Part shown: in pieces, positions 1 through 64,000 of the stretch | Numbering within the stretch: position 1 is the stretch's first letter | Layout of the letters: each line of letters opens with the position of its first letter | Assembly: GCA_017548605.1 (NCBI GenBank) | Contig: JAFYZT010000037.1 | Location: forward strand, 52,353-116,352 | Source of the DNA: Prevotella sp. | GTDB taxonomy: Bacteria > Bacteroidota > Bacteroidia > Bacteroidales > Bacteroidaceae | Direction of reading: 5' to 3' | DNA length: 64,000 nt | The notes under the pieces: generated by a model | Databases searched by the model: none | What the model saw: only the letters and a program-made list of their open reading frames with translations | What the model was told of the DNA's origin: nothing | Position numbers and translations under genes: made by a program

Positions 1-35
1 CTTTTCATTTTTTAATTCTCTAATTTTCAACAGTT

Positions 36-641
36 ATGGCAAGATATATAGGACCGAAATCAAAAATTGCGCGCCGCTTTGGAGAACCCATCTTCGGCGC
101 CGACAAAGTTTTGTCCAAGAGGAACTTCCCTCCTGGACAGCATGGCCAGAACCGACGTCGCAAACAGTCGGAGTATGCAGTCATGTTGGCAGAGAAGCAA
201 AAGGCTAAGTACACCTATGGTGTGCTCGAGCGCCAGTTCAGGAATATGTTTGAGGCTGCCGCCAAGGCTGAAGGTATCACCGGTGAGGTGCTGCTGCAGA
301 ACCTGGAGAGCCGTCTCGACAACATCGTCTTCCGTCTCGGTATCGCTCCCACGAGAGCCGCAGCCCGTCAGCTCGTCTCCCACAAGCATATCGTCGTTGA
401 TGGTAAGGTGGTTAACATTCCTTCTTATTCCGTCAAACCCGGACAGGTGGTCGGCGTGAGAGAAAAGGCAAAATCGCTCGAAGTCATTGAAGCCGCACTC
501 GCTGGGTTTAACCACAGCAAGTACCCCTGGATCGAATGGGACGAAAACTCCAAGAGCGGGAAATATCTGCATAAGCCCGACAGAGCCGACATTCCAGAGA
601 ATATTAAGGAACAGTTAATCGTTGAGTTGTACTCTAAATAA
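36..641 (+). CDS. rpsD: 30S ribosomal protein S4
   Basis: Primary 16S rRNA-binding protein that nucleates assembly of the small ribosomal subunit. The 201 residues match the usual S4 length: an N-terminal globular part ([20 protein letters not shown]), then an S4 RNA-binding domain at about residues 90-155 with the typical [11 protein letters not shown] and [10 protein letters not shown] stretches. It ends 11 nt before rpoA, the gene order seen at the end of Bacteroidota ribosomal protein operons (rpsK presumably lies just outside the window). The ATG at 36 is the only sensible start and has no Shine-Dalgarno sequence, as expected for this phylum. The upstream promoter lies outside the window. 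Confidence 0.98.
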
Positions 642-652
642 TCATTGAATTA

Positions 653-1645
653 ATGGCGATATTAGCATTTCAAAAACCTGACAAAGTTGTAATGTTGGAG
701 GCTGACGACAAGTTCGGCAAGTTCGAATTTCGTCCCTTGGAACCGGGCTTCGGTGTTACCATCGGCAACTCGCTCCGTCGCATTCTGCTTTCGTCGCTCG
801 AAGGGTTCGCTATCAACACCGTCAAGATTGCCGGTGTAGAACATGAGTTCTCTTCCGTGCCAGGCGTCAAGGAGGATGTCACCAACATTATTTTGAATCT
901 CAAACAAGTTCGATTCAAACAAGTAGTAGAAGAATTCGAGAACGAGAAAGTTAGTATCACCGTCGAGAACTCCACGGAGTTCAAAGCCGGAGATATCGGT
1001 AAGTATCTGACTGGATTTGAAGTGTTAAACCCTGATTTGGTGATTTGTCATTTAGAGACTAAGGCGTTGATGCAAATAGACATCACTATCAACAAAGGCC
1101 GTGGCTATGTGCCCGCCGATGAGAATAGGGAGTTCTGCACCGATGTCAACGTCATTCCAATCGATTCTATCTACACCCCTATCCGCAACGTGAAATATTC
1201 GGTCGAGCCTTATCGTGTCGAACAAAAGACCGACTACGACAAACTCGTTATCGAAGTCACCACGGATGGTTCCATTCACCCGAAGGATGCCCTGAAGGAA
1301 GCGGCCAAAACGCTCATCCATCATTTCATGCTCTTCAGCGATGAAAAGATAACGCTCGAAAACCCGGAAGTCGATGGCAACCAGGAATTCGACGAAGAGG
1401 TGCTCCACATGCGACAGCTGCTCAAGCAAAGGCTCGTCGATATGAACCTCTCGGTGCGCGCACTCAACTGCCTCAAGGCAGCCGACGTGGAAACACTCGG
1501 CGACCTCGTGCAGTACAACAAGACCGACTTGCTCAAATTCCGCAACTTCGGCAAGAAATCGCTTTCTGAGCTTGATGATTTGCTCGAAGGTCTGAATCTG
1601 TCGTTTGGAACCGATATAACCAAGTATAAATTAAATCAAGAGTAA
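653..1645 (+). CDS. rpoA: DNA-directed RNA polymerase subunit alpha
   Basis: Alpha subunit of RNA polymerase: its N-terminal domain dimerises to scaffold beta and beta', and its C-terminal domain contacts UP elements and activators. The 330-residue length is normal. Recognisable parts are the alpha-NTD with [17 protein letters not shown] near residues 34-50 and the helix-hairpin-helix alpha-CTD at about residues 255-320 ([20 protein letters not shown], then [16 protein letters not shown]). It sits 11 nt after rpsD and 9 nt before rplQ, so the three are surely cotranscribed. Confidence 0.98.
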
Positions 1646-1654
1646 TTTCCAGTA

Positions 1655-2254
1655 ATGAGACATAATAAGAAATTCAACCATCTGGGTCGTACTGCTGACC
1701 ATCGTCATGCCATGCTCGCGAATATGGCTATCTCGCTGATCGAGCACAAAAGAATCACTACGACCCTCGCAAAGGCCAAGGCGCTCAAGAAATATGTTGA
1801 GCCGCTGATCACCCGTTGCAAGGAAGACACCACCAGTTCGCGACGCGTGGTGTTCCGCTATCTCCAAAACAAGTATGCCGTCACCGAGCTGTTCTCCAAC
1901 ATCGCTGAGAAGGTAGGTGACCGTCCCGGTGGCTACACTCGTATCATCAAGCTCGGTCATCGATTGGGTGATGGTGCTGATATGTGCTTCATCGAACTCG
2001 TCGACTTCGACGAGAACATGGCCAAGACACCGAAGGCTGCCAAGAAGACTCGTCGTAGCCGCCGCTCTGGCGCCAAAGCTGAGGCACCTGTAGCCGAGGC
2101 TGCCGCTGCCGTTGAGGAAAAGGCCGAGGCCGTGGCTGAGAAAGTAGAAGCTGCTGAGAAGAAGGCAGAGAAAGTCGTCGAGAAAGCTGCTGAAGCTGTT
2201 GAGGAGAAAGCCGCTGAGGTGGCCGAAGCCGTCGAAGAGGCAAAGGCTGAATAA
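1655..2254 (+). CDS. rplQ: 50S ribosomal protein L17 with Ala/Glu-rich tail
   Basis: Large-subunit protein near the peptide exit tunnel. The core (residues 1 to about 125) begins [20 protein letters not shown] and is clearly L17. The protein continues to 199 residues with a low-complexity C-terminal extension of lysine, arginine, alanine and glutamate (repeating [19 protein letters not shown] pattern), predicted to be helical and charged. Bacterial L17 is usually about 120-130 residues; such extensions are common in Bacteroidota. Last gene of the rpsD-rpoA-rplQ run, followed 19 nt later by a strong intrinsic terminator. Confidence 0.97.
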
Positions 2255-2273
2255 GACTCATGCTCACCCCATT

Positions 2274-2307
2274 AAAAAGGATGCTCTCATCAGGGCATCC
2301 TTTTTTT
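2274..2307 (+). terminator. Intrinsic terminator after rplQ
   Basis: Stem AAAAAGGATGC / GCATCC with a short loop, followed by seven T. The A-run before the stem pairs with the T-run, so it may also work on the opposite strand. It closes the ribosomal protein operon. Confidence 0.9.
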
Positions 2308-2364
2308 GTTTATTGTTGGGAGATTAGTGCTTAGTGTTTAGTGAACATTCGGCATCTGCTTATG

Positions 2365-2397
2365 CTCCCTCCCTTTGGGAGGGTCGGGGTGGGTGTT
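2365..2397 (+). repeat. Dispersed CCCTCCC/GGGAGGG hairpin repeat, copy 1
   Basis: GC-rich inverted repeat CCCTCCC-TTT-GGGAGGG followed by a G-rich tail (TCGGGGTGGGTGTT). The same element recurs near 15257, 39540 and 44111, with variants near 26011, 43771 and 58340. It lies in the 362-nt non-coding space between rplQ and the lipoprotein gene. An 82-codon open frame here runs through the repeat and is not credible as a gene. Confidence 0.75.
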
Positions 2398-2543
2398 AAG
2401 TGGGTGTCTTCTTTAGGGTTTCCCCTATCTTCTTTTGGGGATTTTCCCGAGTTCATGCTTTTTTTTATGTATATTTTTGCACCGATGAAAAAGCGGTTTC
2501 TTGTGGCTTCGATGACAGAAATGAATATTCCGGCCCTTGATAC

Positions 2544-2574
2544 TTGCAGAATCCGACAAAAACAATTATATTTG
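2544..2574 (+). promoter_or_regulatory. Bacteroidota-type promoter for lipoprotein gene
   Basis: A -33 TTG at 2544-2546, a 20-nt spacer, and a -7 TATATTTG at 2567-2574. The predicted start of transcription is near 2581, giving a leader of about 36 nt made of a short AACTCATAAACTCA-type repeat. Confidence 0.75.
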
Positions 2575-2616
2575 CATCATAACTCATAAACTCAACAACT
2601 CATAAACTCACAAACT

Positions 2617-3432
2617 ATGAAAAAGATTTTGGTATTGACAGTTTGTGGCGCCTTGTTGCTCGCAGGATGCGGCACATACACAGGTGCAGGAGCATATACC
2701 GGCTCAACGCTGGGCTCTATCCTTGGTTCGGCCATCGGCGGCATCGCCGGCGGACCTCGTGGCAGCGATATCGGAACCATCATCGGCATGGCGGGCGGTG
2801 CCGTCGTGGGCGGTGCTATTGGCTCGGCAGCCGACCAGAAACGCCAGGAGCGCATAGAAGACCGTTATGAACAGCGTCGCCAGCAACGTCAGCAGCAGCG
2901 CGATGACTCACGTTATGATGACTCACGTTACGACGATGGTGGCTACTACGGACCATCTGACGACCAGTCCTACGACGACCGTATCTACGATTTCGGCAGC
3001 ACCGACTACACGGGCACCTATTCCGCTTCTCCGGCACGCACGGTGAATCCCGCGTCGTCGAGCTACGATATGGGAGATTATGCCTACAATCCCCGAATTG
3101 AGATTCGCAACCCGCGTTTCGTCGATGACAACCACGACAATATCCTTCGTTCCAACGAGCTGTCGAAGGTCATCTTCGAGGTGGTGAATACATCGAGTCA
3201 CATGCTCTACGACTTGCAGCCCACTGTGGTGGAGGCATCGGGCAACAAACGCATCTACATCTCACCCTCGGTGCATGTTGAGAGTCTCGCTCCAGGTGCA
3301 GCCATCCGTTATACGGCCATGGTCAAGGCTGGCAAGATTAAGGACGGCACCGCTACCTTCTGCCTCTCCGTGCTTCAGGGTGGACAAGCCATGTCGGGCG
3401 TGACGGAATTCTCCATCACCACACGACGGTAA
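2617..3432 (+). CDS. Glycine-zipper lipoprotein
   Basis: Predicted envelope lipoprotein of unknown precise function, 271 residues. The lipobox LLAGC puts the acylated cysteine at residue 18. Residues about 22-70 are a glycine-zipper segment (alternating G, A and S in a hydrophobic stretch, as in 2TM glycine-zipper proteins). Residues about 72-100 are basic and glutamine-rich, followed by a DSRYDD repeat and a Tyr/Asp-rich linker. Residues about 155-271 look like an Ig-like beta domain (IEIRNPRFVDDNHDNIL, then VIFEVVNTSSHMLYDL). It has its own promoter, stands alone, and converges on gdhA across two hairpins. Membrane association is well supported; the role is not known. Confidence 0.85.
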   Translation: MKKILVLTVCGALLLAGCGTYTGAGAYTGSTLGSILGSAIGGIAGGPRGSDIGTIIGMAGGAVVGGAIGSAADQKRQERIEDRYEQRRQQRQQQRDDSRYDDSRYDDGGYYGPSDDQSYDDRIYDFGSTDYTGTYSASPARTVNPASSSYDMGDYAYNPRIEIRNPRFVDDNHDNILRSNELSKVIFEVVNTSSHMLYDLQPTVVEASGNKRIYISPSVHVESLAPGAAIRYTAMVKAGKIKDGTATFCLSVLQGGQAMSGVTEFSITTRR

Positions 3433-3453
3433 CATCAAACGTTGAACATCCTC

Positions 3454-3542
3454 AGTCCCTATACGTGTCGTTTATCCTACGTGTAGGGACTCTTTGTAAG
3501 GCTTGAAATAACATCAGTCCCTGCACTCATGTGCAGGGACTG
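3454..3542. terminator. Two related hairpins between convergent genes
   Basis: Hairpin 1 at 3454-3492 has AGTCCCTA pairing with TAGGGACT and an inner ACGTG stem. Hairpin 2 at 3515-3542 is a perfect 12-bp stem, CAGTCCCTGCAC / GTGCAGGGACTG, with loop TCAT. Both share the AGTCCCT/AGGGACT arms. They lie between the convergent lipoprotein and gdhA genes and probably end transcripts from both sides. Confidence 0.6.
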
Positions 3543-3589
3543 ACTGTTTTGGTTAGAATTTACTTTTTTACCTTTTTACTTTTTTACTC

Positions 3590-4927
3590 TTAAACGATTC
3601 CCTGAGCCATCATGGCGTTGGCCACCTTCATGAAGCCGGCGATGTTGGCACCCTTCACGTAGTCGATGTAACCATCGGGCTGCTTGCCGTACTTCACGCA
3701 GGCCTCGTGGATGGAGTGCATGATATAGTGCAGTTTCTCGTCCACTTCTTTCTCGCTCCAGCTCAGGCGCATGGAGTTCTGTGTCATCTCCAAGCCCGAG
3801 GTGGCCACGCCACCGGCGTTCACGGCCTTGCCGGGAGCGAAGAGCATCTTCGCAGCGACAAACTTCTCTGCTGCCTCGGCGGTGCAACCCATGTTCGATA
3901 CCTCGGCCACGCACAGCGGCTTGTTGGCCAACAGCATGTCGGCATCGTCGCCATTGAGCTCGTTCTGTGTGGCGCAAGGCAATGCGATGTCCACCTTGAC
4001 CTCCCAAGGTTTCTTGTTGGGGATGAACTTGGCACCCGGGAACTCGTCGGCATAAGGTTCGCAGATGTCGTTGCCCGAAGCACGCAGCTCAAGCATATAG
4101 TCTATCTTCTCGCCACAGATGCCGTCGGGGTCATAGATATATCCATCGGGACCACTGATGGTCACCACCTTGGCACCCAACTCGGTGGCTTTCGTGGCAG
4201 CGCCCCAGGCTACATTGCCGAAGCCGCTGATGGCCACCGTCTTGCCCTTGATGTCAATGTCGCGGGTTTGTAACATCTGGTTCACGAAATAGAGGGCACC
4301 GAAGCCCGTGGCCTCGGGACGGATACGGCTGCCGCCCCATTCCAGACCCTTGCCGGTGAGCACACCGTTCCATTCGTGGGTCAGTTTTTTGTACATGCCG
4401 AAGAGGTAACCTATCTCACGGCCCCCAACGCCGATGTCACCGGCGGGCACGTCCATATCTGGACCAATCACCTTCACCAGTTCCGTCATGAAGGCTTGGC
4501 AGAAACGCATCACCTCGGCATCGCTGCGACCACGGATGGAGAAGTCGCTGCCGCCCTTGCCACCACCCATGGGAAGTGTGGTGAGTGCATTCTTGAAGGT
4601 CTGTTCGAAACCTAAGAACTTCAGGATGGAAAGGTTCACCGAGGGATGGAAGCGCAAGCCGCCTTTGTACGGTCCGATGGCGCTGTTGAACTGTACACGG
4701 TAGCCCAGGTTCACATGCACCTCGCCCTTGTCGTCGGTCCAAGGCACACGGAAGGTGAGGATGCGCTCCGGCTCCACCATGCGCTCAATCAGTTTAGCAC
4801 GTTCAAACTCAGGATGCTGGTTGTACACGTCTTTTACGGAAATCAACACCTCGCGTACAGCTTGCAGATACTCGGCTTCGCCGGGGTGCTTCTGCTCCAG
4901 CGAATGCATGATTTTCTCAACGTCCAT
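3590..4927 (-). CDS. gdhA: NADP-specific glutamate dehydrogenase
   Basis: Cytoplasmic enzyme that interconverts 2-oxoglutarate plus ammonium and glutamate; in Bacteroidales it is the main route of ammonium assimilation. The 445 residues match the hexameric family length. Visible landmarks are PMGGGKGGSDF with the catalytic lysine near residue 125, the nearby PAGDIGVGGREIGYL segment, and the Rossmann dinucleotide motif GFGNVAWGAA near residue 235. Monocistronic, with a well-formed promoter about 60 nt upstream of the start. NADP preference is assigned from overall family resemblance. Confidence 0.96.
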   Translation of the reverse strand: MDVEKIMHSLEQKHPGEAEYLQAVREVLISVKDVYNQHPEFERAKLIERMVEPERILTFRVPWTDDKGEVHVNLGYRVQFNSAIGPYKGGLRFHPSVNLSILKFLGFEQTFKNALTTLPMGGGKGGSDFSIRGRSDAEVMRFCQAFMTELVKVIGPDMDVPAGDIGVGGREIGYLFGMYKKLTHEWNGVLTGKGLEWGGSRIRPEATGFGALYFVNQMLQTRDIDIKGKTVAISGFGNVAWGAATKATELGAKVVTISGPDGYIYDPDGICGEKIDYMLELRASGNDICEPYADEFPGAKFIPNKKPWEVKVDIALPCATQNELNGDDADMLLANKPLCVAEVSNMGCTAEAAEKFVAAKMLFAPGKAVNAGGVATSGLEMTQNSMRLSWSEKEVDEKLHYIMHSIHEACVKYGKQPDGYIDYVKGANIAGFMKVANAMMAQGIV

Positions 4928-4980
4928 AGTATTAATTATTTAGTTAGTTAAAGGTTAGACAAAGTGTCACAATTCAATTG

Positions 4981-5012
4981 CAAATATAGGTTTTTATTCC
5001 GCTCCTTCCAAA
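4981..5012 (-). promoter_or_regulatory. Promoter of gdhA
   Basis: On the minus strand, a -33 TTTG (5012-5009), a 20-nt spacer, then a -7 TATATTTG (4988-4981). The predicted transcript starts near 4974, giving a leader of about 47 nt. Confidence 0.75.
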
Positions 5013-5079
5013 TATTTTCACATGTTTTTTCGCCTTCATACTTACTTTCTGAGAAAAAGCCAAAAAACAACACACACTC

Positions 5080-5112
5080 TTGGTCTCCTTTCCCCTTTTT
5101 TTCGTACTTTTG
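5080..5112 (+). promoter_or_regulatory. Promoter of the PPDK_N-type gene
   Basis: A -33 TTG at 5080-5082, a 22-nt spacer, and a -7 TACTTTTG at 5105-5112. The leader of about 40 nt contains CCTAAACCTCAAATCTTAAA-type A/C-rich repeats in place of a Shine-Dalgarno sequence. Confidence 0.65.
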
Positions 5113-5157
5113 CATACCCCAACTTCCTAAACCTCAAATCTTAAACCTCAAACATAA

Positions 5158-8145
5158 ATGAACGAACCCATACCAGAGCAGTGGAAGAAATTCCTTCTCA
5201 AGGACGTGTCTTTCGTCAACCTCATGACCAAGCGTATCTTCAACGTGCTCATTATCGCCAATCCCTATGATGCCTTCATGATGGAGGATGACGGACGCGT
5301 GGATGAGAAGATATTCAATGAATATGTGGAACTGGGCCTGCGTTATCCGCCTACCTTCACGCAGGTGAGCACGACGGAGGATGCGGCTGCGGCTTTGGCT
5401 GAGACCGACATCGACCTGGTCATCTGTATGCCGGGTAATGCCGACAACGACGCTTTCACTGTGGCACGCGACGTGAAGGCGCATGCCCCGCATATCCCCT
5501 GCGTGGTGCTCACACCGTTCTCACACGGCATCACGCGGCGCATGGAGCATGAGGATCTGTCCATCTTCGATTATGTGTTCTGCTGGTTGGGCGACACGAA
5601 TATCATCCTCTCCATCATCAAGCTGCTTGAGGACCGCATGAACATCGACCATGATATACAGGAGGCGGGTGTGCAGGTCATACTGCTCGTTGAGGACAAC
5701 ATTCGTTTTTATTCCGGCATTCTTCCGAACCTCTACAGTTATATCCTTCAGCAAAGCCAGCGGTTCTCCACCGAGGCACTGAACCCTCATGCCGCCGCTC
5801 AGCGCAAGCGTGGCCGTCCCAAGGTGGTGTTGGCACGTACCTACGAAGAGGCCATAGAGATGTACAACCGCTATGAGAACAACATGTTGGGCGTTATCTC
5901 CGACGGTCGTTTCCCCCGTGAGGGAGTGAAAGACCCCGAGGCGGGTCTGCGCCTTTTGCGCACCATCCGTCAGCGTAACGAATATGTGCCGCTCATCCTG
6001 CAAAGCGCTGAGGTGGAAAACCGGCAGAAGGCGCTTGACGAAGGCTTTAAGTTCGTGGACAAGAACTCGAAGAAACGCAATATCGACATGCGCAACCTCT
6101 TGGCGGAGCACATGGGCTTCGGTGACTTCATCTTCCGGGACCCGGCGACACACGAGGAGATCATGCGTGTGAGGAGCCTGAAGGAGCTGCAAGATAATAT
6201 CTTCCGCATACCCGACGACTCAATGCTCTACCATGTGTCGCGCAACCACATGAGCCGTTGGTTGAGTGCCAGGGCCATCTTCCCGGTGTCGAACTTCCTC
6301 AAACATGTCACATGGCACAAACTGAAGGATGTGGGGGCGCACCGCCAGATTATCTTTGATGCCATTGTGCAATACCGGCAGATGAAGAACATCGGCGTGG
6401 TGGCGGTCTTCGACCGTGGCAAATTCGACAAATACGCCCACTTCGCACGTATTGGTGAGGGGTCACTTGGCGGCAAGGGACGTGGACTGGCGTTCCTCGA
6501 CAATGTCATCAAGCGGAACCCGGAACTTAACCAGTTTGACAATGCCTTGGTGACCATCCCGAAGACGGTGGTGCTCTGCACGGATATCTTCGACCAGTTC
6601 ATGGATAGTAACAACCTCTACCAGGTGGCACTGAGCGACGCGCCCGACGAAGTGATACTCGACCATTTCCTCAAGGCGCAGTTGCCTGACACGCTGATTG
6701 CCGACTTCTTCACGTTCTTCGAGGCTACGAGGAGTCCTATTGCCGTGCGCTCGTCATCACTGCTTGAGGATGCTCACTACCAGCCATTCGCAGGTATCTA
6801 TTCCACCTATATGGTGCCCTATCTCCCCGACAAATATGATATGTTGCGTATGCTGGCCTGTGCCATCAAGGGCGTCTATGCTTCGGTGTACTACCGAGAC
6901 TCCAAGGCATATATGACGGCTACGAGTAATGTCATTGACCAGGAGAAGATGGCGGTCATCCTGCAGGAGGTGGTAGGTCATGAGCATGGCCACAAATACT
7001 ATCCCACCATGAGCGGGGTCATTCGCTCACTCAATTATTACCCCATCGGCGACGAGAAGGCTGAGGACGGTATCGCCAGTCTGGCATTGGGTCTGGGTAA
7101 GTATATCGTTGATGGGGGCCAGACGCTCCGCGTGAGCCCTTATCATCCCAACCAGGTGCTACAGACGAGTGAACTCGATACGGCGTTGCGTGAGACACAA
7201 ACGCGCTTCTATGCCCTTGACCTGAATAATACGGGAAGAGAGTTTAAGGTGGACGACGGCTTCAATATCCTCAACCTGCGTGTGAAGGAGGCCGATGCTG
7301 ACAAGACGCTTACTTATATCGCATCGACGTTCGACCCCTACGACCAGGTGATACGCGACGGAATCTACGAGGGAGGACGCAAGGTGATTACTTTCTGCGG
7401 TGTGTTGCAGCATGGCATCTTCCCATTGCCCGAAATCATGCAGATGGTGATGAAATATGGTGCGGAGAGTATGCGCCGCCCCGTGGAGATAGAGTTTGCG
7501 TGCAACGTCAACGACGACAGGACAGGTGAGTTCTACTTGTTGCAGATACGTCCCATCGTTGATGCCAAGCAGATGCTTGACGAAGATATCGTGGCGATAT
7601 CCGACGAGCGATGCCTGCTGCGTTCGCACATGTCACTCGGTCACGGTATCAGTGAAGATGTGACGGATGTGGTATATGTGAAGACTGGTGACGACTTCAC
7701 TGCCATGAACAACCCGGCCATCGCTGACGAGATAGAGCATATCAACCGTTCTTTCCTTGACCAAGGGCGTAACTACGTGCTCGTGGGACCAGGACGATGG
7801 GGGTCGAGTGATCCTTGGCTGGGCATCCCGGTGAAGTGGCCCCATATCAGTGCGGCACGGGTCATTGTCGAGATGGCCATCAAGAATTTCCGCGTCGACC
7901 CGTCGCAGGGTACGCATTTCTTCCAGAACCTCACCAGTTTCGGTGTGGGATATTTCACTGTCAATCAGGTGACAGGCGACGGGCTGTTCCGGCAGGACGT
8001 GCTCGATGCCATGCCCGCCGTGGAGGAGACGGAACATGTGCGTCATGTGCGTTTCCCGCAGCCGCTGAAAATCATGATGGATGGAAAAAAGCAGGAGGGG
8101 GTAGTACTCATTCCTCTCTTCCCGCAAAATAGTGAAAGTCGTTAA
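5158..8145 (+). CDS. Receiver-receiver-PPDK_N (PEP/pyruvate-binding) protein
   Basis: Large cytoplasmic protein of 995 residues. Residues about 25-155 form a receiver-like fold (IFNVLIIANP, then DIDLVICM). Residues about 170-310 form a second, better-conserved receiver with VEDN, a candidate phospho-acceptor in VISDGRFP and a lysine in FVDKNS. From about residue 440 to 820 it carries the ATP-grasp N-terminal domain of pyruvate phosphate dikinase/PEP synthase (GSLGGKGRGLAFL, IAVRSSSLLED, FAGIYSTY, FYLLQIRPI). The swivelling phosphohistidine domain and the C-terminal TIM barrel of true PEP synthases are not visible; the remaining part (VGPGRWGSSDPWLG) is of unknown function. It is often labelled PEP synthase, but complete PEP synthase chemistry is unlikely. 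The C-terminal codons overlap the convergent RDD gene by 38 bp. Confidence 0.85.
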   Translation: MNEPIPEQWKKFLLKDVSFVNLMTKRIFNVLIIANPYDAFMMEDDGRVDEKIFNEYVELGLRYPPTFTQVSTTEDAAAALAETDIDLVICMPGNADNDAFTVARDVKAHAPHIPCVVLTPFSHGITRRMEHEDLSIFDYVFCWLGDTNIILSIIKLLEDRMNIDHDIQEAGVQVILLVEDNIRFYSGILPNLYSYILQQSQRFSTEALNPHAAAQRKRGRPKVVLARTYEEAIEMYNRYENNMLGVISDGRFPREGVKDPEAGLRLLRTIRQRNEYVPLILQSAEVENRQKALDEGFKFVDKNSKKRNIDMRNLLAEHMGFGDFIFRDPATHEEIMRVRSLKELQDNIFRIPDDSMLYHVSRNHMSRWLSARAIFPVSNFLKHVTWHKLKDVGAHRQIIFDAIVQYRQMKNIGVVAVFDRGKFDKYAHFARIGEGSLGGKGRGLAFLDNVIKRNPELNQFDNALVTIPKTVVLCTDIFDQFMDSNNLYQVALSDAPDEVILDHFLKAQLPDTLIADFFTFFEATRSPIAVRSSSLLEDAHYQPFAGIYSTYMVPYLPDKYDMLRMLACAIKGVYASVYYRDSKAYMTATSNVIDQEKMAVILQEVVGHEHGHKYYPTMSGVIRSLNYYPIGDEKAEDGIASLALGLGKYIVDGGQTLRVSPYHPNQVLQTSELDTALRETQTRFYALDLNNTGREFKVDDGFNILNLRVKEADADKTLTYIASTFDPYDQVIRDGIYEGGRKVITFCGVLQHGIFPLPEIMQMVMKYGAESMRRPVEIEFACNVNDDRTGEFYLLQIRPIVDAKQMLDEDIVAISDERCLLRSHMSLGHGISEDVTDVVYVKTGDDFTAMNNPAIADEIEHINRSFLDQGRNYVLVGPGRWGSSDPWLGIPVKWPHISAARVIVEMAIKNFRVDPSQGTHFFQNLTSFGVGYFTVNQVTGDGLFRQDVLDAMPAVEETEHVRHVRFPQPLKIMMDGKKQEGVVLIPLFPQNSESR

Positions 8146-8833
8146 TCAGGATGTTCAGAAACATCTCTGGTGGTTGTTGTGCTGTGATTTGAAGTGTCTG
8201 TTGCACTTTTGTCGACAGTGCGGCCATGTTGTTCCAACGTTGCACATTCCTGGGAGCCGATACCACGCGCGATATCACTTCCATCTGCCGCCACGACAAA
8301 TTGGCGGCGGTGGGATAGGAGGGTACGTAGCCGGGCATGGCATATTGGAAATCGTCGAGTCGGATATGCAACTGTGCATATCCGTTTTTCTGTATCACGG
8401 TGGTACCCGCCGCCAAGTCGCCCAATCGTTGACTATTCTTGGTGAAGATGATCGATAGCATACCGATGCTACCAAGTAGTGGACCATCGACAATGAGCAA
8501 CAACCATCGCAGCAACAACTGGCTGAGTGAGGGGCGGCTGCCATCGAGACTCATCACCTGGATGCCCAGGGCCATCTTGCCCAAGGTTTGTCCTTTGTTG
8601 AAACGCTCCATGATTAAAGGATAGAGCAGGGTGACGATGGCGCCGATAACGAAGCATACTATTGCCAACGGGGGGTTGCCATAGGCTTGGATGGCAACAA
8701 CACTCACTATCATGAAGTAGGCGATTACCATGATGGAACCATCTATCAGCCATGCCAAGAAGCGCGACGACAGGCTGGCCGCACGTTGGTGCAGGTTCAC
8801 ATGCTGGCTTGTGACGAAGGTGGTTACTGCCAT
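8108..8833 (-). CDS. RDD family membrane protein
   Basis: Integral membrane protein of 241 residues from the ATG at 8833. An in-frame extension up to 9097 is rejected because it runs through the divergent promoter region and the start of the next gene. Residues about 20-150 form the RDD domain: SLSSRFLAWLIDGSIMV (Arg and Asp in the first helix), a second hydrophobic helix, then GQTLGKMALGIQVM and QRLGDLAAGTTVI. The C-terminal 90 residues are soluble and contain an NLSWRQMEVISRVV segment. RDD proteins have been linked to transport, but no substrate can be inferred here. Divergent from the SpoIIM-like gene, a pairing common in Bacteroidota. Confidence 0.85.
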   Translation of the reverse strand: MAVTTFVTSQHVNLHQRAASLSSRFLAWLIDGSIMVIAYFMIVSVVAIQAYGNPPLAIVCFVIGAIVTLLYPLIMERFNKGQTLGKMALGIQVMSLDGSRPSLSQLLLRWLLLIVDGPLLGSIGMLSIIFTKNSQRLGDLAAGTTVIQKNGYAQLHIRLDDFQYAMPGYVPSYPTAANLSWRQMEVISRVVSAPRNVQRWNNMAALSTKVQQTLQITAQQPPEMFLNILINDFHYFAGREE

Positions 8834-8855
8834 TGTTTCTTTTTTCCCTTTCTTT

Positions 8856-8888
8856 TTTGCAAAAGTAGCGTTTTTTTCCGTATTTTTG
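8856..8888 (+). promoter_or_regulatory. Promoter of the SpoIIM-DUF58 block; overlapping divergent promoter
   Basis: Plus strand: -33 TTTG at 8856-8859, a 21-nt spacer and a -7 TATTTTTG at 8881-8888. Minus strand: a TACTTTTG -7 (8867-8860) for the RDD gene lies inside the same stretch, so the two promoters overlap and may compete. Confidence 0.65.
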
Positions 8889-8941
8889 CATACCCAATCG
8901 TATTTTTTGACGTTCAGGGCAAAACGAAGGTATTCGAACGA

Positions 8942-9904
8942 ATGAAAGAGGCCGTTTTCATCAGGAAAAACATCGCCAAATGGCGTGCCATGGAGGTGCA
9001 GATAGGCAACATGTCCAACACATCTCCCGACAAACTCGTTGACACGTATGCCGAGGTGAATGCCGACTTGGCTTTCGCACAGACGCATTATCCCCATTCG
9101 CGCATCACCGAGTACCTGAACAACATGGCCGTTTCACTCCATGGCGAACTCTACCAGCGCAAGAACGAGAAATGGAGCCGGTTGTTGACATTCTGGACAC
9201 ATGAGGTGCCTACTTATGTCTATGAGGGTCGGCGGTGCATATTGCTTTCGCTGGCCATTTTGCTCGTGGGGGCTTTTGTAGGTGCGGTGAGTGCCTTGGG
9301 TGGCGAGGAGTTCGTGCGCTCCATCCTTGGCGATGGCTATGTGGAGATGACGGCCGACAATATTCGCTCGGGCCAGCCCTTCGGCGTGTATGCCAGCGAA
9401 GAGTCGTCGAGTATGTTTCTCGGCATCATGTTCAACAATGTGTGGGTTTCGTTCCTCTATTTTGTAATGGGTGTGTTTACGAGCATCGCCACGGGATATT
9501 TCATTTTCTACAACGGGATGATGGTGGGGGCGTTTGTCGCCTATTTCGCACAACACGGACTGTTCGGCCCTTGTCTGCTTACCCTTTTCCTCCACGGCAC
9601 ACTTGAACTGTCGGCATTGGTGGTGGCAGGTGGCGCGGGCATCGCCCTGGGCAACGGATGGCTCTTTCCCGGTACCTATTCGCGTATCGAATCGTTCAAA
9701 CGATCGGCTAAACGAGGGGTGAAGATTCTGATAAGCACCACGCCCATCTTTGTGGTTGCCGCTTTCATCGAAGGATTCTTCACACGTCTTACCGAGGCGG
9801 GCGACGCGCTCCGACTGACTGTCATCGTGCTTTCGGCACTGTTCATCCTGTTCTATTATGTTTACTTACCCATACACCGACATCGCCATGGAACGACCAG
9901 ATGA
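8942..9904 (+). CDS. Stage II sporulation protein M-like membrane protein
   Basis: Membrane protein of 320 residues resembling the SpoIIM/DUF95 family, here in a non-spore-former. A soluble N-terminus (about 95 residues, helical) is followed by about five hydrophobic segments, including ILLSLAILLVGAFVGAVSAL, the stretch from MFNNVWVSFLYFVMGVF to YNGMMVGAFVAYFA, and the family-like LHGTLELSALVVAGGAGIALG. The start at 8942 is preferred to an upstream in-frame ATG at 8687 that would read through the RDD gene. First gene of a rightward run that ends with DUF58. Its biochemical function is unknown. Confidence 0.85.
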   Translation: MKEAVFIRKNIAKWRAMEVQIGNMSNTSPDKLVDTYAEVNADLAFAQTHYPHSRITEYLNNMAVSLHGELYQRKNEKWSRLLTFWTHEVPTYVYEGRRCILLSLAILLVGAFVGAVSALGGEEFVRSILGDGYVEMTADNIRSGQPFGVYASEESSSMFLGIMFNNVWVSFLYFVMGVFTSIATGYFIFYNGMMVGAFVAYFAQHGLFGPCLLTLFLHGTLELSALVVAGGAGIALGNGWLFPGTYSRIESFKRSAKRGVKILISTTPIFVVAAFIEGFFTRLTEAGDALRLTVIVLSALFILFYYVYLPIHRHRHGTTR

Positions 9905-10757
9905 CAACCTACTACTCTTCCGACGGCGCACGATAGGTGAATTGTTGGATGTGCCACTCGACTTTTTGCGGCACAACCGACGGATGTGGTTGCTGTGGGT
10001 GGCGCTGCCGCTGTTGCCATTGTCGCTGTTGCTGGCATTGGTGGGACCGCCGATAGGGAACGAGTGGGAAGATTATGTGAGTATTTTCTTTGCCCGTTTG
10101 ATGGGATTCGACTTCGATACGGGCGACAGTTTTCTTTCTTTGGAAACGCTATTGGTGGCCTTGTCCTTATGTCTCGTGCTTTGGTCTGTACATGCGCTGT
10201 TCCGAAGTCTGGGTCTGGCGTTGACCAACAGGCGTGGTTCCATGCTGGCAGAATTGCGCTGGTTGGCGCCCAGGATGTTGGCGTTCGTGGTGGTGGCTTT
10301 TCTCTTGCTTCGTATGCTGAGCGGTGGCAACGCCGGTTATGCCTTTCTGCTCGTCATATTGTTCTTACCATTAGCATGTGTGCCGCCGGCTTGTCTGCTG
10401 CGTGACAAGCCTTTGGGGGAGACATTGGCACATACCGTGTCGGTGTCGGTGCGCAAGTGGATAGAATTGCTCGTTGTTGTGCCGGTGATAGGGTTGCTCG
10501 TGTTTATGCTCCAGGGAGTGGTACAGGTGCCTGCCATGTTGGTTGAGAATGCAGTCAACATGTTCACGTTGGCCGACGAACGGCCTGATATGTGGCTGCT
10601 CTTCCTGCGCTTTCTTTCCACTATGCTGTCGTGGTGGGCGTTCTTTCTGGGTTTCTCCTTCTTGGTCATCTCCGTGGCGTATGTCTATGGCGATGGGGCG
10701 GAAAGAGAGGATAATGTATCGCTGACAGAGGACATCAACCAATTCGAAAATCTGTAG
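9888..10757 (+). CDS. Conserved multi-pass membrane protein of the MoxR/DUF58 locus
   Basis: Protein of 289 residues from the ATG at 9888, which overlaps the end of the previous gene by 17 nt; an earlier ATG at 9858 is possible. After a short basic N-terminus it has about five hydrophobic segments: WLLWVALPLLPLSLLLALVG, LLVALSLCLVLWSVHALF, MLAFVVVAFLLLRML, AFLLVILFLPLACVPPACLL and LLVVVPVIGLLVFML. I recognise no family beyond its conserved place between the SpoIIM-like and DUF4129 genes. A 3-nt gap separates it from the next gene, which implies translational coupling. Confidence 0.8.
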   Translation: MERPDDNLLLFRRRTIGELLDVPLDFLRHNRRMWLLWVALPLLPLSLLLALVGPPIGNEWEDYVSIFFARLMGFDFDTGDSFLSLETLLVALSLCLVLWSVHALFRSLGLALTNRRGSMLAELRWLAPRMLAFVVVAFLLLRMLSGGNAGYAFLLVILFLPLACVPPACLLRDKPLGETLAHTVSVSVRKWIELLVVVPVIGLLVFMLQGVVQVPAMLVENAVNMFTLADERPDMWLLFLRFLSTMLSWWAFFLGFSFLVISVAYVYGDGAEREDNVSLTEDINQFENL

Positions 10758-10760
10758 ACC

Positions 10761-11384
10761 ATGGCTTCGCTCACTGATACACTGTCTCTCAACAAGGCGC
10801 TCATCCAGAGGATGCGTGACGATTATGGCTATGTGGATGGTCTGTCGCCCGACATGAAATGGCCGAAGGATTCGGTGCAGAGGGGGGCTGAGGTGCCGTC
10901 GTCGAATGGCTCCAACATCTTCTCTGATTTGTTCGAATGGTTGGGACAGGTGCCCTCGTTTGTGTGGTACACCCTGATGGCGTTATTGGTGGCCGTGGCG
11001 TTGATATGGATTCTTCGCAATATTAGCATCGGTAAGAAAGGAAAGAAAGAGGAGGAGATGGAAGAGGCTGACCTCCCCGTGGACATCTATGCCGTTGACC
11101 AGCCTCAGGAGGAACTGCGGCGGGCTGTGGCGGCACAAGACTGGGACCAGGCGGTGCGCATGACTTATATCCTCACCCTTCGACACCTGCATGAGGCAGG
11201 TCGCATACAATGGCTACCCAGCAAGACACCCATGGATTATGTCGGGGCGGTGGGCATGGCTCCTTTCCTCCATCTCACCAACGCTTTCCTCAGGGTGCGC
11301 TTCGGAAAATATCCTGCCACGGAGGAGATGTGGCGCAAGGCTGACGAGTGGCGTGAGGCCACGGAGAAAGGGGGTGAGGCATGA
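10761..11384 (+). CDS. DUF4129 domain protein
   Basis: Protein of 207 residues with one central membrane helix (residues about 68-88, FVWYTLMALLVAVALIWILR). The C-terminal cytoplasmic domain (about 115-205) matches the DUF4129 pattern: DWDQAVRMTYILTLRHLHEA, a Trp-containing loop, then TNAFLRVRFGKYPATEEMW. In many bacteria DUF4129 proteins accompany transglutaminase, MoxR and DUF58 genes. Its stop overlaps the next start by 4 nt (ATGA). Confidence 0.85.
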   Translation: MASLTDTLSLNKALIQRMRDDYGYVDGLSPDMKWPKDSVQRGAEVPSSNGSNIFSDLFEWLGQVPSFVWYTLMALLVAVALIWILRNISIGKKGKKEEEMEEADLPVDIYAVDQPQEELRRAVAAQDWDQAVRMTYILTLRHLHEAGRIQWLPSKTPMDYVGAVGMAPFLHLTNAFLRVRFGKYPATEEMWRKADEWREATEKGGEA

Positions 11385-12697
11385 AAAAAGGCAATGTGCT
11401 GTTGGTGCTCCTGATTCTGGCTGGTTTGGTGGCCGTGGCGTGGGTAATAGGAATCTTCGGGCGCAGTGGGAAATATGACGACCCGAAGAAGTGGAACGCT
11501 TCCTATCGCCATACCGACGCCATGCCTTTTGGTATGGAACTGTTCGACAGCGTGATGGCCACATCGCTGCCCAATGGTTATCGTTATGGGAAGATGCCAG
11601 TGGACGAGGCGTGCCGAGCCGATTCGACGGGACGGGTTTCATTGGCGTATATCTACAGTTCGGCTTATTTCTCCGATGAGGAAGAAAAACAACTGCTGGC
11701 TTTCGCCGCCCGGGGCAATAATTTGCTGTTGGTTGCCAACAACTATCCTGAGGATACTTACGATGAGGAATCCAACACATCGTTGGCAAAATCATTGGGG
11801 TTCAGCAGCATACGTTTTGGAGACTTCGACTTCTCTGAGTTTAAGGACTCGTTGCAGGATGCGGCCAAGGATTCCATCACGTGGACACACGGTGATGGTC
11901 AGGTGTTCCACATGACACCCCAACTGCTGTCGGCCGGATTGGTGAACAAAGACATACGAAACCAGAAAATGGCAACAGTGGAGGCGATTTTTGAAGACAT
12001 GGATGATTATTCTTCTGGAAAGATATCAGTGCCCGTGCTTCTGCAACGCAACTACGGTAAGGGAAAGATTGTCATCGCCACGAACACATTGCTTTTCACT
12101 AACTATGGGGTGCTCCATCCAGAGATATCGGCGTACGTGGGGCGGGTGATGGCATTGGTGGCTGACAAACCTATGGTGCGTTTTTCCGATACCTATAGTA
12201 TGAGACAAGGAGAAATGGATGGGCAGTCGCCATCGCCACTGTCGTTCTTGCTGAAAAACAAACCTACACGATGGGCTCTTTTCATGGCACTGGCCGCCAT
12301 CGTGCTGTTCTTCATTTTCCGTGCACGACGGCGACAACGGGTTATTCCCGTCATGCCACTGCCGGAGAACAAGTCGGTGGAGTTCGCCCGGGTTCTCGGC
12401 ACTATATACTACCGACGGGGTGACCACCGCGACCTGCTGAACAAGAAATACCTCCATTTCGCTTATGAGGTGAGGCGACGGCTCTTTGTCGATGTCACCG
12501 ACCCGGCAGCCGACCAACATACGGTGGCGGCACTGGCCAACGTATCGGGAATACCTGCCAGTGACTTGCAGATGCAACTGCGGGTTATCCGCGAGGCTCT
12601 GAAGCCCAGTGACAGACAACTCGACAAGGAACAGCTGCAACAATATATCGATTTCATGAACAAGGTATTATCTTCTTTGGTAGTTCGTAGGGAGTAG
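11381..12697 (+). CDS. DUF4350 domain protein
   Basis: Protein of 438 residues. An N-terminal membrane anchor (residues about 6-25) is followed by an extracytoplasmic domain of the DUF4350/GldG-like type, with RHTDAMPFGMELFDSVM and a likely glutamine-amidotransferase-like fold (LLLVANNYPED). A second membrane helix lies near residues 305-325 (RWALFMALAAIVLFFIF), followed by a basic cytoplasmic tail. Cotranscribed with DUF4129 (4-nt overlap) and followed 67 nt later by moxR. Its role in the block is unknown. Confidence 0.85.
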   Translation: MKKGNVLLVLLILAGLVAVAWVIGIFGRSGKYDDPKKWNASYRHTDAMPFGMELFDSVMATSLPNGYRYGKMPVDEACRADSTGRVSLAYIYSSAYFSDEEEKQLLAFAARGNNLLLVANNYPEDTYDEESNTSLAKSLGFSSIRFGDFDFSEFKDSLQDAAKDSITWTHGDGQVFHMTPQLLSAGLVNKDIRNQKMATVEAIFEDMDDYSSGKISVPVLLQRNYGKGKIVIATNTLLFTNYGVLHPEISAYVGRVMALVADKPMVRFSDTYSMRQGEMDGQSPSPLSFLLKNKPTRWALFMALAAIVLFFIFRARRRQRVIPVMPLPENKSVEFARVLGTIYYRRGDHRDLLNKKYLHFAYEVRRRLFVDVTDPAADQHTVAALANVSGIPASDLQMQLRVIREALKPSDRQLDKEQLQQYIDFMNKVLSSLVVRRE

Positions 12698-12764
12698 TTA
12701 AGTTACCTTACGGGCTAATCATATATTTCATACAGTAAATTTCAAATTTCAATCATCAATAATA

Positions 12765-13736
12765 ATGGAATACAACCAATCAAGAGTAGATCTGACACGT
12801 TTCGCCCAGAAGATGTTCGAGGCTCGACAGTTCATTGCGCAGGTAATCGTAGGACAGGAAGAGGCGGTGGATCTCGTGCTGACGGCCATCCTTGCCGACG
12901 GACATGTATTGCTTGAAGGAGTGCCGGGTGTGGCCAAGACGCTCATGGCCAAGGTGGTGGCACGGCTTATCGATGCACAGTTTACACGTATTCAGTTCAC
13001 GCCCGACCTCATGCCGTCAGACATCTTAGGCACCTCAGTGTTCAATATGAAGGAGTCGGAGTTCCATTTCCATCGCGGACCGGTGTTCACCAATATTCTG
13101 CTGGCCGATGAGATTAACCGTGCTCCGGCAAAGACGCAGGCGGCGCTCTTCGAGGTGATGGAGGAACGGCAGGCCACCATCGACGGCACCACCTATCCCA
13201 TGGGTAATCTCTTTGCCGTGCTGGCCACGCAGAATCCGGTGGAGCAGGAGGGGACCTATCGTCTGCCTGAGGCGCAGCTCGACCGTTTTATCATGAAAAT
13301 AACTATGGGCTATCCGTCGTTCGAACAGGAGGTGACCATCCTGCAACGGCATCAGATGAATAACCGACTGGCTTCGCTGGAGGGCATCCAGCCGGTGATG
13401 ACCAGCGACGAGGTGTCCCAGTTCAGGGCTTTGCTCGACCAAGTGGTGATTGACCCCTCATTGATTGACTATATGGCGAGGGTGGTGCAGGCCACACGGA
13501 ACCATCGTGCGGTGTTCCTTGGTGCTTCACCCAGGGCTGCCGTGGCATTGCTCCGTGCTTCCAAGGCGTATGCCTTGTTGCAGGGACGTGACTTCGTGAC
13601 ACCCGACGATGTGCGGCGCGTGGTGGTGCCCGTGCTCCACCACCGACTGATTATCACGTCGGAGGCAGAGATGGAAGGGGTGACACCCGACAAGGTGCTC
13701 ATTGAGGTGGCCAATGCCTTGGCTGTACCAAGATGA
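12765..13736 (+). CDS. MoxR family AAA+ ATPase
   Basis: Cytoplasmic AAA+ ATPase of 323 residues. Walker A is GVPGVAKTLM (near residue 47), Walker B and its flank are LLADEINRAPAKTQAALFE, and sensor 1 is LATQNPVEQEGTYRLPEAQ; the C-terminal lid domain has GASPRAAVALLRASKAYAL. MoxR proteins act as chaperone-like ATPases that mature or insert partner proteins, usually with a DUF58/VWA partner, which follows directly here. The gene is sometimes called moxR or batA-associated, but no specific symbol is secure. Confidence 0.94.
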   Translation: MEYNQSRVDLTRFAQKMFEARQFIAQVIVGQEEAVDLVLTAILADGHVLLEGVPGVAKTLMAKVVARLIDAQFTRIQFTPDLMPSDILGTSVFNMKESEFHFHRGPVFTNILLADEINRAPAKTQAALFEVMEERQATIDGTTYPMGNLFAVLATQNPVEQEGTYRLPEAQLDRFIMKITMGYPSFEQEVTILQRHQMNNRLASLEGIQPVMTSDEVSQFRALLDQVVIDPSLIDYMARVVQATRNHRAVFLGASPRAAVALLRASKAYALLQGRDFVTPDDVRRVVVPVLHHRLIITSEAEMEGVTPDKVLIEVANALAVPR

Positions 13737-13750
13737 AATGTTGAATGAGG

Positions 13751-13779
13751 AATTGTTGCTTCGCAATGAAGAATTATGG
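13751..13779 (+). repeat. Dispersed TTC-loop mini-hairpin repeat, copy 1
   Basis: AATTGT, a TTGC-TTC-GCAA hairpin (13756-13766), then ATGAAGAATTAT. A second copy on the same strand at 43994-44020 has one base pair replaced by another (T-A to C-G). It lies in the 134-nt space between moxR and DUF58; the rest of that space shows only A/T-rich sequence. Confidence 0.6.
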
Positions 13780-13870
13780 AATGTGGTATTTCATTCATTT
13801 TTTTCGTTCGAAATTGTGTCAGCGACCACTCATCATTACAAATTCTTAACTCGTAACTCGTCTTTAAACA

Positions 13871-15184
13871 ATGTTTCTTCGCAATAGGTTTTTCATAGTA
13901 TTGTCCATCGTGGCCGTTGCCATGGCCTTGGGACTGCTCTGGCCGCCGCTGTTCCATATCGCTGCGGTGGTGCTGGCCGTGCTCCTGACCTTGACAGTGG
14001 TTGACATGGCTGTGCTTTACCTCAGTGCCCGTGTGTCTGTGCGAAGGACATGTGAGGAGCGTCTGTCCAATGGCGAGGACAATCCCGTAACGTTGACGGT
14101 GACGAATAACTCAGCGATGCCTCTGCATGTGACATTGCTCGACGAGGTGCCACCGGAACTGCAGGAACGTGACCTGCAATGGCACTTGACGGTCAGACCA
14201 AAGCAGGAACAGCCGTTGCGCTATGATGTGCGACCCACGCGTCGTGGACAGATGACCTTCGGTCATGTATGGGCATACGCATCGTCGATGCTTGGACTGA
14301 TGGAACGGCGTTTCCGGTGTGCCAGACCTCAGACGGTGAAGGTCTATCCCTCGTTCCTTGCCTTGCGGCGTATAGACCTGCGACCGCTGAATGACCATTT
14401 GGTGGAACAAGGCACCAAACGGGTGAGGCGTGTGGACAGCAATACGGAGTTTGAACAAATCAAGGAATATGTGACGGGCGATGAGATACGGCATATCAAC
14501 TGGAAGGCATCGGCACGGCGCATGCAACCGATGGTTAATGTCTATCACGATGAACGTTCCCAAGAGGTGTATAGCGTGGTCGATATGGGACGTACCATGC
14601 AGGTGGCTGCCGAGGGGATGACGCTTCTTGACCATTCCATCAATGCCGCGCTAGCCTTGTCGTTCGTGGCTGTCAACAAAGAGGACCAGGCGGGTGTGGC
14701 CACTTTCGACGTGCATTTCAACACGTTGGTCAGGGCTTCTCGACGTTCAGGGCAGATGCATCGTATCATGGAGACGTTATACGCCGCCGACACGAATTAC
14801 GGAGAGTCGGACTATTCGGAACTGTGTCTCTCCCTGAACCACCAGTTGCGCCGTCGGTCGTTCATAGTGCTCTTCACGGCTTTCGATGCCTTGGGAAGCC
14901 TGTACCGTCAACTGCCTTATCTCAGACAGATCAACAAACGCCATCGTCTGTTGGTGGTCTTCTTCAAAGACGAGGAACTGCAGCGCTTCGCCCTGTCGGA
15001 GAGCGAAGACTGTGAGGATTATTATCAAAGGGTGGTGGCGGAGAAGATGATGCACGAGCGCCGTCTCATCGCTGACATCCTCCAACAGCAGGGCATTCAT
15101 TCCGTACTCACGTCAACGCGCTACCTGGTGGTCGATGTGGTGAATAAATATCTCGAAATGAAAGCCCGCCGTATGTTGACGTAA
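13871..15184 (+). CDS. DUF58 domain protein (MoxR partner)
   Basis: Protein of 437 residues. The N-terminus has two membrane helices (residues about 6-55), followed by a beta-rich domain and then the DUF58 signature GDEIRHINWKASARR near residue 205, within a VWA-like fold (VYSVVDMGRTM as a partial MIDAS-like strand). DUF58 proteins are thought to work with MoxR ATPases in envelope protein assembly, often without metal binding. Last gene of the block. It is followed by heptad and hairpin repeats rather than a classical terminator. Confidence 0.88.
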   Translation: MFLRNRFFIVLSIVAVAMALGLLWPPLFHIAAVVLAVLLTLTVVDMAVLYLSARVSVRRTCEERLSNGEDNPVTLTVTNNSAMPLHVTLLDEVPPELQERDLQWHLTVRPKQEQPLRYDVRPTRRGQMTFGHVWAYASSMLGLMERRFRCARPQTVKVYPSFLALRRIDLRPLNDHLVEQGTKRVRRVDSNTEFEQIKEYVTGDEIRHINWKASARRMQPMVNVYHDERSQEVYSVVDMGRTMQVAAEGMTLLDHSINAALALSFVAVNKEDQAGVATFDVHFNTLVRASRRSGQMHRIMETLYAADTNYGESDYSELCLSLNHQLRRRSFIVLFTAFDALGSLYRQLPYLRQINKRHRLLVVFFKDEELQRFALSESEDCEDYYQRVVAEKMMHERRLIADILQQQGIHSVLTSTRYLVVDVVNKYLEMKARRMLT

Positions 15185-15185
15185 A

Positions 15186-15212
15186 ATGTTGAATGTTGAG
15201 TGTTGAATGTTT
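15186..15212 (+). repeat. Heptad repeat of TTGAATG/TTGAGTG type
   Basis: Immediately after the DUF58 stop codon: tandem seven-base units ATGTTGA ATGTTGA GTGTTGA ATG. The same motif appears at 43972-43995 and inverted at 55207-55233. Confidence 0.6.
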
Positions 15213-15256
15213 AGTATTCGCTCTGTTGTGGTACTCACTTGGCACCCATTTTCAGT

Positions 15257-15290
15257 TCCCTCCCTTTGGGAGGGCCAGGGTGGGTATCAG
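15257..15290 (+). repeat. Dispersed CCCTCCC/GGGAGGG hairpin repeat, copy 2
   Basis: CCCTCCC-TTT-GGGAGGG followed by CCAGGGTGGGTATCAG. The final TCA is the minus-strand stop codon of the SGNH esterase, so the hairpin forms just beyond that gene's end. Confidence 0.75.
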
Positions 15291-16390
15291 AACCATCCCA
15301 TCAACACTCTCAGGTAGGCGGTCAGCTCGCCTGCCATCTTCTGGTGCTGCCACAGACTGGGATGCCAGTCGGCACCATATTTCAGGTCACCGTTCTGCGG
15401 TGTGAAGTCAAAGCGGTATACTTCCTTATCGCCATGGTCGTGAGCCTCCTGGCATACTGTGTCAAGGTGATGGCGTACCAGCTCCAGTTCTTTGCCTTGT
15501 AGCATACTGCCACAGAGCAGCACGATTTTCGCCTTGGGATGGTGCCCGCGCACCTGACTGAGGAACGAGCGGTAGGCGTTCAGCAGACGGTTACTGTCGT
15601 AGTTGTTCGTTGATGTGTCGTTGGTACCGAGGTTGATGCATACCACATCGGGTGTGTAACGGCTGAAGTCCCATGCCTCGCTGAAATCATCGAAATTGGT
15701 GTATTCGTAGTATTTGGTCATGTTGTCGGCATTGCCTTCGCGCGGTCCGTTGTAGTTGCGGTACACACCGATACCTGAGCGTGCCACCACATATTCCGTG
15801 GCACCGAGGTTATGGGCGGTTTGGGCGGCATAGGTAAGGTAATGGTTCTCCGTGGCATCATTGAAATGGTCGCTCTCGCTCGTATTCTCTACTCCATAGC
15901 CGCAGGTGATGGAGTTGCCGATGAATTCGATGCTACGCCCGGACAGGGTAGGGGGAGCCACGAGGTGACAGCCCTCGTCGAGGATGAACCCTCGGAACTC
16001 CGACCGTCGTTGGTAACTTTCTATGGCATTCATGATGTGTACCTCGTGAACGCCACGGGGCAGGGCAACGGCAACGGTGGCCACGGAATCTTCCTTGGCG
16101 GTGAAACCGACTTTGAAAGCCTCGCTGCCATCGATGCTCACCATGAAATAGCCGCTCTCCGGTTTGAAGTGCAGGCGCAGCGATGTGCCCTCAAACCGAG
16201 CGTTGATCTGCACACCGGGATAGGTGAACAGCGGCGACTCGGGATTCTTAAAACTGATGCGCCCGATATACTGGATATTAGGGTCGTTGGCTTTGATGAC
16301 GCTGCCTTTTATAGGCAGGGTGTTGCCGGCTATGGCCGTGATGCTACTGGTCAAGATAAGCAGACAGGCAAGGACATTTCTTGTTTTCAT
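15287..16390 (-). CDS. Secreted SGNH/GDSL carbohydrate esterase (CE2-like)
   Basis: Protein of 367 residues from the ATG at 16390; 15 additional upstream in-frame codons are rejected because the ATG at 16390 begins a clean signal peptide (MKTRNVLACLLILTSSITAIAG). An N-terminal beta jelly-roll (about residues 25-140) precedes an SGNH hydrolase domain: FIGNSITCGYGV contains the nucleophile Ser, INLGTNDTS is the oxyanion-hole block, and GADWHPS holds the Asp and His of the catalytic site. This two-domain layout is that of CE2 acetylxylan esterases, which deacetylate plant polysaccharides. Monocistronic. A TACCTTTG -7 element lies at 16422-16415. Confidence 0.88.
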   Translation of the reverse strand: MKTRNVLACLLILTSSITAIAGNTLPIKGSVIKANDPNIQYIGRISFKNPESPLFTYPGVQINARFEGTSLRLHFKPESGYFMVSIDGSEAFKVGFTAKEDSVATVAVALPRGVHEVHIMNAIESYQRRSEFRGFILDEGCHLVAPPTLSGRSIEFIGNSITCGYGVENTSESDHFNDATENHYLTYAAQTAHNLGATEYVVARSGIGVYRNYNGPREGNADNMTKYYEYTNFDDFSEAWDFSRYTPDVVCINLGTNDTSTNNYDSNRLLNAYRSFLSQVRGHHPKAKIVLLCGSMLQGKELELVRHHLDTVCQEAHDHGDKEVYRFDFTPQNGDLKYGADWHPSLWQHQKMAGELTAYLRVLMGWF

Positions 16391-16557
16391 AATCGTTGTT
16401 TTTCTCCTGTTTTGCAAAGGTACTATTTTTCGCAATAATACATCTTTTTTTCGTATAATAATTCAATATGCCATATAGATGATTATACACATTTTACAAT
16501 TTTTACTTGATTTAAATCAAGAAATTGCAGGTTTTGACCTCGAAAAGTTTCAAATTA

Positions 16558-16588
16558 TTGCAAAATCAGGTGTTTTTCTTTAAATTTG
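16558..16588 (+). promoter_or_regulatory. Promoter of a short non-coding cassette
   Basis: A -33 TTG at 16558-16560, a 20-nt spacer and a -7 TAAATTTG at 16581-16588. The only thing directly downstream is a transcript of about 60 nt ending at a strong terminator. Confidence 0.65.
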
Positions 16589-16594
16589 CAACGT

Positions 16595-16656
16595 GTTTTT
16601 CATAGTATTAGATTTAAGGTTAACAAAGGTCGGAGTACAGCGGTACTCCTTTTTTT
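16595..16656 (+). ncRNA. Candidate small RNA with intrinsic terminator
   Basis: Region bounded by a good Bacteroidota promoter and by a hairpin GGAGTAC-AGCG-GTACTCC (16632-16649) followed by seven T. No start codon or open frame fits. The body contains ATTAGATTTAAGGTTAACAA, which I associate with recurrent Bacteroidales intergenic sequences, although I cannot verify this. Short promoter-terminator RNAs of this sort are known in Bacteroidales (for example the Bacteroidales-1 motif); identity with that family is not claimed. The remaining 485 nt between the esterase and aqpZ is AT-rich and otherwise featureless. Confidence 0.5.
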
Positions 16657-16844
16657 GTGCCCAAAAGTTTCCTGTCGTTTGCTTATGGTACAGATGAACA
16701 ATTGAAATGGTATATTGCAAGGTAGTGGCTTAACTATTGGGCGAAGCGATAATTCCCATACTTCTTATCTACATAAAAGTTGGGAAAATGCGAAACGTGA
16801 ATAATTCTACTTTCAAAAATTTTTTGATTTTTTTGCAGAAATGC

Positions 16845-16875
16845 TTGGAGAATTAAAATAATTTGACTATTTTTG
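16845..16875 (+). promoter_or_regulatory. Promoter of aqpZ
   Basis: A -33 TTG at 16845-16847, a 20-nt spacer and a -7 TATTTTTG at 16868-16875. The predicted leader is about 39 nt and purine-rich. Confidence 0.7.
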
Positions 16876-16920
16876 CGTTTTGAAAGAAGAAATTTATTAT
16901 TCATTAAAACATTTGGATAT

Positions 16921-17601
16921 ATGAAAAAGTATTTAGCAGAAATGATTGGCACCTTCGTGCTGACATTCTTGGGTTGCGGCGCAGCCGTGGCTCTGGGTTG
17001 CGATGCTTCTAACACCGCAGCAGTTGTGGGTACAGCTATGGCCTTTGGTTTGTCCGTGGTGGCTATGGCCTATACCATCGGTGGCATTTCGGGTTGCCAT
17101 ATCAACCCCGCCATCACGCTTGGTGTGTTCCTCAGTGGTAGGATGAGTGCCAAAGATTGTGGTATGTACATGATTTTCCAGGTCATCGGTGCCATTCTCG
17201 CTGCCGCCGTGCTTGCAGGAATCGTTGCTTCGGGTGAAACCTCTCCGGTCATCACTACCGCCACAGGTGCTAATGGATGTGCTTTTGGTGTGACCAACGG
17301 TCTGATTGTTGAAATCGTGCTCACCGCTCTCTTCGTGCTTGTGGTGCTCGGTGCCACCTCGAAGACCAATGGCGCCACCAACAACTTCGCTGGTTTGGCC
17401 ATCGGTCTGAGTCTTATCCTCATCCACTTGGTAGGTATCCACTTCACCGGTACTTCTGTCAACCCCGCCCGTTCCATCGGTCCGGCCCTCTTCCAAGGTG
17501 GTGAGGCTCTCTCACAATTGTGGGTATTCATCGTAGGTCCGTTCATTGGCGGTGCCATCGCAGCCCTCCTCTGGAAGGTGATTGCTACCGATAAGGAGTA
17601 A
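16921..17601 (+). CDS. aqpZ: Aquaporin Z-type water channel
   Basis: MIP-family channel of 226 residues in the inner membrane. Both NPA boxes are intact: CHINPAITLGV near residue 61 and TSVNPARSIGPALF near residue 182. The aromatic/arginine filter Arg follows the second NPA, as in water-selective aquaporins. Six hydrophobic helices are visible, starting with AEMIGTFVLTFLGCGAAVAL. The start at 16921 is preferred to an in-frame upstream codon at 16873 because it gives the canonical MKKYLAEMIGTF start and leaves room for the promoter. Ends in a strong terminator. Confidence 0.95.
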   Translation: MKKYLAEMIGTFVLTFLGCGAAVALGCDASNTAAVVGTAMAFGLSVVAMAYTIGGISGCHINPAITLGVFLSGRMSAKDCGMYMIFQVIGAILAAAVLAGIVASGETSPVITTATGANGCAFGVTNGLIVEIVLTALFVLVVLGATSKTNGATNNFAGLAIGLSLILIHLVGIHFTGTSVNPARSIGPALFQGGEALSQLWVFIVGPFIGGAIAALLWKVIATDKE

Positions 17602-17633
17602 TAAGTAGGCTTTACGTTTAAATGAAAATAATT

Positions 17634-17668
17634 AGAGGAGCATCCAACCATGGGTGCTCCTCTTTTTG
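17634..17668 (+). terminator. Intrinsic terminator after aqpZ
   Basis: AGAGGAGCA (17634-17642) pairs with TGCTCCTCT (17655-17663) and is followed by a T-rich run. Confidence 0.88.
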
Positions 17669-17684
17669 TCTTGTTCAATTTTAA

Positions 17685-17770
17685 ATCTATTTACTCTTTT
17701 ATCTTTTAACTTTTTCTATTTACTCTTTCCCTTTTTACCCTTTTACTTTTTTACCTTTTTACCTTTCAAC
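17685..17770. repeat. Pyrimidine microsatellite (TTTTTAC-type)
   Basis: Degenerate tandem units of TTTTTACC and TTTTACTC occupy the space just after the stop codon of the next minus-strand gene. In that gene's sense the sequence reads as repeated GTAAAAAG. Similar tracts are at 3560-3590, 20510-20630 and 53105-53140. Confidence 0.65.
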
Positions 17771-17781
17771 GGTGAGGTTTC

Positions 17782-20337
17782 TTACATTCCCATGCCGCCT
17801 CCCATGCCACCTTGGGGTGCTCCGCCGCCTTGAGGTGCTCCACCTTGTCCGCCGCCGATGCTGTTGAGTTGTTCGCCGGTGCTCTGATGCTCGATGAAGT
17901 CGGTGGTCATCTTTGACTGGTGGCGCATAAGTTGTTTCTTCAGGTTACCGAAGTTGAAGCTGACGTTGAGCGATATCTGCTGGATGGGAACGTGGATCTG
18001 CTGGGTGCTCACGAAGTCTTTGCCGCGGCTCTCGCTGTCCATGTGAATCTTGCCGCCTTCTTGCAGACCCGTCATGGCCATCATGCTCACGCTGAGTTTA
18101 TCCTTGATGACTTCCTTCGACAGGTTCAGACCGAGGATGTTGAAGCCGGTGCTCCAGCCTTGCAGTGTGTAGGTCTTCGAGTTGGCAATCCAGAACAAGC
18201 TTCCCTGCATGTCCCAAGGCAGTTTCTGCTGTACGTTGACCATCGAGTTGTAGCTCCAGCCGTGGTTCTTCAGGTCGAGGGCGTCGCTGCGCATGTCGGA
18301 ATAGGTGAGGCCGCCGTTGAACATCAGTCGGGTGTCGCGTGTGATGGACCAGCTGGCGTAGAAGTTCAGGCTTGTCAAGTGGCGTTTCACAACATTGCCG
18401 TAGGTGGTGTTCAGCAGACCATTGTTATCATAGAAGCTGTACTGCTCGATACCGTTGTCGCAGAAACTGTGGCGCAGTGTGGCATTCATCATCCATTTCG
18501 ATGAGAAGCTGTTGAACACGAGGCTGATATTGTTGGTCTTCTCCACATCAAGGTCGCTGTTACCGTAGGTCAGCATGGTGGGGTTCGTGCGGTCCACGTA
18601 GGGGTTCAGGTAGCTGATACCGGGACGTGAGATGCGCATGTTGTACGACAGACCGAGGTTCTGTGTCGGGGTGAATGAGTAAGAGATGGTGCCCGAGGGA
18701 ACGAGTGTGCCGTAGTTGGTGCTGAAGTCATGACCATCTCCCAGGCGGTATTCCACCTCCTGCCAGGTGTGCTCGTAGCGCAGGCCGGCCTTGGTACCCC
18801 AGTTGCCCCAGTGACCGTCGTACTCGGCGTAGATGGCACCGATGTTGTTCAGGTAACGATAGTCGGAACTCATCTTCTCATTATATACGTCGGAGAGATA
18901 GTATTTCGCATCGGCATCGTTGTGGCGGTTCACATATTTCACACCGGTACTTATTGTCTGCTGTGGTGCTATGGGAGTAGTAAAATCTACCTGCACGGCA
19001 TGTTCAATGGTCTTCTGGTGGTTGTCGCTGTAGCGGTCGGTCAGGTCGAGGGGCATGGTTGTTTCCGTTTCAGTGTCCATGTCCATGGGGTCGAACTCAC
19101 TCCAGTTCTCGGTGTGTCCGGGGGAGTAGGTGAGCTGGTAGCTGACCGTCATCTGACTGGTGCGTGCTTGGTTGAAGAACCGCTGGTAGTCGACGGTTCC
19201 CGTGAACGACTGGTTCAGGTTTTCCGTTTTGGTAAAGTTGCCATAGCTGAAACCGTCGCCGTAATAACCGCCGCTCATGGTGGTGATGGGATGGCCGTCG
19301 CTCTTCATGTTGAAACGGGTGAGTCCGAAGGTGGCATTCAAGCTGCTCATCGGGTCAATCTCGTAGGCAATGCTCAGGTTACCCATGATGAAGGGCAGTT
19401 TGGTTGTGCCGTCCTGGTGGTATTTTGTTGATATGTTGCCGAAGTCGGAAAATTGTTCGCGTATCATGTCCACCTCGGTACCTTTCATCTTCGAAGAGTT
19501 TAGGAAGGTGTTAGCACTGATGGTGAATTTACCTTGTTGCACGTTCAGAAAGGCACCGCCGCCATAACCACGGGTGCTCACCTGTCCGCGCAGCGTGCCG
19601 CTGTAGCCGTTCACAGCGGTCATGGCACTGCCGCCGCCTGGTTCGTTGTGCTGCATCACGATGTTGAGTATGCCGCCGGCTCCTTCAGCGTCGTAGCGGG
19701 CACCAGGGTTGGTCACCACCTCGATGTTCTTCACCATCGATGCTGGGATGGACTTGAATATCTGTGAGGGGTTACTCGACATCATGGGGTTGGGCTTGCC
19801 GTCGACATACACCTTGAAGTTCGACGAGCCGTTCACGCTGATGTTGTCCTGTGCATCGACGGTCACCATGGGCACCTTACGCAACATGTCGAGGATGGTC
19901 TGCGACTTCGCATCGACATCATTCTCCACATTGTAGCTCATCTTGTCAGTCTCCATCTTTACCAATGGCTTGTGGGCCACCACCTCTACACCAGCGAGCG
20001 TCTTCGAATCGTCGCTCACGAATACGGTGCCGAGGTCTATTTCACGTTGTCCGCTGAGGTTGACGGTGCGCTTTACATCCAACTTGCCCATAGAGGCAAT
20101 GACAACCACGTGTGCACCTGAGCCTGTTACTTCTTGTTTGATTTTGCCGTCGATGTCGGTGAGCGACATTGCCACGGCTTTGTTCATGTCTGTTACCTTG
20201 AATACACGCACGGTGGCGTAAGGTTCTGTCTCGCCGCTAATACTGTCCTTGACAACTCCCTTGATAATGGTTTGAGCGGAGAGGTCGGCGATGCCGGCGA
20301 TGAGGGCCACAATGGCCAAAATCATAAATCTTTTCAT
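17782..20337 (-). CDS. Outer membrane beta-barrel protein (TonB-dependent receptor-like), paralogue A
   Basis: Protein of 851 residues from the ATG at 20337, which begins a signal peptide (MKRFMILAIVALIAGIADLSAQ). Residues about 25-110 are a carboxypeptidase-regulatory-like beta domain (IIKGVVKDSISGETEPYATV). Residues about 130-230 are a plug-like domain (ILDMLRKVPMVTVDAQDNI, VYVDGKPNPMMSSNPSQI, NIEVVTNPGARYDAEGAGGI). The rest is a C-terminal barrel of the OMP_b-brl_3 type. The tail is Gly/Gln/Pro-rich (GGAPQGGGAPQGGMGGGMGM). An in-frame extension to 20508 is rejected because it crosses the -7 element (20377-20370). The substrate is unknown. It lies 285 bp from its paralogue. Confidence 0.88.
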   Translation of the reverse strand: MKRFMILAIVALIAGIADLSAQTIIKGVVKDSISGETEPYATVRVFKVTDMNKAVAMSLTDIDGKIKQEVTGSGAHVVVIASMGKLDVKRTVNLSGQREIDLGTVFVSDDSKTLAGVEVVAHKPLVKMETDKMSYNVENDVDAKSQTILDMLRKVPMVTVDAQDNISVNGSSNFKVYVDGKPNPMMSSNPSQIFKSIPASMVKNIEVVTNPGARYDAEGAGGILNIVMQHNEPGGGSAMTAVNGYSGTLRGQVSTRGYGGGAFLNVQQGKFTISANTFLNSSKMKGTEVDMIREQFSDFGNISTKYHQDGTTKLPFIMGNLSIAYEIDPMSSLNATFGLTRFNMKSDGHPITTMSGGYYGDGFSYGNFTKTENLNQSFTGTVDYQRFFNQARTSQMTVSYQLTYSPGHTENWSEFDPMDMDTETETTMPLDLTDRYSDNHQKTIEHAVQVDFTTPIAPQQTISTGVKYVNRHNDADAKYYLSDVYNEKMSSDYRYLNNIGAIYAEYDGHWGNWGTKAGLRYEHTWQEVEYRLGDGHDFSTNYGTLVPSGTISYSFTPTQNLGLSYNMRISRPGISYLNPYVDRTNPTMLTYGNSDLDVEKTNNISLVFNSFSSKWMMNATLRHSFCDNGIEQYSFYDNNGLLNTTYGNVVKRHLTSLNFYASWSITRDTRLMFNGGLTYSDMRSDALDLKNHGWSYNSMVNVQQKLPWDMQGSLFWIANSKTYTLQGWSTGFNILGLNLSKEVIKDKLSVSMMAMTGLQEGGKIHMDSESRGKDFVSTQQIHVPIQQISLNVSFNFGNLKKQLMRHQSKMTTDFIEHQSTGEQLNSIGGGQGGAPQGGGAPQGGMGGGMGM

Positions 20338-20369
20338 AGTTGTGTTTTTGTTTGTTGTTTTTCTGGGTG

Positions 20370-20377
20370 CAAAAGTA
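20370..20377 (-). promoter_or_regulatory. -7 element upstream of paralogue A
   Basis: TACTTTTG on the minus strand, 33 nt before the start codon. No clear -33 element at 20-22 nt spacing was found. Confidence 0.45.
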
Positions 20378-20509
20378 ATGTTATAAGAAAGGTATTCAAA
20401 GTGATATTCGACGACTTCCCCGTTTATTTTCGACCAAAATGCTCTTCCGAATAGAGTTGTACAAAAAAAGAAGCATCCCGGAATGCTCCGGAATGCTCCA
20501 ATTACCAAT

Positions 20510-20628
20510 CCTTTTACCTTTACTTTTTTACTATTTTACCTTTTCAACCCTTTTACCTTTTTCCCCTTTTACTTTTTTACCTTTTTACTTTTTTACCTTT
20601 TTACTTTTTTACCTTTTTACCTTTACAT
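20510..20628. repeat. Pyrimidine microsatellite between the paralogues
   Basis: More than 110 bp of CTTTTTTAC and CTTTTTAC units directly after the stop codon of paralogue B. Together with the promoter of paralogue A it fills the 285-bp gap between the two genes. Confidence 0.7.
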
Positions 20629-23100
20629 TCCGCCTCCCATGCCTCCGATGCTGTTCAGTTGTTCACTGCTTCCGCGCTGCTCTATGTAGTCGCTGTTCAC
20701 CTTCGACACATGTTGTTGCAACTGGCGTTTCAGGTTGCCGAAGTTCCATGCTACGGTCACCTGCACCATTTGTATGGGTACGTGTATGCGTTGCGAACTT
20801 GTGAAGTCGTGTCCTTTGCTGTGGGTGTCAAACTTCAGGTTGCCCTTTTCTCCCAGTCCGGATATAGCCGCCATGCTGATGTCGAGTTTGTCGTTGAACA
20901 GGCTTTTCGAAAGACTTAGTCCCATGAGGTTGAATCCCGATGACCATCCTTGCAGCGTCTTGCTCCTGGTGTTACCCATCCAGAAGAGACTTCCCTGGAT
21001 GTCCCACGGCAGTTTCTGTTGCACGTTGACCATCATGTTTCCACTCCATCCGTGGTTGTTCATGTCGAGGGCATCGCTGCGCATGTCGGTGTAGGTCAAT
21101 CCGCCGTTGAACATCAGTCGGGTGTCGCGCAGTACGGACCAGCTGGCGTAAACGTTGAGACTTGTCATGTGCCGTTTCACCACATTGCCGTAGGTAGTGT
21201 TCATCAGTCCGTTGTCATCATAGAAGCTGTATTGTTCGATGGCGTTGTCGCAGAAACTGTGTCGCAGTGTGGCGTTCATCATCCATTTTGAGGAGAAACT
21301 GTTCATTACGAGGCTCACGTTATGCGTCTTTTCAACATCGAGGTCGGGGTTGCCGTAACTCAGCGAGGTGGGGTTGCTGCGGTCCACATAGGGGTTCAAA
21401 TAGGTGATGCCAGGCCTTGAGATGCGCATGTTGTACGACAGACCTAAGTTCTGTGTCGGGGTGAAAGAGTAGGAGAGAGTGGCTGAAGGGACGAGTGTTC
21501 CATAGTTGGTGCTGAAGTCATGGCCGTTCCCCAGATGGTATTCCACTTTCTGCCAGGTATGCTCATATCGCAGTCCGGCCTTGGTGCCCCAGTTGCCCCA
21601 GTGTCCGTCATATTCCATGTAGGCTGCGGCGATATTGTTCAAGTAGAGGTAGTCAGTGCTCATGTCCTCGGCATACACGTCGTTGAGGTAGTATTTAGAG
21701 TCTGAGGCGTTGCGTCGGTTGATGTACTTCAGTCCGGTGTTGACTGTCTGCTGTTCACCGATGGGTCTGGAATAGTCGGCCTGTAGGGTTTGTTCCGTAC
21801 CTTTCATGTGGTCATCGGAATAGCGGTCGGTCAGGTCGAGTGGTATGGTCGTGCTCACAGGATCGAACACACTCCAATTCTCGTTGTGTGTGGGTGAGTG
21901 GTCTAGTTGGTAACTGAGTATGAGTTGGTGGGTGTGCTGTGCGTTGAAGAACCGTTGGTAGTCAATGCCTGCCGTCCATGAGTTGATGGCGCTTTTTGTC
22001 TTCATCCAGTTGCCATAGCTGAAGCCGTCGCCGTACATACCGCCGCTCATGGTGGTCACAGGATGTCCTTCCATTTTCTGGCCTATGTTGGAGAATCCGA
22101 CGGTGGCATTCACGCTGCTCATCGAGTCCACTTGGTAGCTCACCGATGCGTCGATCATGGAGAAGGGGTTTCTCAGGTCACTTTTTTGGTAGTAGTCCAT
22201 GGTCGAAGTGCCCAAACTGGAGTATTGTTCACGGTTCATGCTGATTTCCGTGCCGTCGAGTCGTTGTTGGTTGTAATAAGTGTTCGCGCTCACCTGCCAT
22301 TTCCCCTGTTGCATGTTGAAGAACAGTCCGGCTCCGTAAGAGCCATTTGTCGTTATACCAGCCCTCACGCTGCCACTGTAGCCATTCATGTCGGGACTCT
22401 GTCCGTTCACGCGTTGCATCACGATGTTGAGCACTCCGCCGGCACCCTCGGCATCGAAGCGTGCTCCCGGGTTGGTGATTACCTCAATGTTTTTCACCAT
22501 CGAGGCGGGAATGGCCTTGAAGATCTGTGAGGGGTTGTTTGACATCATGGGGTTGGGTTTGCCATCGACATACACCTTGAAACTTGACGAACCGTTCACC
22601 GAGATATTGTCTTGGGCATCGACGGTCACCATGGGTACCTTACGCAACATGTCCAATAGTGTCTGTGACTTCGCGTCGGCATCGTTCTCCACGTTGTAGC
22701 TCATCTTGTCGGTCTCCATCTTCACCAATGGTTTGTGGGCCACCACCTCCACGCCGGCGAGCGTTCTTGAGTCGTCCTTCACGAACACAGTGCCGAGGTC
22801 TATCTCACGCTGTCCGCTGAGGTTGATGGTGCGACGCACGTCCATTTTTCCCATCGAGGCGATGGTCACCACATGTGTGCCCGTTCCTGTCACTTCTTGG
22901 TTGATTTTGCCGTCGATGTCGGTGAGCGACATAGCCACGGCTTTGTCCATGTCTGTTACCTTGAATACACGTACAGTGGCGTAGGGTTCCGTCTCGCCGC
23001 TGATGGAGTCTTTCACCACTCCTTTGATTACGGTTTGTGCTGAAACATCGGCAATGCCGATAAACAGGGCCGCTATGGCCAGAATCATCAATCTTTTCAT
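20623..23100 (-). CDS. Outer membrane beta-barrel protein (TonB-dependent receptor-like), paralogue B
   Basis: Protein of 825 residues starting at 23100 with signal peptide MKRLMILAIAALFIGIADVSAQ. It has the same layout as paralogue A: regulatory-like domain, plug-like domain (GKPNPMMSNNPSQIFKAIPA), OMP_b-brl_3 barrel, and a short SIGGMGGGM tail. The first 230 or so residues and large parts of the barrel are nearly identical to A, while the region around residues 235-350 and several loops differ, as expected if surface loops diverge. A TACTTTTG -7 element lies at 23273-23266, giving a 5' leader of about 160 nt, long for this genome. The transported ligand or function is unknown. Confidence 0.88.
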   Translation of the reverse strand: MKRLMILAIAALFIGIADVSAQTVIKGVVKDSISGETEPYATVRVFKVTDMDKAVAMSLTDIDGKINQEVTGTGTHVVTIASMGKMDVRRTINLSGQREIDLGTVFVKDDSRTLAGVEVVAHKPLVKMETDKMSYNVENDADAKSQTLLDMLRKVPMVTVDAQDNISVNGSSSFKVYVDGKPNPMMSNNPSQIFKAIPASMVKNIEVITNPGARFDAEGAGGVLNIVMQRVNGQSPDMNGYSGSVRAGITTNGSYGAGLFFNMQQGKWQVSANTYYNQQRLDGTEISMNREQYSSLGTSTMDYYQKSDLRNPFSMIDASVSYQVDSMSSVNATVGFSNIGQKMEGHPVTTMSGGMYGDGFSYGNWMKTKSAINSWTAGIDYQRFFNAQHTHQLILSYQLDHSPTHNENWSVFDPVSTTIPLDLTDRYSDDHMKGTEQTLQADYSRPIGEQQTVNTGLKYINRRNASDSKYYLNDVYAEDMSTDYLYLNNIAAAYMEYDGHWGNWGTKAGLRYEHTWQKVEYHLGNGHDFSTNYGTLVPSATLSYSFTPTQNLGLSYNMRISRPGITYLNPYVDRSNPTSLSYGNPDLDVEKTHNVSLVMNSFSSKWMMNATLRHSFCDNAIEQYSFYDDNGLMNTTYGNVVKRHMTSLNVYASWSVLRDTRLMFNGGLTYTDMRSDALDMNNHGWSGNMMVNVQQKLPWDIQGSLFWMGNTRSKTLQGWSSGFNLMGLSLSKSLFNDKLDISMAAISGLGEKGNLKFDTHSKGHDFTSSQRIHVPIQMVQVTVAWNFGNLKRQLQQHVSKVNSDYIEQRGSSEQLNSIGGMGGGM

Positions 23101-23265
23101 GTCTTTATCGTTTGTATTATTATGATATCTGTTGTTCTCATATTCTATTACATTAGACACTCTTTCACTTCTTTTACTACAAAAATGATTTCTTTTTTTC
23201 GTAAAATGGTGGTTTTTACCTTGTTGTGTATCCGTGTAATAGTGTAATACTTTAATAGTACACTG

Positions 23266-23273
23266 CAAAAGTA
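23266..23273 (-). promoter_or_regulatory. -7 element upstream of paralogue B
   Basis: TACTTTTG on the minus strand. The transcript would start near 23260, so the leader would be about 160 nt. Nothing structured was recognised in the leader. Confidence 0.4.
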
Positions 23274-23466
23274 ATACGTTTTTTCTTTCCCTCCAAATTT
23301 TTTCCCCTTTTTTTTCGTTTTTTTTTATTTTTCTTATTTCACCTCAATTAACCCTTGGAGATTTTTAGTTTTAAAAACGAAGCTGATGAGTTGACGAATA
23401 TTTTTGAATTGTGAATTGAAAATGGTGAATTTTAATCCTAATGATGGATATTCCGAAGATTTTGTA

Positions 23467-23474
23467 TATATTTG
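23467..23474 (+). promoter_or_regulatory. -7 element upstream of the tail-anchored protein gene
   Basis: TATATTTG located 27 nt before the start codon; no good -33 partner. The rest of the 400-bp divergent space is T-rich without further features. Confidence 0.45.
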
Positions 23475-23500
23475 CAACGTAATATAATAAGGTAATACCT

Positions 23501-24394
23501 ATGGACAACAACAACGTGCCTAATACTCAGACGAACTCCATGGAAGAATTGTGTAAACAAGCGTTGGAGAAAGCGAAAGTCTCTCGGGGACAAACACCTG
23601 ATATGCGATTCGACGCGGGAAAACGGTTGGCCAACGAAGCAAAGGCGTTCCTGGCACAGATACAAGCGGCAGTGGGTGCCGATGCTCCGCAGTACCGTCA
23701 GGTGGCGGAAGGATTTGCTGAAGAGATACTGCAATGTGGCATTGACTACGTGAATGGCACCGATGACACCAGTGCGGCAGAAAAGGCCATGCCGCTGGTG
23801 GAATATGCACGCAGCATCGCTCAGACCCGCTTCACGGAGGAACGGTGCGACGACAATATCAGTGTGATACGGCAGATGCAGGTGGAGAGGCCACCTGTGA
23901 CATTGAGAGAGGTGGACGGCCAACTGCGCCAATGCCTCATCGACGCAACAGCGCAACCTGACGAGGTGGAATATGCCAAACAGACGCTCGACGAGGCCCT
24001 ACCACTACTCGCAAAAATTAAGGAGGCTACGGCCGAAGACGATACCTATTACCTCTCCATGTCAACGAAAGTGGTGGACAGCGTTCTCGGCACCATCGTC
24101 GATGATGTGAACGAACGCATGCTGCATACTGACACGAAAGAGGGACTGGCACGCATCAAACATACCATCATGGTGTCGATGGGTTTGTTCCGGCAACTCG
24201 ACGTAATGGCCATGTTACCTGAATACAAGGCAGGTCGTTACTCTGAAAACCGCAACCGATTGGCCTCAGTGTTCAATCAGATTATGAACAACACCGACGA
24301 GGGTGGCAAAATACGTTTCAGATGGGAATACCACCTGCTTGGATGGGCCATCGTCATTGCCATCTTCCTCATCATCAAATTCGCCTGTAAATGA
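23501..24394 (+). CDS. Tail-anchored helical protein of unknown function
   Basis: Protein of 297 residues, mostly acidic and predicted alpha-helical, with no signal peptide. A single hydrophobic segment at the extreme C-terminus (WAIVIAIFLIIKFACK, residues about 281-297) would anchor it in the inner membrane with the bulk in the cytoplasm. I do not recognise a family. The stop overlaps the start of the TerB-like gene (ATGA), so the two are likely made together. Confidence 0.75.
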   Translation: MDNNNVPNTQTNSMEELCKQALEKAKVSRGQTPDMRFDAGKRLANEAKAFLAQIQAAVGADAPQYRQVAEGFAEEILQCGIDYVNGTDDTSAAEKAMPLVEYARSIAQTRFTEERCDDNISVIRQMQVERPPVTLREVDGQLRQCLIDATAQPDEVEYAKQTLDEALPLLAKIKEATAEDDTYYLSMSTKVVDSVLGTIVDDVNERMLHTDTKEGLARIKHTIMVSMGLFRQLDVMAMLPEYKAGRYSENRNRLASVFNQIMNNTDEGGKIRFRWEYHLLGWAIVIAIFLIIKFACK

Positions 24395-24909
24395 ATAATG
24401 TCATGAATGAACAAGAACTGTTACTGAAGACTGCCTTCGCTTGCATGGCTTGCGATGGGGAGATAGCACCCTCTGAGGTGGAACGTATCCGTAACTATGC
24501 CGTAAACAGCGACCGTTTCTCCTCGCTCAACGTGGAGGATTGCTTGAAACGGTGGGTGGAAGAAATCAACCTGCGCGGTGTGCGTTTTCTGCGTGATTAT
24601 GTCATGACACTCCGTAACAGCCACGTTTCCGAACAACAGGCACTTGACATCCTCCAGGTGGCGGTGGACATAGAGCTCGCTGATGAAAGGGTGGACTATT
24701 TTGAAATACGCTTCTTCAAAATCATACGTGAGAACCTGCCACACTTCGATGATGAACAACTACAACGTTCCATCAAGGGCATCACGCACCATTTTACAGA
24801 CAAGGATGTGAAACGCGACTATTTGGCGCTTTTCAATTCCTATTTCAAAAACATCAACCTGCCCAATTTCGACGTTACCATCCTCCAACGTATCGATGCC
24901 GAGGTGTGA
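24391..24909 (+). CDS. TerB-like helical protein
   Basis: Protein of 172 residues. The N-terminal LLLKTAFACMACDGEIAPSE and the later VAVDIELADERVDYFEIRFF resemble the two metal-binding-like Asp/Glu segments of the TerB/tellurite-resistance fold (Asp-Gly-x-Ile...E). TerB-like domains are widespread in stress and envelope modules and are rarely about tellurite as such. Translation may start at 24391 or at a second ATG at 24403. It overlaps the tail-anchored gene by 4 nt and mutY by 14 nt. Confidence 0.65.
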   Translation: MNNVMNEQELLLKTAFACMACDGEIAPSEVERIRNYAVNSDRFSSLNVEDCLKRWVEEINLRGVRFLRDYVMTLRNSHVSEQQALDILQVAVDIELADERVDYFEIRFFKIIRENLPHFDDEQLQRSIKGITHHFTDKDVKRDYLALFNSYFKNINLPNFDVTILQRIDAEV

Positions 24910-25957
24910 CCCTTTTACAACATCCTTGCTCGGGTGGTTCGACCACCATGGCCGCGATTTGCCATGGCGCGGTATCCAGGATCCTTACCGCATTTGGCTG
25001 AGTGAAATTATCCTCCAACAGACTCGTGTGGTGCAGGGTATCGATTATTGGAGACGTTTCGTTGACCGTTTTCCCGATGTGCAGTCACTCGCCGAGGCTT
25101 CCGAAGATGAGGTGCTCAAGTTATGGCAGGGACTGGGCTATTATTCGCGGGCGCGTAATCTGCACACGGCAGCACAGCAGATTGTTGCGCTGGGACATTT
25201 TCCCAACACTTTTGAAGAAATCAAACAACTGAAGGGCGTGGGCGACTATACGGCTGCGGCCATCGCCTCATTCGCCTTCCATCTGCCCGTGGCGGCAGTT
25301 GATGGCAATGCTTACCGCGTGCTGGCGCGTGTCTTCGGTATCGACACACCTATCAACACAACACAAGGAAAACGGTTGTTCACTGAACTGGCACAGTCTC
25401 TGCTGGCTCTCGACCGACCGCACGACTTCAACCAGGCGATGATGGATTTCGGGGCTACATTATGTACACCATCGTCGCCTCAATGTGTGGATTGTCCTTT
25501 GGCAGATCGCTGCGAGGCTTATATAAATAATAAGGTAGCCATATTGCCTGTCAAGGAGAAAAAACTCGAGGTAAAAACACGTCATTTCATCTATATTTAC
25601 CTTCGATGCCGGGGACAGATTGCTTTGCATCGCCGTCCCGCTGGTGATATTTGGCAAGGTCTTTACGAGCCGCCCATGGTGGAGTGGGAGAGGGGTGCGG
25701 CTCCTTCAGAGGCCCAGGCATTGCAAGCCATTGAAAGATTCCTTGCCGCGCCTTTTACATCAGTTCGTGTCGTCTGTCGTGGTCTTCGTCATGTACTCAC
25801 CCACCGTGTCATCATCGCCGATTGTTTCCTCGTGGAAACAGATATGCGTCCCTCCTTGTCCGATGATTATATCTGGATAGATGAGTCAACCCTTGACCGC
25901 TACGCTGTTCCCCGCTTGGTGGAAAGAATGCTGGATGAAATAGTGAATGTTGGATGA
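24896..25957 (+). CDS. mutY: A/G-specific adenine glycosylase
   Basis: Base-excision repair glycosylase that removes adenine opposite 8-oxoguanine. Of its 353 residues, the catalytic Glu lies in LSEIILQQTRV near residue 43, the helix-hairpin-helix is LKGVGDYTAAAIASFAF, and the catalytic Asp is in AAVDGNAYRVLAR. The 4Fe-4S ligands follow the C-x6-C-x2-C-x5-C spacing (CTPSSPQCVDCPLADRC). The C-terminal 110 residues form the NUDIX-like domain that reads 8-oxoG. The start overlaps the TerB-like gene by 14 nt. Confidence 0.95.
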   Translation: MPRCDPFTTSLLGWFDHHGRDLPWRGIQDPYRIWLSEIILQQTRVVQGIDYWRRFVDRFPDVQSLAEASEDEVLKLWQGLGYYSRARNLHTAAQQIVALGHFPNTFEEIKQLKGVGDYTAAAIASFAFHLPVAAVDGNAYRVLARVFGIDTPINTTQGKRLFTELAQSLLALDRPHDFNQAMMDFGATLCTPSSPQCVDCPLADRCEAYINNKVAILPVKEKKLEVKTRHFIYIYLRCRGQIALHRRPAGDIWQGLYEPPMVEWERGAAPSEAQALQAIERFLAAPFTSVRVVCRGLRHVLTHRVIIADCFLVETDMRPSLSDDYIWIDESTLDRYAVPRLVERMLDEIVNVG

Positions 25958-26060
25958 CTTTCCTCTCCTTTTCCAAATTAGACTAATTTTCCCCCTCCTT
26001 TTCCAAATTAGACTGACTTTTCCCCTCCTTTTCCAAAGGAGGGGGAGGGGTGGTTTGTCA
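25956..26060 (+). repeat. Tandem CCCCTCCTTTTCCAAA units ending in hairpin repeat variant
   Basis: Three head-to-tail units (25956-25980, 25981-26010, 26011-) of GACT...CCTCCTTTTCCAAATTA. The last continues into GGAGGGGGAGGGGTGGTTTG and completes an inverted repeat. It starts at the mutY stop codon and belongs to the second subfamily of the genome's GC-rich hairpin repeat. Confidence 0.7.
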
Positions 26061-26479
26061 AACACAGTCCCAACCTTATTCTCTCACAGATAATCTCTGA
26101 CAGCATATCCTTGGACGATTCAAAAAAGATACATTCTGGCAAAATATAGACTATAATTTGCCAAAATCAAGAGGAAAAAGCCAGTCTTGGCTAATTATAA
26201 TGAAATATGGAAATACGTGCAATGATGAAGTTATATGCGATTATCTGATAAAATGTGAAAAAAGTAAGTATTTATTTGCATTTAAAAAAAATAATAATAT
26301 ATTTGCCAACAACATTGCCAGTCCCAAAAGGGAAAGGGTATGTTGACATCGATGGAATGAGGCAGATCCACTTATGGCGATGCCTCGAAAGGCGTTTACG
26401 GACATTCATTCTGTGTTCTCAAACTTAGCAACTTTGAACTGTCTCACAGAACTAATGCAACGGAACGTCTACGTGGGTG
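26061..26479. other. Non-coding stretch at the left edge of the accessory island
   Basis: No credible gene. Short open frames at 26158 and 26374 lack family resemblance, promoters and plausible starts. The sequence becomes clearly AT-richer from about 26100 and may contain the 5' part of a non-coding transcript that ends at 26644. Confidence 0.5.
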
Positions 26480-26542
26480 TATTATATCCCTACGTGTACT
26501 ATACATTAATAATGTGTAGTGTGTGTGGTGTAGTATATAATA
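26480..26542. other. Long imperfect palindrome
   Basis: 63-nt hairpin: TATTATAT (26480-26487) pairs with ATATAATA (26535-26542), CTAC with GTAG inside it, and ACTATACATTA with TAATGTGTAGT around a single A at the apex, with one G-U pair. It lies within the gene-free stretch before the Sel1 gene. Confidence 0.6.
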
Positions 26543-26607
26543 TCACTTGGCGTGGGCTGGCTGCGTTGCTTATCCTTGAGACAGGGCAATGCTAAGGCCT
26601 GAGAACA

Positions 26608-26644
26608 GGGATGGGCGAAAGTAGAAACTCCCATGCCTTTTTTT
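26608..26644 (+). terminator. Probable intrinsic terminator upstream of the Sel1 gene
   Basis: GGGATGGG (26608-26615) pairs with CCCATGCC (26630-26637) except for one mismatch, followed by seven T. It lies 66 nt before the Sel1 start and would end a transcript coming from the gene-free region to its left. Confidence 0.55.
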
Positions 26645-26710
26645 ATTTCCCAGACTTTAAACAATTGTTCATGCTGATTTAGGGAGTTTAGAAGGCATTT
26701 AGAACAGGTT

Positions 26711-28012
26711 ATGTCAAATATGAAAAAGTTAATCCTTCTATTATTATTGCCCATTCTTATAGTGTGTACAGCAAAAGGTCAAGAAGAAACAGCAGTAGAA
26801 CAGTACAATCTTGGCATTGAAGCCTTCAATGCTCAGAGATATGAAGAGGCAGCAAAATGGTATCTCAAAGCAGCAGAACAAGGACTTGCTGTGGCTCAAT
26901 ACAATATTGGGCTCTTGAATTATAATGGTCAAGGAGTCCCGCAAAACTATGAAGAGGCAGCAAAATGGTATCTCAAAGCAGCAGAACAGGGTTTTGCTGA
27001 GGCTCAAAACAATTTAGGGGTCTTGTATGATAAAGGTCAAGGAGTCCCGCAAAACTATGAAGAGGCAGCAAAATGGTATTTCAAAGCAGCAGAACAGGGT
27101 CATGCTGGGGCTCAATGCAATTTAGGGAACTTGTATTATAAAGGTCAAGGAGTCCCGCAAAACTATAAAGAGACAGCAAAATGGTATCTCAAAGCAGCAG
27201 AACAGGGTCATGCTAGGGCTCAATACAATTTAGGGGTCTTGTATTGTGAAGGTCAAGGAGTTCCGCAAAACTATAAAGAGGCGGCAAAATGGTATCTCAA
27301 AGCAGCAGAACAGGGTGATGCTGTGGCTCAATACAATTTAGGGCTCTTGTATGATAAAGGTCAAGGAGTCCCGCAAAACTATAAAGAGGCAGCAAAATGG
27401 TATCTCAAGGCAGCAGAACAGGGTCATGCTGGGGCTCAATACAATTTAGGGAACTTGTATTATAAAGGTCAAGGAGTTCCGCAAAACTACAAAGAGGCGG
27501 CAAAATGGTATCTCAAAGCAGCAGAACAGGGTTTTGCTGAGGCTCAAAACAATTTAGGGGTCTTGTATGATAAAGGTCAAGGAGTTCCGCAAAACTACAA
27601 AGAGGCGGCAAAATGGTATCTCAAGGCAGCAGAACAGGGTCATGCTGTGGCTCAACACAATTTAGGGAACTTGTATTATAAAGGTCAAGGAGTTCCGCAA
27701 AACTATAAAGAGGCAGCAAAATGGTATCTCAAGGCAGCAGAACAAGGAATTGCTGACGCTCAATTCAATTTAGGGCTCTTGTATTATGATGGTCAAGGAG
27801 TCCCGCAAAACTATAAAGAGGCAGCAAAATGGTCTCGTAAGGCAGCAGAACAGGGTCATGCTGGTGCTCAATACAATTTAGGAACCTTGTATTATAATGG
27901 TCAAGGAGTCCCGCAAAACATCTCAGAAGCAGAGAAATGGTTTCAGAAAGCAGCAGGTCAAGGCAACAACCAAGCAAAAGAAGTTTTGCGGAAAATTCGT
28001 AAGAACAAATAA
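26711..28012 (+). CDS. Secreted Sel1-repeat protein
   Basis: Protein of 433 residues with a signal peptide (KKLILLLLLPILIVCTAKGQ) and ten complete 36-residue Sel1-like repeats (residues 44-403, consensus YKEAAKWYLKAAEQGHAxAQYNLGxLYYKGQGVPQN) plus a degenerate eleventh and a basic tail. Sel1 repeats form an alpha-solenoid that scaffolds protein-protein contacts; the product is predicted periplasmic. An ATG at 26720 is an equally good start. The repeats are almost identical at DNA level, so copy number may vary. It is followed 12 nt later by the J-like gene, so the two form an operon. First gene of the accessory island. Confidence 0.88.
   Translation: MSNMKKLILLLLLPILIVCTAKGQEETAVEQYNLGIEAFNAQRYEEAAKWYLKAAEQGLAVAQYNIGLLNYNGQGVPQNYEEAAKWYLKAAEQGFAEAQNNLGVLYDKGQGVPQNYEEAAKWYFKAAEQGHAGAQCNLGNLYYKGQGVPQNYKETAKWYLKAAEQGHARAQYNLGVLYCEGQGVPQNYKEAAKWYLKAAEQGDAVAQYNLGLLYDKGQGVPQNYKEAAKWYLKAAEQGHAGAQYNLGNLYYKGQGVPQNYKEAAKWYLKAAEQGFAEAQNNLGVLYDKGQGVPQNYKEAAKWYLKAAEQGHAVAQHNLGNLYYKGQGVPQNYKEAAKWYLKAAEQGIADAQFNLGLLYYDGQGVPQNYKEAAKWSRKAAEQGHAGAQYNLGTLYYNGQGVPQNISEAEKWFQKAAGQGNNQAKEVLRKIRKNK
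26840..27919 (+). repeat. Ten tandem 108-bp units inside the Sel1 gene
   Basis: Each unit encodes one 36-residue repeat and contains nearly invariant blocks such as GGTCAAGGAGT(C/T)CCGCAAAA and GAGGC(A/G)GCAAAATGGTATCT. Differences cluster in three or four variable codons. The low divergence points to recent expansion or ongoing homogenisation. Confidence 0.9.
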
Positions 28013-28024
28013 GCACATAGAACT

Positions 28025-28969
28025 ATGATAACAGATATTTCTAACAATCCGTTTAGCATTTTAGGCTTGCCCGCCAATGCGACGAGAGTAGAGATTGACC
28101 AATGTCACAATGAGTTAATAGAGGGTCTGAAACAACAAGGGCAGTCCTATGAATCTTTAGAAGAAATCGATAAAGCCTATCAGGCAGTAATCTCACCAAT
28201 TCATCATTGGCATCATGCTTCTTTCTGGTTTGTCTGTGTCTCAGATAAAGATCGACATGCGCTACAATACGTAGAAGAAGGATTATATGAAAAGGCTATC
28301 GAAATGTGGGAGGAAAAACTGAACTATGCAAGTCTGCATAACATGATGCTTTGTTATGTTTTGATGGGAGAGGATGAAATCCATAACTACGCAAAGGCTT
28401 TCTACTATGCGAGATGTCTTTTCCTTGGAGGGAGTAATTTTGAACTGTTTACAGACTGTGTGGGTGAATCGGGCAAAGAGGCGGTAGATGAGGCTAAAAT
28501 ATTTCTGGACGTAGTGTTTTCACAAACAACGGCAAAGAAATCCACCCTTTACGCATTGTTGGGAAACAAAGAATGGATGGATTATGTAAGGGGGAAATGG
28601 GTGGATGCCGACGAGGCTGATGCTGGAGCAGAGAATATGAGAAACATCATCAACATGGCTGAACATGCAAAGCAAGCAGAAAAAGCGGAGAGATCCAAGA
28701 AATCTTACTTTTGGTGGATATGGACGTTACTATTCCCCGTTTACCTGTATTTTAATCATTGTTATCAAAACAGCCATAAGCCAAAACCGTTTGAATCGCC
28801 AACGGAGACAATACAAAACCACCTGGATTCACTTCAACGAGTTCGTGAAAAAATGTTGGACACTGCTCATATCAAAAGAGAGTTGAGAAAAATAGATGAA
28901 AAGCATGAAGCAGAATACCATAGTTTGAAAGAAAAAATAGAGGAGAGAAAAAAACGGCTAAAAGAATAG
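28025..28969 (+). CDS. J-domain-like membrane protein lacking HPD
   Basis: Protein of 314 residues. The N-terminus (NPFSILGLPANATRVEIDQC) strongly resembles the first helix of a J domain, but the HPD tripeptide needed to stimulate Hsp70 is absent. A helical middle part with TPR-like pairs (YVEEGLYEKAIEMWEEK) follows. One membrane helix lies at about residues 233-253 (FWWIWTLLFPVYLYF), then a charged coiled-coil tail rich in Lys and Glu. No signal peptide. Probably cotranscribed with the Sel1 gene. Function is unknown; an adaptor role is an inference. Confidence 0.7.
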   Translation: MITDISNNPFSILGLPANATRVEIDQCHNELIEGLKQQGQSYESLEEIDKAYQAVISPIHHWHHASFWFVCVSDKDRHALQYVEEGLYEKAIEMWEEKLNYASLHNMMLCYVLMGEDEIHNYAKAFYYARCLFLGGSNFELFTDCVGESGKEAVDEAKIFLDVVFSQTTAKKSTLYALLGNKEWMDYVRGKWVDADEADAGAENMRNIINMAEHAKQAEKAERSKKSYFWWIWTLLFPVYLYFNHCYQNSHKPKPFESPTETIQNHLDSLQRVREKMLDTAHIKRELRKIDEKHEAEYHSLKEKIEERKKRLKE

Positions 28970-29037
28970 CAAGAGTAAAAAACGGGGAAGCCGAAAACCA
29001 TAAAGAGTAGGCGTTACACAAATATACAATCATTATC

Positions 29038-29193
29038 ATGAAAAAGATACTTTTTGTTACATTCGCATTGATGCTTACGACAAGCACTGTTGCCAAACAG
29101 AGTTGGCCAATGGGTAGTTGACCGGAGCAGAACTGGCCTCTGAATTTAGTGGACAGCATTGAAGTCACAATGCTATTCAGTCCAACAATATGA
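29038..29193 (+). pseudogene. Small secreted WP-repeat peptide with in-frame TGA (wpp1)
   Basis: A start at 29038 gives signal peptide MKKILFVTFALMLTTSTVAK followed by QSWPMGS and a TGA at 29119-29121. Reading on in the same frame gives PEQNWPLNLVDSIEV and ends at TGA 29191-29193. If the internal TGA were TGG, the peptide would have Trp-Pro at residues 23, 28 and 33, an exact 5-residue period. It therefore looks like a WP-repeat peptide with a nonsense change at a Trp codon, or a recoded TGA. A second member of the family is at 37620. Its last 17 nt overlap the convergent TPR-CHAT gene. Too short for routine gene finders. Confidence 0.55.
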
Positions 29194-32038
29194 ATGCAGC
29201 CCAGTATTGAGGGTCATTGTACTTACCATTATCAACTATTTGTAGGTGTTGTTGTGCGTTGTGGAAAGCTTCATGCTTCGACTGCCCTTGCAAAAGATTG
29301 TCATAGAAAGTCGTCATGAGGATTTGCGTGGCATTGTCGTCTACCTCCCAGAGACTCATGACAAGAGTCTGTACCCCTGCTTTCTTGAAACCGCGTTGAA
29401 GGCCAAAGACACCCTCGCCTTGGTTGATGTCGCCCAAGCCCGTTTGACAGGCAGAGAGTACAACAAGGTTGATACCTCGCAGGTCGAGATACGATATTTC
29501 CTGTGCAGTGAGTACGCCATCATCGGCTTCCATGGGGAGGTCTTGGCCTTTCAACTCATTCACCCCCGCCATGAATAATCCGCTGCGTGTTAGGGCTTTA
29601 TTTTCTAGTTCAGCTGCACTGCGACTGTCTTCCAGTCCAAGAAATAGGAAACTTTCCTGACGTTTCCAATAGTCGGCCTCTTCCTCTTTCCAGTAGAAAC
29701 CGTGAGTGGCGATGTGAAGGATTCTCGGACGATGTGCGGAAAGTTGTTTCACCGATGTTTCCGTGGCATCCTTCCCCGTAATTGCATATGCTTCTTGCTT
29801 CTTTTTGTCAAACAATTCTTTGATTCCTTTAACTTCATCTAAGGTATAAGGCAGGTAAGGTATTTTTGCTTTTGCTCCACGTATGCCGAGGCTGTCAATG
29901 AATGCATGGTGAAGAGCAACAGAAATGTCTCCTGTCCCTTCCTTATGAGTGTAGTCGCTGATGACGACATCATAATCAACTCCACCATATAATACAGCAT
30001 TTCTCTTTTCTCCTTTGGTATGGATAGGGGTGGTTGCCATTATTCCTTCTCCCCTTTCTTTCAAATCTATCACCTCTCTAGTTGATGATAGTCTATAAAT
30101 ATCAAATTCTTCCATCCCCGGAGAATATTCTATCCCGATATTATGAAGAACTCCTGAAGGCGAGAAATAGATACGTCGGATACCCTGTAATTCCTGTTGC
30201 AAAGGTTGCCACACCAAGGTTGTCTGATCAGGACAATAGTAAAACTTCGTGTCGTTCAACTCTTGTAGTTGCCGTTGTTCAAACAATGGGATGAACTTCG
30301 GTTCCTTGTCATCCTTGCGTAAGGTGAGAGCGGCCACCATCGTACTGTCAGAGTAATAAACTGGGAAGGAAAGAAACTCTATTGCTATCTCATCGGGCTC
30401 GAGTGCTTGTTGAACATCCTGCCATGTTATGCGCAGTTTCTGTGTGAAGTCTCCGTTGGCATTTGAAATTTTCATCAATGCTTGTTCCAAGTTTTTAACA
30501 ACTGTAGCCAACGAATCACTGTTAATAGGACGCTTTTCAATTGGTGTTTCTTTTAGCCGTTGTAATAGCAAACGATTATTTCGTAATACTTCGAACATAC
30601 GTAGTGCATCTTCATCACCGCTCCCTTGTATCAGACGATTCATCTCAATATCAGTAGAGAGAAGCAGCCCTTTGGCGAAAAGTGCAGACTTGTCGTAAAG
30701 GTCAGGAGCAGTTGTGGCATTAGAACGATATGTGAAGAAAGGATAAAAGTCTGTGAACTGATTTATGTATTTCTCCCAATACATTGAACGTTGTTCGGAC
30801 GTTATTCCTGAAAATTGTTTGAGGATATGAGACTGGATAATTGATATGTTCTCGCTAAAATAGTGAAGAGCTTGAGAATAATCATCTAAAAAATAATTTA
30901 ATGTGACAATTTGGGTAAGAGATGACGCATAAAGAGGATGATTATTGCCTAAAATCTCCCTTCGAATGCTCATTGCTTTAGTGGCCAATTCCAAAGCACT
31001 GGTGATTGAACTAATCGCTTCTTCCTCATCTTCGGCGACAAATCCGTATAGGAGTAGATAATTGGCGCGGTTTGCTAAAAATGTTGCATAAATGGGGTGT
31101 TTTTCACCATATCTTGTCAGGAGTTCTTCATTGTAGAATTCTATTGCTTGATTGTTATTGTATAAGGCTTCAACACAAGCTGCACGACTAAAAATCTTTG
31201 ACCACTCTCCATCATACCATGACGTACTAAACAACTCCTGTTTCCATAGTTCATAAGCATAATTCCACCAAAACGTACCTAAATTATCATTAGAAATTGG
31301 ATACATCTCTATCGCCTTATTGATAATTTCATAAACGTAGCCATATTTTACGAATAATTCTTTTAAAAGTATAATGGCATTACTTCCCAATTCTATAGCC
31401 TTTTTGTAGTCGCCAAGATTAGAATAACATAATGCAAGATTATTGATAGTGACTGCAGAATTATACTTTGACTGAGCAGATTCTTCCAATGTGAAAATAT
31501 CCAACGCTTCTGTTCCAAATATCAATGATTTATGGTAGTCACCTAAATGAGAAATATATAAAGCGAGGTTCGATAAACATTGGGCATAAAGCGCATGATT
31601 TTCCCCCAATATATCCTTTCTTATTTCCATAGCCTTGGTGCAAATATCAACGGCCTCTTTGTAATCTGCATTTTGATAGTAATAATCGGCAAGGGTTACG
31701 AGTGCTGAAGCGTAATCAGAATCATTTTCCTTTAGTAATTCTTTTAATATTTCTACCCTCTGCTTACCTAATTCCACGGCTTTATCATACTTTCCGAGAA
31801 AAAAATAGTAACGGGCGAGAGAATAAAGAATATTTGTGGCGTAGTTTATGTCGTTTTGACTATGTAGTTTTCCATATCCTTCTTTATACAACTCTAAAAG
31901 ACGTATTGCTTCTTGGTAATTACCATGTTTGGCGGCACTATCGCTTTGTTGATACCATCCAATAAGTTGTTCTTCGGTCTGACTATACAAAGATGCAGAA
32001 GATAAAAAAATGAAGAATAGGAAGATGATTCTTTGCAT
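29177..32038 (-). CDS. Secreted TPR-CHAT caspase-like protease
   Basis: Protein of 953 residues. A signal peptide (MQRIIFLFFIFLSSASLYSQ) is followed by tetratricopeptide repeats over about residues 25-420 (for example ALVTLADYYYQNADYKEAVD), then a linker and a CHAT domain from about residue 600. The catalytic dyad is intact: His779 in HIATHGFYW and Cys864 in VVLSACQTGLGD. CHAT proteases are clan CD (caspase-like) cysteine peptidases that act in regulated proteolysis and self/non-self systems. Most defence CHATs are cytoplasmic; this one carries an export signal and so is predicted periplasmic or surface-exposed. Last gene of the leftward caspase-sigma-antisigma-CHAT operon, 100 nt after the anti-sigma gene. 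Confidence 0.92.
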   Translation of the reverse strand: MQRIIFLFFIFLSSASLYSQTEEQLIGWYQQSDSAAKHGNYQEAIRLLELYKEGYGKLHSQNDINYATNILYSLARYYFFLGKYDKAVELGKQRVEILKELLKENDSDYASALVTLADYYYQNADYKEAVDICTKAMEIRKDILGENHALYAQCLSNLALYISHLGDYHKSLIFGTEALDIFTLEESAQSKYNSAVTINNLALCYSNLGDYKKAIELGSNAIILLKELFVKYGYVYEIINKAIEMYPISNDNLGTFWWNYAYELWKQELFSTSWYDGEWSKIFSRAACVEALYNNNQAIEFYNEELLTRYGEKHPIYATFLANRANYLLLYGFVAEDEEEAISSITSALELATKAMSIRREILGNNHPLYASSLTQIVTLNYFLDDYSQALHYFSENISIIQSHILKQFSGITSEQRSMYWEKYINQFTDFYPFFTYRSNATTAPDLYDKSALFAKGLLLSTDIEMNRLIQGSGDEDALRMFEVLRNNRLLLQRLKETPIEKRPINSDSLATVVKNLEQALMKISNANGDFTQKLRITWQDVQQALEPDEIAIEFLSFPVYYSDSTMVAALTLRKDDKEPKFIPLFEQRQLQELNDTKFYYCPDQTTLVWQPLQQELQGIRRIYFSPSGVLHNIGIEYSPGMEEFDIYRLSSTREVIDLKERGEGIMATTPIHTKGEKRNAVLYGGVDYDVVISDYTHKEGTGDISVALHHAFIDSLGIRGAKAKIPYLPYTLDEVKGIKELFDKKKQEAYAITGKDATETSVKQLSAHRPRILHIATHGFYWKEEEADYWKRQESFLFLGLEDSRSAAELENKALTRSGLFMAGVNELKGQDLPMEADDGVLTAQEISYLDLRGINLVVLSACQTGLGDINQGEGVFGLQRGFKKAGVQTLVMSLWEVDDNATQILMTTFYDNLLQGQSKHEAFHNAQQHLQIVDNGKYNDPQYWAAFILLD

Positions 32039-32138
32039 GGATTGTGAGCCTTTTTATGTTTTGTTAAAAATCAGCTATTGAATTATTCTCTTAATCCTCT
32101 TTTAAAGGTTAAGGTTGATATGTAATAAAAAAGTGGCA

Positions 32139-32795
32139 TTACCAATTTTCTATTTCATTCAAGAGTTTCTTTATTTGGGTATTATCATTGGCCAAAGGTT
32201 TTAAATATTCTTTTGCCTTTTCCAGATTCTTGTCTTTGATATAGGCCATGGCCAGATAATAGGCTATATCATTTTCCATATAGCTATAATCAATATAATT
32301 GACATTTTCGGACAAGATATGATTATAGATGGTTTGAAGTCTTTCAATGATGGGTTCCATGTTTTTTTCCGTGCCTATCTTGTTGAATAAACTAGACAAC
32401 TCTTTTACGACCGCTTCATTATCACCTCCTCTGGAATTGGTCATTTCGTATGAAGAATAGTAGTCGATAAACAAGTCATCTATCTCATTTATCTTTTGGA
32501 TGTGTCTGATACCAAAAGTCAGCAATGTTAAAGCTGCGACGGATGCGACCCATCTGATGATTTTGGCGGTCTTAGTTCGTGAGACTTTTTTAGTCGCTAA
32601 CACCTCATCAACCACCTCGCTATCTTGTCGGACTCTTTCGTCGTTCATCTCCATAACCATCATAGCCATCATAAGAGTTTCCTTGCGGAGAACCTTGTCG
32701 GTTCTCAGGTCTGCAAGAAAGGTTTCTCTTTCTCCTGGGGACATCTGTCCAGTAAGATAACGTTCTATGCGTTCACTTTGATTGTTATTCTCCAT
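32139..32795 (-). CDS. Membrane anti-sigma factor-like protein with helical sensor domain
   Basis: Protein of 218 residues. The N-terminal cytoplasmic 78 residues (ERIERYLTGQMSPGERETFL) have the length and pattern of anti-sigma domains but no zinc-binding His/Cys set. One membrane helix lies at residues 79-98 (IIRWVASVAALTLLTFGIRH). The 120-residue extracytoplasmic part is helical, with a TPR-like end (YYLAMAYIKDKNLEKAKEYL). It overlaps the sigma factor gene by 11 nt, a typical sigma/anti-sigma arrangement. It would hold the sigma factor until a periplasmic signal, possibly cleavage by the neighbouring proteases, releases it; that mechanism is inference. Confidence 0.75.
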   Translation of the reverse strand: MENNNQSERIERYLTGQMSPGERETFLADLRTDKVLRKETLMMAMMVMEMNDERVRQDSEVVDEVLATKKVSRTKTAKIIRWVASVAALTLLTFGIRHIQKINEIDDLFIDYYSSYEMTNSRGGDNEAVVKELSSLFNKIGTEKNMEPIIERLQTIYNHILSENVNYIDYSYMENDIAYYLAMAYIKDKNLEKAKEYLKPLANDNTQIKKLLNEIENW

Positions 32796-33366
32796 AAATC
32801 TTTGCTTCTAATTCTAGATACTTCTCCTTAAAAGAATCACGACACCTATATGCTGTGGCTTTGGCTGTGTTGGCGTTAGCCAGTCCGTTCATTTCAGCGA
32901 TGACATCCCAACTCAATCCATCGGCATAATGACTCCAAAGTAATTGTTTACATTTGTTGGTCATTGTTTTGAGGATAGAATGCACCAATTTGGCTTTCCT
33001 TTCCATTTCTTTGGCTTCTTCTTCATCAGAGCATATCTCCAATACTTCTTGTACATTTGCCAAAGAGATGCCGTATCTTGTTCCCATGCCCGAACCATTG
33101 ATTTCAATGATAGGTATTGTTCCTTTCTTGCCCAATATCTTTAACGATTGATTGATACAAATTTTTTTAAAATAGGAGCGAAGTTTGCCAAAATCTGTGA
33201 ACTTCTTGGAGGAGATATTGTGGAAAAGAGCCAAAGAAGATTCTTGATATATATCTTCTATATCGTCGCTTGACAATTTGGAATAGCGGAGTCGTAGGAA
33301 TGCCATGATGGCACTCCTATTGTCAGCGATGAACTGGTTAAATTTCGGTCCTTTTGTGCCTTTCAT
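32785..33366 (-). CDS. ECF-type RNA polymerase sigma factor
   Basis: Protein of 193 residues. Region 2 is at about residues 15-80 (MAFLRLRYSKLSSDDIEDIYQESSLALF) and region 4 at about 125-180 (TNKCKQLLWSHYADGLSWDVIAEM with a helix-turn-helix). The linker is short, as in extracytoplasmic-function sigma factors. It lies 9 nt after the caspase-like gene and overlaps the anti-sigma gene by 11 nt. No second copy of a distinct, non-housekeeping promoter was recognised in the island, so its regulon is unknown. Confidence 0.88.
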   Translation of the reverse strand: MKGTKGPKFNQFIADNRSAIMAFLRLRYSKLSSDDIEDIYQESSLALFHNISSKKFTDFGKLRSYFKKICINQSLKILGKKGTIPIIEINGSGMGTRYGISLANVQEVLEICSDEEEAKEMERKAKLVHSILKTMTNKCKQLLWSHYADGLSWDVIAEMNGLANANTAKATAYRCRDSFKEKYLELEAKIYGE

Positions 33367-33375
33367 ATTGAGAAG

Positions 33376-34266
33376 TTAAAAACTGGCCTCTGTTACTAAT
33401 GTTTGTGTCCGTGGCCAAAGCCCACTTATCTTGACGGCTCGTTCCACGTAGTTCTTGAAAGTTTGGGCATCTTTTCCCAACGAAGACATTAATGAGAGAA
33501 CAAGATAAAGATGATACGATAAAGCACCATATACCTTACCCGTAACCAAGATTTCAGTGTTTCTTTCACGTGAACGGCAAGCTTCAAGGAACAATACTGG
33601 TGAGAGATCATTACCCTTCTCAACTGAATAATGTTTAACATTTGTTCGTGGTGGATTATACTGATGACTAGGGTTTGGAGTTAGCCCTTCGCTCGTTCCC
33701 CTCACCATTTCCATACCTATGCGTGACGTCTCGCCAGCGTGACAGGCATCCATAATAACGTAGAGCATCCCTGTTGGCCCCATATTGGTGCGAAGTTTTT
33801 TGAAATAGCCATTCAACTCATCGTCAGTGAGGTGCTTTTCTCCATGATAGCCTTGAATATCAAATTCTCTCCCAGCATCGACTGGCACCAAAGACTCGTC
33901 CCAACCATCCTGTTCGTCATCTTTTGGAAAACCTTTTATCAAACCGTCTTCCACTGGTTGTCCGTGACAGGAGAAGTGAAGGTAGACAATGTCACCTTTC
34001 TTTGTGTTGTTGATGAAAGAAGTGAGGGAAGTCTTGATTCCTTTATAGGTGGCCTGTTCATTGATGATGCTTAAGACTTGAAATCCTTTTTGCTGTAGCA
34101 TATCTTTCAAAAGAATCACATCCTCTGCACCATGGATGTCGTTCCATGCCGTGCGGCCATTTGCCTTGTAGGTAGATATGCCCACCATGAAAGCCCTTTT
34201 ACGTTGAGCATCAATAGCCATGGGAAAAGCCAAGAGCACCATCAAGAGAATCAGTATCTTTTTCAT
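33376..34266 (-). CDS. Secreted caspase family (peptidase C14-like) protein
   Basis: Protein of 296 residues from the ATG at 34266; 20 further in-frame upstream codons are rejected because they cross the promoter. Signal peptide MKKILILLMVLLAFPMAIDA, then a p20-like caspase domain: RAFMVGISTYKANGRTAW, His101 in LHFSCHGQPVED, an acidic DDEQDGWDESLVPVD segment, and Cys175 in IMDACHAGET. The dyad is intact, so an active cysteine peptidase is likely; bacterial members usually cleave after Arg or Lys. First gene of the four-gene operon, with a promoter abutting the start codon. Predicted periplasmic or secreted. Confidence 0.92.
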   Translation of the reverse strand: MKKILILLMVLLAFPMAIDAQRKRAFMVGISTYKANGRTAWNDIHGAEDVILLKDMLQQKGFQVLSIINEQATYKGIKTSLTSFINNTKKGDIVYLHFSCHGQPVEDGLIKGFPKDDEQDGWDESLVPVDAGREFDIQGYHGEKHLTDDELNGYFKKLRTNMGPTGMLYVIMDACHAGETSRIGMEMVRGTSEGLTPNPSHQYNPPRTNVKHYSVEKGNDLSPVLFLEACRSRERNTEILVTGKVYGALSYHLYLVLSLMSSLGKDAQTFKNYVERAVKISGLWPRTQTLVTEASF

Positions 34267-34271
34267 ACTTG

Positions 34272-34302
34272 CAAATATAAGGATTATTATCGAAAAAGAC
34301 AA
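34272..34302 (-). promoter_or_regulatory. Promoter of the caspase operon, abutting the start codon
   Basis: Minus strand: -33 TTG (34302-34300), a 20-nt spacer, -7 TATATTTG (34279-34272), then only five bases (CAAGT) before the ATG at 34266. Transcription should begin at or next to the A of ATG, so the mRNA may be leaderless. Confidence 0.7.
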
Positions 34303-34446
34303 GCAGAAAAAGCTATATTTTAACACTACAGTTTAATAATTTATGGTTATAATCTTTTTCATTTTTCGTGTTTACTTTTTTAAGGTAAATGGTATTAAGA
34401 TAATGAAAAGGCATTCTTGCCAAAATAGATACAATAAACATTGATT

Positions 34447-34866
34447 ATGAAAAATAAATTAATTATTGAAGTCCTTTTAATTCTTTTTTGCTTTTCCTAT
34501 AGTGAAATGGTGTATGCAAGGCTGAGGATGAAGGTGAGATATGAACAAGTAGACGCTTTTAGAAGGCGCATAGCAGTAGGTACAGGTGTAGCCAGTTCCC
34601 ATTTAGAAAAGGTAGCGAGACGTAATAATCCTTATATCTCAACAAATAAGAGTCATACGTCTTGTATGAAAGATTCCGATTCCATTAACGAGAATCAAGC
34701 GTATGGAGAAAATAATACGAAGCCCAGCCATGACACTACGAACTATGTGGTATCTTCGTTTAACCATTTTCAAGAGCCAAATCCGCCATTATGGCCATGG
34801 ACATTGATGAGTATCGGTGTGGTTGGAGGCTTATTTCTTTATGAACAACGTAAGACTAAACAATAA
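34447..34866 (+). CDS. Small envelope protein with N- and C-terminal hydrophobic segments
   Basis: Protein of 139 residues from the ATG at 34447. N-terminal signal or anchor (KLIIEVLLILFCFSYSEMVY), a basic stretch with RLRMKVRYEQVDAFRRR, a Ser/Asn-rich middle and a C-terminal membrane helix (WPWTLMSIGVVGGLFLYEQ). No family recognised. It starts the rightward half of the island, divergent from the caspase operon across 180 nt, and is followed 5 nt later by the next small gene. Confidence 0.65.
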   Translation: MKNKLIIEVLLILFCFSYSEMVYARLRMKVRYEQVDAFRRRIAVGTGVASSHLEKVARRNNPYISTNKSHTSCMKDSDSINENQAYGENNTKPSHDTTNYVVSSFNHFQEPNPPLWPWTLMSIGVVGGLFLYEQRKTKQ

Positions 34867-34871
34867 GAACA

Positions 34872-35273
34872 ATGAAAGTGAATAACAGATTTATAATCGC
34901 GGTAATTCTCGGCTTACTAATTATACAAAGATTAACAAGGGAAGATGATTCGTCTTCATCGTTATCAAAACAACAGCCGCGATCAGAGTACCATATTGTT
35001 GATTATGAAAAACGAGTAGTGGATGGCGTAATGTCGAAAAGAACTCCACAGAATGCGCCTTTACCCCTACCTACGCCCTCGTTACCAAAGATAGAATTGC
35101 CTAAAGTAGACATCTCTTCAACTCGTCAGGATCTTCAACATTATCTTCAGGAAGTTAAAGACAGCATCTCACACATACATCTAACGGAATCTGCCAGCAG
35201 AAATAATGAAACAGGCACTCCCGTCATTAATAGTGATACTGTCTCGATAAGTGCCCTGGACACCATAAAATAA
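34872..35273 (+). CDS. Small membrane-anchored protein with proline-rich linker
   Basis: Protein of 133 residues. One N-terminal hydrophobic helix (FIIAVILGLLIIQ), then an extracytoplasmic part with a serine run, a proline-rich linker (PLPLPTPSLPKIELPK) and a hydrophilic tail. No family recognised. It sits 5 nt after the previous gene and 22 nt before the next, in one operon. Confidence 0.65.
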   Translation: MKVNNRFIIAVILGLLIIQRLTREDDSSSSLSKQQPRSEYHIVDYEKRVVDGVMSKRTPQNAPLPLPTPSLPKIELPKVDISSTRQDLQHYLQEVKDSISHIHLTESASRNNETGTPVINSDTVSISALDTIK

Positions 35274-35295
35274 AAAACTAATTAAACAAAAAGTT

Positions 35296-35868
35296 ATGAG
35301 AAAGTTTTTATTTTATGTTTTGTTATTCTTCGGCTTGTCATCATCCGTTGATGGCCGAGAACATGATAAGGTGCCATTCATTGGTGACTGGGCAGGTGTG
35401 TTATCCTTAAGTTATGAATGTACCTTGTGTATCCATCTTCAAATAACACAAGATGATAGTACGCATGTGAAGGTTCAAATACAACCGTTTATCGAGGGGG
35501 AATATTACCCCGTCCAGTCTTATGATAGACCAGATATGATAGCCGAGACTTCTGACTCGCTCATGTTCGGCCATAGCATGGGTACGGTGGAAGAGGTTGG
35601 GGTATACGAAGGCATTGATTATACATCTTATGAGTTATTATGTTGTTATACGGTCACTTCGTCAGAACTTGGCATGTTATGTGAGTGTCATTTTTACACT
35701 TTTTATTATGACGCGAATAATAATCTGGTAAAAATACAAAATAATGATGAATTGTGGCGGTGTTTCAACCTTGTGCGTGTGGACAGTAACATTCATTGGT
35801 TTGAAACAGAGGACAATGAATTTCCTAATGATTCGAATAATCCTATGAACATCGTTCTCAAAAAATGA
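35296..35868 (+). CDS. Secreted protein of unknown function
   Basis: Protein of 190 residues with a signal peptide (MRKFLFYVLLFFGLSSSVDG). The mature part is acidic and probably beta-rich (DKVPFIGDWAGVLSLSYECT) with six cysteines, some paired in sequence (CTLC, CC, CEC). Its layout resembles small lipocalin-like beta-barrel domains, but no family is certain. Its stop overlaps the start of the next gene (ATGA). Confidence 0.65.
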   Translation: MRKFLFYVLLFFGLSSSVDGREHDKVPFIGDWAGVLSLSYECTLCIHLQITQDDSTHVKVQIQPFIEGEYYPVQSYDRPDMIAETSDSLMFGHSMGTVEEVGVYEGIDYTSYELLCCYTVTSSELGMLCECHFYTFYYDANNNLVKIQNNDELWRCFNLVRVDSNIHWFETEDNEFPNDSNNPMNIVLKK

Positions 35869-36923
35869 CGATTATGAAAAACTTATTATTATTCTTATTA
35901 GTATTAGTATGGTGCGGCATAGTGAATGCACAATCGCCCATGCTCACGGACAAAGTTATGGATATGGAATCCATGTGTCAAAAAACAGTCATGCAGGCAA
36001 TCCTCCCAGTAGAGGCAGAGGTGGCTTTCACATCCGTTATTATCATTGAAACGGAGACTGGGAAGGTCCTGGCCAACCTCAATCTATCTCGTTCAGGGGA
36101 TGAATGGGTAGAAGACGATGACCATGAAGTAGCGGCTAATCATACACGCCTTGCCTTGTACCTTGCTCTTCTTGAGTCGGGCGCAACACCATCCGATAGA
36201 TTTTATTCATCAGGTTTGTATGCCGACGAGTCGGGGGTATTCGTCAAGGATAGAAGTCGGAGTCATGGTGGCTATGGGAATATACGCTTGGCTGAGGCTG
36301 TAACCCGGAGTGATGTCTCACTCATTGAGGCTTGCGCCCAACAGTTCGACCTGTCTATGGGAAAGTACGCTTATTATTTTAGCCTGACTGGCTTTCGTCT
36401 CAGCAAAATACCTAAAGAAAAAAAATACGAAGATTTCCTTACTGAATATGAGGGCACGGCATGGAATCCAGCGGTAGTCTTGGGATATCAAAGCAAGGTG
36501 ACCCCATTGGAAATGGCTAGATGGATAGAAGGTGTCGCCAACCACGGGGTTGTCAAATCCGATTCTGAGGTTCTGTGTTCTATAAATTGTGGTAGTCAAC
36601 ATATAGACTCACTTCAATTTGTCCTCCGTGATAATGTTCTGTATGGTACAGCCAAAAAGGTTTCTTCAAATGAAATCCCAGTATCGGGTGCATGCTTAAT
36701 CTCACCGGAAAATGGACAGGGGTATTTGACAGCCACATTCCTTGGCTATACCCCAACATACACAATTGTTGTGAACGTTGAGGGCAATCTTCCAGTCATT
36801 CGCAGCATACCTGTTGATGTGGCTCGAAAAGTCGTTAATTGGATTGCAAAGCATCGTCTTGGAATGAATAATCAAACTAATATGTACGAACATAAGCGGA
36901 AATTGCCTCGAGGCGTTGACTGA
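35865..36923 (+). CDS. Penicillin-binding transpeptidase fold protein with degenerate active site
   Basis: Protein of 352 residues with a signal peptide (NLLLFLLVLVWCGIVNAQ); ATG 35874 is an alternative start. The layout matches the PBP transpeptidase domain: TETGKVLANLNLSR, LALYLALLESGATPSDRF, the hallmark TPLEMARWIEGVANHG (residues about 213-228), and a C-terminal FLGYTPTYTIVVNVEG strand. All three catalytic motifs are lost: SxxK is replaced by HTRL (93-96), SxN by RSD (148-150) and KTG by YGT (260-262). It is therefore probably a pseudo-enzyme that binds or senses rather than cross-links. It lies in an operon with small envelope proteins of the island. Confidence 0.75.
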   Translation: MTIMKNLLLFLLVLVWCGIVNAQSPMLTDKVMDMESMCQKTVMQAILPVEAEVAFTSVIIIETETGKVLANLNLSRSGDEWVEDDDHEVAANHTRLALYLALLESGATPSDRFYSSGLYADESGVFVKDRSRSHGGYGNIRLAEAVTRSDVSLIEACAQQFDLSMGKYAYYFSLTGFRLSKIPKEKKYEDFLTEYEGTAWNPAVVLGYQSKVTPLEMARWIEGVANHGVVKSDSEVLCSINCGSQHIDSLQFVLRDNVLYGTAKKVSSNEIPVSGACLISPENGQGYLTATFLGYTPTYTIVVNVEGNLPVIRSIPVDVARKVVNWIAKHRLGMNNQTNMYEHKRKLPRGVD

Positions 36924-36967
36924 TATTGAACTTTATTATTATCAATATATAATTGGAGGATCGTCAA

Positions 36968-37192
36968 ATGAAAAAGTTTTTACAATTTTTGGGCATTTCG
37001 GTAGTTTTGGCAATCTCGCTTTACGTCGAGCAACGGTGGTTCACGGGCTTTTCAGCAATCGTTGGATTGAGCCTGCTTGTATGCCTGGGTTTTTTATCAG
37101 AAAAATTTCTTGACAGATGGGTCGCCGTTGGTTTTTTTTATTGCTTGCTCTCGGTTCAGTACTTAATCAAGCCATCGGTTTACGAAAGATAG
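36968..37192 (+). CDS. Small multi-pass membrane protein (possible first part of a frameshifted gene)
   Basis: Frame of 74 residues with three hydrophobic stretches (FLQFLGISVVLAISLYV, FSAIVGLSLLVCLGFL, VAVGFFYCLLSVQYLI). A GGAGG sits 8 nt before the ATG, a real Shine-Dalgarno match that is unusual in this genome. The third helix runs over a T8 tract (37132-37139); a -1 shift there would continue into the next frame and give one 3-TM protein with a soluble C-terminal domain. No family recognised. Confidence 0.6.
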   Translation: MKKFLQFLGISVVLAISLYVEQRWFTGFSAIVGLSLLVCLGFLSEKFLDRWVAVGFFYCLLSVQYLIKPSVYER

Positions 37193-37572
37193 AGCATGCT
37201 AACGGGTCTGTGTCTATTGTCTCTTCTTTTTACCCTCTGGGGGTTCGCCTTGGCACAGGTGAAGAAGTTGACACGGTAATGAACTTGGCAAGAGGTTTCA
37301 AGAGTGACCATTCTGTACAATCTGAAGACATGTATGTTCTAGTCCAGGAATCAGGCAAGATCCTGCTGTTCAGTTCGCAAGAAAAGATTCTGGAAGGAAG
37401 GAACCTGAACTTCGAACTCAGAAAGATGGGTGTCGATAGCATACATATTTGCACGTATATAGATTCTAACGGCAGACGAAGAGAGGCCGATCTCTATGGC
37501 CGCGACTTGAATAGCCATAAGTATGAACCTCATATCCAATTTGATTACAGCGATTATAATCCCTCATTATAA
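37117..37572 (+). CDS. Envelope protein of unknown function, possible C-terminal part of a frameshifted gene
   Basis: Frame of 151 residues overlapping the preceding gene by 76 nt. If started at ATG 37117, it has a signal-like helix (WFFLLLALGSVLNQAIG) and a soluble domain (VDTVMNLARGFKSDHSVQSE, then a beta-rich part and a Tyr/Asp-rich end). The size of the overlap and the T8 run make it likely that the two frames are one gene, separated by slippage, sequencing error or phase variation. Confidence 0.55.
   Translation: MGRRWFFLLLALGSVLNQAIGLRKIEHANGSVSIVSSFYPLGVRLGTGEEVDTVMNLARGFKSDHSVQSEDMYVLVQESGKILLFSSQEKILEGRNLNFELRKMGVDSIHICTYIDSNGRRREADLYGRDLNSHKYEPHIQFDYSDYNPSL
37132..37139 (+). other. 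T8 homopolymer at a possible frameshift site
   Basis: Eight T preceded by G and followed by ATTGC, in the overlap of two frames encoding alternative third membrane helices. One extra T would fuse the frames. Confidence 0.6.
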
Positions 37573-37619
37573 TTAGCCCCTTGTAGGGAATTTTCAATAC
37601 TAATTTAATTTTTTTAATT

Positions 37620-37835
37620 ATGAAAAAGGCAATTTTTTCGGCGGTGTTATTCGCGATAGCGATAACCGTCTCCGCTTTAAACAGCGGATTCGCAAAGTTC
37701 CCATTTTCCGTGGAAGAATCGGCATGGCCCAATTCTGCGTGGCCGACAGATAAGGCAGATGCCAAGTGTCCTGCCTGGCCGGTGGAAAAAGCCGGTTTAA
37801 AGTTCCCGGCCTGGCCGGCGTGGCCAACCCCATAA
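37620..37835 (+). CDS. Small secreted Trp-Pro repeat peptide (wpp2)
   Basis: Peptide of 71 residues with a clear signal peptide (KKAIFSAVLFAIAITVSA). The mature part has five Trp, at residues 36, 41, 53, 65 and 68, each within Ala-Trp-Pro. Four Lys and one Cys (residue 50) divide these into short segments. There is no resemblance to a named family. It is preceded by an AT-rich leader and followed by a strong hairpin. Shared features with the interrupted peptide at 29038 are the MKK start, signal peptide, WP pairs and 5-residue spacing. It could be a structural or signalling peptide, a bacteriocin-like effector, or a substrate of the island's caspase-like proteases; none of these is shown. Confidence 0.7.
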   Translation: MKKAIFSAVLFAIAITVSALNSGFAKFPFSVEESAWPNSAWPTDKADAKCPAWPVEKAGLKFPAWPAWPTP

Positions 37836-37851
37836 TGGGCTCCTTTCGTAT

Positions 37852-37877
37852 CCTCCAGCACCAGATGGTGCTGGAGG
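37852..37877 (+). terminator. Perfect hairpin after the WP-repeat gene
   Basis: CCTCCAGCACCA / TGGTGCTGGAGG, a 12-bp stem with a 2-nt loop (or a 10-bp stem with a 6-nt loop). It has no T-run, so it may be a transcript-end stabiliser rather than a classical terminator. Confidence 0.55.
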
Positions 37878-37989
37878 AACGGTGAAAGCCACATTTTTCC
37901 CGGCTTCCATAGCGGTGAGAAAATCCATATCTTAACTTCTGAAAATGCCCTTTAATAGGAATGCACTTCTAAGAAACAAGACAAAAGAA

Positions 37990-39273
37990 CTAAAGTGCGT
38001 TTGCCGCATATAAGGGAATGTTGGTCATCCATTCTTGCTCGCGGTAGTCGGACAAGGAAAAGCGTATGCCGTGGAGGCTGGGGTGGCGTTCAACAAAGGA
38101 GCGTAGGCTTCGGGCTTTCAGGTTCTCCTCCGCCTTCACCTCTATGGGGATGACCTTTCCTTTCTTCTGCATGAGGAAGTCGATCTCTCCCCTGGAATTC
38201 TCTGCCGACCAATAGTAAAGGAGGTCTGCCGATTGAATTAGTTGCTGGCACACATACTGCTCGGTGAACGCCCCCTTGTAGGTGGAAAAGAGCGCGTCGC
38301 CCTCAATGAGAATCTCCGATGGGAGTTTGGCCATTGCGGAAAGAAGGCCGACATCAACCAGGAACAATTTGAATGCCGAGAAATCCTCGAAAGCGTTCAG
38401 CGGGAGTTCCCCGCTTTTCGTCCGGTTCACCTTGTAGATGAGTCCTGCATCTTTCAGCCATTCTATGGCTAACTCGAAATCCTTGGCACGTGCTCCTTGG
38501 CGAAGCAAGCCATATAGGAATTTCCTGTTTTCCTTGGATAACTGCCCGATGATGGAGTTCCATACAATTCGGATACGGGGCACCTGCTCTTTCGGCGCGT
38601 GTTTGGAGAAATCGCTTTCGTAGGACTGCAAGATGTTCTGTTGGATGCGCCTCACTTCATCGAGGTCTTTGTGCTGCACATAGGAGTTGACCGCTTCGGG
38701 CATTCCTCCTGTGAAGTAGTACGTTTTCAGGTAGTGTATGACACGGTCTCTCACAAATAACAGTTGATGCCAGTCTTGCTTATCGAGAAGATCCACTATG
38801 TCTTGTTCACCATGGGCCTTCAGAAATTCCGTGAACCGTAGTGGGTAGAGGTCGAGGAAGTCCACTTTTCCCGCGGGGAAAGAGTCGTTTTGATGCAAGG
38901 TGATGCCGAGGAGCGATCCGGCTGCAATGACCGGCTGTTGCCGGGCATTCTCGCAGAAATACTTGAGCGAGGTGAGTCCTCGTGGAGCCGCCTGTATCTC
39001 GTCGAAGATGAGTAGGGTATGTTTATCGATGGCAGTGTGAGCACGAAGGCCTATTGCCGTTAGGATTCGCTGTATGTTGAAGTCGTTTTCGAACACTTTC
39101 CGCAATATCTCGTCTTCCTCGAAATTGACATATATGAAACGGTCGAATGCCCGTTTGGCGAACTCCTTGATGAGCCATGTCTTGCCCACTTGGCGAGCCC
39201 CTCTCACGATCAGCGGCTTTCTTTCTGGACTGTTCTTCCAGATGTATAATTGGTTGATACTTTCTCTTTCCAT
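37990..39273 (-). CDS. AAA ATPase with DUF4143 C-terminal domain
   Basis: Cytoplasmic protein of 427 residues. The AAA_14-type ATPase has Walker A GARQVGKTW near residue 27 and Walker B TLLIFDEIQ near residue 90. The C-terminal DUF4143 region ends with GEIDFLMQKKGKVIPIEVKA, which has the E-ID...E-K spacing of PD-(D/E)xK nuclease-like folds. The family is abundant, often multi-copy and frequently mobile in Bacteroidales; its cellular role is unresolved. Monocistronic, with a promoter at 39339-39308 and three dyad repeats at 32-bp spacing just upstream of it. Confidence 0.92.
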   Translation of the reverse strand: MERESINQLYIWKNSPERKPLIVRGARQVGKTWLIKEFAKRAFDRFIYVNFEEDEILRKVFENDFNIQRILTAIGLRAHTAIDKHTLLIFDEIQAAPRGLTSLKYFCENARQQPVIAAGSLLGITLHQNDSFPAGKVDFLDLYPLRFTEFLKAHGEQDIVDLLDKQDWHQLLFVRDRVIHYLKTYYFTGGMPEAVNSYVQHKDLDEVRRIQQNILQSYESDFSKHAPKEQVPRIRIVWNSIIGQLSKENRKFLYGLLRQGARAKDFELAIEWLKDAGLIYKVNRTKSGELPLNAFEDFSAFKLFLVDVGLLSAMAKLPSEILIEGDALFSTYKGAFTEQYVCQQLIQSADLLYYWSAENSRGEIDFLMQKKGKVIPIEVKAEENLKARSLRSFVERHPSLHGIRFSLSDYREQEWMTNIPLYAANAL

Positions 39274-39307
39274 ATTCTTCCTGTGTGTGACATATTAAAG
39301 GACACTG

Positions 39308-39339
39308 CAAAGATAATGAAAGAAACTGATATGTACAAA
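39308..39339 (-). promoter_or_regulatory. Promoter of the AAA/DUF4143 gene
   Basis: Minus strand: -33 TTTG (39339-39336), a 20-nt spacer, -7 TATCTTTG (39315-39308). The predicted leader is about 30 nt. The first operator-like repeat overlaps the -33 element. Confidence 0.75.
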
Positions 39340-39424
39340 TTTATGTCCTTAAAAGTGTAAATATTTACATTTTTATGTCCTTAAAAATGTAAATAATCTC
39401 ATTTTTATGTCCTTAAAAATGTAA
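39335..39424. repeat. Three operator-like dyads with exact 32-bp period
   Basis: Core TTTATGTCCTTAAAA recurs with ATGTCC beginning at 39343, 39375 and 39407. The middle copy is a perfect dyad, TTACATTTTTA-TGTCCT-TAAAAATGTAA (39365-39392); the outer copies are imperfect. The 32-bp period is close to three helical turns, which would put bound proteins on one face. It lies directly upstream of the AAA/DUF4143 promoter. Confidence 0.7.
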
Positions 39425-39539
39425 TTTCAGGCTGGTTTTTTGACAAAGGAACACAAAGACGTATTTTCGGCTGTAGGAAAAAAGTATGTGAAACATTCCA
39501 CGTAGGACAATCGCGTAAAGACCACTCAGTACTCCAACA

Positions 39540-39574
39540 CCCTCCCTTTGGGAGGGCCGGGGTGGGTTCTCAAC
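39540..39574 (+). repeat. Dispersed CCCTCCC/GGGAGGG hairpin repeat, copy 3
   Basis: CCCTCCC-TTT-GGGAGGG, then CCGGGGTGGGTTCTCAAC. The TCA at 39570-39572 inside it is the minus-strand stop of the MGMT-family gene. The remaining 115 nt to the operators hold no gene. Confidence 0.75.
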
Positions 39575-39911
39575 ATTCGATTTTCGGTTCCCAAAGATGA
39601 CGGGCCATGTCAACATGGCCGTTGGGCTTGAAATGGACTCCCTCGCGCTCAAGCATCGGTCGTTGTGCAGCCCATCCTGGTGCGGTGCGCCCTGCGGCGT
39701 TCACCACACGGTGGCAGGGCACCTGTTCGGCACCAGGGGTGTAGCGGAGGGTGCGACCCACCATGCGGGCATGGCTGGGCCAACCAATAAGTGCGGCAAT
39801 GTGACCATAGGTGGTCACACTGCCGCACGGTATTTGGGCAACTACGTTGAGCACGTCTTCGCTGAAGGCACGTGCCTGTTGTGGCGTCATACGCGACGGA
39901 TAGTCTCTCAT
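39570..39911 (-). CDS. Small MGMT-family DNA methyltransferase-like protein
   Basis: Protein of 113 residues that contains only the DNA-binding/active-site domain of O6-alkylguanine-DNA alkyltransferase (GSVTTYGHIAALIGWP, arginine finger region RTLRYTP, then QVPCHRVVN). The acceptor cysteine of PCHR is present, unlike in alkyltransferase-like proteins, which have Trp there. The N-terminal domain of Ada/Ogt is absent. It may repair or flag alkylated guanine. The start overlaps the acyl-CoA dehydrogenase stop (ATGA), so the two are coupled. Confidence 0.85.
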   Translation of the reverse strand: MRDYPSRMTPQQARAFSEDVLNVVAQIPCGSVTTYGHIAALIGWPSHARMVGRTLRYTPGAEQVPCHRVVNAAGRTAPGWAAQRPMLEREGVHFKPNGHVDMARHLWEPKIEC

Positions 39912-41647
39912 GCTTCGGCCTGTTCCCCGGCTTCCTCTTCCTTGGCGCGGAAACTGGGCAGTTCCTCGGCGGTGAAGTGGCGCACGTAGATGGCTTTGCC
40001 CATCACGTCTTCCTCAGCCATACGCACATAAACCTGTGCGCTCTTGCCGAACAGTTCGGGAGCCTTCGTGGCATCGCCGATGATGAGCAGCGACATGATG
40101 ATGTCGCCAGTCATGTCGTACAGACGACGGGCCAGGAAGTCCTGCAACTCCTGGTTCTGCGCTTCCTTCACATAGTTGAGGGCAGCCTCGTATTGGGCCA
40201 CCATGCCCTCAATACGTTTCTTCAGCGGTTTCATTTCGTCGCTCACCTCCTGCTCCAGCATCTCTTTCATGATACCGAGGTAGGTGCCGTTGGTGATGTA
40301 ACGGATGGCAGCCACCACCTGCAACTGTGTCGTACCTTCGTAGATGGAGAAGATACGGGCGTCGCGGAACAGACGTTGGCTCTTGTATTCCATGATGAAA
40401 CCTGAACCACCGTGGATGGAGATGGCATCGTAGGCGTTCTGGTTGGCATATTCGGAGTTCATACCCTTAGCCAGCGGCGTGAAGGCATCGGCCAGACGTT
40501 GGAATTTCTTCAGTTCCTGACGTTCCTCAGCCTCCAGCTTACGGTCGCGTTGGATATCTTCCAGTGCCTTGTACACATCCACATAGCAGGCTGTCTGATA
40601 GAGCAGTGAGCGACCGGCATCCAGCTTGGCTTTCATGCGGGCGAGCATGTCATAGACAGCGGGGAACTCGATGATTTTCTGACCGAACTGCTGGCGCTCC
40701 TTGGCATATTTCAGTCCTTCGTTATAGGCTTCCTGCTCTACGCCAACACTCTGTGCGGCAATGCCCAGACGGGCACCGTTCATCAGGGCCATCACATATT
40801 TGATAAGTCCCATACGGGTGCTGCCGCAAAGTTCAGCCTTGGCATTCTTGTAGGTCAACTCACAGGTGGGAGAGCCGTGGATACCGAGCTTGTGTTCGAT
40901 GTGACGCACGTTAACACCGCCTTGACGCTTGTCGTAGATGAACATCGACAGACCGCGACCGTCCTTCGTGCCTTCCTCGGAACGGGCGAGCACGAGGTGG
41001 ATATCACTATCACCGTTAGTGATGAAACGCTTCACACCGTTCAGGCGCCAGCAGTCTTCCTTTTCATCGTAGGTAGCCTTGAGCATCACACGCTGCAGGT
41101 CGGAACCGGCATCGGGCTCAGTGAGGTCCATCGACATAGTCTCACCGGCACATACGCGAGGTATATATTTCTCGCGTTGCTCCTCGGAACCAAACTCATA
41201 GAGGGTGTCGATGCACGACTGCAACGACCAGATGTTTTGGAATCCGGCATCGGCTGCGGCGATGACCTCGCTCAGCATTGAGAAGACAGCGTTGGGCAGG
41301 TTCAGACCGCCATAGCGGCGAGGCATGCTCACACCGTGCAGGCCAGCCTTGCGAGTGGCGTCGAGGTTCTCGAAGGTCTTCGAGGCATAGATCATACGTC
41401 CGTTCTCAAGATGTGGTCCTTCAAGATCCACACTCTCCGAGTTCGGCTCGATGATGTTGGCTGCCACGTCGCCCGTGATATCGAGTATGCGTTTGTAGTT
41501 CTCGATGGCATCCTCGAAGTCGACGGGTGCATCGGCATATTCTTTCGCATCAGCGAAACCCTTTTCTTTCAGCTCAACGATACGAGCCATCAAGGGGTGG
41601 TTCAAGTAGAACCCGATCTCAGGATGATCGCTATAATAGTTTGCCAT
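39908..41647 (-). CDS. Acyl-CoA dehydrogenase
   Basis: FAD enzyme of 579 residues that oxidises an acyl-CoA and passes electrons to electron-transfer flavoprotein. Signature segments are MSMDLTEPDAGSDLQ, GVKRFITNGDSD, KERQQFGQKIIEFPAV, IHGGSGFIMEY and the catalytic-base region FSIYEGTTQLQ. It is about 200 residues longer than short-chain enzymes, with an extended N-terminus (about 60 residues) and a helical C-terminal extension, as in the long Bacteroidota type. It lies downstream of etfB and etfA on the same strand, which makes a shared electron path likely. Confidence 0.92.
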   Translation of the reverse strand: MANYYSDHPEIGFYLNHPLMARIVELKEKGFADAKEYADAPVDFEDAIENYKRILDITGDVAANIIEPNSESVDLEGPHLENGRMIYASKTFENLDATRKAGLHGVSMPRRYGGLNLPNAVFSMLSEVIAAADAGFQNIWSLQSCIDTLYEFGSEEQREKYIPRVCAGETMSMDLTEPDAGSDLQRVMLKATYDEKEDCWRLNGVKRFITNGDSDIHLVLARSEEGTKDGRGLSMFIYDKRQGGVNVRHIEHKLGIHGSPTCELTYKNAKAELCGSTRMGLIKYVMALMNGARLGIAAQSVGVEQEAYNEGLKYAKERQQFGQKIIEFPAVYDMLARMKAKLDAGRSLLYQTACYVDVYKALEDIQRDRKLEAEERQELKKFQRLADAFTPLAKGMNSEYANQNAYDAISIHGGSGFIMEYKSQRLFRDARIFSIYEGTTQLQVVAAIRYITNGTYLGIMKEMLEQEVSDEMKPLKKRIEGMVAQYEAALNYVKEAQNQELQDFLARRLYDMTGDIIMSLLIIGDATKAPELFGKSAQVYVRMAEEDVMGKAIYVRHFTAEELPSFRAKEEEAGEQAEA

Positions 41648-41782
41648 TTGGTTTGTTTTTTATGGAGTCAAAGGAAGATAAAAGAAGGTAAAGGAAGATA
41701 AAGGACATTAGTCTGTTATTCCTTGTATTATCGACAATGCTGTTAATTCTCCTAACTTCCTTTAACTTCTTAACTCCTGAAA
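41648..41782. repeat. Purine microsatellite gap between etfA and the dehydrogenase
   Basis: Contains GGAAGATAAAAGAAGGTAAA-type units near 41667-41705 and an inverted-sense TCCTAACTTCCTTTAACTTC near 41750-41775. No terminator was seen, so read-through from etfA is likely. Confidence 0.55.
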
Positions 41783-42805
41783 TTATTTACTATTCTGTTT
41801 ATAATACTTAATCAGTTTCGGAACCACCTCTTCTACAGTACCAACAATGACGTAGTCGGCAATCTTGTTGATGGGAGCGTCGGGGTCGCTGTTCACAGAG
41901 ATGATGATGCCGGAGTCTTGCATACCGGCGATGTGCTGAATCTGACCGCTAATGCCACAGGCGATATACACCTTCGGATGCACGGTAACGCCTGTCTGAC
42001 CAATCTGACGGTCATGGTCGCAGAAACCGGCATCGACGGCGGCACGGCTGCCACCTACCTCGCCGTGGAGCACCTTGGCGAGGTCGAAGAGCATGTCGAA
42101 ACCTTCTTTCGACCCCATGCCGTAACCGCCGGCCACCACGATGGGCGCACCTTTGAGGTTATGCTTGGCGGCTTCCACATGGTGGTCGAGCACCTTCACC
42201 ACGAAGGCTTCGGGACTGACATATTTCGATACCTCGGGATAGACAACTTCGTTCTTGGCCTGGCCCTCATAAACGGCTTTTTGCATCACGCCCGAACGCA
42301 CGGTGGCCATCTGCGGACGATGGTCGGGATTGACAATCGTGGCCACGATGTTACCGCCGAAGGCAGGACGAATCTGATAGAGCAGGTTGTCATAGTGCTT
42401 GTCGTTCTTCTTGTCGTCATATTCGCCAATCTCCAACTGTGTGCAGTCGGCGGTCAGACCACTGGTCAGCGATGATGACACGCGCGGGCCGAGGTCGCGG
42501 CCGATGACGGTGGCACCCATCAGACAGATTTGCGGCTTCTCCTCCTTGAACAGATTGACCATGATGTCAGTGTGGGGTGCCGAGGTGTAGGGGAACAGTT
42601 CGGGTCCATCAAAAACAAACAATTTATCGACACCATAGGGGAGAATCTGCTCTTCCACCTGACCCTTGATGCCTGTGCCTATGACCACGGCATGCAGTTC
42701 CACGTTCAGTTCGTTGGCCAGTTTGCGGCCCTTGGTAAGCAACTCTTGTGACACTTCCTGCACAAGGGTGCCTTCCACTTCACAATATACAAAAACGTTG
42801 TTCAT
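41783..42805 (-). CDS. etfA: Electron transfer flavoprotein subunit alpha
   Basis: FAD-binding subunit of ETF, 340 residues. The C-terminal FAD domain carries VGGSRAAVDAGFCDHDRQIG, KVYIACGISGQIQH and ISVNSDPDAPINKIADYVI, all hallmark alpha-ETF motifs. Its start codon overlaps the last base of etfB (42805). Together with etfB it shuttles electrons between acyl-CoA dehydrogenase and the respiratory chain. Confidence 0.95.
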   Translation of the reverse strand: MNNVFVYCEVEGTLVQEVSQELLTKGRKLANELNVELHAVVIGTGIKGQVEEQILPYGVDKLFVFDGPELFPYTSAPHTDIMVNLFKEEKPQICLMGATVIGRDLGPRVSSSLTSGLTADCTQLEIGEYDDKKNDKHYDNLLYQIRPAFGGNIVATIVNPDHRPQMATVRSGVMQKAVYEGQAKNEVVYPEVSKYVSPEAFVVKVLDHHVEAAKHNLKGAPIVVAGGYGMGSKEGFDMLFDLAKVLHGEVGGSRAAVDAGFCDHDRQIGQTGVTVHPKVYIACGISGQIQHIAGMQDSGIIISVNSDPDAPINKIADYVIVGTVEEVVPKLIKYYKQNSK

Positions 42806-43674
42806 TATCCAATAATCTTTTCTTCCAACAATTCTTTGATCATGCTCTCCACATCGGCATCAGAGGCCGTCAGGGTCTTTGCTTCCTTGGCCTGGAACAC
42901 GATGTTCTTCACAGCCTTTACCTTTGTAGGTGAACCGGCCAGACCGCATTGTGAGGCATCGCCGTCGACATCAGCCACTGACCACTGGTTCAGCGTCAGG
43001 TAAGGACGCTCCTCGTAGAGGTTGGCGCGTGGGTCGTTCTCCTCACGCTCCATCGGACAACTGGCGTATTTGTATTTCATCACCAATTTGGCATTGCACG
43101 GACGACAAGGTGCGGCACTACCGTTGACGGTGATTACCACGGGCAGGGGAGCGACGACGGTCTCCACGCCACCGTCGATATGGCGACGGATGGTGGCCTT
43201 GCCGTCTTCAATCTTCAGAATCTCCTCGGCATAGGTCACTTGGTTCAGACCCAACTTTTGGGCTACCTGAGGACCCACCTGGGCGGTGTCGCCGTCAATG
43301 GCCTGACGACCGCCGATGACGATATCTACATCACCGATTTTCTTAATGGCGGTAGCCAAAGCATACGAGGTAGCCAACGTGTCGGCCCCGGCAAACAGAC
43401 GGTCGGTCAGCAGCCAGCCGGTATCGGCACCACGATATAGACCTTGGCGGATAATCTCGCCGGCACGGGGGGGACCCATGGTGAGCAAACCCACGGTGCT
43501 GCCGGGATTTTGCTCTTTCAGGCGTAGTGCCTGCTCCAGGGCGTTCAGGTCTTCAGGGTTGAAGATGGCGGGCAGCGCGGCGCGGTTGACGGTGCCTTCG
43601 GCGGTCATAGCGTCCTTGCCCACGTTGCGGGTGTCAGGTACTTGCTTAGCAAGTACAACAATTTTCAAACTCAT
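42805..43674 (-). CDS. etfB: Electron transfer flavoprotein subunit beta
   Basis: AMP-binding subunit of ETF, 289 residues. It begins MSLKIVVLAKQVPDTR and contains NPEDLNALEQALRLKEQNPG, GADTLATSYALA and GRQAIDGDTAQVGPQVAQKLG, the conserved beta-ETF signatures. First gene of the etfB-etfA-acyl-CoA dehydrogenase-MGMT run on the minus strand. Upstream lies a 474-bp repeat-rich spacer with a possible -7 TAATTTTG at 43871-43864. Confidence 0.95.
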   Translation of the reverse strand: MSLKIVVLAKQVPDTRNVGKDAMTAEGTVNRAALPAIFNPEDLNALEQALRLKEQNPGSTVGLLTMGPPRAGEIIRQGLYRGADTGWLLTDRLFAGADTLATSYALATAIKKIGDVDIVIGGRQAIDGDTAQVGPQVAQKLGLNQVTYAEEILKIEDGKATIRRHIDGGVETVVAPLPVVITVNGSAAPCRPCNAKLVMKYKYASCPMEREENDPRANLYEERPYLTLNQWSVADVDGDASQCGLAGSPTKVKAVKNIVFQAKEAKTLTASDADVESMIKELLEEKIIG

Positions 43675-43770
43675 ATTGTTTTTATTGATAAAAATGGTTA
43701 TTCCAAAAACATAAAAGGGCTTTTGTGGAACGTGTGTGGGTAACTTCTCCCCTCTTTTTCCCAGTTAGCT

Positions 43771-43809
43771 AACTCCTCTCCAAAGGAGGGCAGGGGTGGT
43801 TTCTTAAAC
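43771..43809 (+). repeat. Hairpin repeat variant (CCTCTCCAAAGGAGG)
   Basis: CTCCTCTCCAAAGGAGGGCA followed by GGGGTGGTTTCTTAAAC. It belongs to the same subfamily as the element at 26011. It lies in the spacer between etfB and the subtilisin-like protease gene. Confidence 0.65.
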
Positions 43810-43965
43810 AAAGTCTTTACCTTTTTCAATGAGTTACTCCCCCCACTTTTTGCAATTCGGCTGCAAAATTACTCATTTTTCATGGTGTGGCAAAGGAAAT
43901 GCAATTAAAAATGCACAAACCAGCCTCTTTTGTGCACATTTCGGCCTTTTTGTGCAAGAATTCTT

Positions 43966-44020
43966 ATTGTTGAATGTTGAGTGTTAAGTGTTGAATTGTC
44001 GCTTCGCGATGAAGAATTAT
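43966..44020 (+). repeat. Heptad repeat plus TTC-loop mini-hairpin, copy 2
   Basis: TTGTTGAATGTTGAGTGTTAAG-type heptads are followed by AATTGT and the hairpin TCGC-TTC-GCGA (43999-44009), then ATGAAGAATTAT. The hairpin repeats that at 13751 with one compensatory base-pair change. Confidence 0.6.
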
Positions 44021-44110
44021 TGATTGTAGAGTGTCCTGTAATTCGTGAAATTAGTGAAATTCGTTGTTTGGTGTTTATTGTTGAGTGTTTTGTGTTTATT
44101 GTTGAGGTCT

Positions 44111-44151
44111 CAGCCCGCACCCCCTCCCGGGAGGGCTGGGGTGGGTTTTCA
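44111..44151 (+). repeat. Dispersed GC-rich hairpin repeat, copy 4
   Basis: CCCCTCCC-GGGAGGGCTGGGGTGGGTTTTCA. The TCA at 44149-44151 is the minus-strand stop codon of the subtilisin-like protease, as in copies 2 and 3. Confidence 0.75.
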
Positions 44152-46272
44152 AATCCTTACCGTCCTGCTTCCTCGTTCTGTGCTCACCACATAAATCCCA
44201 CGGGGAAACTTAGCCAAATCAACTTCAGGATTGGTATCTGTCAACGTTGTCACCATCACCATCTGCCCCTGCGTGTTATAGATGCGGATATTGAGTGTCG
44301 TAATGTCCCCTTGTGGCACCAGAACAAGCCTGTCCCCCTCCATCCTGAGCAATCCTTCGCGTAAAGATTGGTGTGAGATTTCCTCGATACCATCCAAACC
44401 TAAAAGGTGGAGCAAACCTCGGTGGGCGTTAATCTCACCATGTCCATAGAGGTTGTTGGGGTAGGGCAGGCCGTCGTCGGGGTGACTACACGATAAGGAT
44501 AATAATTCGCGTACTTCATCGGTGGTGAGGTCGGGCTTGGCTTCCAACCACAGGGCTATAACACCGGCCACCATGGGTGATGCCATAGACGTGCCGCTCT
44601 GCGCCACCCAATAATAGGCCTCGCCTTGTTGCTCTGTCTGCCACACCAGTTGCCGACGTATCTTGTCTGTTAGCGTGTAGAAATGATTCATGGGGGCTTT
44701 GATGGCTACGCCGGGGGCACAAACGTCGGGCTTTGACGGCACCCCGGGAGGCATGGGCCCGCGACTGGAGAAACGGGCTATTCGTCCAACGCCGTCGGGA
44801 GCATCATCCGTCTGGTCCTGCGTCTCACCATCAAGGTTGGTATAAGACAGGGTGTGTGCCGTAGCACCCACGGCTATAACCGACGGACTGGCAGCGGGCC
44901 AGCCGATGGTGGCTCCCTGTCGGCCATCGGCACAACCGTCGGGTGCCGGAGTGTCCATGAAGGTGCTAATATCCGCATTGAGGAACAGGGTGGCTTCAGT
45001 TTCGCCGTCAAGATGGAGCGTACACACACTATGCAGGCTGCCCATGCTGGGGGTGAGCGTGAAATGATACAGTTCTTGTCCTTCCACCTCTCCTATTGCC
45101 ATTCCCGAGAGGGTATATAGGGTGTTGTTGCGCTGCACTGATGTGCTCAGTGTTTGTCCGGAGGCTTGGAGGATGTCGGAGGTGGTCATCATCAGTTGCT
45201 GTTGCTCCTCGTTGTGCTCGCGGTTGAGCAGACCGACGGTTATACCGATGTCGCCAGCGGTGAAGATGTCCCATTCCACGATGCCGCTGTAGTTGCTTGT
45301 CACATTGTTCATCATTCCTCCGGCATGTGGCTGTCCTTCCTCCTTATGTAACCTACAGGCTTTCTCTCCTCTGTTAGAGGCTGCACAAACAATGATATGT
45401 CCCGGGCCGGTCATGGTCTCCAGACACTCCTCTTCCAAGGTCCGGAGATGGCCCGGCAGGTATCCTACACTGCTGCTGAAGTTCAGCACACATGGCATAC
45501 CCAGAGCATCGGCCTTGTCGAAAAGCCGTTTCATGGCCAGTATGATGGTGGCTGAGCTGCCCCCCTCGAAATTGTGGGCATAGCCGTCGAAATCGGCGGC
45601 CAGCAGGGTGGCATCGGGTGCCATGCCGCAGAACGGGCCGTATTGCGAACCACCCATGATGCCCATCACGTGTGTGCCGTGATACGACCGCTCGGCGGTG
45701 GTGGAGCATTGTCGTTCGGTGATGGCCTCGGTTCCCTCGAAGGTCTCATCGGTAGTGCAGTCGTAGAAATAGGTCACACGCAGTCGCCCCCCATTGTCCA
45801 TGAAGGCAGGGTGGGTAAAGTCCAGTCCGTGGTCGAGAATGGCACAGCAGATGCCCTCGCCTGTAAAGGCACGTGGCAATGATTCGCCGGCAAACACCTC
45901 CGTGGTGTGGACAATCTGTCCACTCACGTCGGTCTGCACCTGTCCGCAAGGTTCGGCCTCCATGCGTAACACGTTATCATCAACAGCCATGCGCTTCATG
46001 TTTTCCATCGTGCCGCGCACCACGGCCACATGGCCAATCCATGTCATCAGCCTGCCACCATGGGAACGCACCCGTCTTTCCCCTTCTGTGTCATCAACGA
46101 AACGCATGAGCACATCAAGACTGTCTTGTCCTCTAACATATCGTTCCAGATGCCTGGCCAAGGATGCAGAAAGCCGTTTGCTGTTGACGGTTTGTCCACA
46201 CGCCATGGTAGCCATGCCCCAAAGACATAACCATATAACGGTAAAGGTTATCAACGTTCTTGAACGAATCAT
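44149..46272 (-). CDS. Secreted subtilisin-like serine protease (S8) with T9SS-like tail
   Basis: Protein of 707 residues with an N-terminal signal (LITFTVIWLCLWGMATMACG). The S8 catalytic triad is complete: Asp147 in AILDHGLDF, His198 in YHGTHVMGI, and Ser near residue 580 in SGTSMASPMVAGV. A long insertion between His and Ser (about residues 330-490) is probably a beta domain. The last 80 residues (IRIYNTQGQMVMVTTL ... LAKFPRGIYVVSTE) look like a type A sorting domain of the type IX secretion system, so the enzyme is likely surface-attached or released. Monocistronic. Confidence 0.9.
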   Translation of the reverse strand: MIRSRTLITFTVIWLCLWGMATMACGQTVNSKRLSASLARHLERYVRGQDSLDVLMRFVDDTEGERRVRSHGGRLMTWIGHVAVVRGTMENMKRMAVDDNVLRMEAEPCGQVQTDVSGQIVHTTEVFAGESLPRAFTGEGICCAILDHGLDFTHPAFMDNGGRLRVTYFYDCTTDETFEGTEAITERQCSTTAERSYHGTHVMGIMGGSQYGPFCGMAPDATLLAADFDGYAHNFEGGSSATIILAMKRLFDKADALGMPCVLNFSSSVGYLPGHLRTLEEECLETMTGPGHIIVCAASNRGEKACRLHKEEGQPHAGGMMNNVTSNYSGIVEWDIFTAGDIGITVGLLNREHNEEQQQLMMTTSDILQASGQTLSTSVQRNNTLYTLSGMAIGEVEGQELYHFTLTPSMGSLHSVCTLHLDGETEATLFLNADISTFMDTPAPDGCADGRQGATIGWPAASPSVIAVGATAHTLSYTNLDGETQDQTDDAPDGVGRIARFSSRGPMPPGVPSKPDVCAPGVAIKAPMNHFYTLTDKIRRQLVWQTEQQGEAYYWVAQSGTSMASPMVAGVIALWLEAKPDLTTDEVRELLSLSCSHPDDGLPYPNNLYGHGEINAHRGLLHLLGLDGIEEISHQSLREGLLRMEGDRLVLVPQGDITTLNIRIYNTQGQMVMVTTLTDTNPEVDLAKFPRGIYVVSTERGSRTVRI

Positions 46273-46428
46273 GCCGCTAAATTACACAATTCCATGAATT
46301 AACCAAAGTAAACAGCATAAAAACTTTCATCTTCATTCTTGAATGCCCAAACGCCTTTGTGCAACCGATTGCACAACCCCTGTCGAAAAAAACGTCACAA
46401 GAGAAAAACAACATATTATAAAACAAAG

Positions 46429-46436
46429 TATTTTTG
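46429..46436 (+). promoter_or_regulatory. -7 element upstream of the amylase gene
   Basis: TATTTTTG, 51 nt before the start codon. No -33 partner at standard spacing. The 215-bp divergent spacer otherwise has nothing recognisable. Confidence 0.45.
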
Positions 46437-46487
46437 CAGTCACCTAATAGCCAACTATTTCAACAATCAACTTAAAATATTCCTTTC

Positions 46488-49019
46488 ATGAAAAGATTCT
46501 GTACACTTGTCGTGGCCATCATCATCGTTTTGGGTATCAAAGCCCAAGGGTGGCCGGCCAATTACGGCGGGGTGATGCTCCAGGGATTCTATTGGGACTC
46601 CTATCAGGAAACCAACTGGAACACGCTCGAAGCCAATGCCGATGAACTGTCGCAGTATTTCGACATTATCTGGGTGCCCAATTCGGGTATGACTTCCAGT
46701 TATTATTATGATAATACTAGTTTCAGTAATGGTTACGACCCTTGCTTCTGGCTCACCCATACCTCGTGCTTCGGCACGGAGGAGCAACTTCGCTCGATGA
46801 TTCAGACATTCGCCGCCAAAGGTGTAGGCATCATCGAGGATGTGGTCATCAACCACAAGAATGGTATCTCGAATTGGACCGACTTCGTGGATGAGAGTGT
46901 CACGGGACAGAACACAGGAGTAACCTATACCATCAACTGGGACAATGTGGGCAACACGGCCATCTGCAGCAACGATGAGGCAGCGGTCAATTACGGATAT
47001 CTTTGTGGTGGCAATCCCGATACCGGCGACAATTTCGATGGCTACCGTGACCTCGACCATACCAACGCCACGGTGCAACAGAACGTCATCACTTACCTTG
47101 ACTTCCTACTCAATGAACTGGGTTATTCCGGATTCCGCTATGACATGGTGAAGGGCTTCGCTGCCAAATATACGGGCATGTACAACACCGCCGTGAAACC
47201 GACCTTTTCGGTGGGTGAATACTGGGACACCAATTACGATAACCTCACGGGATGGATAGCGGGCACGGGCTATGCCTCGGCTGCTTTCGACTTCCCTCTA
47301 CAGGGGGTTATGCAGAACGTGTTTAAGAACGGCAACTGGAGTGGCTTAGGCAATAAAGGGGTGGCTGGCGACCCGAACATGAGTCCGTATGTGGTGACTT
47401 TCGTTGACAATCACGACACCTACCGCAACGACAATCGCATCACGAACAATGTGTTGGCGGCCAATGCCTTCATCCTTGCCATGCCAGGCACTCCCTGCAT
47501 CTTCTGGCCCCACTGGACTGCCTATAAGGACGAGTTGAAGAAGATGATTGCCGCTCGTAAGGAAGCGGGTATCACCAACCAGAGCCGAATCATCAAAGGA
47601 CAGGAATACGAGGGTGGCTATGTGACCATCGTGCAGGGCGAAAACAAGAATATCCTGGTCATCAGCGGCTATCCGGAGGGCGTGAACCTCACAGGCTATG
47701 AATTGGTGAGCTCGGGGACACCGGAAAACCCGAACTATGCGTTCTATATCTCCACGTCGGAAAACAAAGAGATAACCATCTATGTGAAGGCCGACGATGC
47801 TCCTTATCTCTATGTATGGGAGAACAGCGGCAACCAACTGAATGGTTCTTGGCCGGGAACGTTGATGACCCGCCGCTGTCTTGTAGGCGACGAGCCGTAT
47901 TACTATGCCACGTTCAAAACCACTGAGGGGGTGCTTAATTGCATCTGCAATGATGGCAACGGCCACCAGACGGGTGACTTGACTGGTTTTTCCGAGGATG
48001 TGTTCCTTACCTACAACGGTTCGACCAGTGCTACCGACGTGACTGAACAGGAGAAAGACAAGGAGATAACGCCCATCAGCGATGTGACCTTTACCGACGA
48101 TGAAATTTGTGCGTTCTTCGAGGCTCCGCAACCTTGGACAAACGTGAAATGTTGGGCTTGGAACGATACCGACAACTATACGGGTGGTACCTGGCCGGGA
48201 CAGCAGTGCGAGATGGTAGGACAGACGGCAGAGGGATTGAACATCTGGAAATGGACATACACGGGTTCGCTGACCACCATGCCCACGGGCATCATTTTCA
48301 ACAACGGGGCTGACAGCAACACCCAACAAACGGCGGACTTCACCTTCACCAACGGTGGTTATTACACTACCACGGGGAAGACGGGCATGGGATTTAATAC
48401 GTCGGCACTCTTCGAGCGAGAGTTTGTCAAGGACCAGCGCAACACCATCTGCCTGCCCATTAACCTCAGCGAGAGTGACATGCAACAGGTGGACGGTACT
48501 GCCTACGAACTGACATCGTTTGAAAACGGTTACCTGACATTCTCTGCGGTGACGAGTATCGAGGCATATAAACCCTATATCTTCATCGCCAACACTACAG
48601 GCAAGTGCTTCCAACCGTTCACCAACCACCAGCTGGTGGAGGGTAAACCCATCGAGGTGAAAGCCGGAGACTATACCTTCGTAGGTACCGTGGAACGTAC
48701 CCATCTGGTGTCGAACGACAAGGTGGTGTATTATGGCTATAAGGCCAGCGACGGCACCTTCGTAAAGGTGGGTACTGGCGGTGGTGCCAACATCTCGGCT
48801 TACCGCTGTTTCTTCAGTGTTCCTGCTGCCAGTGACAACGCTGCACCTCAGGCACTTTTCCAAGAGTCGACCGACGGCATCGCCAACGTACGCTATTTCG
48901 ATGCGACAACGGCTCCCGTCTATTCGCTCGATGGACTCTTGGTGAACAACAATGGCGACCGTAGCCAGTTGCCGAAAGGCATCTATATCCAGAATAACCA
49001 GAAAATCATCATCAAGTAA
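46488..49019 (+). CDS. Secreted alpha-amylase (GH13) with starch-binding modules and T9SS-like tail
   Basis: Protein of 843 residues with signal peptide MKRFCTLVVAIIIVLGIKAQ. The GH13 barrel has its nucleophile Asp219 (FRYDMVKGF), acid/base Glu244 (SVGEYWD) and Asp310 (TFVDNHD), so it is active by motif. Two starch-binding modules follow: about residues 440-495 (YLYVWENSGNQLNGSWPGT) and about 540-620 (CWAWNDTDNYTGGTWPGQQ, CBM26-like). The C-terminus (YSLDGLLV ... LPKGIYIQNNQKIIIK) matches a type IX secretion sorting domain. It hydrolyses starch outside the cell or at the surface. A small acidic gene follows 4 nt later. Confidence 0.93.
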   Translation: MKRFCTLVVAIIIVLGIKAQGWPANYGGVMLQGFYWDSYQETNWNTLEANADELSQYFDIIWVPNSGMTSSYYYDNTSFSNGYDPCFWLTHTSCFGTEEQLRSMIQTFAAKGVGIIEDVVINHKNGISNWTDFVDESVTGQNTGVTYTINWDNVGNTAICSNDEAAVNYGYLCGGNPDTGDNFDGYRDLDHTNATVQQNVITYLDFLLNELGYSGFRYDMVKGFAAKYTGMYNTAVKPTFSVGEYWDTNYDNLTGWIAGTGYASAAFDFPLQGVMQNVFKNGNWSGLGNKGVAGDPNMSPYVVTFVDNHDTYRNDNRITNNVLAANAFILAMPGTPCIFWPHWTAYKDELKKMIAARKEAGITNQSRIIKGQEYEGGYVTIVQGENKNILVISGYPEGVNLTGYELVSSGTPENPNYAFYISTSENKEITIYVKADDAPYLYVWENSGNQLNGSWPGTLMTRRCLVGDEPYYYATFKTTEGVLNCICNDGNGHQTGDLTGFSEDVFLTYNGSTSATDVTEQEKDKEITPISDVTFTDDEICAFFEAPQPWTNVKCWAWNDTDNYTGGTWPGQQCEMVGQTAEGLNIWKWTYTGSLTTMPTGIIFNNGADSNTQQTADFTFTNGGYYTTTGKTGMGFNTSALFEREFVKDQRNTICLPINLSESDMQQVDGTAYELTSFENGYLTFSAVTSIEAYKPYIFIANTTGKCFQPFTNHQLVEGKPIEVKAGDYTFVGTVERTHLVSNDKVVYYGYKASDGTFVKVGTGGGANISAYRCFFSVPAASDNAAPQALFQESTDGIANVRYFDATTAPVYSLDGLLVNNNGDRSQLPKGIYIQNNQKIIIK

Positions 49020-49023
49020 ACCT

Positions 49024-49218
49024 ATGAAAGCTATGGAAAAGAAAATATATATTCAGCCGCGCATTACGTTCTTGTTGATTGCAGACACGTTGATGCAGAC
49101 CATCAGTGAGAACACGAGCGACACACCGGTGGTTGACGACGGTGAGGAACTGGGCACCAACAGTGCTTCGATATGGGACTATGAGCCAGTCAATGATGGT
49201 GATGGCATGATGGAATAA
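49024..49218 (+). CDS. Small acidic protein downstream of the amylase
   Basis: Frame of 64 residues (alternative start at 49033). It begins MEKKIYIQPRITFLLIADTL and ends in an acidic, Asp/Glu-rich tail with pI well below 5 by inspection (VVDDGEELGTNSASIWDYEP). Many Prevotella genomes have short proteins of this build (MKKxYIxPxxxVL head, acidic tail) next to secreted enzymes; their role is unknown. It ends before a strong terminator, so it is most likely cotranscribed with the amylase. Confidence 0.6.
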   Translation: MKAMEKKIYIQPRITFLLIADTLMQTISENTSDTPVVDDGEELGTNSASIWDYEPVNDGDGMME

Positions 49219-49237
49219 CTTATTTTTGATACCTGTT

Positions 49238-49273
49238 GAGCGTGGGGCGGCTTGGTCGTTCCACGCTCTTTTT
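49238..49273 (+). terminator. Intrinsic terminator after the amylase operon
   Basis: GAGCGTGG (49238-49245) pairs with CCACGCTC (49261-49268), followed by five T. Confidence 0.85.
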
Positions 49274-49323
49274 GTACCTTTCTCTTTTGTCTTTTGTTTG
49301 AAAAGTAAAAACAATGAAAATCG

Positions 49324-49352
49324 TTGTTTTTTCAAAAATTATTGTATCTTTG
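49324..49352 (+). promoter_or_regulatory. Promoter of dnaG
   Basis: A -33 TTG at 49324-49326, an 18-nt spacer and a -7 TATCTTTG at 49345-49352. With the start at 49375 the leader is about 16 nt. This argues against an upstream in-frame start at 49324. Confidence 0.6.
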
Positions 49353-49374
49353 TTGGCTGAAATCGGAAGCTCCA

Positions 49375-51390
49375 ATGATTGACAGACCAACCATAGACAG
49401 AATAATGGACGCGGCGAACATCGTCGATGTCATCTCCGACTTCGTGTCGCTGCGCAAGCGAGGCACGAGTTACAAAGGTCTGTGTCCCTTCCACGATGAC
49501 CGCACTCCGTCGTTCTCGGTGTCGCCGGCAAAGGGGGTCTATAAATGTTTCTCCTGCGGCAAGGCAGGTAATGTGGTGAACTTCATCATGGAGCATGAGC
49601 AGATGACCTACCCCGATGCCTTGAAATGGTTGGCCAACAAATACCATATCGAGGTGAAAGAGAAGGAACTGACACCCGAGGAGAAGGCGGCACAGACGGA
49701 ACGTGACTCGCTCTTCATCGTCAACGAGTGGGCAGCGAAGTATTTCCAGGAGCAGATGAATGACACCGAGGAGGGGAAGACCATCGGACTGCGCTACTTC
49801 CGTGGCCGTGGTTTCCGCGACGATATCATTCAACGTTTCCAACTGGGTTTCGCTCCGACAAACCGACAGGCACTGGCCGAAGAGGCAAAGCGGAAAGGTT
49901 ACAAGACGGAGTTTGTGGTGAAGACGGGACTCTGCGGACAGCGTGAAGACGGCTCGCTCTACGACCGTTTTGCCGGACGTGTCATCTTCCCATGGATTGG
50001 CGTAGGTGGAAAGGTAACGGCTTTCGGTGGTCGGTTGCTCGATGCCCGTACCAAGGGAGTGAGTCAGAAATATGTCAATTCGCCCGACTCCGACATCTAC
50101 CATAAGGACCATGAGCTGTATGGCATCTTCCAGGCTAAGAAGGCCATCGTGAAAGAGGATTGTGTGTTTATGGTTGAGGGCTACACCGACGTCATCTCCA
50201 TGCACCAATGTGGCATAGAGAACGTGGTAGCCAACTCTGGAACGGCATTGAGCATATACCAGATAAAACTGCTCCGACGCTTCACGCAGAACATCGTATT
50301 GCTCTATGACGGCGACGAGGCTGGCGTTCACGCGGCCATGCGAGGAACCGACATGCTCCTGGCCGAGGGGATGAACGTGAAAGTGCTACTGCTGCCCGAT
50401 CAGGAGGACCCGGACAGTTTCGCACGCAAACATACGGCGGAAGATTTCCGACGTTATATCGAGGAACACCAGACAGACTTTATCGAGTTCAAGACAAATG
50501 TGACACTTCGTGGGGTGACCGACCCCATCAAACGCTCACAGGCCATCTCCGACATTGTCAAGAGCATATCCGTCATTCCCGACCCCATCGTCAGAGCCAC
50601 CTACGTACAGGACTGTTCCCACCGCATCGGTTACGACGAGCGCACGCTCATCGCTCAGATGAACAAATTCATCCACAGCGACCGTGAGCAACGGGCAAAA
50701 GAGGCACAGCGCGAGGCGGAACGACGACAGTATGAGGGGAACAAGGTAAATGTTGCCGATGCTGCACAGTCATATTCTGACGTTCCTACCTTAACGGCTC
50801 CGCCGAAAACTCCTGCTGCGTTGACTCCACGCACACCCATGCAGAGGGAGGACAAAAACAAACAGCTGGAACGCATGATTGCAGAGCTGGTGGTGCGTCA
50901 TGGCGAAACTGTCATCTACCATGATGTGAAGAACGAGGCTGACGGTTCGACGATGAACATCAATCTGGCACAATATTTGTACTATGATTTGGAAACCGAT
51001 GAGATGTCTCTGCAAGACCCCATCTATGCCAGGATATTGATAGAGGCAGTGGAACATTCAAAAGATGAGGGTTTTATTTCGGAGTCGTATTTCACCAAAC
51101 ATAGTGATTTTCAGGTCAGCAGCATGGCGGCTACGCTCTGTGCCGATTCTGTGCAACTGACGAAAAGCCTTCAACTGAACAACGACGAGGAATATCTGCG
51201 CAACCAGGCGGTACATCTGGTGCTTGATTATAAACTCAACCGTATCGAGAATCAACTTAACGTCCTGCGTAAGCAACTGGCAGAGGTGCAGGATCGTTCT
51301 GACAAACTGATGGAAGTGCTGGCCGAGATTCGCAAAGAGGAAGAACTGAGAAACATCATCGCAAAAAAACTAGGAAATAACATCAGGTGA
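49375..51390 (+). CDS. dnaG: DNA primase
   Basis: Synthesises RNA primers at the replication fork and works with the DnaB helicase. Of its 671 residues, the N-terminal CHC2 zinc finger has C-x2-H ... C-x2-C (CPFHDD, then YKCFSCGKAGN), the TOPRIM core has VEGYTDVISMHQCG, SGTAL and LLYDGDEAG, and the C-terminal 200 residues are a helicase-binding domain with a Gln/Glu-rich linker. The upstream in-frame codons are rejected because they overlap the promoter. The next gene follows after 7 nt. Confidence 0.96.
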   Translation: MIDRPTIDRIMDAANIVDVISDFVSLRKRGTSYKGLCPFHDDRTPSFSVSPAKGVYKCFSCGKAGNVVNFIMEHEQMTYPDALKWLANKYHIEVKEKELTPEEKAAQTERDSLFIVNEWAAKYFQEQMNDTEEGKTIGLRYFRGRGFRDDIIQRFQLGFAPTNRQALAEEAKRKGYKTEFVVKTGLCGQREDGSLYDRFAGRVIFPWIGVGGKVTAFGGRLLDARTKGVSQKYVNSPDSDIYHKDHELYGIFQAKKAIVKEDCVFMVEGYTDVISMHQCGIENVVANSGTALSIYQIKLLRRFTQNIVLLYDGDEAGVHAAMRGTDMLLAEGMNVKVLLLPDQEDPDSFARKHTAEDFRRYIEEHQTDFIEFKTNVTLRGVTDPIKRSQAISDIVKSISVIPDPIVRATYVQDCSHRIGYDERTLIAQMNKFIHSDREQRAKEAQREAERRQYEGNKVNVADAAQSYSDVPTLTAPPKTPAALTPRTPMQREDKNKQLERMIAELVVRHGETVIYHDVKNEADGSTMNINLAQYLYYDLETDEMSLQDPIYARILIEAVEHSKDEGFISESYFTKHSDFQVSSMAATLCADSVQLTKSLQLNNDEEYLRNQAVHLVLDYKLNRIENQLNVLRKQLAEVQDRSDKLMEVLAEIRKEEELRNIIAKKLGNNIR

Positions 51391-51397
51391 AAGGAGA

Positions 51398-53110
51398 ATG
51401 ATGAACAATTTTTGGAAGAACATATTCAAACGACAAGATGACATAACCCCAGCCAACGGCACCGAGGAACTGTCGGTCGATGTGCCTTCAAGGGAAAAGC
51501 TCATCGACATGGCCATGGGCATGCTCAACACGAAGATGAGCTGGGAGAGCGAGGAGGGTGACCGTGTGGCAAACTTTGACTACCAAAACGGTCATTTTCA
51601 ACTGCGTGTGGAGAAAGAAAATCCATACGTACGATTGCTCTATCCTTTTGTGTTTACCACAGAGATGGACAATCTGCAGCTCGTGCGACATATATGCAAT
51701 GAATGTAACGCCAATGGTGACAACGAAAAGGTGATATATACGGTCAACGGATCGAAAAACGAAATAGATATCCATATCCTGTCAAGTATATTGGTGATGC
51801 CAGCCAATGTGATGCCCGTCGTCAGCAGGGCTCTCGGAAGGATGTTCGGATGGCAGAACGCTTTCGTGAGGAAATTCGAAAAACTGCGTCAGCGCTCCGA
51901 AGGTGACAAGGCACGCGACCCGGAGCGCCTTGAAGGGGAATGGACTCGCGAACTGAGTTTGATGAGAGAGATGGAGATTAGCCACCAACTTATAGGCGAA
52001 CTTCGCTCTACCCCCCCACCGCGCGAGCCGCTCCGTCTGGGTGAGATACTGCGAACGGCGCTTGGCGTGGAGAAACCGTTCCGCCGTCTGTCGCTATGGC
52101 TCGGTCAGCAATATGTGGTGGTGGAGGATGCCGATAGTATCAACAGGTATGACTTGATGCTTAAGGCACGCGAATTACATAAAGGGGAATATCTCACGGC
52201 AGTGGTGGAAATGGCTCCGCTGGAACAGGAGGAACTGCGTGAGGATGTAAGCATCACGCTTAAGGCTGAGGGGGAAGACGACTTGGCGGCCTACTATCGC
52301 ATGTCGTGTCACAAGATGCCTAATGAGACACCGGCCAGCGTGGGCTATATGGAGAAAGGCGTGGAGGCGGTGACCTTTATCGTGGCCTACGACAAGATGG
52401 ACGGCAAACAACGCAACGATGAGTTCCGGTATATGTGGAAAGAGGCCGTTGAAATGCATAAGAAAGGGGAGGATGAACAGATGACACCCGAACAACAGAT
52501 GGTTTGTGAAATCATGGACGAGAATGTGGCGGGGTTCATCTACCGTGGCAAGCGACTGTTCTTGCAAAAACGCTTCGCCGAGGCCATCGTACCTCTCGAA
52601 CAGGCTTTCAAGATGATGCAGGGAAAGTACGATACGTTCAAGGCATCGATGAAAGATGCGTTCTTCGAAGTCATCTACCATATCGGATTCTGCCATTGCG
52701 AAATGCGCCATTACTCACAGGCAGCCTATTACCTTGAGCTGCTCATGCCCTTGCATCGCATCAACTATACCGTCGAATATATAAACTGCCTGTGCAACGC
52801 TGGCGATATGAGGGCTGAAAATGTGGTTGACGAACTGCTTCTGCAGACCGATCCTGACAAATATGACGAGGAGGAAGGAATGCCGCAGCAAATACACTCC
52901 TTCCGTAACTTCCTCCGACGGAGAAAGGTGTACCTGTACATCGAGAAGGGGAAATTCACCGCAGCACGAAGTTGTTTGAGAGAGATGCTTAACGAACCTG
53001 AAAATGCTGACTTTGCCATACAGGAACTGGCGTATATCAAACAACAAGAGTCCAATAATCCGTCAGCCGAGCAAACGGAAACGGATGCTCTGCCCTTTGA
53101 TAAAAAGTAA
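51398..53110 (+). CDS. Conserved protein with C-terminal TPR-like region, unknown function
   Basis: Cytoplasmic-type protein of 570 residues, no signal peptide. The N-terminal 130 residues are mixed alpha/beta (FDYQNGHFQLRVEKENPYVR). The middle has a charged, Arg/Glu-rich section. From about residue 380 there are TPR-like helices (FLQKRFAEAIVPLEQAFKMM, CEMRHYSQAAYYLELL). I do not recognise a family. It follows dnaG closely and may be cotranscribed with it. It ends in a GTAAAAAAG microsatellite directly after the stop codon. Confidence 0.75.
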   Translation: MMNNFWKNIFKRQDDITPANGTEELSVDVPSREKLIDMAMGMLNTKMSWESEEGDRVANFDYQNGHFQLRVEKENPYVRLLYPFVFTTEMDNLQLVRHICNECNANGDNEKVIYTVNGSKNEIDIHILSSILVMPANVMPVVSRALGRMFGWQNAFVRKFEKLRQRSEGDKARDPERLEGEWTRELSLMREMEISHQLIGELRSTPPPREPLRLGEILRTALGVEKPFRRLSLWLGQQYVVVEDADSINRYDLMLKARELHKGEYLTAVVEMAPLEQEELREDVSITLKAEGEDDLAAYYRMSCHKMPNETPASVGYMEKGVEAVTFIVAYDKMDGKQRNDEFRYMWKEAVEMHKKGEDEQMTPEQQMVCEIMDENVAGFIYRGKRLFLQKRFAEAIVPLEQAFKMMQGKYDTFKASMKDAFFEVIYHIGFCHCEMRHYSQAAYYLELLMPLHRINYTVEYINCLCNAGDMRAENVVDELLLQTDPDKYDEEEGMPQQIHSFRNFLRRRKVYLYIEKGKFTAARSCLREMLNEPENADFAIQELAYIKQQESNNPSAEQTETDALPFDKK

Positions 53111-53225
53111 AGAAGTAAAAAGGTAAAAAAGTAAAAATCGTGACTGCATCCAGCGAATCATAATCCCCAAATCTTAACCTCCAAATCTTAATCCCCAAAT
53201 CTTAAACCTTAACCCTTAAACCCTC
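53111..53225 (+). repeat. Purine microsatellite followed by TTAA(A)CC leader repeats
   Basis: After the stop codon come AGTAAAAAGGTAAAAAAGTA-type units (53105-53140), then about four copies of CCCCAAATCTTAA / CCTTAAACC (53160-53222) ending one codon before the next gene. The leader lacks a Shine-Dalgarno sequence. Confidence 0.55.
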
Positions 53226-54650
53226 TTGCTTTACCTCAACTGGATATTATTCCTCATCTATGGTTTGGTGGCCCTCGGAGTAGGACTGACCGTTCTCATG
53301 GAAAACCGACAACCTACAAAGGCGTTGGTGTGGTTGCTCGTGCTCGTATTCCTTCCCGTGGTAGGTATCGTCATCTATTTCTTCTTCGGACAGAACACGC
53401 GCAAGGAACGCATCATCAGCCAACAGAGCCTTGACCAACTGTCGCGACGGTCGATGTTGGGCTATGTGGAACAGAAAGACCTGAATGTGCCAGAAGAGCA
53501 CCGGCCTTTGGTGCGCATGTTGGCACGTGAGGGATGGGCCTTGCCGTTCAAGAACAACACGGTAGAGATATTCACCGACGGATACCAGCTTTTCTCCACC
53601 TTGCTCAGGGATATAGCACAGGCTCAGGACCATATACATATCGATACCTACATCTTCAACGACGATGCATTGGGACAACTGGTGGCTGATGCGCTCATCG
53701 ACCGGGCCAATGCGGGGGTGGAAGTGCGCGTAGTTTACGACAGTGTGGGCTCATGGGGCGTGAAAAGCTCTTTTTTCGAGCGTATGAGGGATGCGGGCAT
53801 CGATGTGCATGCCTTCATGCCGGTGAAATTCCCGGCCTTCACCAGCAAGGTGAACTATCGCAATCACCGCAAGCTATGCGTCATAGATGGAAAAGTGGGA
53901 TTTATCGGGGGGATGAATATCGCCGAGCGCTATGTCAAGGGACGAAATGGAAGGACTTGGCGTGACACGCACCTGCGCATCGTTGGCGGAGCGGTATATG
54001 GCATACAAAGTGCTTTCCTCGTGGACTGGTTTTTCGTTGACCGAACCTTGGTGTCCGACAGGAAGTATTATCCTGAGGTTGACAAGAAACTGTTCAACAA
54101 CTGTCTGGCTCAGGTGGTGACGAGCAACCCCACCAGCGAATGGCCGGAAATCATGAACGCTTATTTGTGCATTCTTCATCAGGCAAAGAAATACGTGTAT
54201 ATGGAAACACCGTATTTCCTGCCAACTGAGACGTTTATTTCTGCTCTAAGAATATGTGCCCTTTCGGGCGTCGACGTGAAGCTGATGATTCCCTCGAAGG
54301 CGGATGCGAAAGTGGTGGAATGGGCCAGCCGTTCATACGTCATGCAGGCGTTGGATGATGGTGTTGACGTGAGGCTGTATCAAGAGGGCTTCAACCATTC
54401 CAAACTGCTCATCGCCGACGATACGCTGTGCTCATGCGGCTCGACGAATATCGATTTCCGTAGTTTTGAAAATAATTTCGAGGGGAACATCTTTTTCTAC
54501 GACCCCGAAGTAACAAAACGTTTGAAACAGGTGTTCCTCGATGATATGGAACATTGCGTGGCCGTGAAGGATTTGCCGAGTTTCACAAATCGCTCGTTCT
54601 TCAAACGTCTGTGGGAATCAATCGTCCGCCTCTTCTCCCCCTTGCTCTGA
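53226..54650 (+). CDS. cls: Cardiolipin synthase (PLD family), TTG start
   Basis: Inner-membrane enzyme of 474 residues that condenses phosphatidylglycerol to cardiolipin. Two N-terminal membrane helices (LNWILFLIYGLVALGVGLTV and LVWLLVLVFLPVVGIVIYFF) precede two PLD domains with intact HKD motifs: NHRKLCVIDGKVGFIGGMN near residue 220 and NHSKLLIADDTLCSCGSTN near residue 395. Translation starts at TTG 53226: an in-frame TAA lies only 7 nt upstream and the next ATG (residue 26) would remove the first membrane helix. The 3' end overlaps the convergent rsmD by 33 bp. Confidence 0.94.
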   Translation: MLYLNWILFLIYGLVALGVGLTVLMENRQPTKALVWLLVLVFLPVVGIVIYFFFGQNTRKERIISQQSLDQLSRRSMLGYVEQKDLNVPEEHRPLVRMLAREGWALPFKNNTVEIFTDGYQLFSTLLRDIAQAQDHIHIDTYIFNDDALGQLVADALIDRANAGVEVRVVYDSVGSWGVKSSFFERMRDAGIDVHAFMPVKFPAFTSKVNYRNHRKLCVIDGKVGFIGGMNIAERYVKGRNGRTWRDTHLRIVGGAVYGIQSAFLVDWFFVDRTLVSDRKYYPEVDKKLFNNCLAQVVTSNPTSEWPEIMNAYLCILHQAKKYVYMETPYFLPTETFISALRICALSGVDVKLMIPSKADAKVVEWASRSYVMQALDDGVDVRLYQEGFNHSKLLIADDTLCSCGSTNIDFRSFENNFEGNIFFYDPEVTKRLKQVFLDDMEHCVAVKDLPSFTNRSFFKRLWESIVRLFSPLL

Positions 54651-55181
54651 CACACAGAATAAACTGAAATTCACGCTACCGTAACTGCGATGGTCCTTGA
54701 ACAGGGGATGGTCGGAGAAATCGTTCCCTTGGCCATGCTCTAACACAAACAGACCACCGGGCTTCAGCAGGTTACGTGATAACACCTGTTCGGGAAGAGT
54801 TTCCAAACGGGGCAGCTGGTAGGGTGGGTCGGCAAAGATGAAGTCGAACTGTTGCTTGCACTGTCGAAGGTAACGGAACACATCGGTTCGTAGCAGATAG
54901 GCATTGTCGGCTCCCAACTTGTTCAGACAACTGCGGATAAAGGTGCAGTGTTCGCGGTCCATCTCCACGGCGGTGACGCTGCGACACCCACGCGAGAGCA
55001 GTTCAAGGGTGATGCTCCCCGTGCCGCTGAACAAGTCCAGGGCATCGGCTCCGTCGAAATCAATGTATCCGCCAAGAACATTGAAGAGGTTCTCCTTGGC
55101 AAAGTCGGTCGTGGGACGGGCCTTGAACGTATGGGGCACGTCAAAACGACGCCCTTTGTATTTACCAGTGATAATCCGCAT
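54618..55181 (-). CDS. rsmD: 16S rRNA (guanine-N2)-methyltransferase RsmD
   Basis: Methylates G966 of 16S rRNA. A 187-residue class I SAM methyltransferase with the N-terminal RIITGKYKGRRFDVP, the SAM loop ALDLFSGTGSITLELLSRG and the catalytic FDFIFADPPYQLP. Length is normal. It ends inside the convergent cls gene and is preceded by DUF3822, the usual Bacteroidota neighbour. Confidence 0.95.
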   Translation of the reverse strand: MRIITGKYKGRRFDVPHTFKARPTTDFAKENLFNVLGGYIDFDGADALDLFSGTGSITLELLSRGCRSVTAVEMDREHCTFIRSCLNKLGADNAYLLRTDVFRYLRQCKQQFDFIFADPPYQLPRLETLPEQVLSRNLLKPGGLFVLEHGQGNDFSDHPLFKDHRSYGSVNFSLFCVSEQGGEEADD

Positions 55182-55206
55182 GAACTAATGTTTATGAGGT
55201 TATTTT

Positions 55207-55233
55207 AACATTCAACACTCAACATTCAACATT
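55207..55233 (-). repeat. Heptad repeat (inverted orientation)
   Basis: AACATTCAACACTCAACATTCAACATT, the complement of the TTGAATG/TTGAGTG heptads at 15186 and 43966. It lies in the 61-nt gap between DUF3822 and rsmD, directly after the DUF3822 stop in that gene's sense. Confidence 0.6.
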
Positions 55234-55242
55234 CCTCACCTC

Positions 55243-56055
55243 TCACCCCTTTACCTGTCTTTCCAGCATCAGGAGCAGGTCATACGGCATGTCGGCGATG
55301 TCGGCAGCCTGTCTTTCGGCGATATCAATAGCAGGCGTGCTCACACTCACATGGCGCAGGTGGCGTTCCAGCCGTTCTTTTAATTCTGCAGGCTGTGGTC
55401 CGACAAGCACCAGATGGTCGGTCTCGGCATCCATGCCCAGCTGTCGCCATACATTGAGCAGGAAATACAAGGCATCGGGTGCCTGTTCCACCGCGAACCT
55501 GTTGAAGAAACGCAGACGGTCGTGTTGGAAACGGAAGATGTCAAGACCATTGTCGTGGAAATATCCATACAAGGGGTTGCGGTGCAGGTGTTGGTCGGTA
55601 GCAAGGAAATGCAACCATACAGACCAGTCACAGGGGTAAATATGAAGATTGGAAAACCGTTTTTCAAGTGTCTTCTGGGTCGCGCTGTCTATGGGAAAAA
55701 CAGCGACGCATGACAGTTGGTCAATCTTGATGGACATCTTCACCTCTTGCTCATGACCTGTGATGGTCTGGTCGTACAAGGTACTAGTCCTGTCGGCTTC
55801 GTATTCGTCTGTAGGAATGAGTACCACCAGACTGTCAACCAATAGCGAGGCTTCGCTACAGTTGGCAGGTAATGCCTCGGGGGTATCGAGGACAGACTGT
55901 ATCTGATGGGCTTGGTCGACACCGGGGTTGAGGGCATACGCCGTGTGATGTATGCGTGGCTCGTCGCCTCCGTCGGTAGAGGCGATGGATAACAGCCGCT
56001 CCGACAGACGGAGACAGCACTTGGGAGATGTCGGTTGTGGTAAAATGGCTTGCAT
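55243..56055 (-). CDS. DUF3822 family protein
   Basis: Protein of 270 residues from ATG 56055; a TTG 21 nt upstream is an alternative. The family is Bacteroidota-specific and probably adopts an actin/ASKHA-like fold by analogy with other DUF3822 proteins. Here SVWLHFLATDQHLHRNPLYG and FLLNVWRQLGMDAETDHLVL are recognisable. Almost always adjacent to rsmD. Biochemical role unknown. Confidence 0.85.
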   Translation of the reverse strand: MQAILPQPTSPKCCLRLSERLLSIASTDGGDEPRIHHTAYALNPGVDQAHQIQSVLDTPEALPANCSEASLLVDSLVVLIPTDEYEADRTSTLYDQTITGHEQEVKMSIKIDQLSCVAVFPIDSATQKTLEKRFSNLHIYPCDWSVWLHFLATDQHLHRNPLYGYFHDNGLDIFRFQHDRLRFFNRFAVEQAPDALYFLLNVWRQLGMDAETDHLVLVGPQPAELKERLERHLRHVSVSTPAIDIAERQAADIADMPYDLLLMLERQVKG

Positions 56056-56082
56056 GATAAAGGGTGCTTGTGGCAAGGGTGT

Positions 56083-56559
56083 TTATTCCCAATTGCCGGC
56101 GTTATGGTTATTCTCTGTCAGCGATCCGATGCACAGACCAGGGTAGGCTCCACGTTCCACCGCCTGCTCGGTAAGCCTGCTCACCTCGTCTTCCGCAAGT
56201 CCTTTCAAGTATTGCGAATATTCGGCACCACATTCCATGAGGGGCTCGTCTTCACCCAACATTGTGGTCTGGATGGCAGCTGCCAGATGGAACGGCTCAC
56301 CGTCGGAATAGGGCACAAAACGAAGGCTGTCGGTGAGGTAATGGGCATTCACCAATTGGTCGAAACTGTTGGCGTAGTGGCCTGAGTCGGCACGATAGTG
56401 CTCGGCTGCGTTACGGATGGTCAGCAGACGCACCTTCACCACCTGTTCACGTTCTTTCCGCTGGTCCTCAAAACGCAGGGGACGAGAAACGCTCAGGTAG
56501 GCTATGACGGCCAGGAGGAGAATGGCGAACGTCAGAAGGTGGTTCGTCTTGATGTGCAT
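56083..56559 (-). CDS. Pilin-like single-pass membrane protein
   Basis: Protein of 158 residues from ATG 56559. An N-terminal hydrophobic helix (LLTFAILLLAVIAYLSVS) is followed by a basic region and a helix ending in RNAAEHYRADSGHYANSFDQLV, the spacing typical of pseudopilin-like proteins (helix, then Tyr/Ser/Leu motif). The remainder is short and acidic with two Cys. It lies 27 nt upstream of DUF3822 on the same strand. The upstream in-frame extension to 56601 is rejected. Function unknown. Confidence 0.75.
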   Translation of the reverse strand: MHIKTNHLLTFAILLLAVIAYLSVSRPLRFEDQRKEREQVVKVRLLTIRNAAEHYRADSGHYANSFDQLVNAHYLTDSLRFVPYSDGEPFHLAAAIQTTMLGEDEPLMECGAEYSQYLKGLAEDEVSRLTEQAVERGAYPGLCIGSLTENNHNAGNWE

Positions 56560-56627
56560 GGTGATTATTTTGGCTACAAAATTAGTAAAAAAACACCACA
56601 TTCATTCATCATCTTGTCTTTAATTCG

Positions 56628-56635
56628 TATATTTG
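56628..56635 (+). promoter_or_regulatory. -7 element upstream of the helicase gene
   Basis: TATATTTG, 40 nt before the start codon; no good -33 at standard spacing. Confidence 0.45.
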
Positions 56636-56675
56636 CATCATCTACCATCTCTCAACATTCGGTAACTCACAACAA

Positions 56676-58100
56676 ATGATCAGCCAAGAACTGGAATCCC
56701 TGCTTCGAAATCACTTCCCCTTCCATCCTACCGATGAGCAGCAACATGCTTTCACCACCTTCGCACAGTTTCTCTGCGAAGAACAGCCTACTGTGCTCAT
56801 CCTCAAGGGGGCGGCGGGAACAGGCAAGACGGAGGTGGCGGCGGCATTCGTCAGGACACTGGTGTCGTTTCAGCAGAAAATCATGCTGCTTGCCCCCACG
56901 GGACGGGCAGCAAAGGTTTTTTCGTTGGCCAGCGGCTATCCTGCATATACTATCCACCGACGTATCTACCGTGGACAACTCGACAGTCCTAGCCGCAGTT
57001 CCTTCCAACTGAACTATGCCAAGATGCGCGATGCCGTGGTGTTCGTCGACGAGGCATCGATGATTAGCAACCGGGGCGATTTCGATGCGTTGTTCGGCAG
57101 TGGCCAGCTACTCGATGACTTGGTGCAGTATGTCTTCGGCGGCGATAATTGCAAACTGGTACTTCTTGGCGACTGGGCGCAGTTGCCACCGGTAGGTGAG
57201 GAACAGTCGCCTGCTCTCTCACGACAGGTGATGGAGGGCTATGGTGTGAAGGTCTTGGAGGTCCGGTTGTCGCAGGTTCTCCGCCAACAGGCGCAGTCGG
57301 GCATTCTCTTCAACGCTACAACGGTGCGCAACATGTTGGAACGCGACGACGACACGCTGCTGCCTAAGGTGCGTTTCCATGGCTTTGCCGACATTGTACG
57401 TGTGCCGGGCGATGAATTGATAGAATCCCTCTATACCAGTTATGCTGAGGTGGGAGCAGACGAGACCATCGTGGTCACGCGCAGCAACAAACGGGCGGGA
57501 ATATACAATAATGGCATTCGTGGCCGTGTGCTCGGACGTGAGGAGGAACTGTCATCGGGCGACATGCTTATGGTAGTGCGCAATAACTATTTCTGGGCGG
57601 AGAAGGAGAAAATCAACCTCGAATTTATTGCTAATGGCGATAGGGCAAGGGTGATGCGCGTGCGCAACCAGCGCGAGTTGTATGGTTTCCATTTCGCAGA
57701 TGTGACGATGCAGATGCCCGACTACGATGATGTGGAACTGACATGTACGGTGCTGCTCGATACCCTGCAGTCGGAAGCTCCGGCACTTACTGCTGAACAA
57801 AATGAGGCATTCTTTCATGTTGTGATGGAGGACTATGCCGACCTGCCCACCAAGACGGAACGTTTGGAGCACATGCGTAAGGACATCTATTACAATGCGC
57901 TGCAAATCAAATATGCCTATGCTGTCACCTGTCATAAGGCGCAGGGCGGTCAGTGGGCGCATGTCTATGTGGACCAAGGCTATATGACCGATGACATGCT
58001 CACGCCCGATTACCTCCATTGGCTCTATACGGCTTTCACCCGCGCCACGGAAAAACTGTTCCTTGTCAACTGGCCCGAAAAACAAATCGAACAGCCGTAA
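56676..58100 (+). CDS. RecD-like superfamily 1 DNA helicase
   Basis: Cytoplasmic ATPase of 474 residues. Walker A is LKGAAGTGKTEVAAAF near residue 47, motif Ia is LLAPTGRAAKVFS, Walker B is AVVFVDEASMIS, motif III is KLVLLGDWAQLPPVG, and the last motifs are AVTCHKAQGGQWAHVYVDQG and LYTAFTRATEKLFLVNW. It is shorter than RecD/RecD2 and lacks an N-terminal accessory domain, as in stand-alone UvrD/RecD-like helicases (often annotated as exodeoxyribonuclease V alpha-like). Single gene. Confidence 0.92.
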   Translation: MISQELESLLRNHFPFHPTDEQQHAFTTFAQFLCEEQPTVLILKGAAGTGKTEVAAAFVRTLVSFQQKIMLLAPTGRAAKVFSLASGYPAYTIHRRIYRGQLDSPSRSSFQLNYAKMRDAVVFVDEASMISNRGDFDALFGSGQLLDDLVQYVFGGDNCKLVLLGDWAQLPPVGEEQSPALSRQVMEGYGVKVLEVRLSQVLRQQAQSGILFNATTVRNMLERDDDTLLPKVRFHGFADIVRVPGDELIESLYTSYAEVGADETIVVTRSNKRAGIYNNGIRGRVLGREEELSSGDMLMVVRNNYFWAEKEKINLEFIANGDRARVMRVRNQRELYGFHFADVTMQMPDYDDVELTCTVLLDTLQSEAPALTAEQNEAFFHVVMEDYADLPTKTERLEHMRKDIYYNALQIKYAYAVTCHKAQGGQWAHVYVDQGYMTDDMLTPDYLHWLYTAFTRATEKLFLVNWPEKQIEQP

Positions 58101-58127
58101 GTTATTCAACTCCGCAAGCTCCAGTTG

Positions 58128-58206
58128 TAAGGAGTTAAAAGAAGATAGAAGAAGTTAGAAGGAGTTAGAGGAAGATGGAAGAAGTTAAAGAAGTTAAGAA
58201 GTTAAA
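58128..58206. repeat. Purine microsatellite (AAGAAGTTA-type)
   Basis: Degenerate units AGAAGTTAGAAGGAGTTAGA and GAAGTTAAAGAAGTTAAG soon after the helicase stop codon. The complementary pattern fills 60600-60716. Confidence 0.7.
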
Positions 58207-58242
58207 GAAGTTAAGCCGTATGTCAGAGTTAGTATTTTCACA

Positions 58243-58380
58243 CTCTCCCTTCATTTGCTGAGAAGTGGTTTCTTTGTTCCCCTCCTTGTAGTTGTGGGGA
58301 TCTTCATTCTCTCCCTTCTTTTGCTGGGAAGTGGTTTCTTTATTCCCCTCCCTTGTAGGGGAGGGGGTAGGGGTGGGGTC
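58243..58380 (+). repeat. Tandem 66-bp repeat ending in hairpin variant
   Basis: Two copies (starting 58243 and 58309) of a unit beginning CTCTCCCTTC and containing GAAGTGGTTTCTTT, separated by 66 bp. The second runs into CCCCTCCC-TTGTA-GGGGAGGG and GGGGTGGGGTCAGTAAC, a variant of the dispersed hairpin repeat. It fills part of the 459-bp spacer; the rest is A/T-rich with a possible TATTTTTG (58496-58503) before the next gene. Confidence 0.65.
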
Positions 58381-58559
58381 AGTAACTTTGGATAATAGAG
58401 AGTGGGGTCTGTATTTTTATCGATAAAATCGCCCGTTTTGTTGAAAAATCAGTAAAAAAAACAAGAAAAACGACCAATTATTCGTTTTTTTTGTTTATTT
58501 TTGCCAAAACTCCTAAACTTAATAACTTATAAACTCATTACTAACAAACTTATAATCTC

Positions 58560-59177
58560 ATGAAAAAAACTATTATGGCATTTGCGGCTGGTTGCATCAT
58601 GTTAGCCAGTTGCGGCGGTACGGGAGGTGGCCTCCTCAGTGGTATTCTCGGTGGCGATGGTTCAACACTTGGCACCGTGGGTGGCGTTTTGAGCAGCGTG
58701 CTCGGTCTTGACAAACTGTCGGCCGCGCAGTTGGCAGGTACCTGGTACTATTCACAGCCAGGATGCGCATTCACCAGTGATAACCTTTTGGCACAAGCAG
58801 GTGGTGAAGTAGCAGCAAGTCAGATTAAGTCAAAACTGGCTTCTGTTTACAGTAGCGTGGGTGTCAGCTCATCGAACACCGCCTTCCAGTTCGACCAAAA
58901 TGGACAGTTTGCAGGCAAACTCATGGGTGTGCCTCTCTCAGGAACCTATACTTATGATCCTTCTTCGGGACAGATTTCCATGAAGGCAACGCTTATCACC
59001 CTTAATGGCTATGTTAAAGGAACCACCAATGGTATAGCATTACTCTTTGAGGGAAGCAAATTGCTGAGCATCATGCAGACGGTGGCTTCTATGAGTGGCA
59101 ACGGCACGCTTTCCGCCATCGGCGAACTGAGCAAGAACTACAACGGTCTTCGTCTCGGCTTCGACATGAGGCATTAA
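58560..59177 (+). CDS. DUF4923-family lipoprotein
   Basis: Protein of 205 residues. The lipobox IMLASC places the lipidated Cys at residue 18. A Gly-rich N-terminus (GGTGGGLLSGILGGDGSTLG) is followed by a compact domain with LAGTWYYSQPGCAFTSDNLL and GTYTYDPSSGQISMKATLI, typical of DUF4923. It is likely attached to the inner face of the outer membrane or exposed at the surface. Function unknown. Single gene with a strong terminator. Confidence 0.85.
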   Translation: MKKTIMAFAAGCIMLASCGGTGGGLLSGILGGDGSTLGTVGGVLSSVLGLDKLSAAQLAGTWYYSQPGCAFTSDNLLAQAGGEVAASQIKSKLASVYSSVGVSSSNTAFQFDQNGQFAGKLMGVPLSGTYTYDPSSGQISMKATLITLNGYVKGTTNGIALLFEGSKLLSIMQTVASMSGNGTLSAIGELSKNYNGLRLGFDMRH

Positions 59178-59204
59178 TTTGACATGACATATTAAACGAT
59201 ATTT

Positions 59205-59247
59205 GAGTAAGCCCCGAAAGTTAGATACTTTCGGGGCTTACTCTTTT
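59205..59247. terminator. Strong bidirectional terminator
   Basis: A perfect 16-bp stem, GAGTAAGCCCCGAAAG / CTTTCGGGGCTTACTC (59205-59220 and 59228-59243), with a 7-nt loop, followed by TTTT. It separates the DUF4923 gene from the convergent LRR gene. Confidence 0.9.
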
Positions 59248-59319
59248 ATATGGTTTTTAGCTAACTAAATCTCCTCCTTTTCCAAACCTTCAACGTTCCA
59301 TGTTCAACGTGTAACGTTT

Positions 59320-60594
59320 TTATTGTTTCACAATCGTCAGGAACTTGTTCCACTGCTTGTTCGAGGTGTAGGCGTTATAGGCGTTGCTCTTCACGTGGAG
59401 CGTACCTTCTTTCTCGGTGCTTTTGGCGAAGGTGCTGCCGCTGATTTTCGGTGGTGTGATGCCCAGAACCGTCACATCGAACAGGTTGGCGCATTTGGCG
59501 AAGGCACTGCCACCGATGTCTTTCACGCTGACGGGGATGGTGATGGCCGATAGCGAGGTACAGCCCTCGAAGGCACTGCTACCGATGGTCTTGATGGATG
59601 AAGGTAGGTTGATACTCTCCAGACTGCTGCAATCCTTGAACATGTCCGACGGCACCTCTTTCATACTGTTTGACAGCCTGACGGTATGCAGGCTGCTACA
59701 GCCTTCGAAGACAGACGAGCCGAAGTCCTTCACGCTGTTGGGTATCTCGATAGTCTCCAGACTGGTACACCCGTGGAAGGCATCATGTTCTATCTTCTTG
59801 ATGCTGTTCGACAGGGTGACACTTGACAGCGACGAGCAGTTCTCGAACAACCCGTCTGACACCACATGGATACTGGCGGGAAAGACGAAAGTGCGCAAGC
59901 TGCTGCAGCCCTTGAAAGCATCACTGCTAATGCTCTTCACACCGATGGGTATCTCGATAGCCTCCAAACTGCTACAGTCCTCAAAGGCACCATGACCGAT
60001 GCTCTTCAGTCCGGTCGGGATACCTACATAGACGAGGTTGCTGCATTCGGCGAAGGCTTCGGTGGGAAGGTTCTCCAACGAGGTGGGCAGGGTGAGCATA
60101 TCGAGCGACTTGCAACCCTTGAACACGCCCGAACCCATCTTCTTCACGCTCGTCGACATCTCGATGGTGCGCAACGACGTACAGTCTTTGAATAGGTTGG
60201 AAGGTAACTCGGTGATGGCATTGGGCAACTCGATGCTGGTGAGTGACGCACACCCCTCGAAAGCTCCGTTACCGATGCTGGTCACCGTACGTGGGATAGA
60301 CAACGATGTCATACCGCTGCAACCTTGGAAGGCTCCAGCGGCGATGCCCTCAACATAGAAAGTGAGACTGTCGTTCTCTACCTTCTCGGGGATGGCGATA
60401 TCCCCATTATAGCCATCGGGATTCTTCACCACGACAGCCGTCTCTTTCTTCACGTTCACCTGATAGGCGATGCCATCGACCACGGTGCGGTCTTTCTTCA
60501 GGAACTTAATATCGATGGCGCTGCTGGGTATGCAAAGCACCAACAGCATTATCGCAGCTGACAGCCGCAGGAAATTCTTATAAAACATAGGCAT
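59320..60594 (-). CDS. Secreted BspA-like leucine-rich repeat protein
   Basis: Protein of 424 residues with signal peptide (FLRLSAAIMLLVLCIPSSAI); start at 60594 or 60588. Residues about 75-395 contain thirteen or so 23-residue LRR_5 (BspA) repeats of the pattern AFxGCSSLxxIxIPxSVKxIGxx, followed by a short C-terminal domain (NAYNAYTSNKQWNKFLTIV) without an evident type IX sorting motif. BspA-like proteins in oral Bacteroidales bind host proteins and other bacteria. It lies 122 bp downstream of alaS. Confidence 0.9.
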   Translation of the reverse strand: MPMFYKNFLRLSAAIMLLVLCIPSSAIDIKFLKKDRTVVDGIAYQVNVKKETAVVVKNPDGYNGDIAIPEKVENDSLTFYVEGIAAGAFQGCSGMTSLSIPRTVTSIGNGAFEGCASLTSIELPNAITELPSNLFKDCTSLRTIEMSTSVKKMGSGVFKGCKSLDMLTLPTSLENLPTEAFAECSNLVYVGIPTGLKSIGHGAFEDCSSLEAIEIPIGVKSISSDAFKGCSSLRTFVFPASIHVVSDGLFENCSSLSSVTLSNSIKKIEHDAFHGCTSLETIEIPNSVKDFGSSVFEGCSSLHTVRLSNSMKEVPSDMFKDCSSLESINLPSSIKTIGSSAFEGCTSLSAITIPVSVKDIGGSAFAKCANLFDVTVLGITPPKISGSTFAKSTEKEGTLHVKSNAYNAYTSNKQWNKFLTIVKQ

Positions 60595-60599
60595 TTGGC

Positions 60600-60716
60600 T
60601 TAACTCCTTTAACTTCTTAACTACTTCTCTTCTTCTAACTTCTCCTAACTTCTTCTAACTTCTTCTAACTTCTCCTAACTTCTTCTAACTTCTTCTAACT
60701 TCTTTTTAACTTCTTC
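60600..60716. repeat. Pyrimidine microsatellite (AACTTCTTCT-type)
   Basis: About ten units of TAACTTCTTC and TAACTTCTCC. In the sense of alaS it follows the stop codon directly as AAGAAGTTAGAAG. No terminator hairpin is apparent between alaS and the LRR gene. Confidence 0.75.
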
Positions 60717-63341
60717 TCACTCCTTCACTCCTAACTCAATAATCTTGTCAACGGCAGCCGACAGGCCATCAACGTTCTTGCCGCCGGCAGAGGCGAAATG
60801 AGGCTGTCCACCACCACCACCTTGGATGAGTTTGGCGGCTTCACGCACCATCTGACCCGCATTCAGTCCATGGTCTTTCACCATGTCATCGCTGAGCATC
60901 ACGGTGAGCATGGGCTTGCCACCACCAGAGGTGCCTAACACGAATAACAGGTTTTCCGGCACAGCCTGACGAATTTTAAAGGCGAGGTCTTTGGCAGCAC
61001 CGCCCTCGATGGGCAGGATGCCAGAGATGACGGTCACGCCGTTTCTCTGACGGGCTTTCTCCAGCAAAACCCCTTTCATACGTTCCACGGCCTGGGCCTG
61101 GAAGGTCTCTATCTCCTTCTTCATGCTGTCGTGCTCCTCAATGTATTTGGCGATGACGCCTTGCAGGTCCTTGGCGTTGTTGAACAGGTTACGGATGGCC
61201 TTCAGACTGTCTTCCATATGATAGATCAGTTCTTCACAGTCCCTGCCTGTGCTCGCCTCGATACGGCGGATGCCGGCAGCCACGCTGCTCTCGCCCACAA
61301 TCTTGAAGAATCCGATATTGCCAGTGCTGTGGGCGTGGATACCGCCACAGAGCTCGCAGCTGGGACCGAAACGTATCACACGTACCTTGTCTCCATATTT
61401 CTCTCCGAACAGCGCCACGGCTCCCAAGGCTTTCGCTTCGGCGATGGGCGTGTCACGGTGCTCGTCGAGAGGATAGTCGGCGCGAATCATTGCGTTCACC
61501 TTACGTTCCACTTGGCGTAACTCCTCATCGGTCACTTTCTGGAAGTGGGAGAAGTCGAAACGCAGCGTGTCGGGACTGACGAACGAGCCTTTCTGTTCCA
61601 CATGGTCACCGAGCACCTCTTTCAAGGCAAGGTGCAACAGGTGGGTGGCGGTGTGGTTGGCTGCAGAGGCGGCACGGCTGTCGGTATCGACACAGGCCAT
61701 GAACGGAGCCTCTGGATGCTTGGGCAATTCTTTCACGATATGCACGCTTTGGCCGTTCTCGCGTTGTGTATCTACAATATCCACAGTCTCGTATTCGCTC
61801 ACGATAACGCCGCGGTCGCCGACCTGACCACCCATCTCACCATAGAAAGGCGTGGCGTCGAACACCAACTGGTAATAACTGTTTTTCTTCTGGGTCACCT
61901 TGCGGTAGCGGAGGATATGGCAGTCGTGCTCGTTATAGTCATAACCCACGAAACGCTGTTCGCCTTCCTGCAGCACCACCCAGTCGCTGTTCTCCACGGC
62001 AGCGGCATTGCGGGCACGCTCTTTCTGTTTCTGCATTTCTACCTGGAACTGCTCCTCGTCAACATCCAATCCGTTCTCACGGCAGATGAGTTGTGTCAGG
62101 TCGAGGGGGAATCCGTAGGTGTCGAACAGACGGAAGGCTTTCGTGCCGTCGAGCGTGGTACCGCCCTTGGCTTTCACCTCATCCATGGCGGAGCCCAACA
62201 GGGCGATGCCTTTGTCCAAGGTGCGCAGGAAAGCGTCTTCCTCTTCCTTGATGACTTTGACAATCAACTGGTGCTGCGCTTTCAATTCGGGGTAGGAGTC
62301 GCCCATCTCGGCCACGAGGACAGGGATGAGTTTATAGATGAAGGCTTCTTTCTGTCCGAGGAATGTGTAGGCATAACGCACGGCGCGGCGCAGGATGCGA
62401 CGGATGACATAGCCGGCCTTGGCATTGCCGGGCAACTGACCGTCGGCGATGCTGAAAGCCACGGCACGCAGGTGATCGCTCACCACGCGCATGGCCACGT
62501 CGGTGGCTTCGTCCTTACCATATTCCATACCCGACAGTCGGGCAATCTCGCGGATGAACGGCTGGAAGATATCGGTATCGTAGTTGGAATGCTTGCCTTG
62601 GATGGCACGCACCAGACGCTCAAAGCCCATGCCGGTGTCGATGACGTTCATCGACAGTTTCTCCAATGAGCCGTCGGCCTTGCGGTTGAACTGCATGAAC
62701 ACGAGGTTCCAGATTTCTATCACCTGTGGGTCGTCTTTGTTCACTAGTTCGCGACCGGGCACCTTGGCCTTCTCTTCGGGGGTGCGCGAGTCGAGGTGTA
62801 TCTCCGAACAGGGACCACAGGGACCAGTGTCGCCCATCTCCCAGAAATTGTCATGTTTGTTGCCGTTGAGGATATGGTCGGCGGGCACATGTTTGGCCCA
62901 ATAGGTGGCAGCTTCGTCGTCGCGGCTCAGACCTTCTTCTTCGGAACCCTCAAAAACGGTCACGTAGAGGTCTTTGGGGTCGAGGTGCAACACATCAACC
63001 AGGTATTCCCAACCCCAGTCAATGGCTTTCTCCTTGAAATAGTCGCCGAAACTCCAGTTGCCGAGCATCTCGAACATGGTGTGGTGGTATGTGTCGTGGC
63101 CCACCTCTTCCAAGTCGTTGTGCTTGCCGCTCACACGGAGACATTTCTGTGAGTCGGCCCTGCGGCGTGGCTCAGGGTCACGGGTGCCGAGGATAATATC
63201 TTTCCACTGGTTCATACCGGCGTTGGTAAACATGAGGGTGGGGTCGTCCTTGATGACCATCGGTGCGGAGGGCACGATGGCGTGTCCTTTCGACTCGAAG
63301 AATTTTTTGAATGAGTCGCGGATTTCGTTGGCTGTCATCAT
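60717..63341 (-). CDS. alaS: Alanyl-tRNA synthetase
   Basis: Charges tRNA-Ala and edits misacylated Ser/Gly. The 874 residues match the family. Class II core motifs ([20 protein letters not shown], motif 2 in [20 protein letters not shown]), the editing-domain zinc signature HTATHLLH and [13 protein letters not shown], and a C-terminal Gly-rich loop ([19 protein letters not shown]). The start is at 63341 or 63338. Promoter -7 at 63391-63384. Confidence 0.97.
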
Positions 63342-63383
63342 TTTATTGTTGTAGTTTTTTGATTTTCATTGTGTTTCGACTTG

Positions 63384-63391
63384 CAAAAGTA
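63384..63391 (-). promoter_or_regulatory. -7 element of alaS
   Basis: TACTTTTG on the minus strand, about 43 nt before the start codon, facing the MerR promoter. Confidence 0.6.
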
Positions 63392-63444
63392 CGGAAAAAA
63401 TCCCAAATCTCACGTTTTTAAAGGGGAATGTTGGGAAAAATTCG

Positions 63445-63452
63445 TACTTTTG
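63445..63452 (+). promoter_or_regulatory. -7 element of the MerR-type gene
   Basis: TACTTTTG on the plus strand, 29 nt before the start codon, with the same TACTTTTGCAA context as the alaS element. The two point away from each other. Confidence 0.55.
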
Positions 63453-63480
63453 CAACTGAGAATCGATACAACGCAACGAT

Positions 63481-63828
63481 ATGAGTGAAACAGGAGCTAA
63501 AAATCTGAAGATTTATTATTCCATCAAAGAGGTGGCGTCGATGTTCGATGTGAAAGAGAGCTTGCTCAGGTATTGGGAGACGCAGTTTCCACACCTGAAG
63601 CCGAAAACCACTGGCAACAAGGTGCGCCAATATACAGAGAAGGATATCGAACAGATAAAACTGATTTATAACCTGGTGAAGGTGCGGGGCTTCAAGATTG
63701 CCTCTGCCAGGAAGATGCTCAATGAAAACCGTGACGGTGCTGACCACAGTGCCCGTGTCATGGATAGTCTCATCAATGTACGTGATGAACTGCTGGCACT
63801 GAAAAAACAACTTGACGGATTGACATAA
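63481..63828 (+). CDS. MerR-type transcriptional regulator (HTH only)
   Basis: Protein of 115 residues containing a MerR winged helix-turn-helix at residues about 10-80 (IYYSIKEVASMFDVKESLLR, then RQYTEKDIEQIKLIYNLVKV) and a short helical tail for dimerisation. It lacks the effector-binding domain of classic MerR proteins. Divergent from alaS; in Bacteroidota a short MerR gene often sits here, but its targets are unknown. It ends at the base before the convergent partial gene at the window edge. Confidence 0.88.
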   Translation: MSETGAKNLKIYYSIKEVASMFDVKESLLRYWETQFPHLKPKTTGNKVRQYTEKDIEQIKLIYNLVKVRGFKIASARKMLNENRDGADHSARVMDSLINVRDELLALKKQLDGLT

Positions 63829-64000
63829 TTATGTATTATTTCGGGCGATATCTACCGCCGTCACCCTGTCCAGGACGTCGTAGTGGTTCTCGGTGAAGCC
63901 CCCGTTGTCCATGTAGAAGCCGTAGGAAGCCGCCTGGATGTCGCTTTCGCCCATATAGCCGAGGCCGCTGCCCGGCACGGGGACGTACCTGCGCCTCTCG
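63829..64000 (-). CDS. C-terminal fragment of a gene crossing the window edge
   Basis: Open frame on the minus strand continuing past 64000; 56 codons visible before TAA (63831-63829). The visible part includes VPVPGSGLGYMGESDIQAAS and ends VTAVDIARNNT. No family recognised. Base composition is visibly higher in GC than the neighbouring genes. Confidence 0.5.
   Translation of the reverse strand, partial: ERRRYVPVPGSGLGYMGESDIQAASYGFYMDNGGFTENHYDVLDRVTAVDIARNNT

What the first reader, a model, noticed from the sequence alone, without database searches (positions are those of the whole stretch)
26711..37835. AT-rich island pairing two secreted caspase-superfamily proteases with a sigma/anti-sigma switch and WP peptides
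The leftward operon encodes a secreted caspase-like protease, an ECF sigma factor, a membrane anti-sigma factor and a secreted TPR-CHAT protease, both proteases with intact His/Cys. It is flanked by small Trp-Pro peptides and a set of small envelope proteins including a pseudo-transpeptidase. Known CHAT and caspase defence systems are mostly cytoplasmic; here both proteases carry export signals, suggesting an envelope-stress or contact-triggered proteolytic pathway controlled through regulated anti-sigma release. I know of no described system with this combination.
Basis: partly seen in the sequence, partly recalled or inferred. Interest (0 to 1): 0.8.

Follow-up and report, generated by a model that had tools for sequence, protein, structure and literature searches.

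The report
Exported caspase and CHAT sigma switch
A Prevotella-like bacterium carries a conserved four-gene unit that may let two caspase-like proteases outside the inner membrane switch on a dedicated transcription factor, much as some CRISPR immune systems do inside the cell.

Summary
The leftward operon (29177-34266) is real: exported metacaspase-like caspase, ECF sigma factor, membrane anti-sigma-like protein, exported TPR-CHAT protease. It is a conserved unit: 67 of 80 related caspase loci carry all four. Sigma plus anti-sigma without the caspase, often beside a TPR-CHAT gene, extends across Bacteroidota. A two-box motif precedes the caspase operon and, in some relatives, a separate CHAT gene; the window's genome has one exact copy, here. 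The anti-sigma protein keeps an Arg-Gly 22-40 residues beyond its membrane segment (66 of 71), in a loop before a TPR-like domain: a candidate cut site. Best reading: a protease/anti-sigma/sigma switch on the envelope side that amplifies itself. The TPR-CHAT model resembles Craspase Csx29, separase and the CHAT-bearing anti-sigma DdvA. Neither cleavage nor sigma dependence has been shown. New variant of a known kind.

The parts
33376..34266 (-). CASP: exported metacaspase-like C14 protease (ORF opens with GTG at 34326; ATG at 34266 likelier)
   Evidence: Pfam C14 9.1e-13; relatives in PDB are metacaspases and GSU0716; H121/C195 (GTG numbering) conserved 80/81 and 81/81, the exception a gap
32785..33366 (-). 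SIG: ECF sigma factor
   Evidence: TIGR02937 46.2 bits, above cut-off; best profile match among solved structures SigW
32139..32795 (-). ASF: predicted membrane anti-sigma factor; N-terminal helices, one membrane segment, TPR-like C-terminal domain
   Evidence: within 200 bp of SIG on the same strand in 66 of 80 loci; AF2 model pLDDT 88.1; C-terminal part resembles Fis1 TPR, best Foldseek E 0.09; NF052375 only 16 bits
32427..32432 (-). codons R122-G123 of ASF: candidate cleavage site in the loop between membrane helix and TPR-like domain
   Evidence: R 51/53, G 50/53; RG in 66/71 after the membrane segment
29177..32038 (-). TPR-CHAT: exported separase/Csx29-like protease
   Evidence: CHAT E 1.1e-55; H779/C864 conserved 69/71 and 70/71, the rest gaps; AF2 pLDDT 80.8; fold matches to Csx29, separase, DdvA
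34370..34396 (-). two-box motif AATACC-N11-AAAAGTAAAC upstream of the caspase operon: candidate SIG promoter
   Evidence: only exact match in the 3.25 Mb genome; same motif before CASP and CHAT in part of the relatives

Best explanation
It is an envelope-side proteolytic sigma switch. SHOWN by sequence: four conserved linked genes; CASP and TPR-CHAT with export-like N-termini and intact catalytic dyads; ASF with one membrane segment; in part of the family, a shared motif upstream of CASP-SIG-ASF and of a separately transcribed CHAT. INFERRED: at rest ASF holds SIG at the inner membrane. A signal outside the inner membrane (envelope damage, an attacking toxin or phage, contact) activates one of the exported clan-CD proteases, most likely the metacaspase-like CASP, which cuts ASF after the conserved basic residue R122 in the loop outside the membrane. 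The rest of ASF is then removed by housekeeping proteases, as with RseA, and SIG transcribes its own operon and the CHAT gene, so the response feeds itself. TPR-CHAT is either the activator/sensor or the effector protease; within this clade it is the more exchangeable part.
For: 67 of 80 caspase loci carry all four genes; before recheck SIG lay within 200 bp of CASP on the same strand in 65 of 80 and ASF within 200 bp of SIG in 66 of 80. CASP, SIG and ASF co-diverge over 59 loci (r 0.82-0.89, shuffle maximum 0.20). Motif: 38 copies at 45 loci (L130-L174), reversed control 0; in 15 genomes, chosen because most carry it at the locus, 31 copies against 7 of the control, only 3 of the 31 away from such genes. 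RG in 66/71 after the membrane segment, 0/71 in the 45 residues beyond, 13/71 in the 50 before it. R122 lies in the coil between membrane helix and TPR-like domain. CASP conserves D69, S119, D193, which match the basic S1 pocket of metacaspases as I recall it. Precedents: Csx29 cleaves Csx30 and so relieves its inhibition of a sigma factor that has motifs in its own locus (PMC10028731, passages); the TPR-CHAT model's best Foldseek matches are the transmembrane anti-sigma factor DdvA, named in the PDB a CHAT domain-containing protein, then separase and Csx29.
Against: No cleavage, binding or expression data exist. ASF's N-terminal domain is not recognised by any family model above cut-off and the fold search did not match a known anti-sigma domain. 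In loci L175-L209 the motif is absent upstream of CASP (0 of 34 testable); in L130-L174 it precedes CASP directly in 26 of 45, and opposite-strand CHAT in 9 of 32. So self-regulation is suggested for one part of the family only. A basic residue after the membrane segment is also seen in CASP-less ASFs, so CASP may not be the cutter. The 80 loci came from a profile built from 7 linked caspases and 1 unlinked one, which favours linkage. The DdvA match has a low TM-score (0.22), and no CHAT sequence match to DdvA, Csx29 or separase is significant.
Confidence: 0.5

Rival explanations
1. TPR-CHAT, not the caspase, is the protease that cuts the anti-sigma factor (as Csx29 cuts Csx30); the caspase is a later-added effector or amplifier induced by the switch.
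Against: CHAT divergence follows SIG and ASF only loosely (r 0.33 and 0.42) while CASP follows them tightly (0.82 and 0.89). The Craspase paper says its TPR-CHAT lacks the separase residue for P1 Arg and cites cleavage after L407 (PMC9729208, passages).
Confidence: 0.3
2. ASF is not cut at all: ligand or partner binding to its TPR-like outer domain releases SIG, and both proteases are just regulon members that degrade damaged or foreign envelope proteins.
For: The outer domain is a confidently predicted TPR-like fold that could be a sensor; the proteases sit in the operon and behind the motif, as effectors would.
Against: Conserved basic residue in an otherwise variable loop; precedents for proteolytic release.
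Confidence: 0.17
3. One reading: WP peptides, pseudo-transpeptidase and small envelope proteins are targets or partners of the same switch.
For: They lie in the same AT-rich stretch and the first of them diverges from the same intergenic region.
Against: No homologue at the 80 loci, few or none in the family for the two searched, no exact motif copy before them.
Confidence: 0.03

Closest known systems
Type III-E CRISPR Craspase module (Csx29 TPR-CHAT, Csx30, CASP-sigma/RpoE)
   Same: TPR-CHAT protease, a sigma inhibitor, an ECF-type sigma factor, and sigma motifs in its own locus (PMC10028731, passages); similar overall TPR-CHAT fold
   Different: No CRISPR-effector-sized gene beside the operon in the window (largest ORF at 24.0-40.5 kb is TPR-CHAT itself); proteases look exported; ASF is a membrane protein; an added metacaspase-like protease; no sequence match of TPR-CHAT to Csx29 in the PDB searches
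DdvS/DdvA sigma/anti-sigma pair of Myxococcus xanthus, linked to a type III-B CRISPR-Cas system
   Same: ECF sigma with a transmembrane anti-sigma that bears a CHAT domain (PDB name; best Foldseek match of this TPR-CHAT)
   Different: There anti-sigma and CHAT are one protein; here separate genes, with a caspase added. The paper (gky475) was not held; its content is recalled, and its title and the link to III-B come from a passage and citation in PMC11237760
RseA/DegS/RseP envelope stress pathway (E. coli)
   Same: Membrane anti-sigma cut to free an ECF sigma (recalled; mentioned in PMC10028731)
   Different: DegS is a serine protease (recalled); the parts are not homologous as far as known
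ECF54 sigma factors with CHAT neighbours; EACC2-caspase systems with ECF sigma and TPR proteins
   Same: Genomic pairing of ECF sigma with CHAT or caspase genes (PMC8999054 and PMC8195603, passages)
   Different: ECF54 is described as controlled without an anti-sigma factor; EACC2 systems are built differently, and the passages seen do not mention export
Dma/Das and BcpT-induced sigma/anti-sigma pairs of Bacteroides
   Same: Bacteroidota sigma with envelope-spanning anti-sigma; the BcpT-induced pair responds to a toxin, likely through envelope stress (PMC9308784 passages, PMC13088901 abstract)
   Different: Anti-sigma reaches the outer membrane; no caspase is mentioned in PMC9308784

Membership tests
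ECF sigma factor | match above a curated sigma-70/ECF cut-off | tested here: met
   TIGR02937 46.2 bits, cut-off 42.9; the two Pfam sigma-region models are below cut-off
Anti-sigma factor (ECF type) | gene beside SIG, single membrane segment | tested here: met
   66 of 80 loci; inner hydrophobic segment in 60 of 71; model
Anti-sigma factor (ECF type) | recognised anti-sigma domain | tested here: inconclusive
   NF052375 16 bits against cut-off 100; fold search shows only the TPR part
Anti-sigma factor (ECF type) | binds and inhibits its sigma | not testable with these tools
   no binding assay
C14 caspase/metacaspase | C14 domain over cut-off with His/Cys dyad | tested here: met
   48.9 bits against 21.4; H and C conserved
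CHAT protease | CHAT domain over cut-off with His/Cys dyad | tested here: met
   189.6 bits against 24
Type III-E CRISPR Craspase | Cas7-11/gRAMP beside the TPR-CHAT | tested here: not met
   largest ORF overlapping window 24000-40500 is the 953-aa TPR-CHAT; no Cas model was run, and 9 of the 80 relatives' loci have ORFs over 1300 aa, not all identified
Type III-E CRISPR Craspase | sigma factor of the III-E family | tested here: not met
   NF041236 25.6 bits, cut-off 100
Type III-E CRISPR Craspase | TPR-CHAT fold | tested here: met
DdvA-type anti-sigma | anti-sigma and CHAT in one polypeptide | tested here: not met
   two genes here
Known anti-phage defence system | PADLOC model match | tested here: inconclusive
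   CASP 27.7 bits to 'caspase'; CHAT none at E <= 0.5

The most novel reading that the evidence does not exclude
A CRISPR-free, membrane-facing relative of Craspase: a bacterial 'periplasmic caspase cascade' in which an exported metacaspase cuts a membrane anti-sigma factor at a conserved Arg-Gly when the envelope is attacked (for example by phage or toxin), and the freed sigma factor turns on the proteases and local immunity genes. In one Prevotella MAG (L130) and a second one (G434) the same motif precedes a HEC-02A/B defence-candidate pair.
Probability: 0.2. Interest if true: 0.87.

Novelty: new variant of a known kind. Interest (0 to 1): 0.68.

Why it matters
Protease-to-sigma switching is known from CRISPR Craspase inside the cell and from envelope stress. 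A Bacteroidota module that joins both ideas, with caspase-fold proteases apparently outside the inner membrane, would tie prokaryotic caspases, whose roles are largely unknown, to a predicted substrate (R122 of the anti-sigma), a predicted promoter and a measurable output. It could also show a CRISPR-free setting of the Csx29-Csx30-sigma parts list, and give rumen and gut Bacteroidota a new envelope-sensing pathway.

Tried and rejected
WP peptides as part of the system: rejected. Sel1 protein 26711-28012: homologue in 3 of 80 loci (L145, L195, L200) and 1 of 10 others; 28025-28969: none. Mobile or phage origin: no close relatives of the caspase in plasmids (64 records, all under 60% identity), phages (1 at 24.6%) or IMG/VR (1 at 27%); no tRNA; I did not search for integrases. 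The site between the genes read by eye as mutY and acyl-CoA dehydrogenase is variable in five genus mates (about 0.4-2 kb against about 14 kb here), which fits an insertion. Sequence link of TPR-CHAT to Csx29, separase or DdvA: no significant PDB sequence match (DdvA at E 1), only fold; DdvA is not among the 50 rows shown by the second aligner. A second motif for loci L171-L209: none clearly above shuffles. First mirror-tree run gave nan for CHAT; repeated on 59 of the 67 loci, those with CHAT over 600 aa. An early note listing L097 as SIG+CASP was wrong: no SIG model hit there. Papers: ten searches; none of the listed titles, abstracts or passages seen described this gene set; the library lacks most subscription papers.
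Full report
WHAT IS THERE. The leftward genes are, in order of transcription, a C14 caspase (33376-34266, GTG-extended to 34326), an ECF sigma factor (32785-33366), an anti-sigma-like membrane protein (32139-32795) and a TPR-CHAT protein (29177-32038). SIG and ASF overlap by 11 bases; CASP and SIG are 9 bases apart. GC is 36-45% from 26 to 38 kb; the rest of the window is mostly 48-57% with a few other dips to 40-46%. A DNA search of 40 genomes of the genus (own included) found for window 26703-39527 only CHAT paralogues, Sel1 repeats and short weak pieces. In five relatives the flanking genes, read by eye as mutY and an acyl-CoA dehydrogenase, are about 0.4 to 2 kb apart, here about 14 kb.

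CONSERVATION. SIG was found (E <= 1e-6) in 8 of 101 family genomes, own included. Of the 7 others, 6 have CASP, SIG and ASF together, and all 7 have ASF and CHAT within the fetched stretch. A scan of GTDB genomes with the caspase alignment A1 gave 143 relatives, of which the tool kept the best 80, mostly labelled Prevotella, Prevotellaceae, Bacteroidaceae or Bacteroidales MAGs, a few labelled otherwise (Lachnospiraceae, Bacilli). Of these 80: SIG 68, plus 5 on recheck = 73; ASF 71; CHAT 70; all four 67. Of the 13 without all four, L142, L146, L147, L163, L173, L175, L177 and L188 are cut by a contig end, L198 and L201 have CASP and CHAT only, and L136, L137, L199 look like lone caspases (L136 and L199 near contig ends). 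A1 was built from 7 linked caspases and one unlinked one, so this count favours linkage. In an order-wide caspase search (295 genomes, 41 places in 35 genomes) I looked at 12 of the 41 places: four (window, L082, L083, L084) have the whole set; L087 has SIG, CASP and CHAT without an ASF hit, L090 SIG and CASP, L086 and L088 CASP and CHAT; L089 is a 4 kb contig; L013, L095 and L097 show neither SIG nor CHAT hits beside CASP.

The wider family does not need the caspase. Among the 30 order-level ASF loci returned (own included), 27 have SIG, 15 CHAT and 4 CASP in about 3.4 kb. Phylum-wide, 55 of 345 genomes have an ASF match; of 29 such loci looked at, 24 have SIG, 7 CHAT, none CASP. I ran no control for how common CHAT is near unrelated ECF genes.

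TOPOLOGY AND ACTIVE SITES. By a hydropathy rule, N-terminal signals are present in 75 of 80 CASP and 59 of 70 CHAT, in 1 of 71 ASF and 0 of 68 SIG; 60 of 71 ASF have an inner membrane segment. Catalytic residues: CASP H121 80/81, C195 81/81; CHAT H779 69/71, C864 70/71, the exceptions being gaps. CASP also keeps D69 and S119 (80/81) and D193 (81/81); that these match the Arg/Lys pocket of metacaspases is recalled. Its PDB relatives by profile are metacaspases and GSU0716.

THE ANTI-SIGMA LOOP. In 53 aligned ASFs, R122 is kept in 51 and G123 in 50, within a variable stretch. In 71 ASFs, an RG follows the most hydrophobic 19-residue segment by 22-40 residues in 66; the other five have R or K followed by D, S or G there (read by eye); RG is absent from the 45 residues beyond in all 71 and occurs in the 50 residues before the segment in 13. 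The AlphaFold2 model (pLDDT 88.1) shows helices 3-68, a long helix 76-112, a coil 113-126 with R122, and a five-helix domain 127-216, which resembles the TPR protein Fis1, though no hit reached E 0.001. A basic residue at a similar place is seen by eye in the CASP-less ASFs printed (L018, L091-L094, and L096); with so short a list this is weak.

THE MOTIF. Gapped-word counts upstream of CASP gave ATAC-N16-GTAAC in 28 of 80 sequences, against 10 for the best word pair of one shuffled set. The form WATACY-N11-AAARGTAAMM appears upstream of CASP, of opposite-strand CHAT, and of two neighbouring genes (467 and 192 aa) in close relatives. It occurs 38 times at 45 loci (L130-L174) and once at 35 loci (L175-L209), reversed control 0 and 0. 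With a 9-13 base spacer it precedes CASP in 26 of 45 of the first group and 0 of 34 of the second, and opposite-strand CHAT in 9 of 32. I then searched the 15 genomes that hold 16 of the 80 loci, picked mostly because the motif was already seen there: 31 matches against 7 for the reversed pattern; 26 of 31 lie in the loci, 2 in a contig of G434 with a HEC-02A/B pair, 3 elsewhere. Because of that choice, the informative part is the scarcity elsewhere, not the hits at the loci. In the window's genome the only exact match is 34370-34396; with one mismatch there are 6 more against 4 controls. On a sigma tree of 73, 28 have the motif within 1 kb upstream of CASP: 24 of them in one clade of 31 (support 0.68), the other 4 being the window and its near relatives. 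This is what a sigma-specific promoter would give; it is not proof.

COEVOLUTION. Over 59 loci the distance matrices correlate: CASP-SIG 0.82, CASP-ASF 0.89, SIG-ASF 0.89; with CHAT 0.33-0.47; shuffles never above 0.203. The window's genome also has five TPR-CHAT paralogues (34-55% identity) and a caspase (47%) with no SIG or ASF hit in the stretches fetched.

REGULON AND DEFENCE HINT. In L130 and in G434 the motif precedes an ATPase gene followed by a partner; in L130 these match PADLOC HEC-02A (E 7.5e-133) and HEC-02B (E 1.8e-42), and the G434 genes are 78-90% identical to them. This is the only link to defence, from two genomes.

VERDICT. A real, conserved module that I found in none of the papers seen; the mechanism is inferred. 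The WP peptide, pseudo-transpeptidase and other right-hand genes are passengers as far as the evidence goes.

Noticed in passing
window 39527-39571: A 30-40 base repeat that recurs in this genome and others of the genus, sometimes as inverted pairs about 200-550 bases apart: MITE-like.
   Followed up: no
L138-L170 upstream of CASP (e.g. L139:6981-9892): A divergent set of small genes beside the caspase operon in many loci: DUF4407 membrane protein (328 aa, 26 loci), 188 aa (26 loci), 190 aa (20 loci), 180 aa (18 loci).
   Followed up: partly
L130:13759-15367 and G434 contig 35 (L241, L245): HEC-02A/B defence-candidate pair behind the same promoter motif.
   Followed up: partly
L119-L123 (own genome): Five further TPR-CHAT genes with no SIG, ASF or CASP hit in the 14-19 kb fetched around them.
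   Followed up: partly
L130 and L156; L132 and L157: Two caspase-sigma systems in one genome: L132 and L157 share a genome, and L156 lies in the same assembly as L130.
   Followed up: no
L205:7721-9778 and relatives: A PIF1-like helicase family lies downstream of CASP in 12 loci.
   Followed up: no
L132:12114-13007: A Peptidase U49 gene between ASF and CHAT.
   Followed up: no
window 25957-39908: Interval between the genes read as mutY and acyl-CoA dehydrogenase varies among genus mates: possible insertion hot spot.
   Followed up: partly
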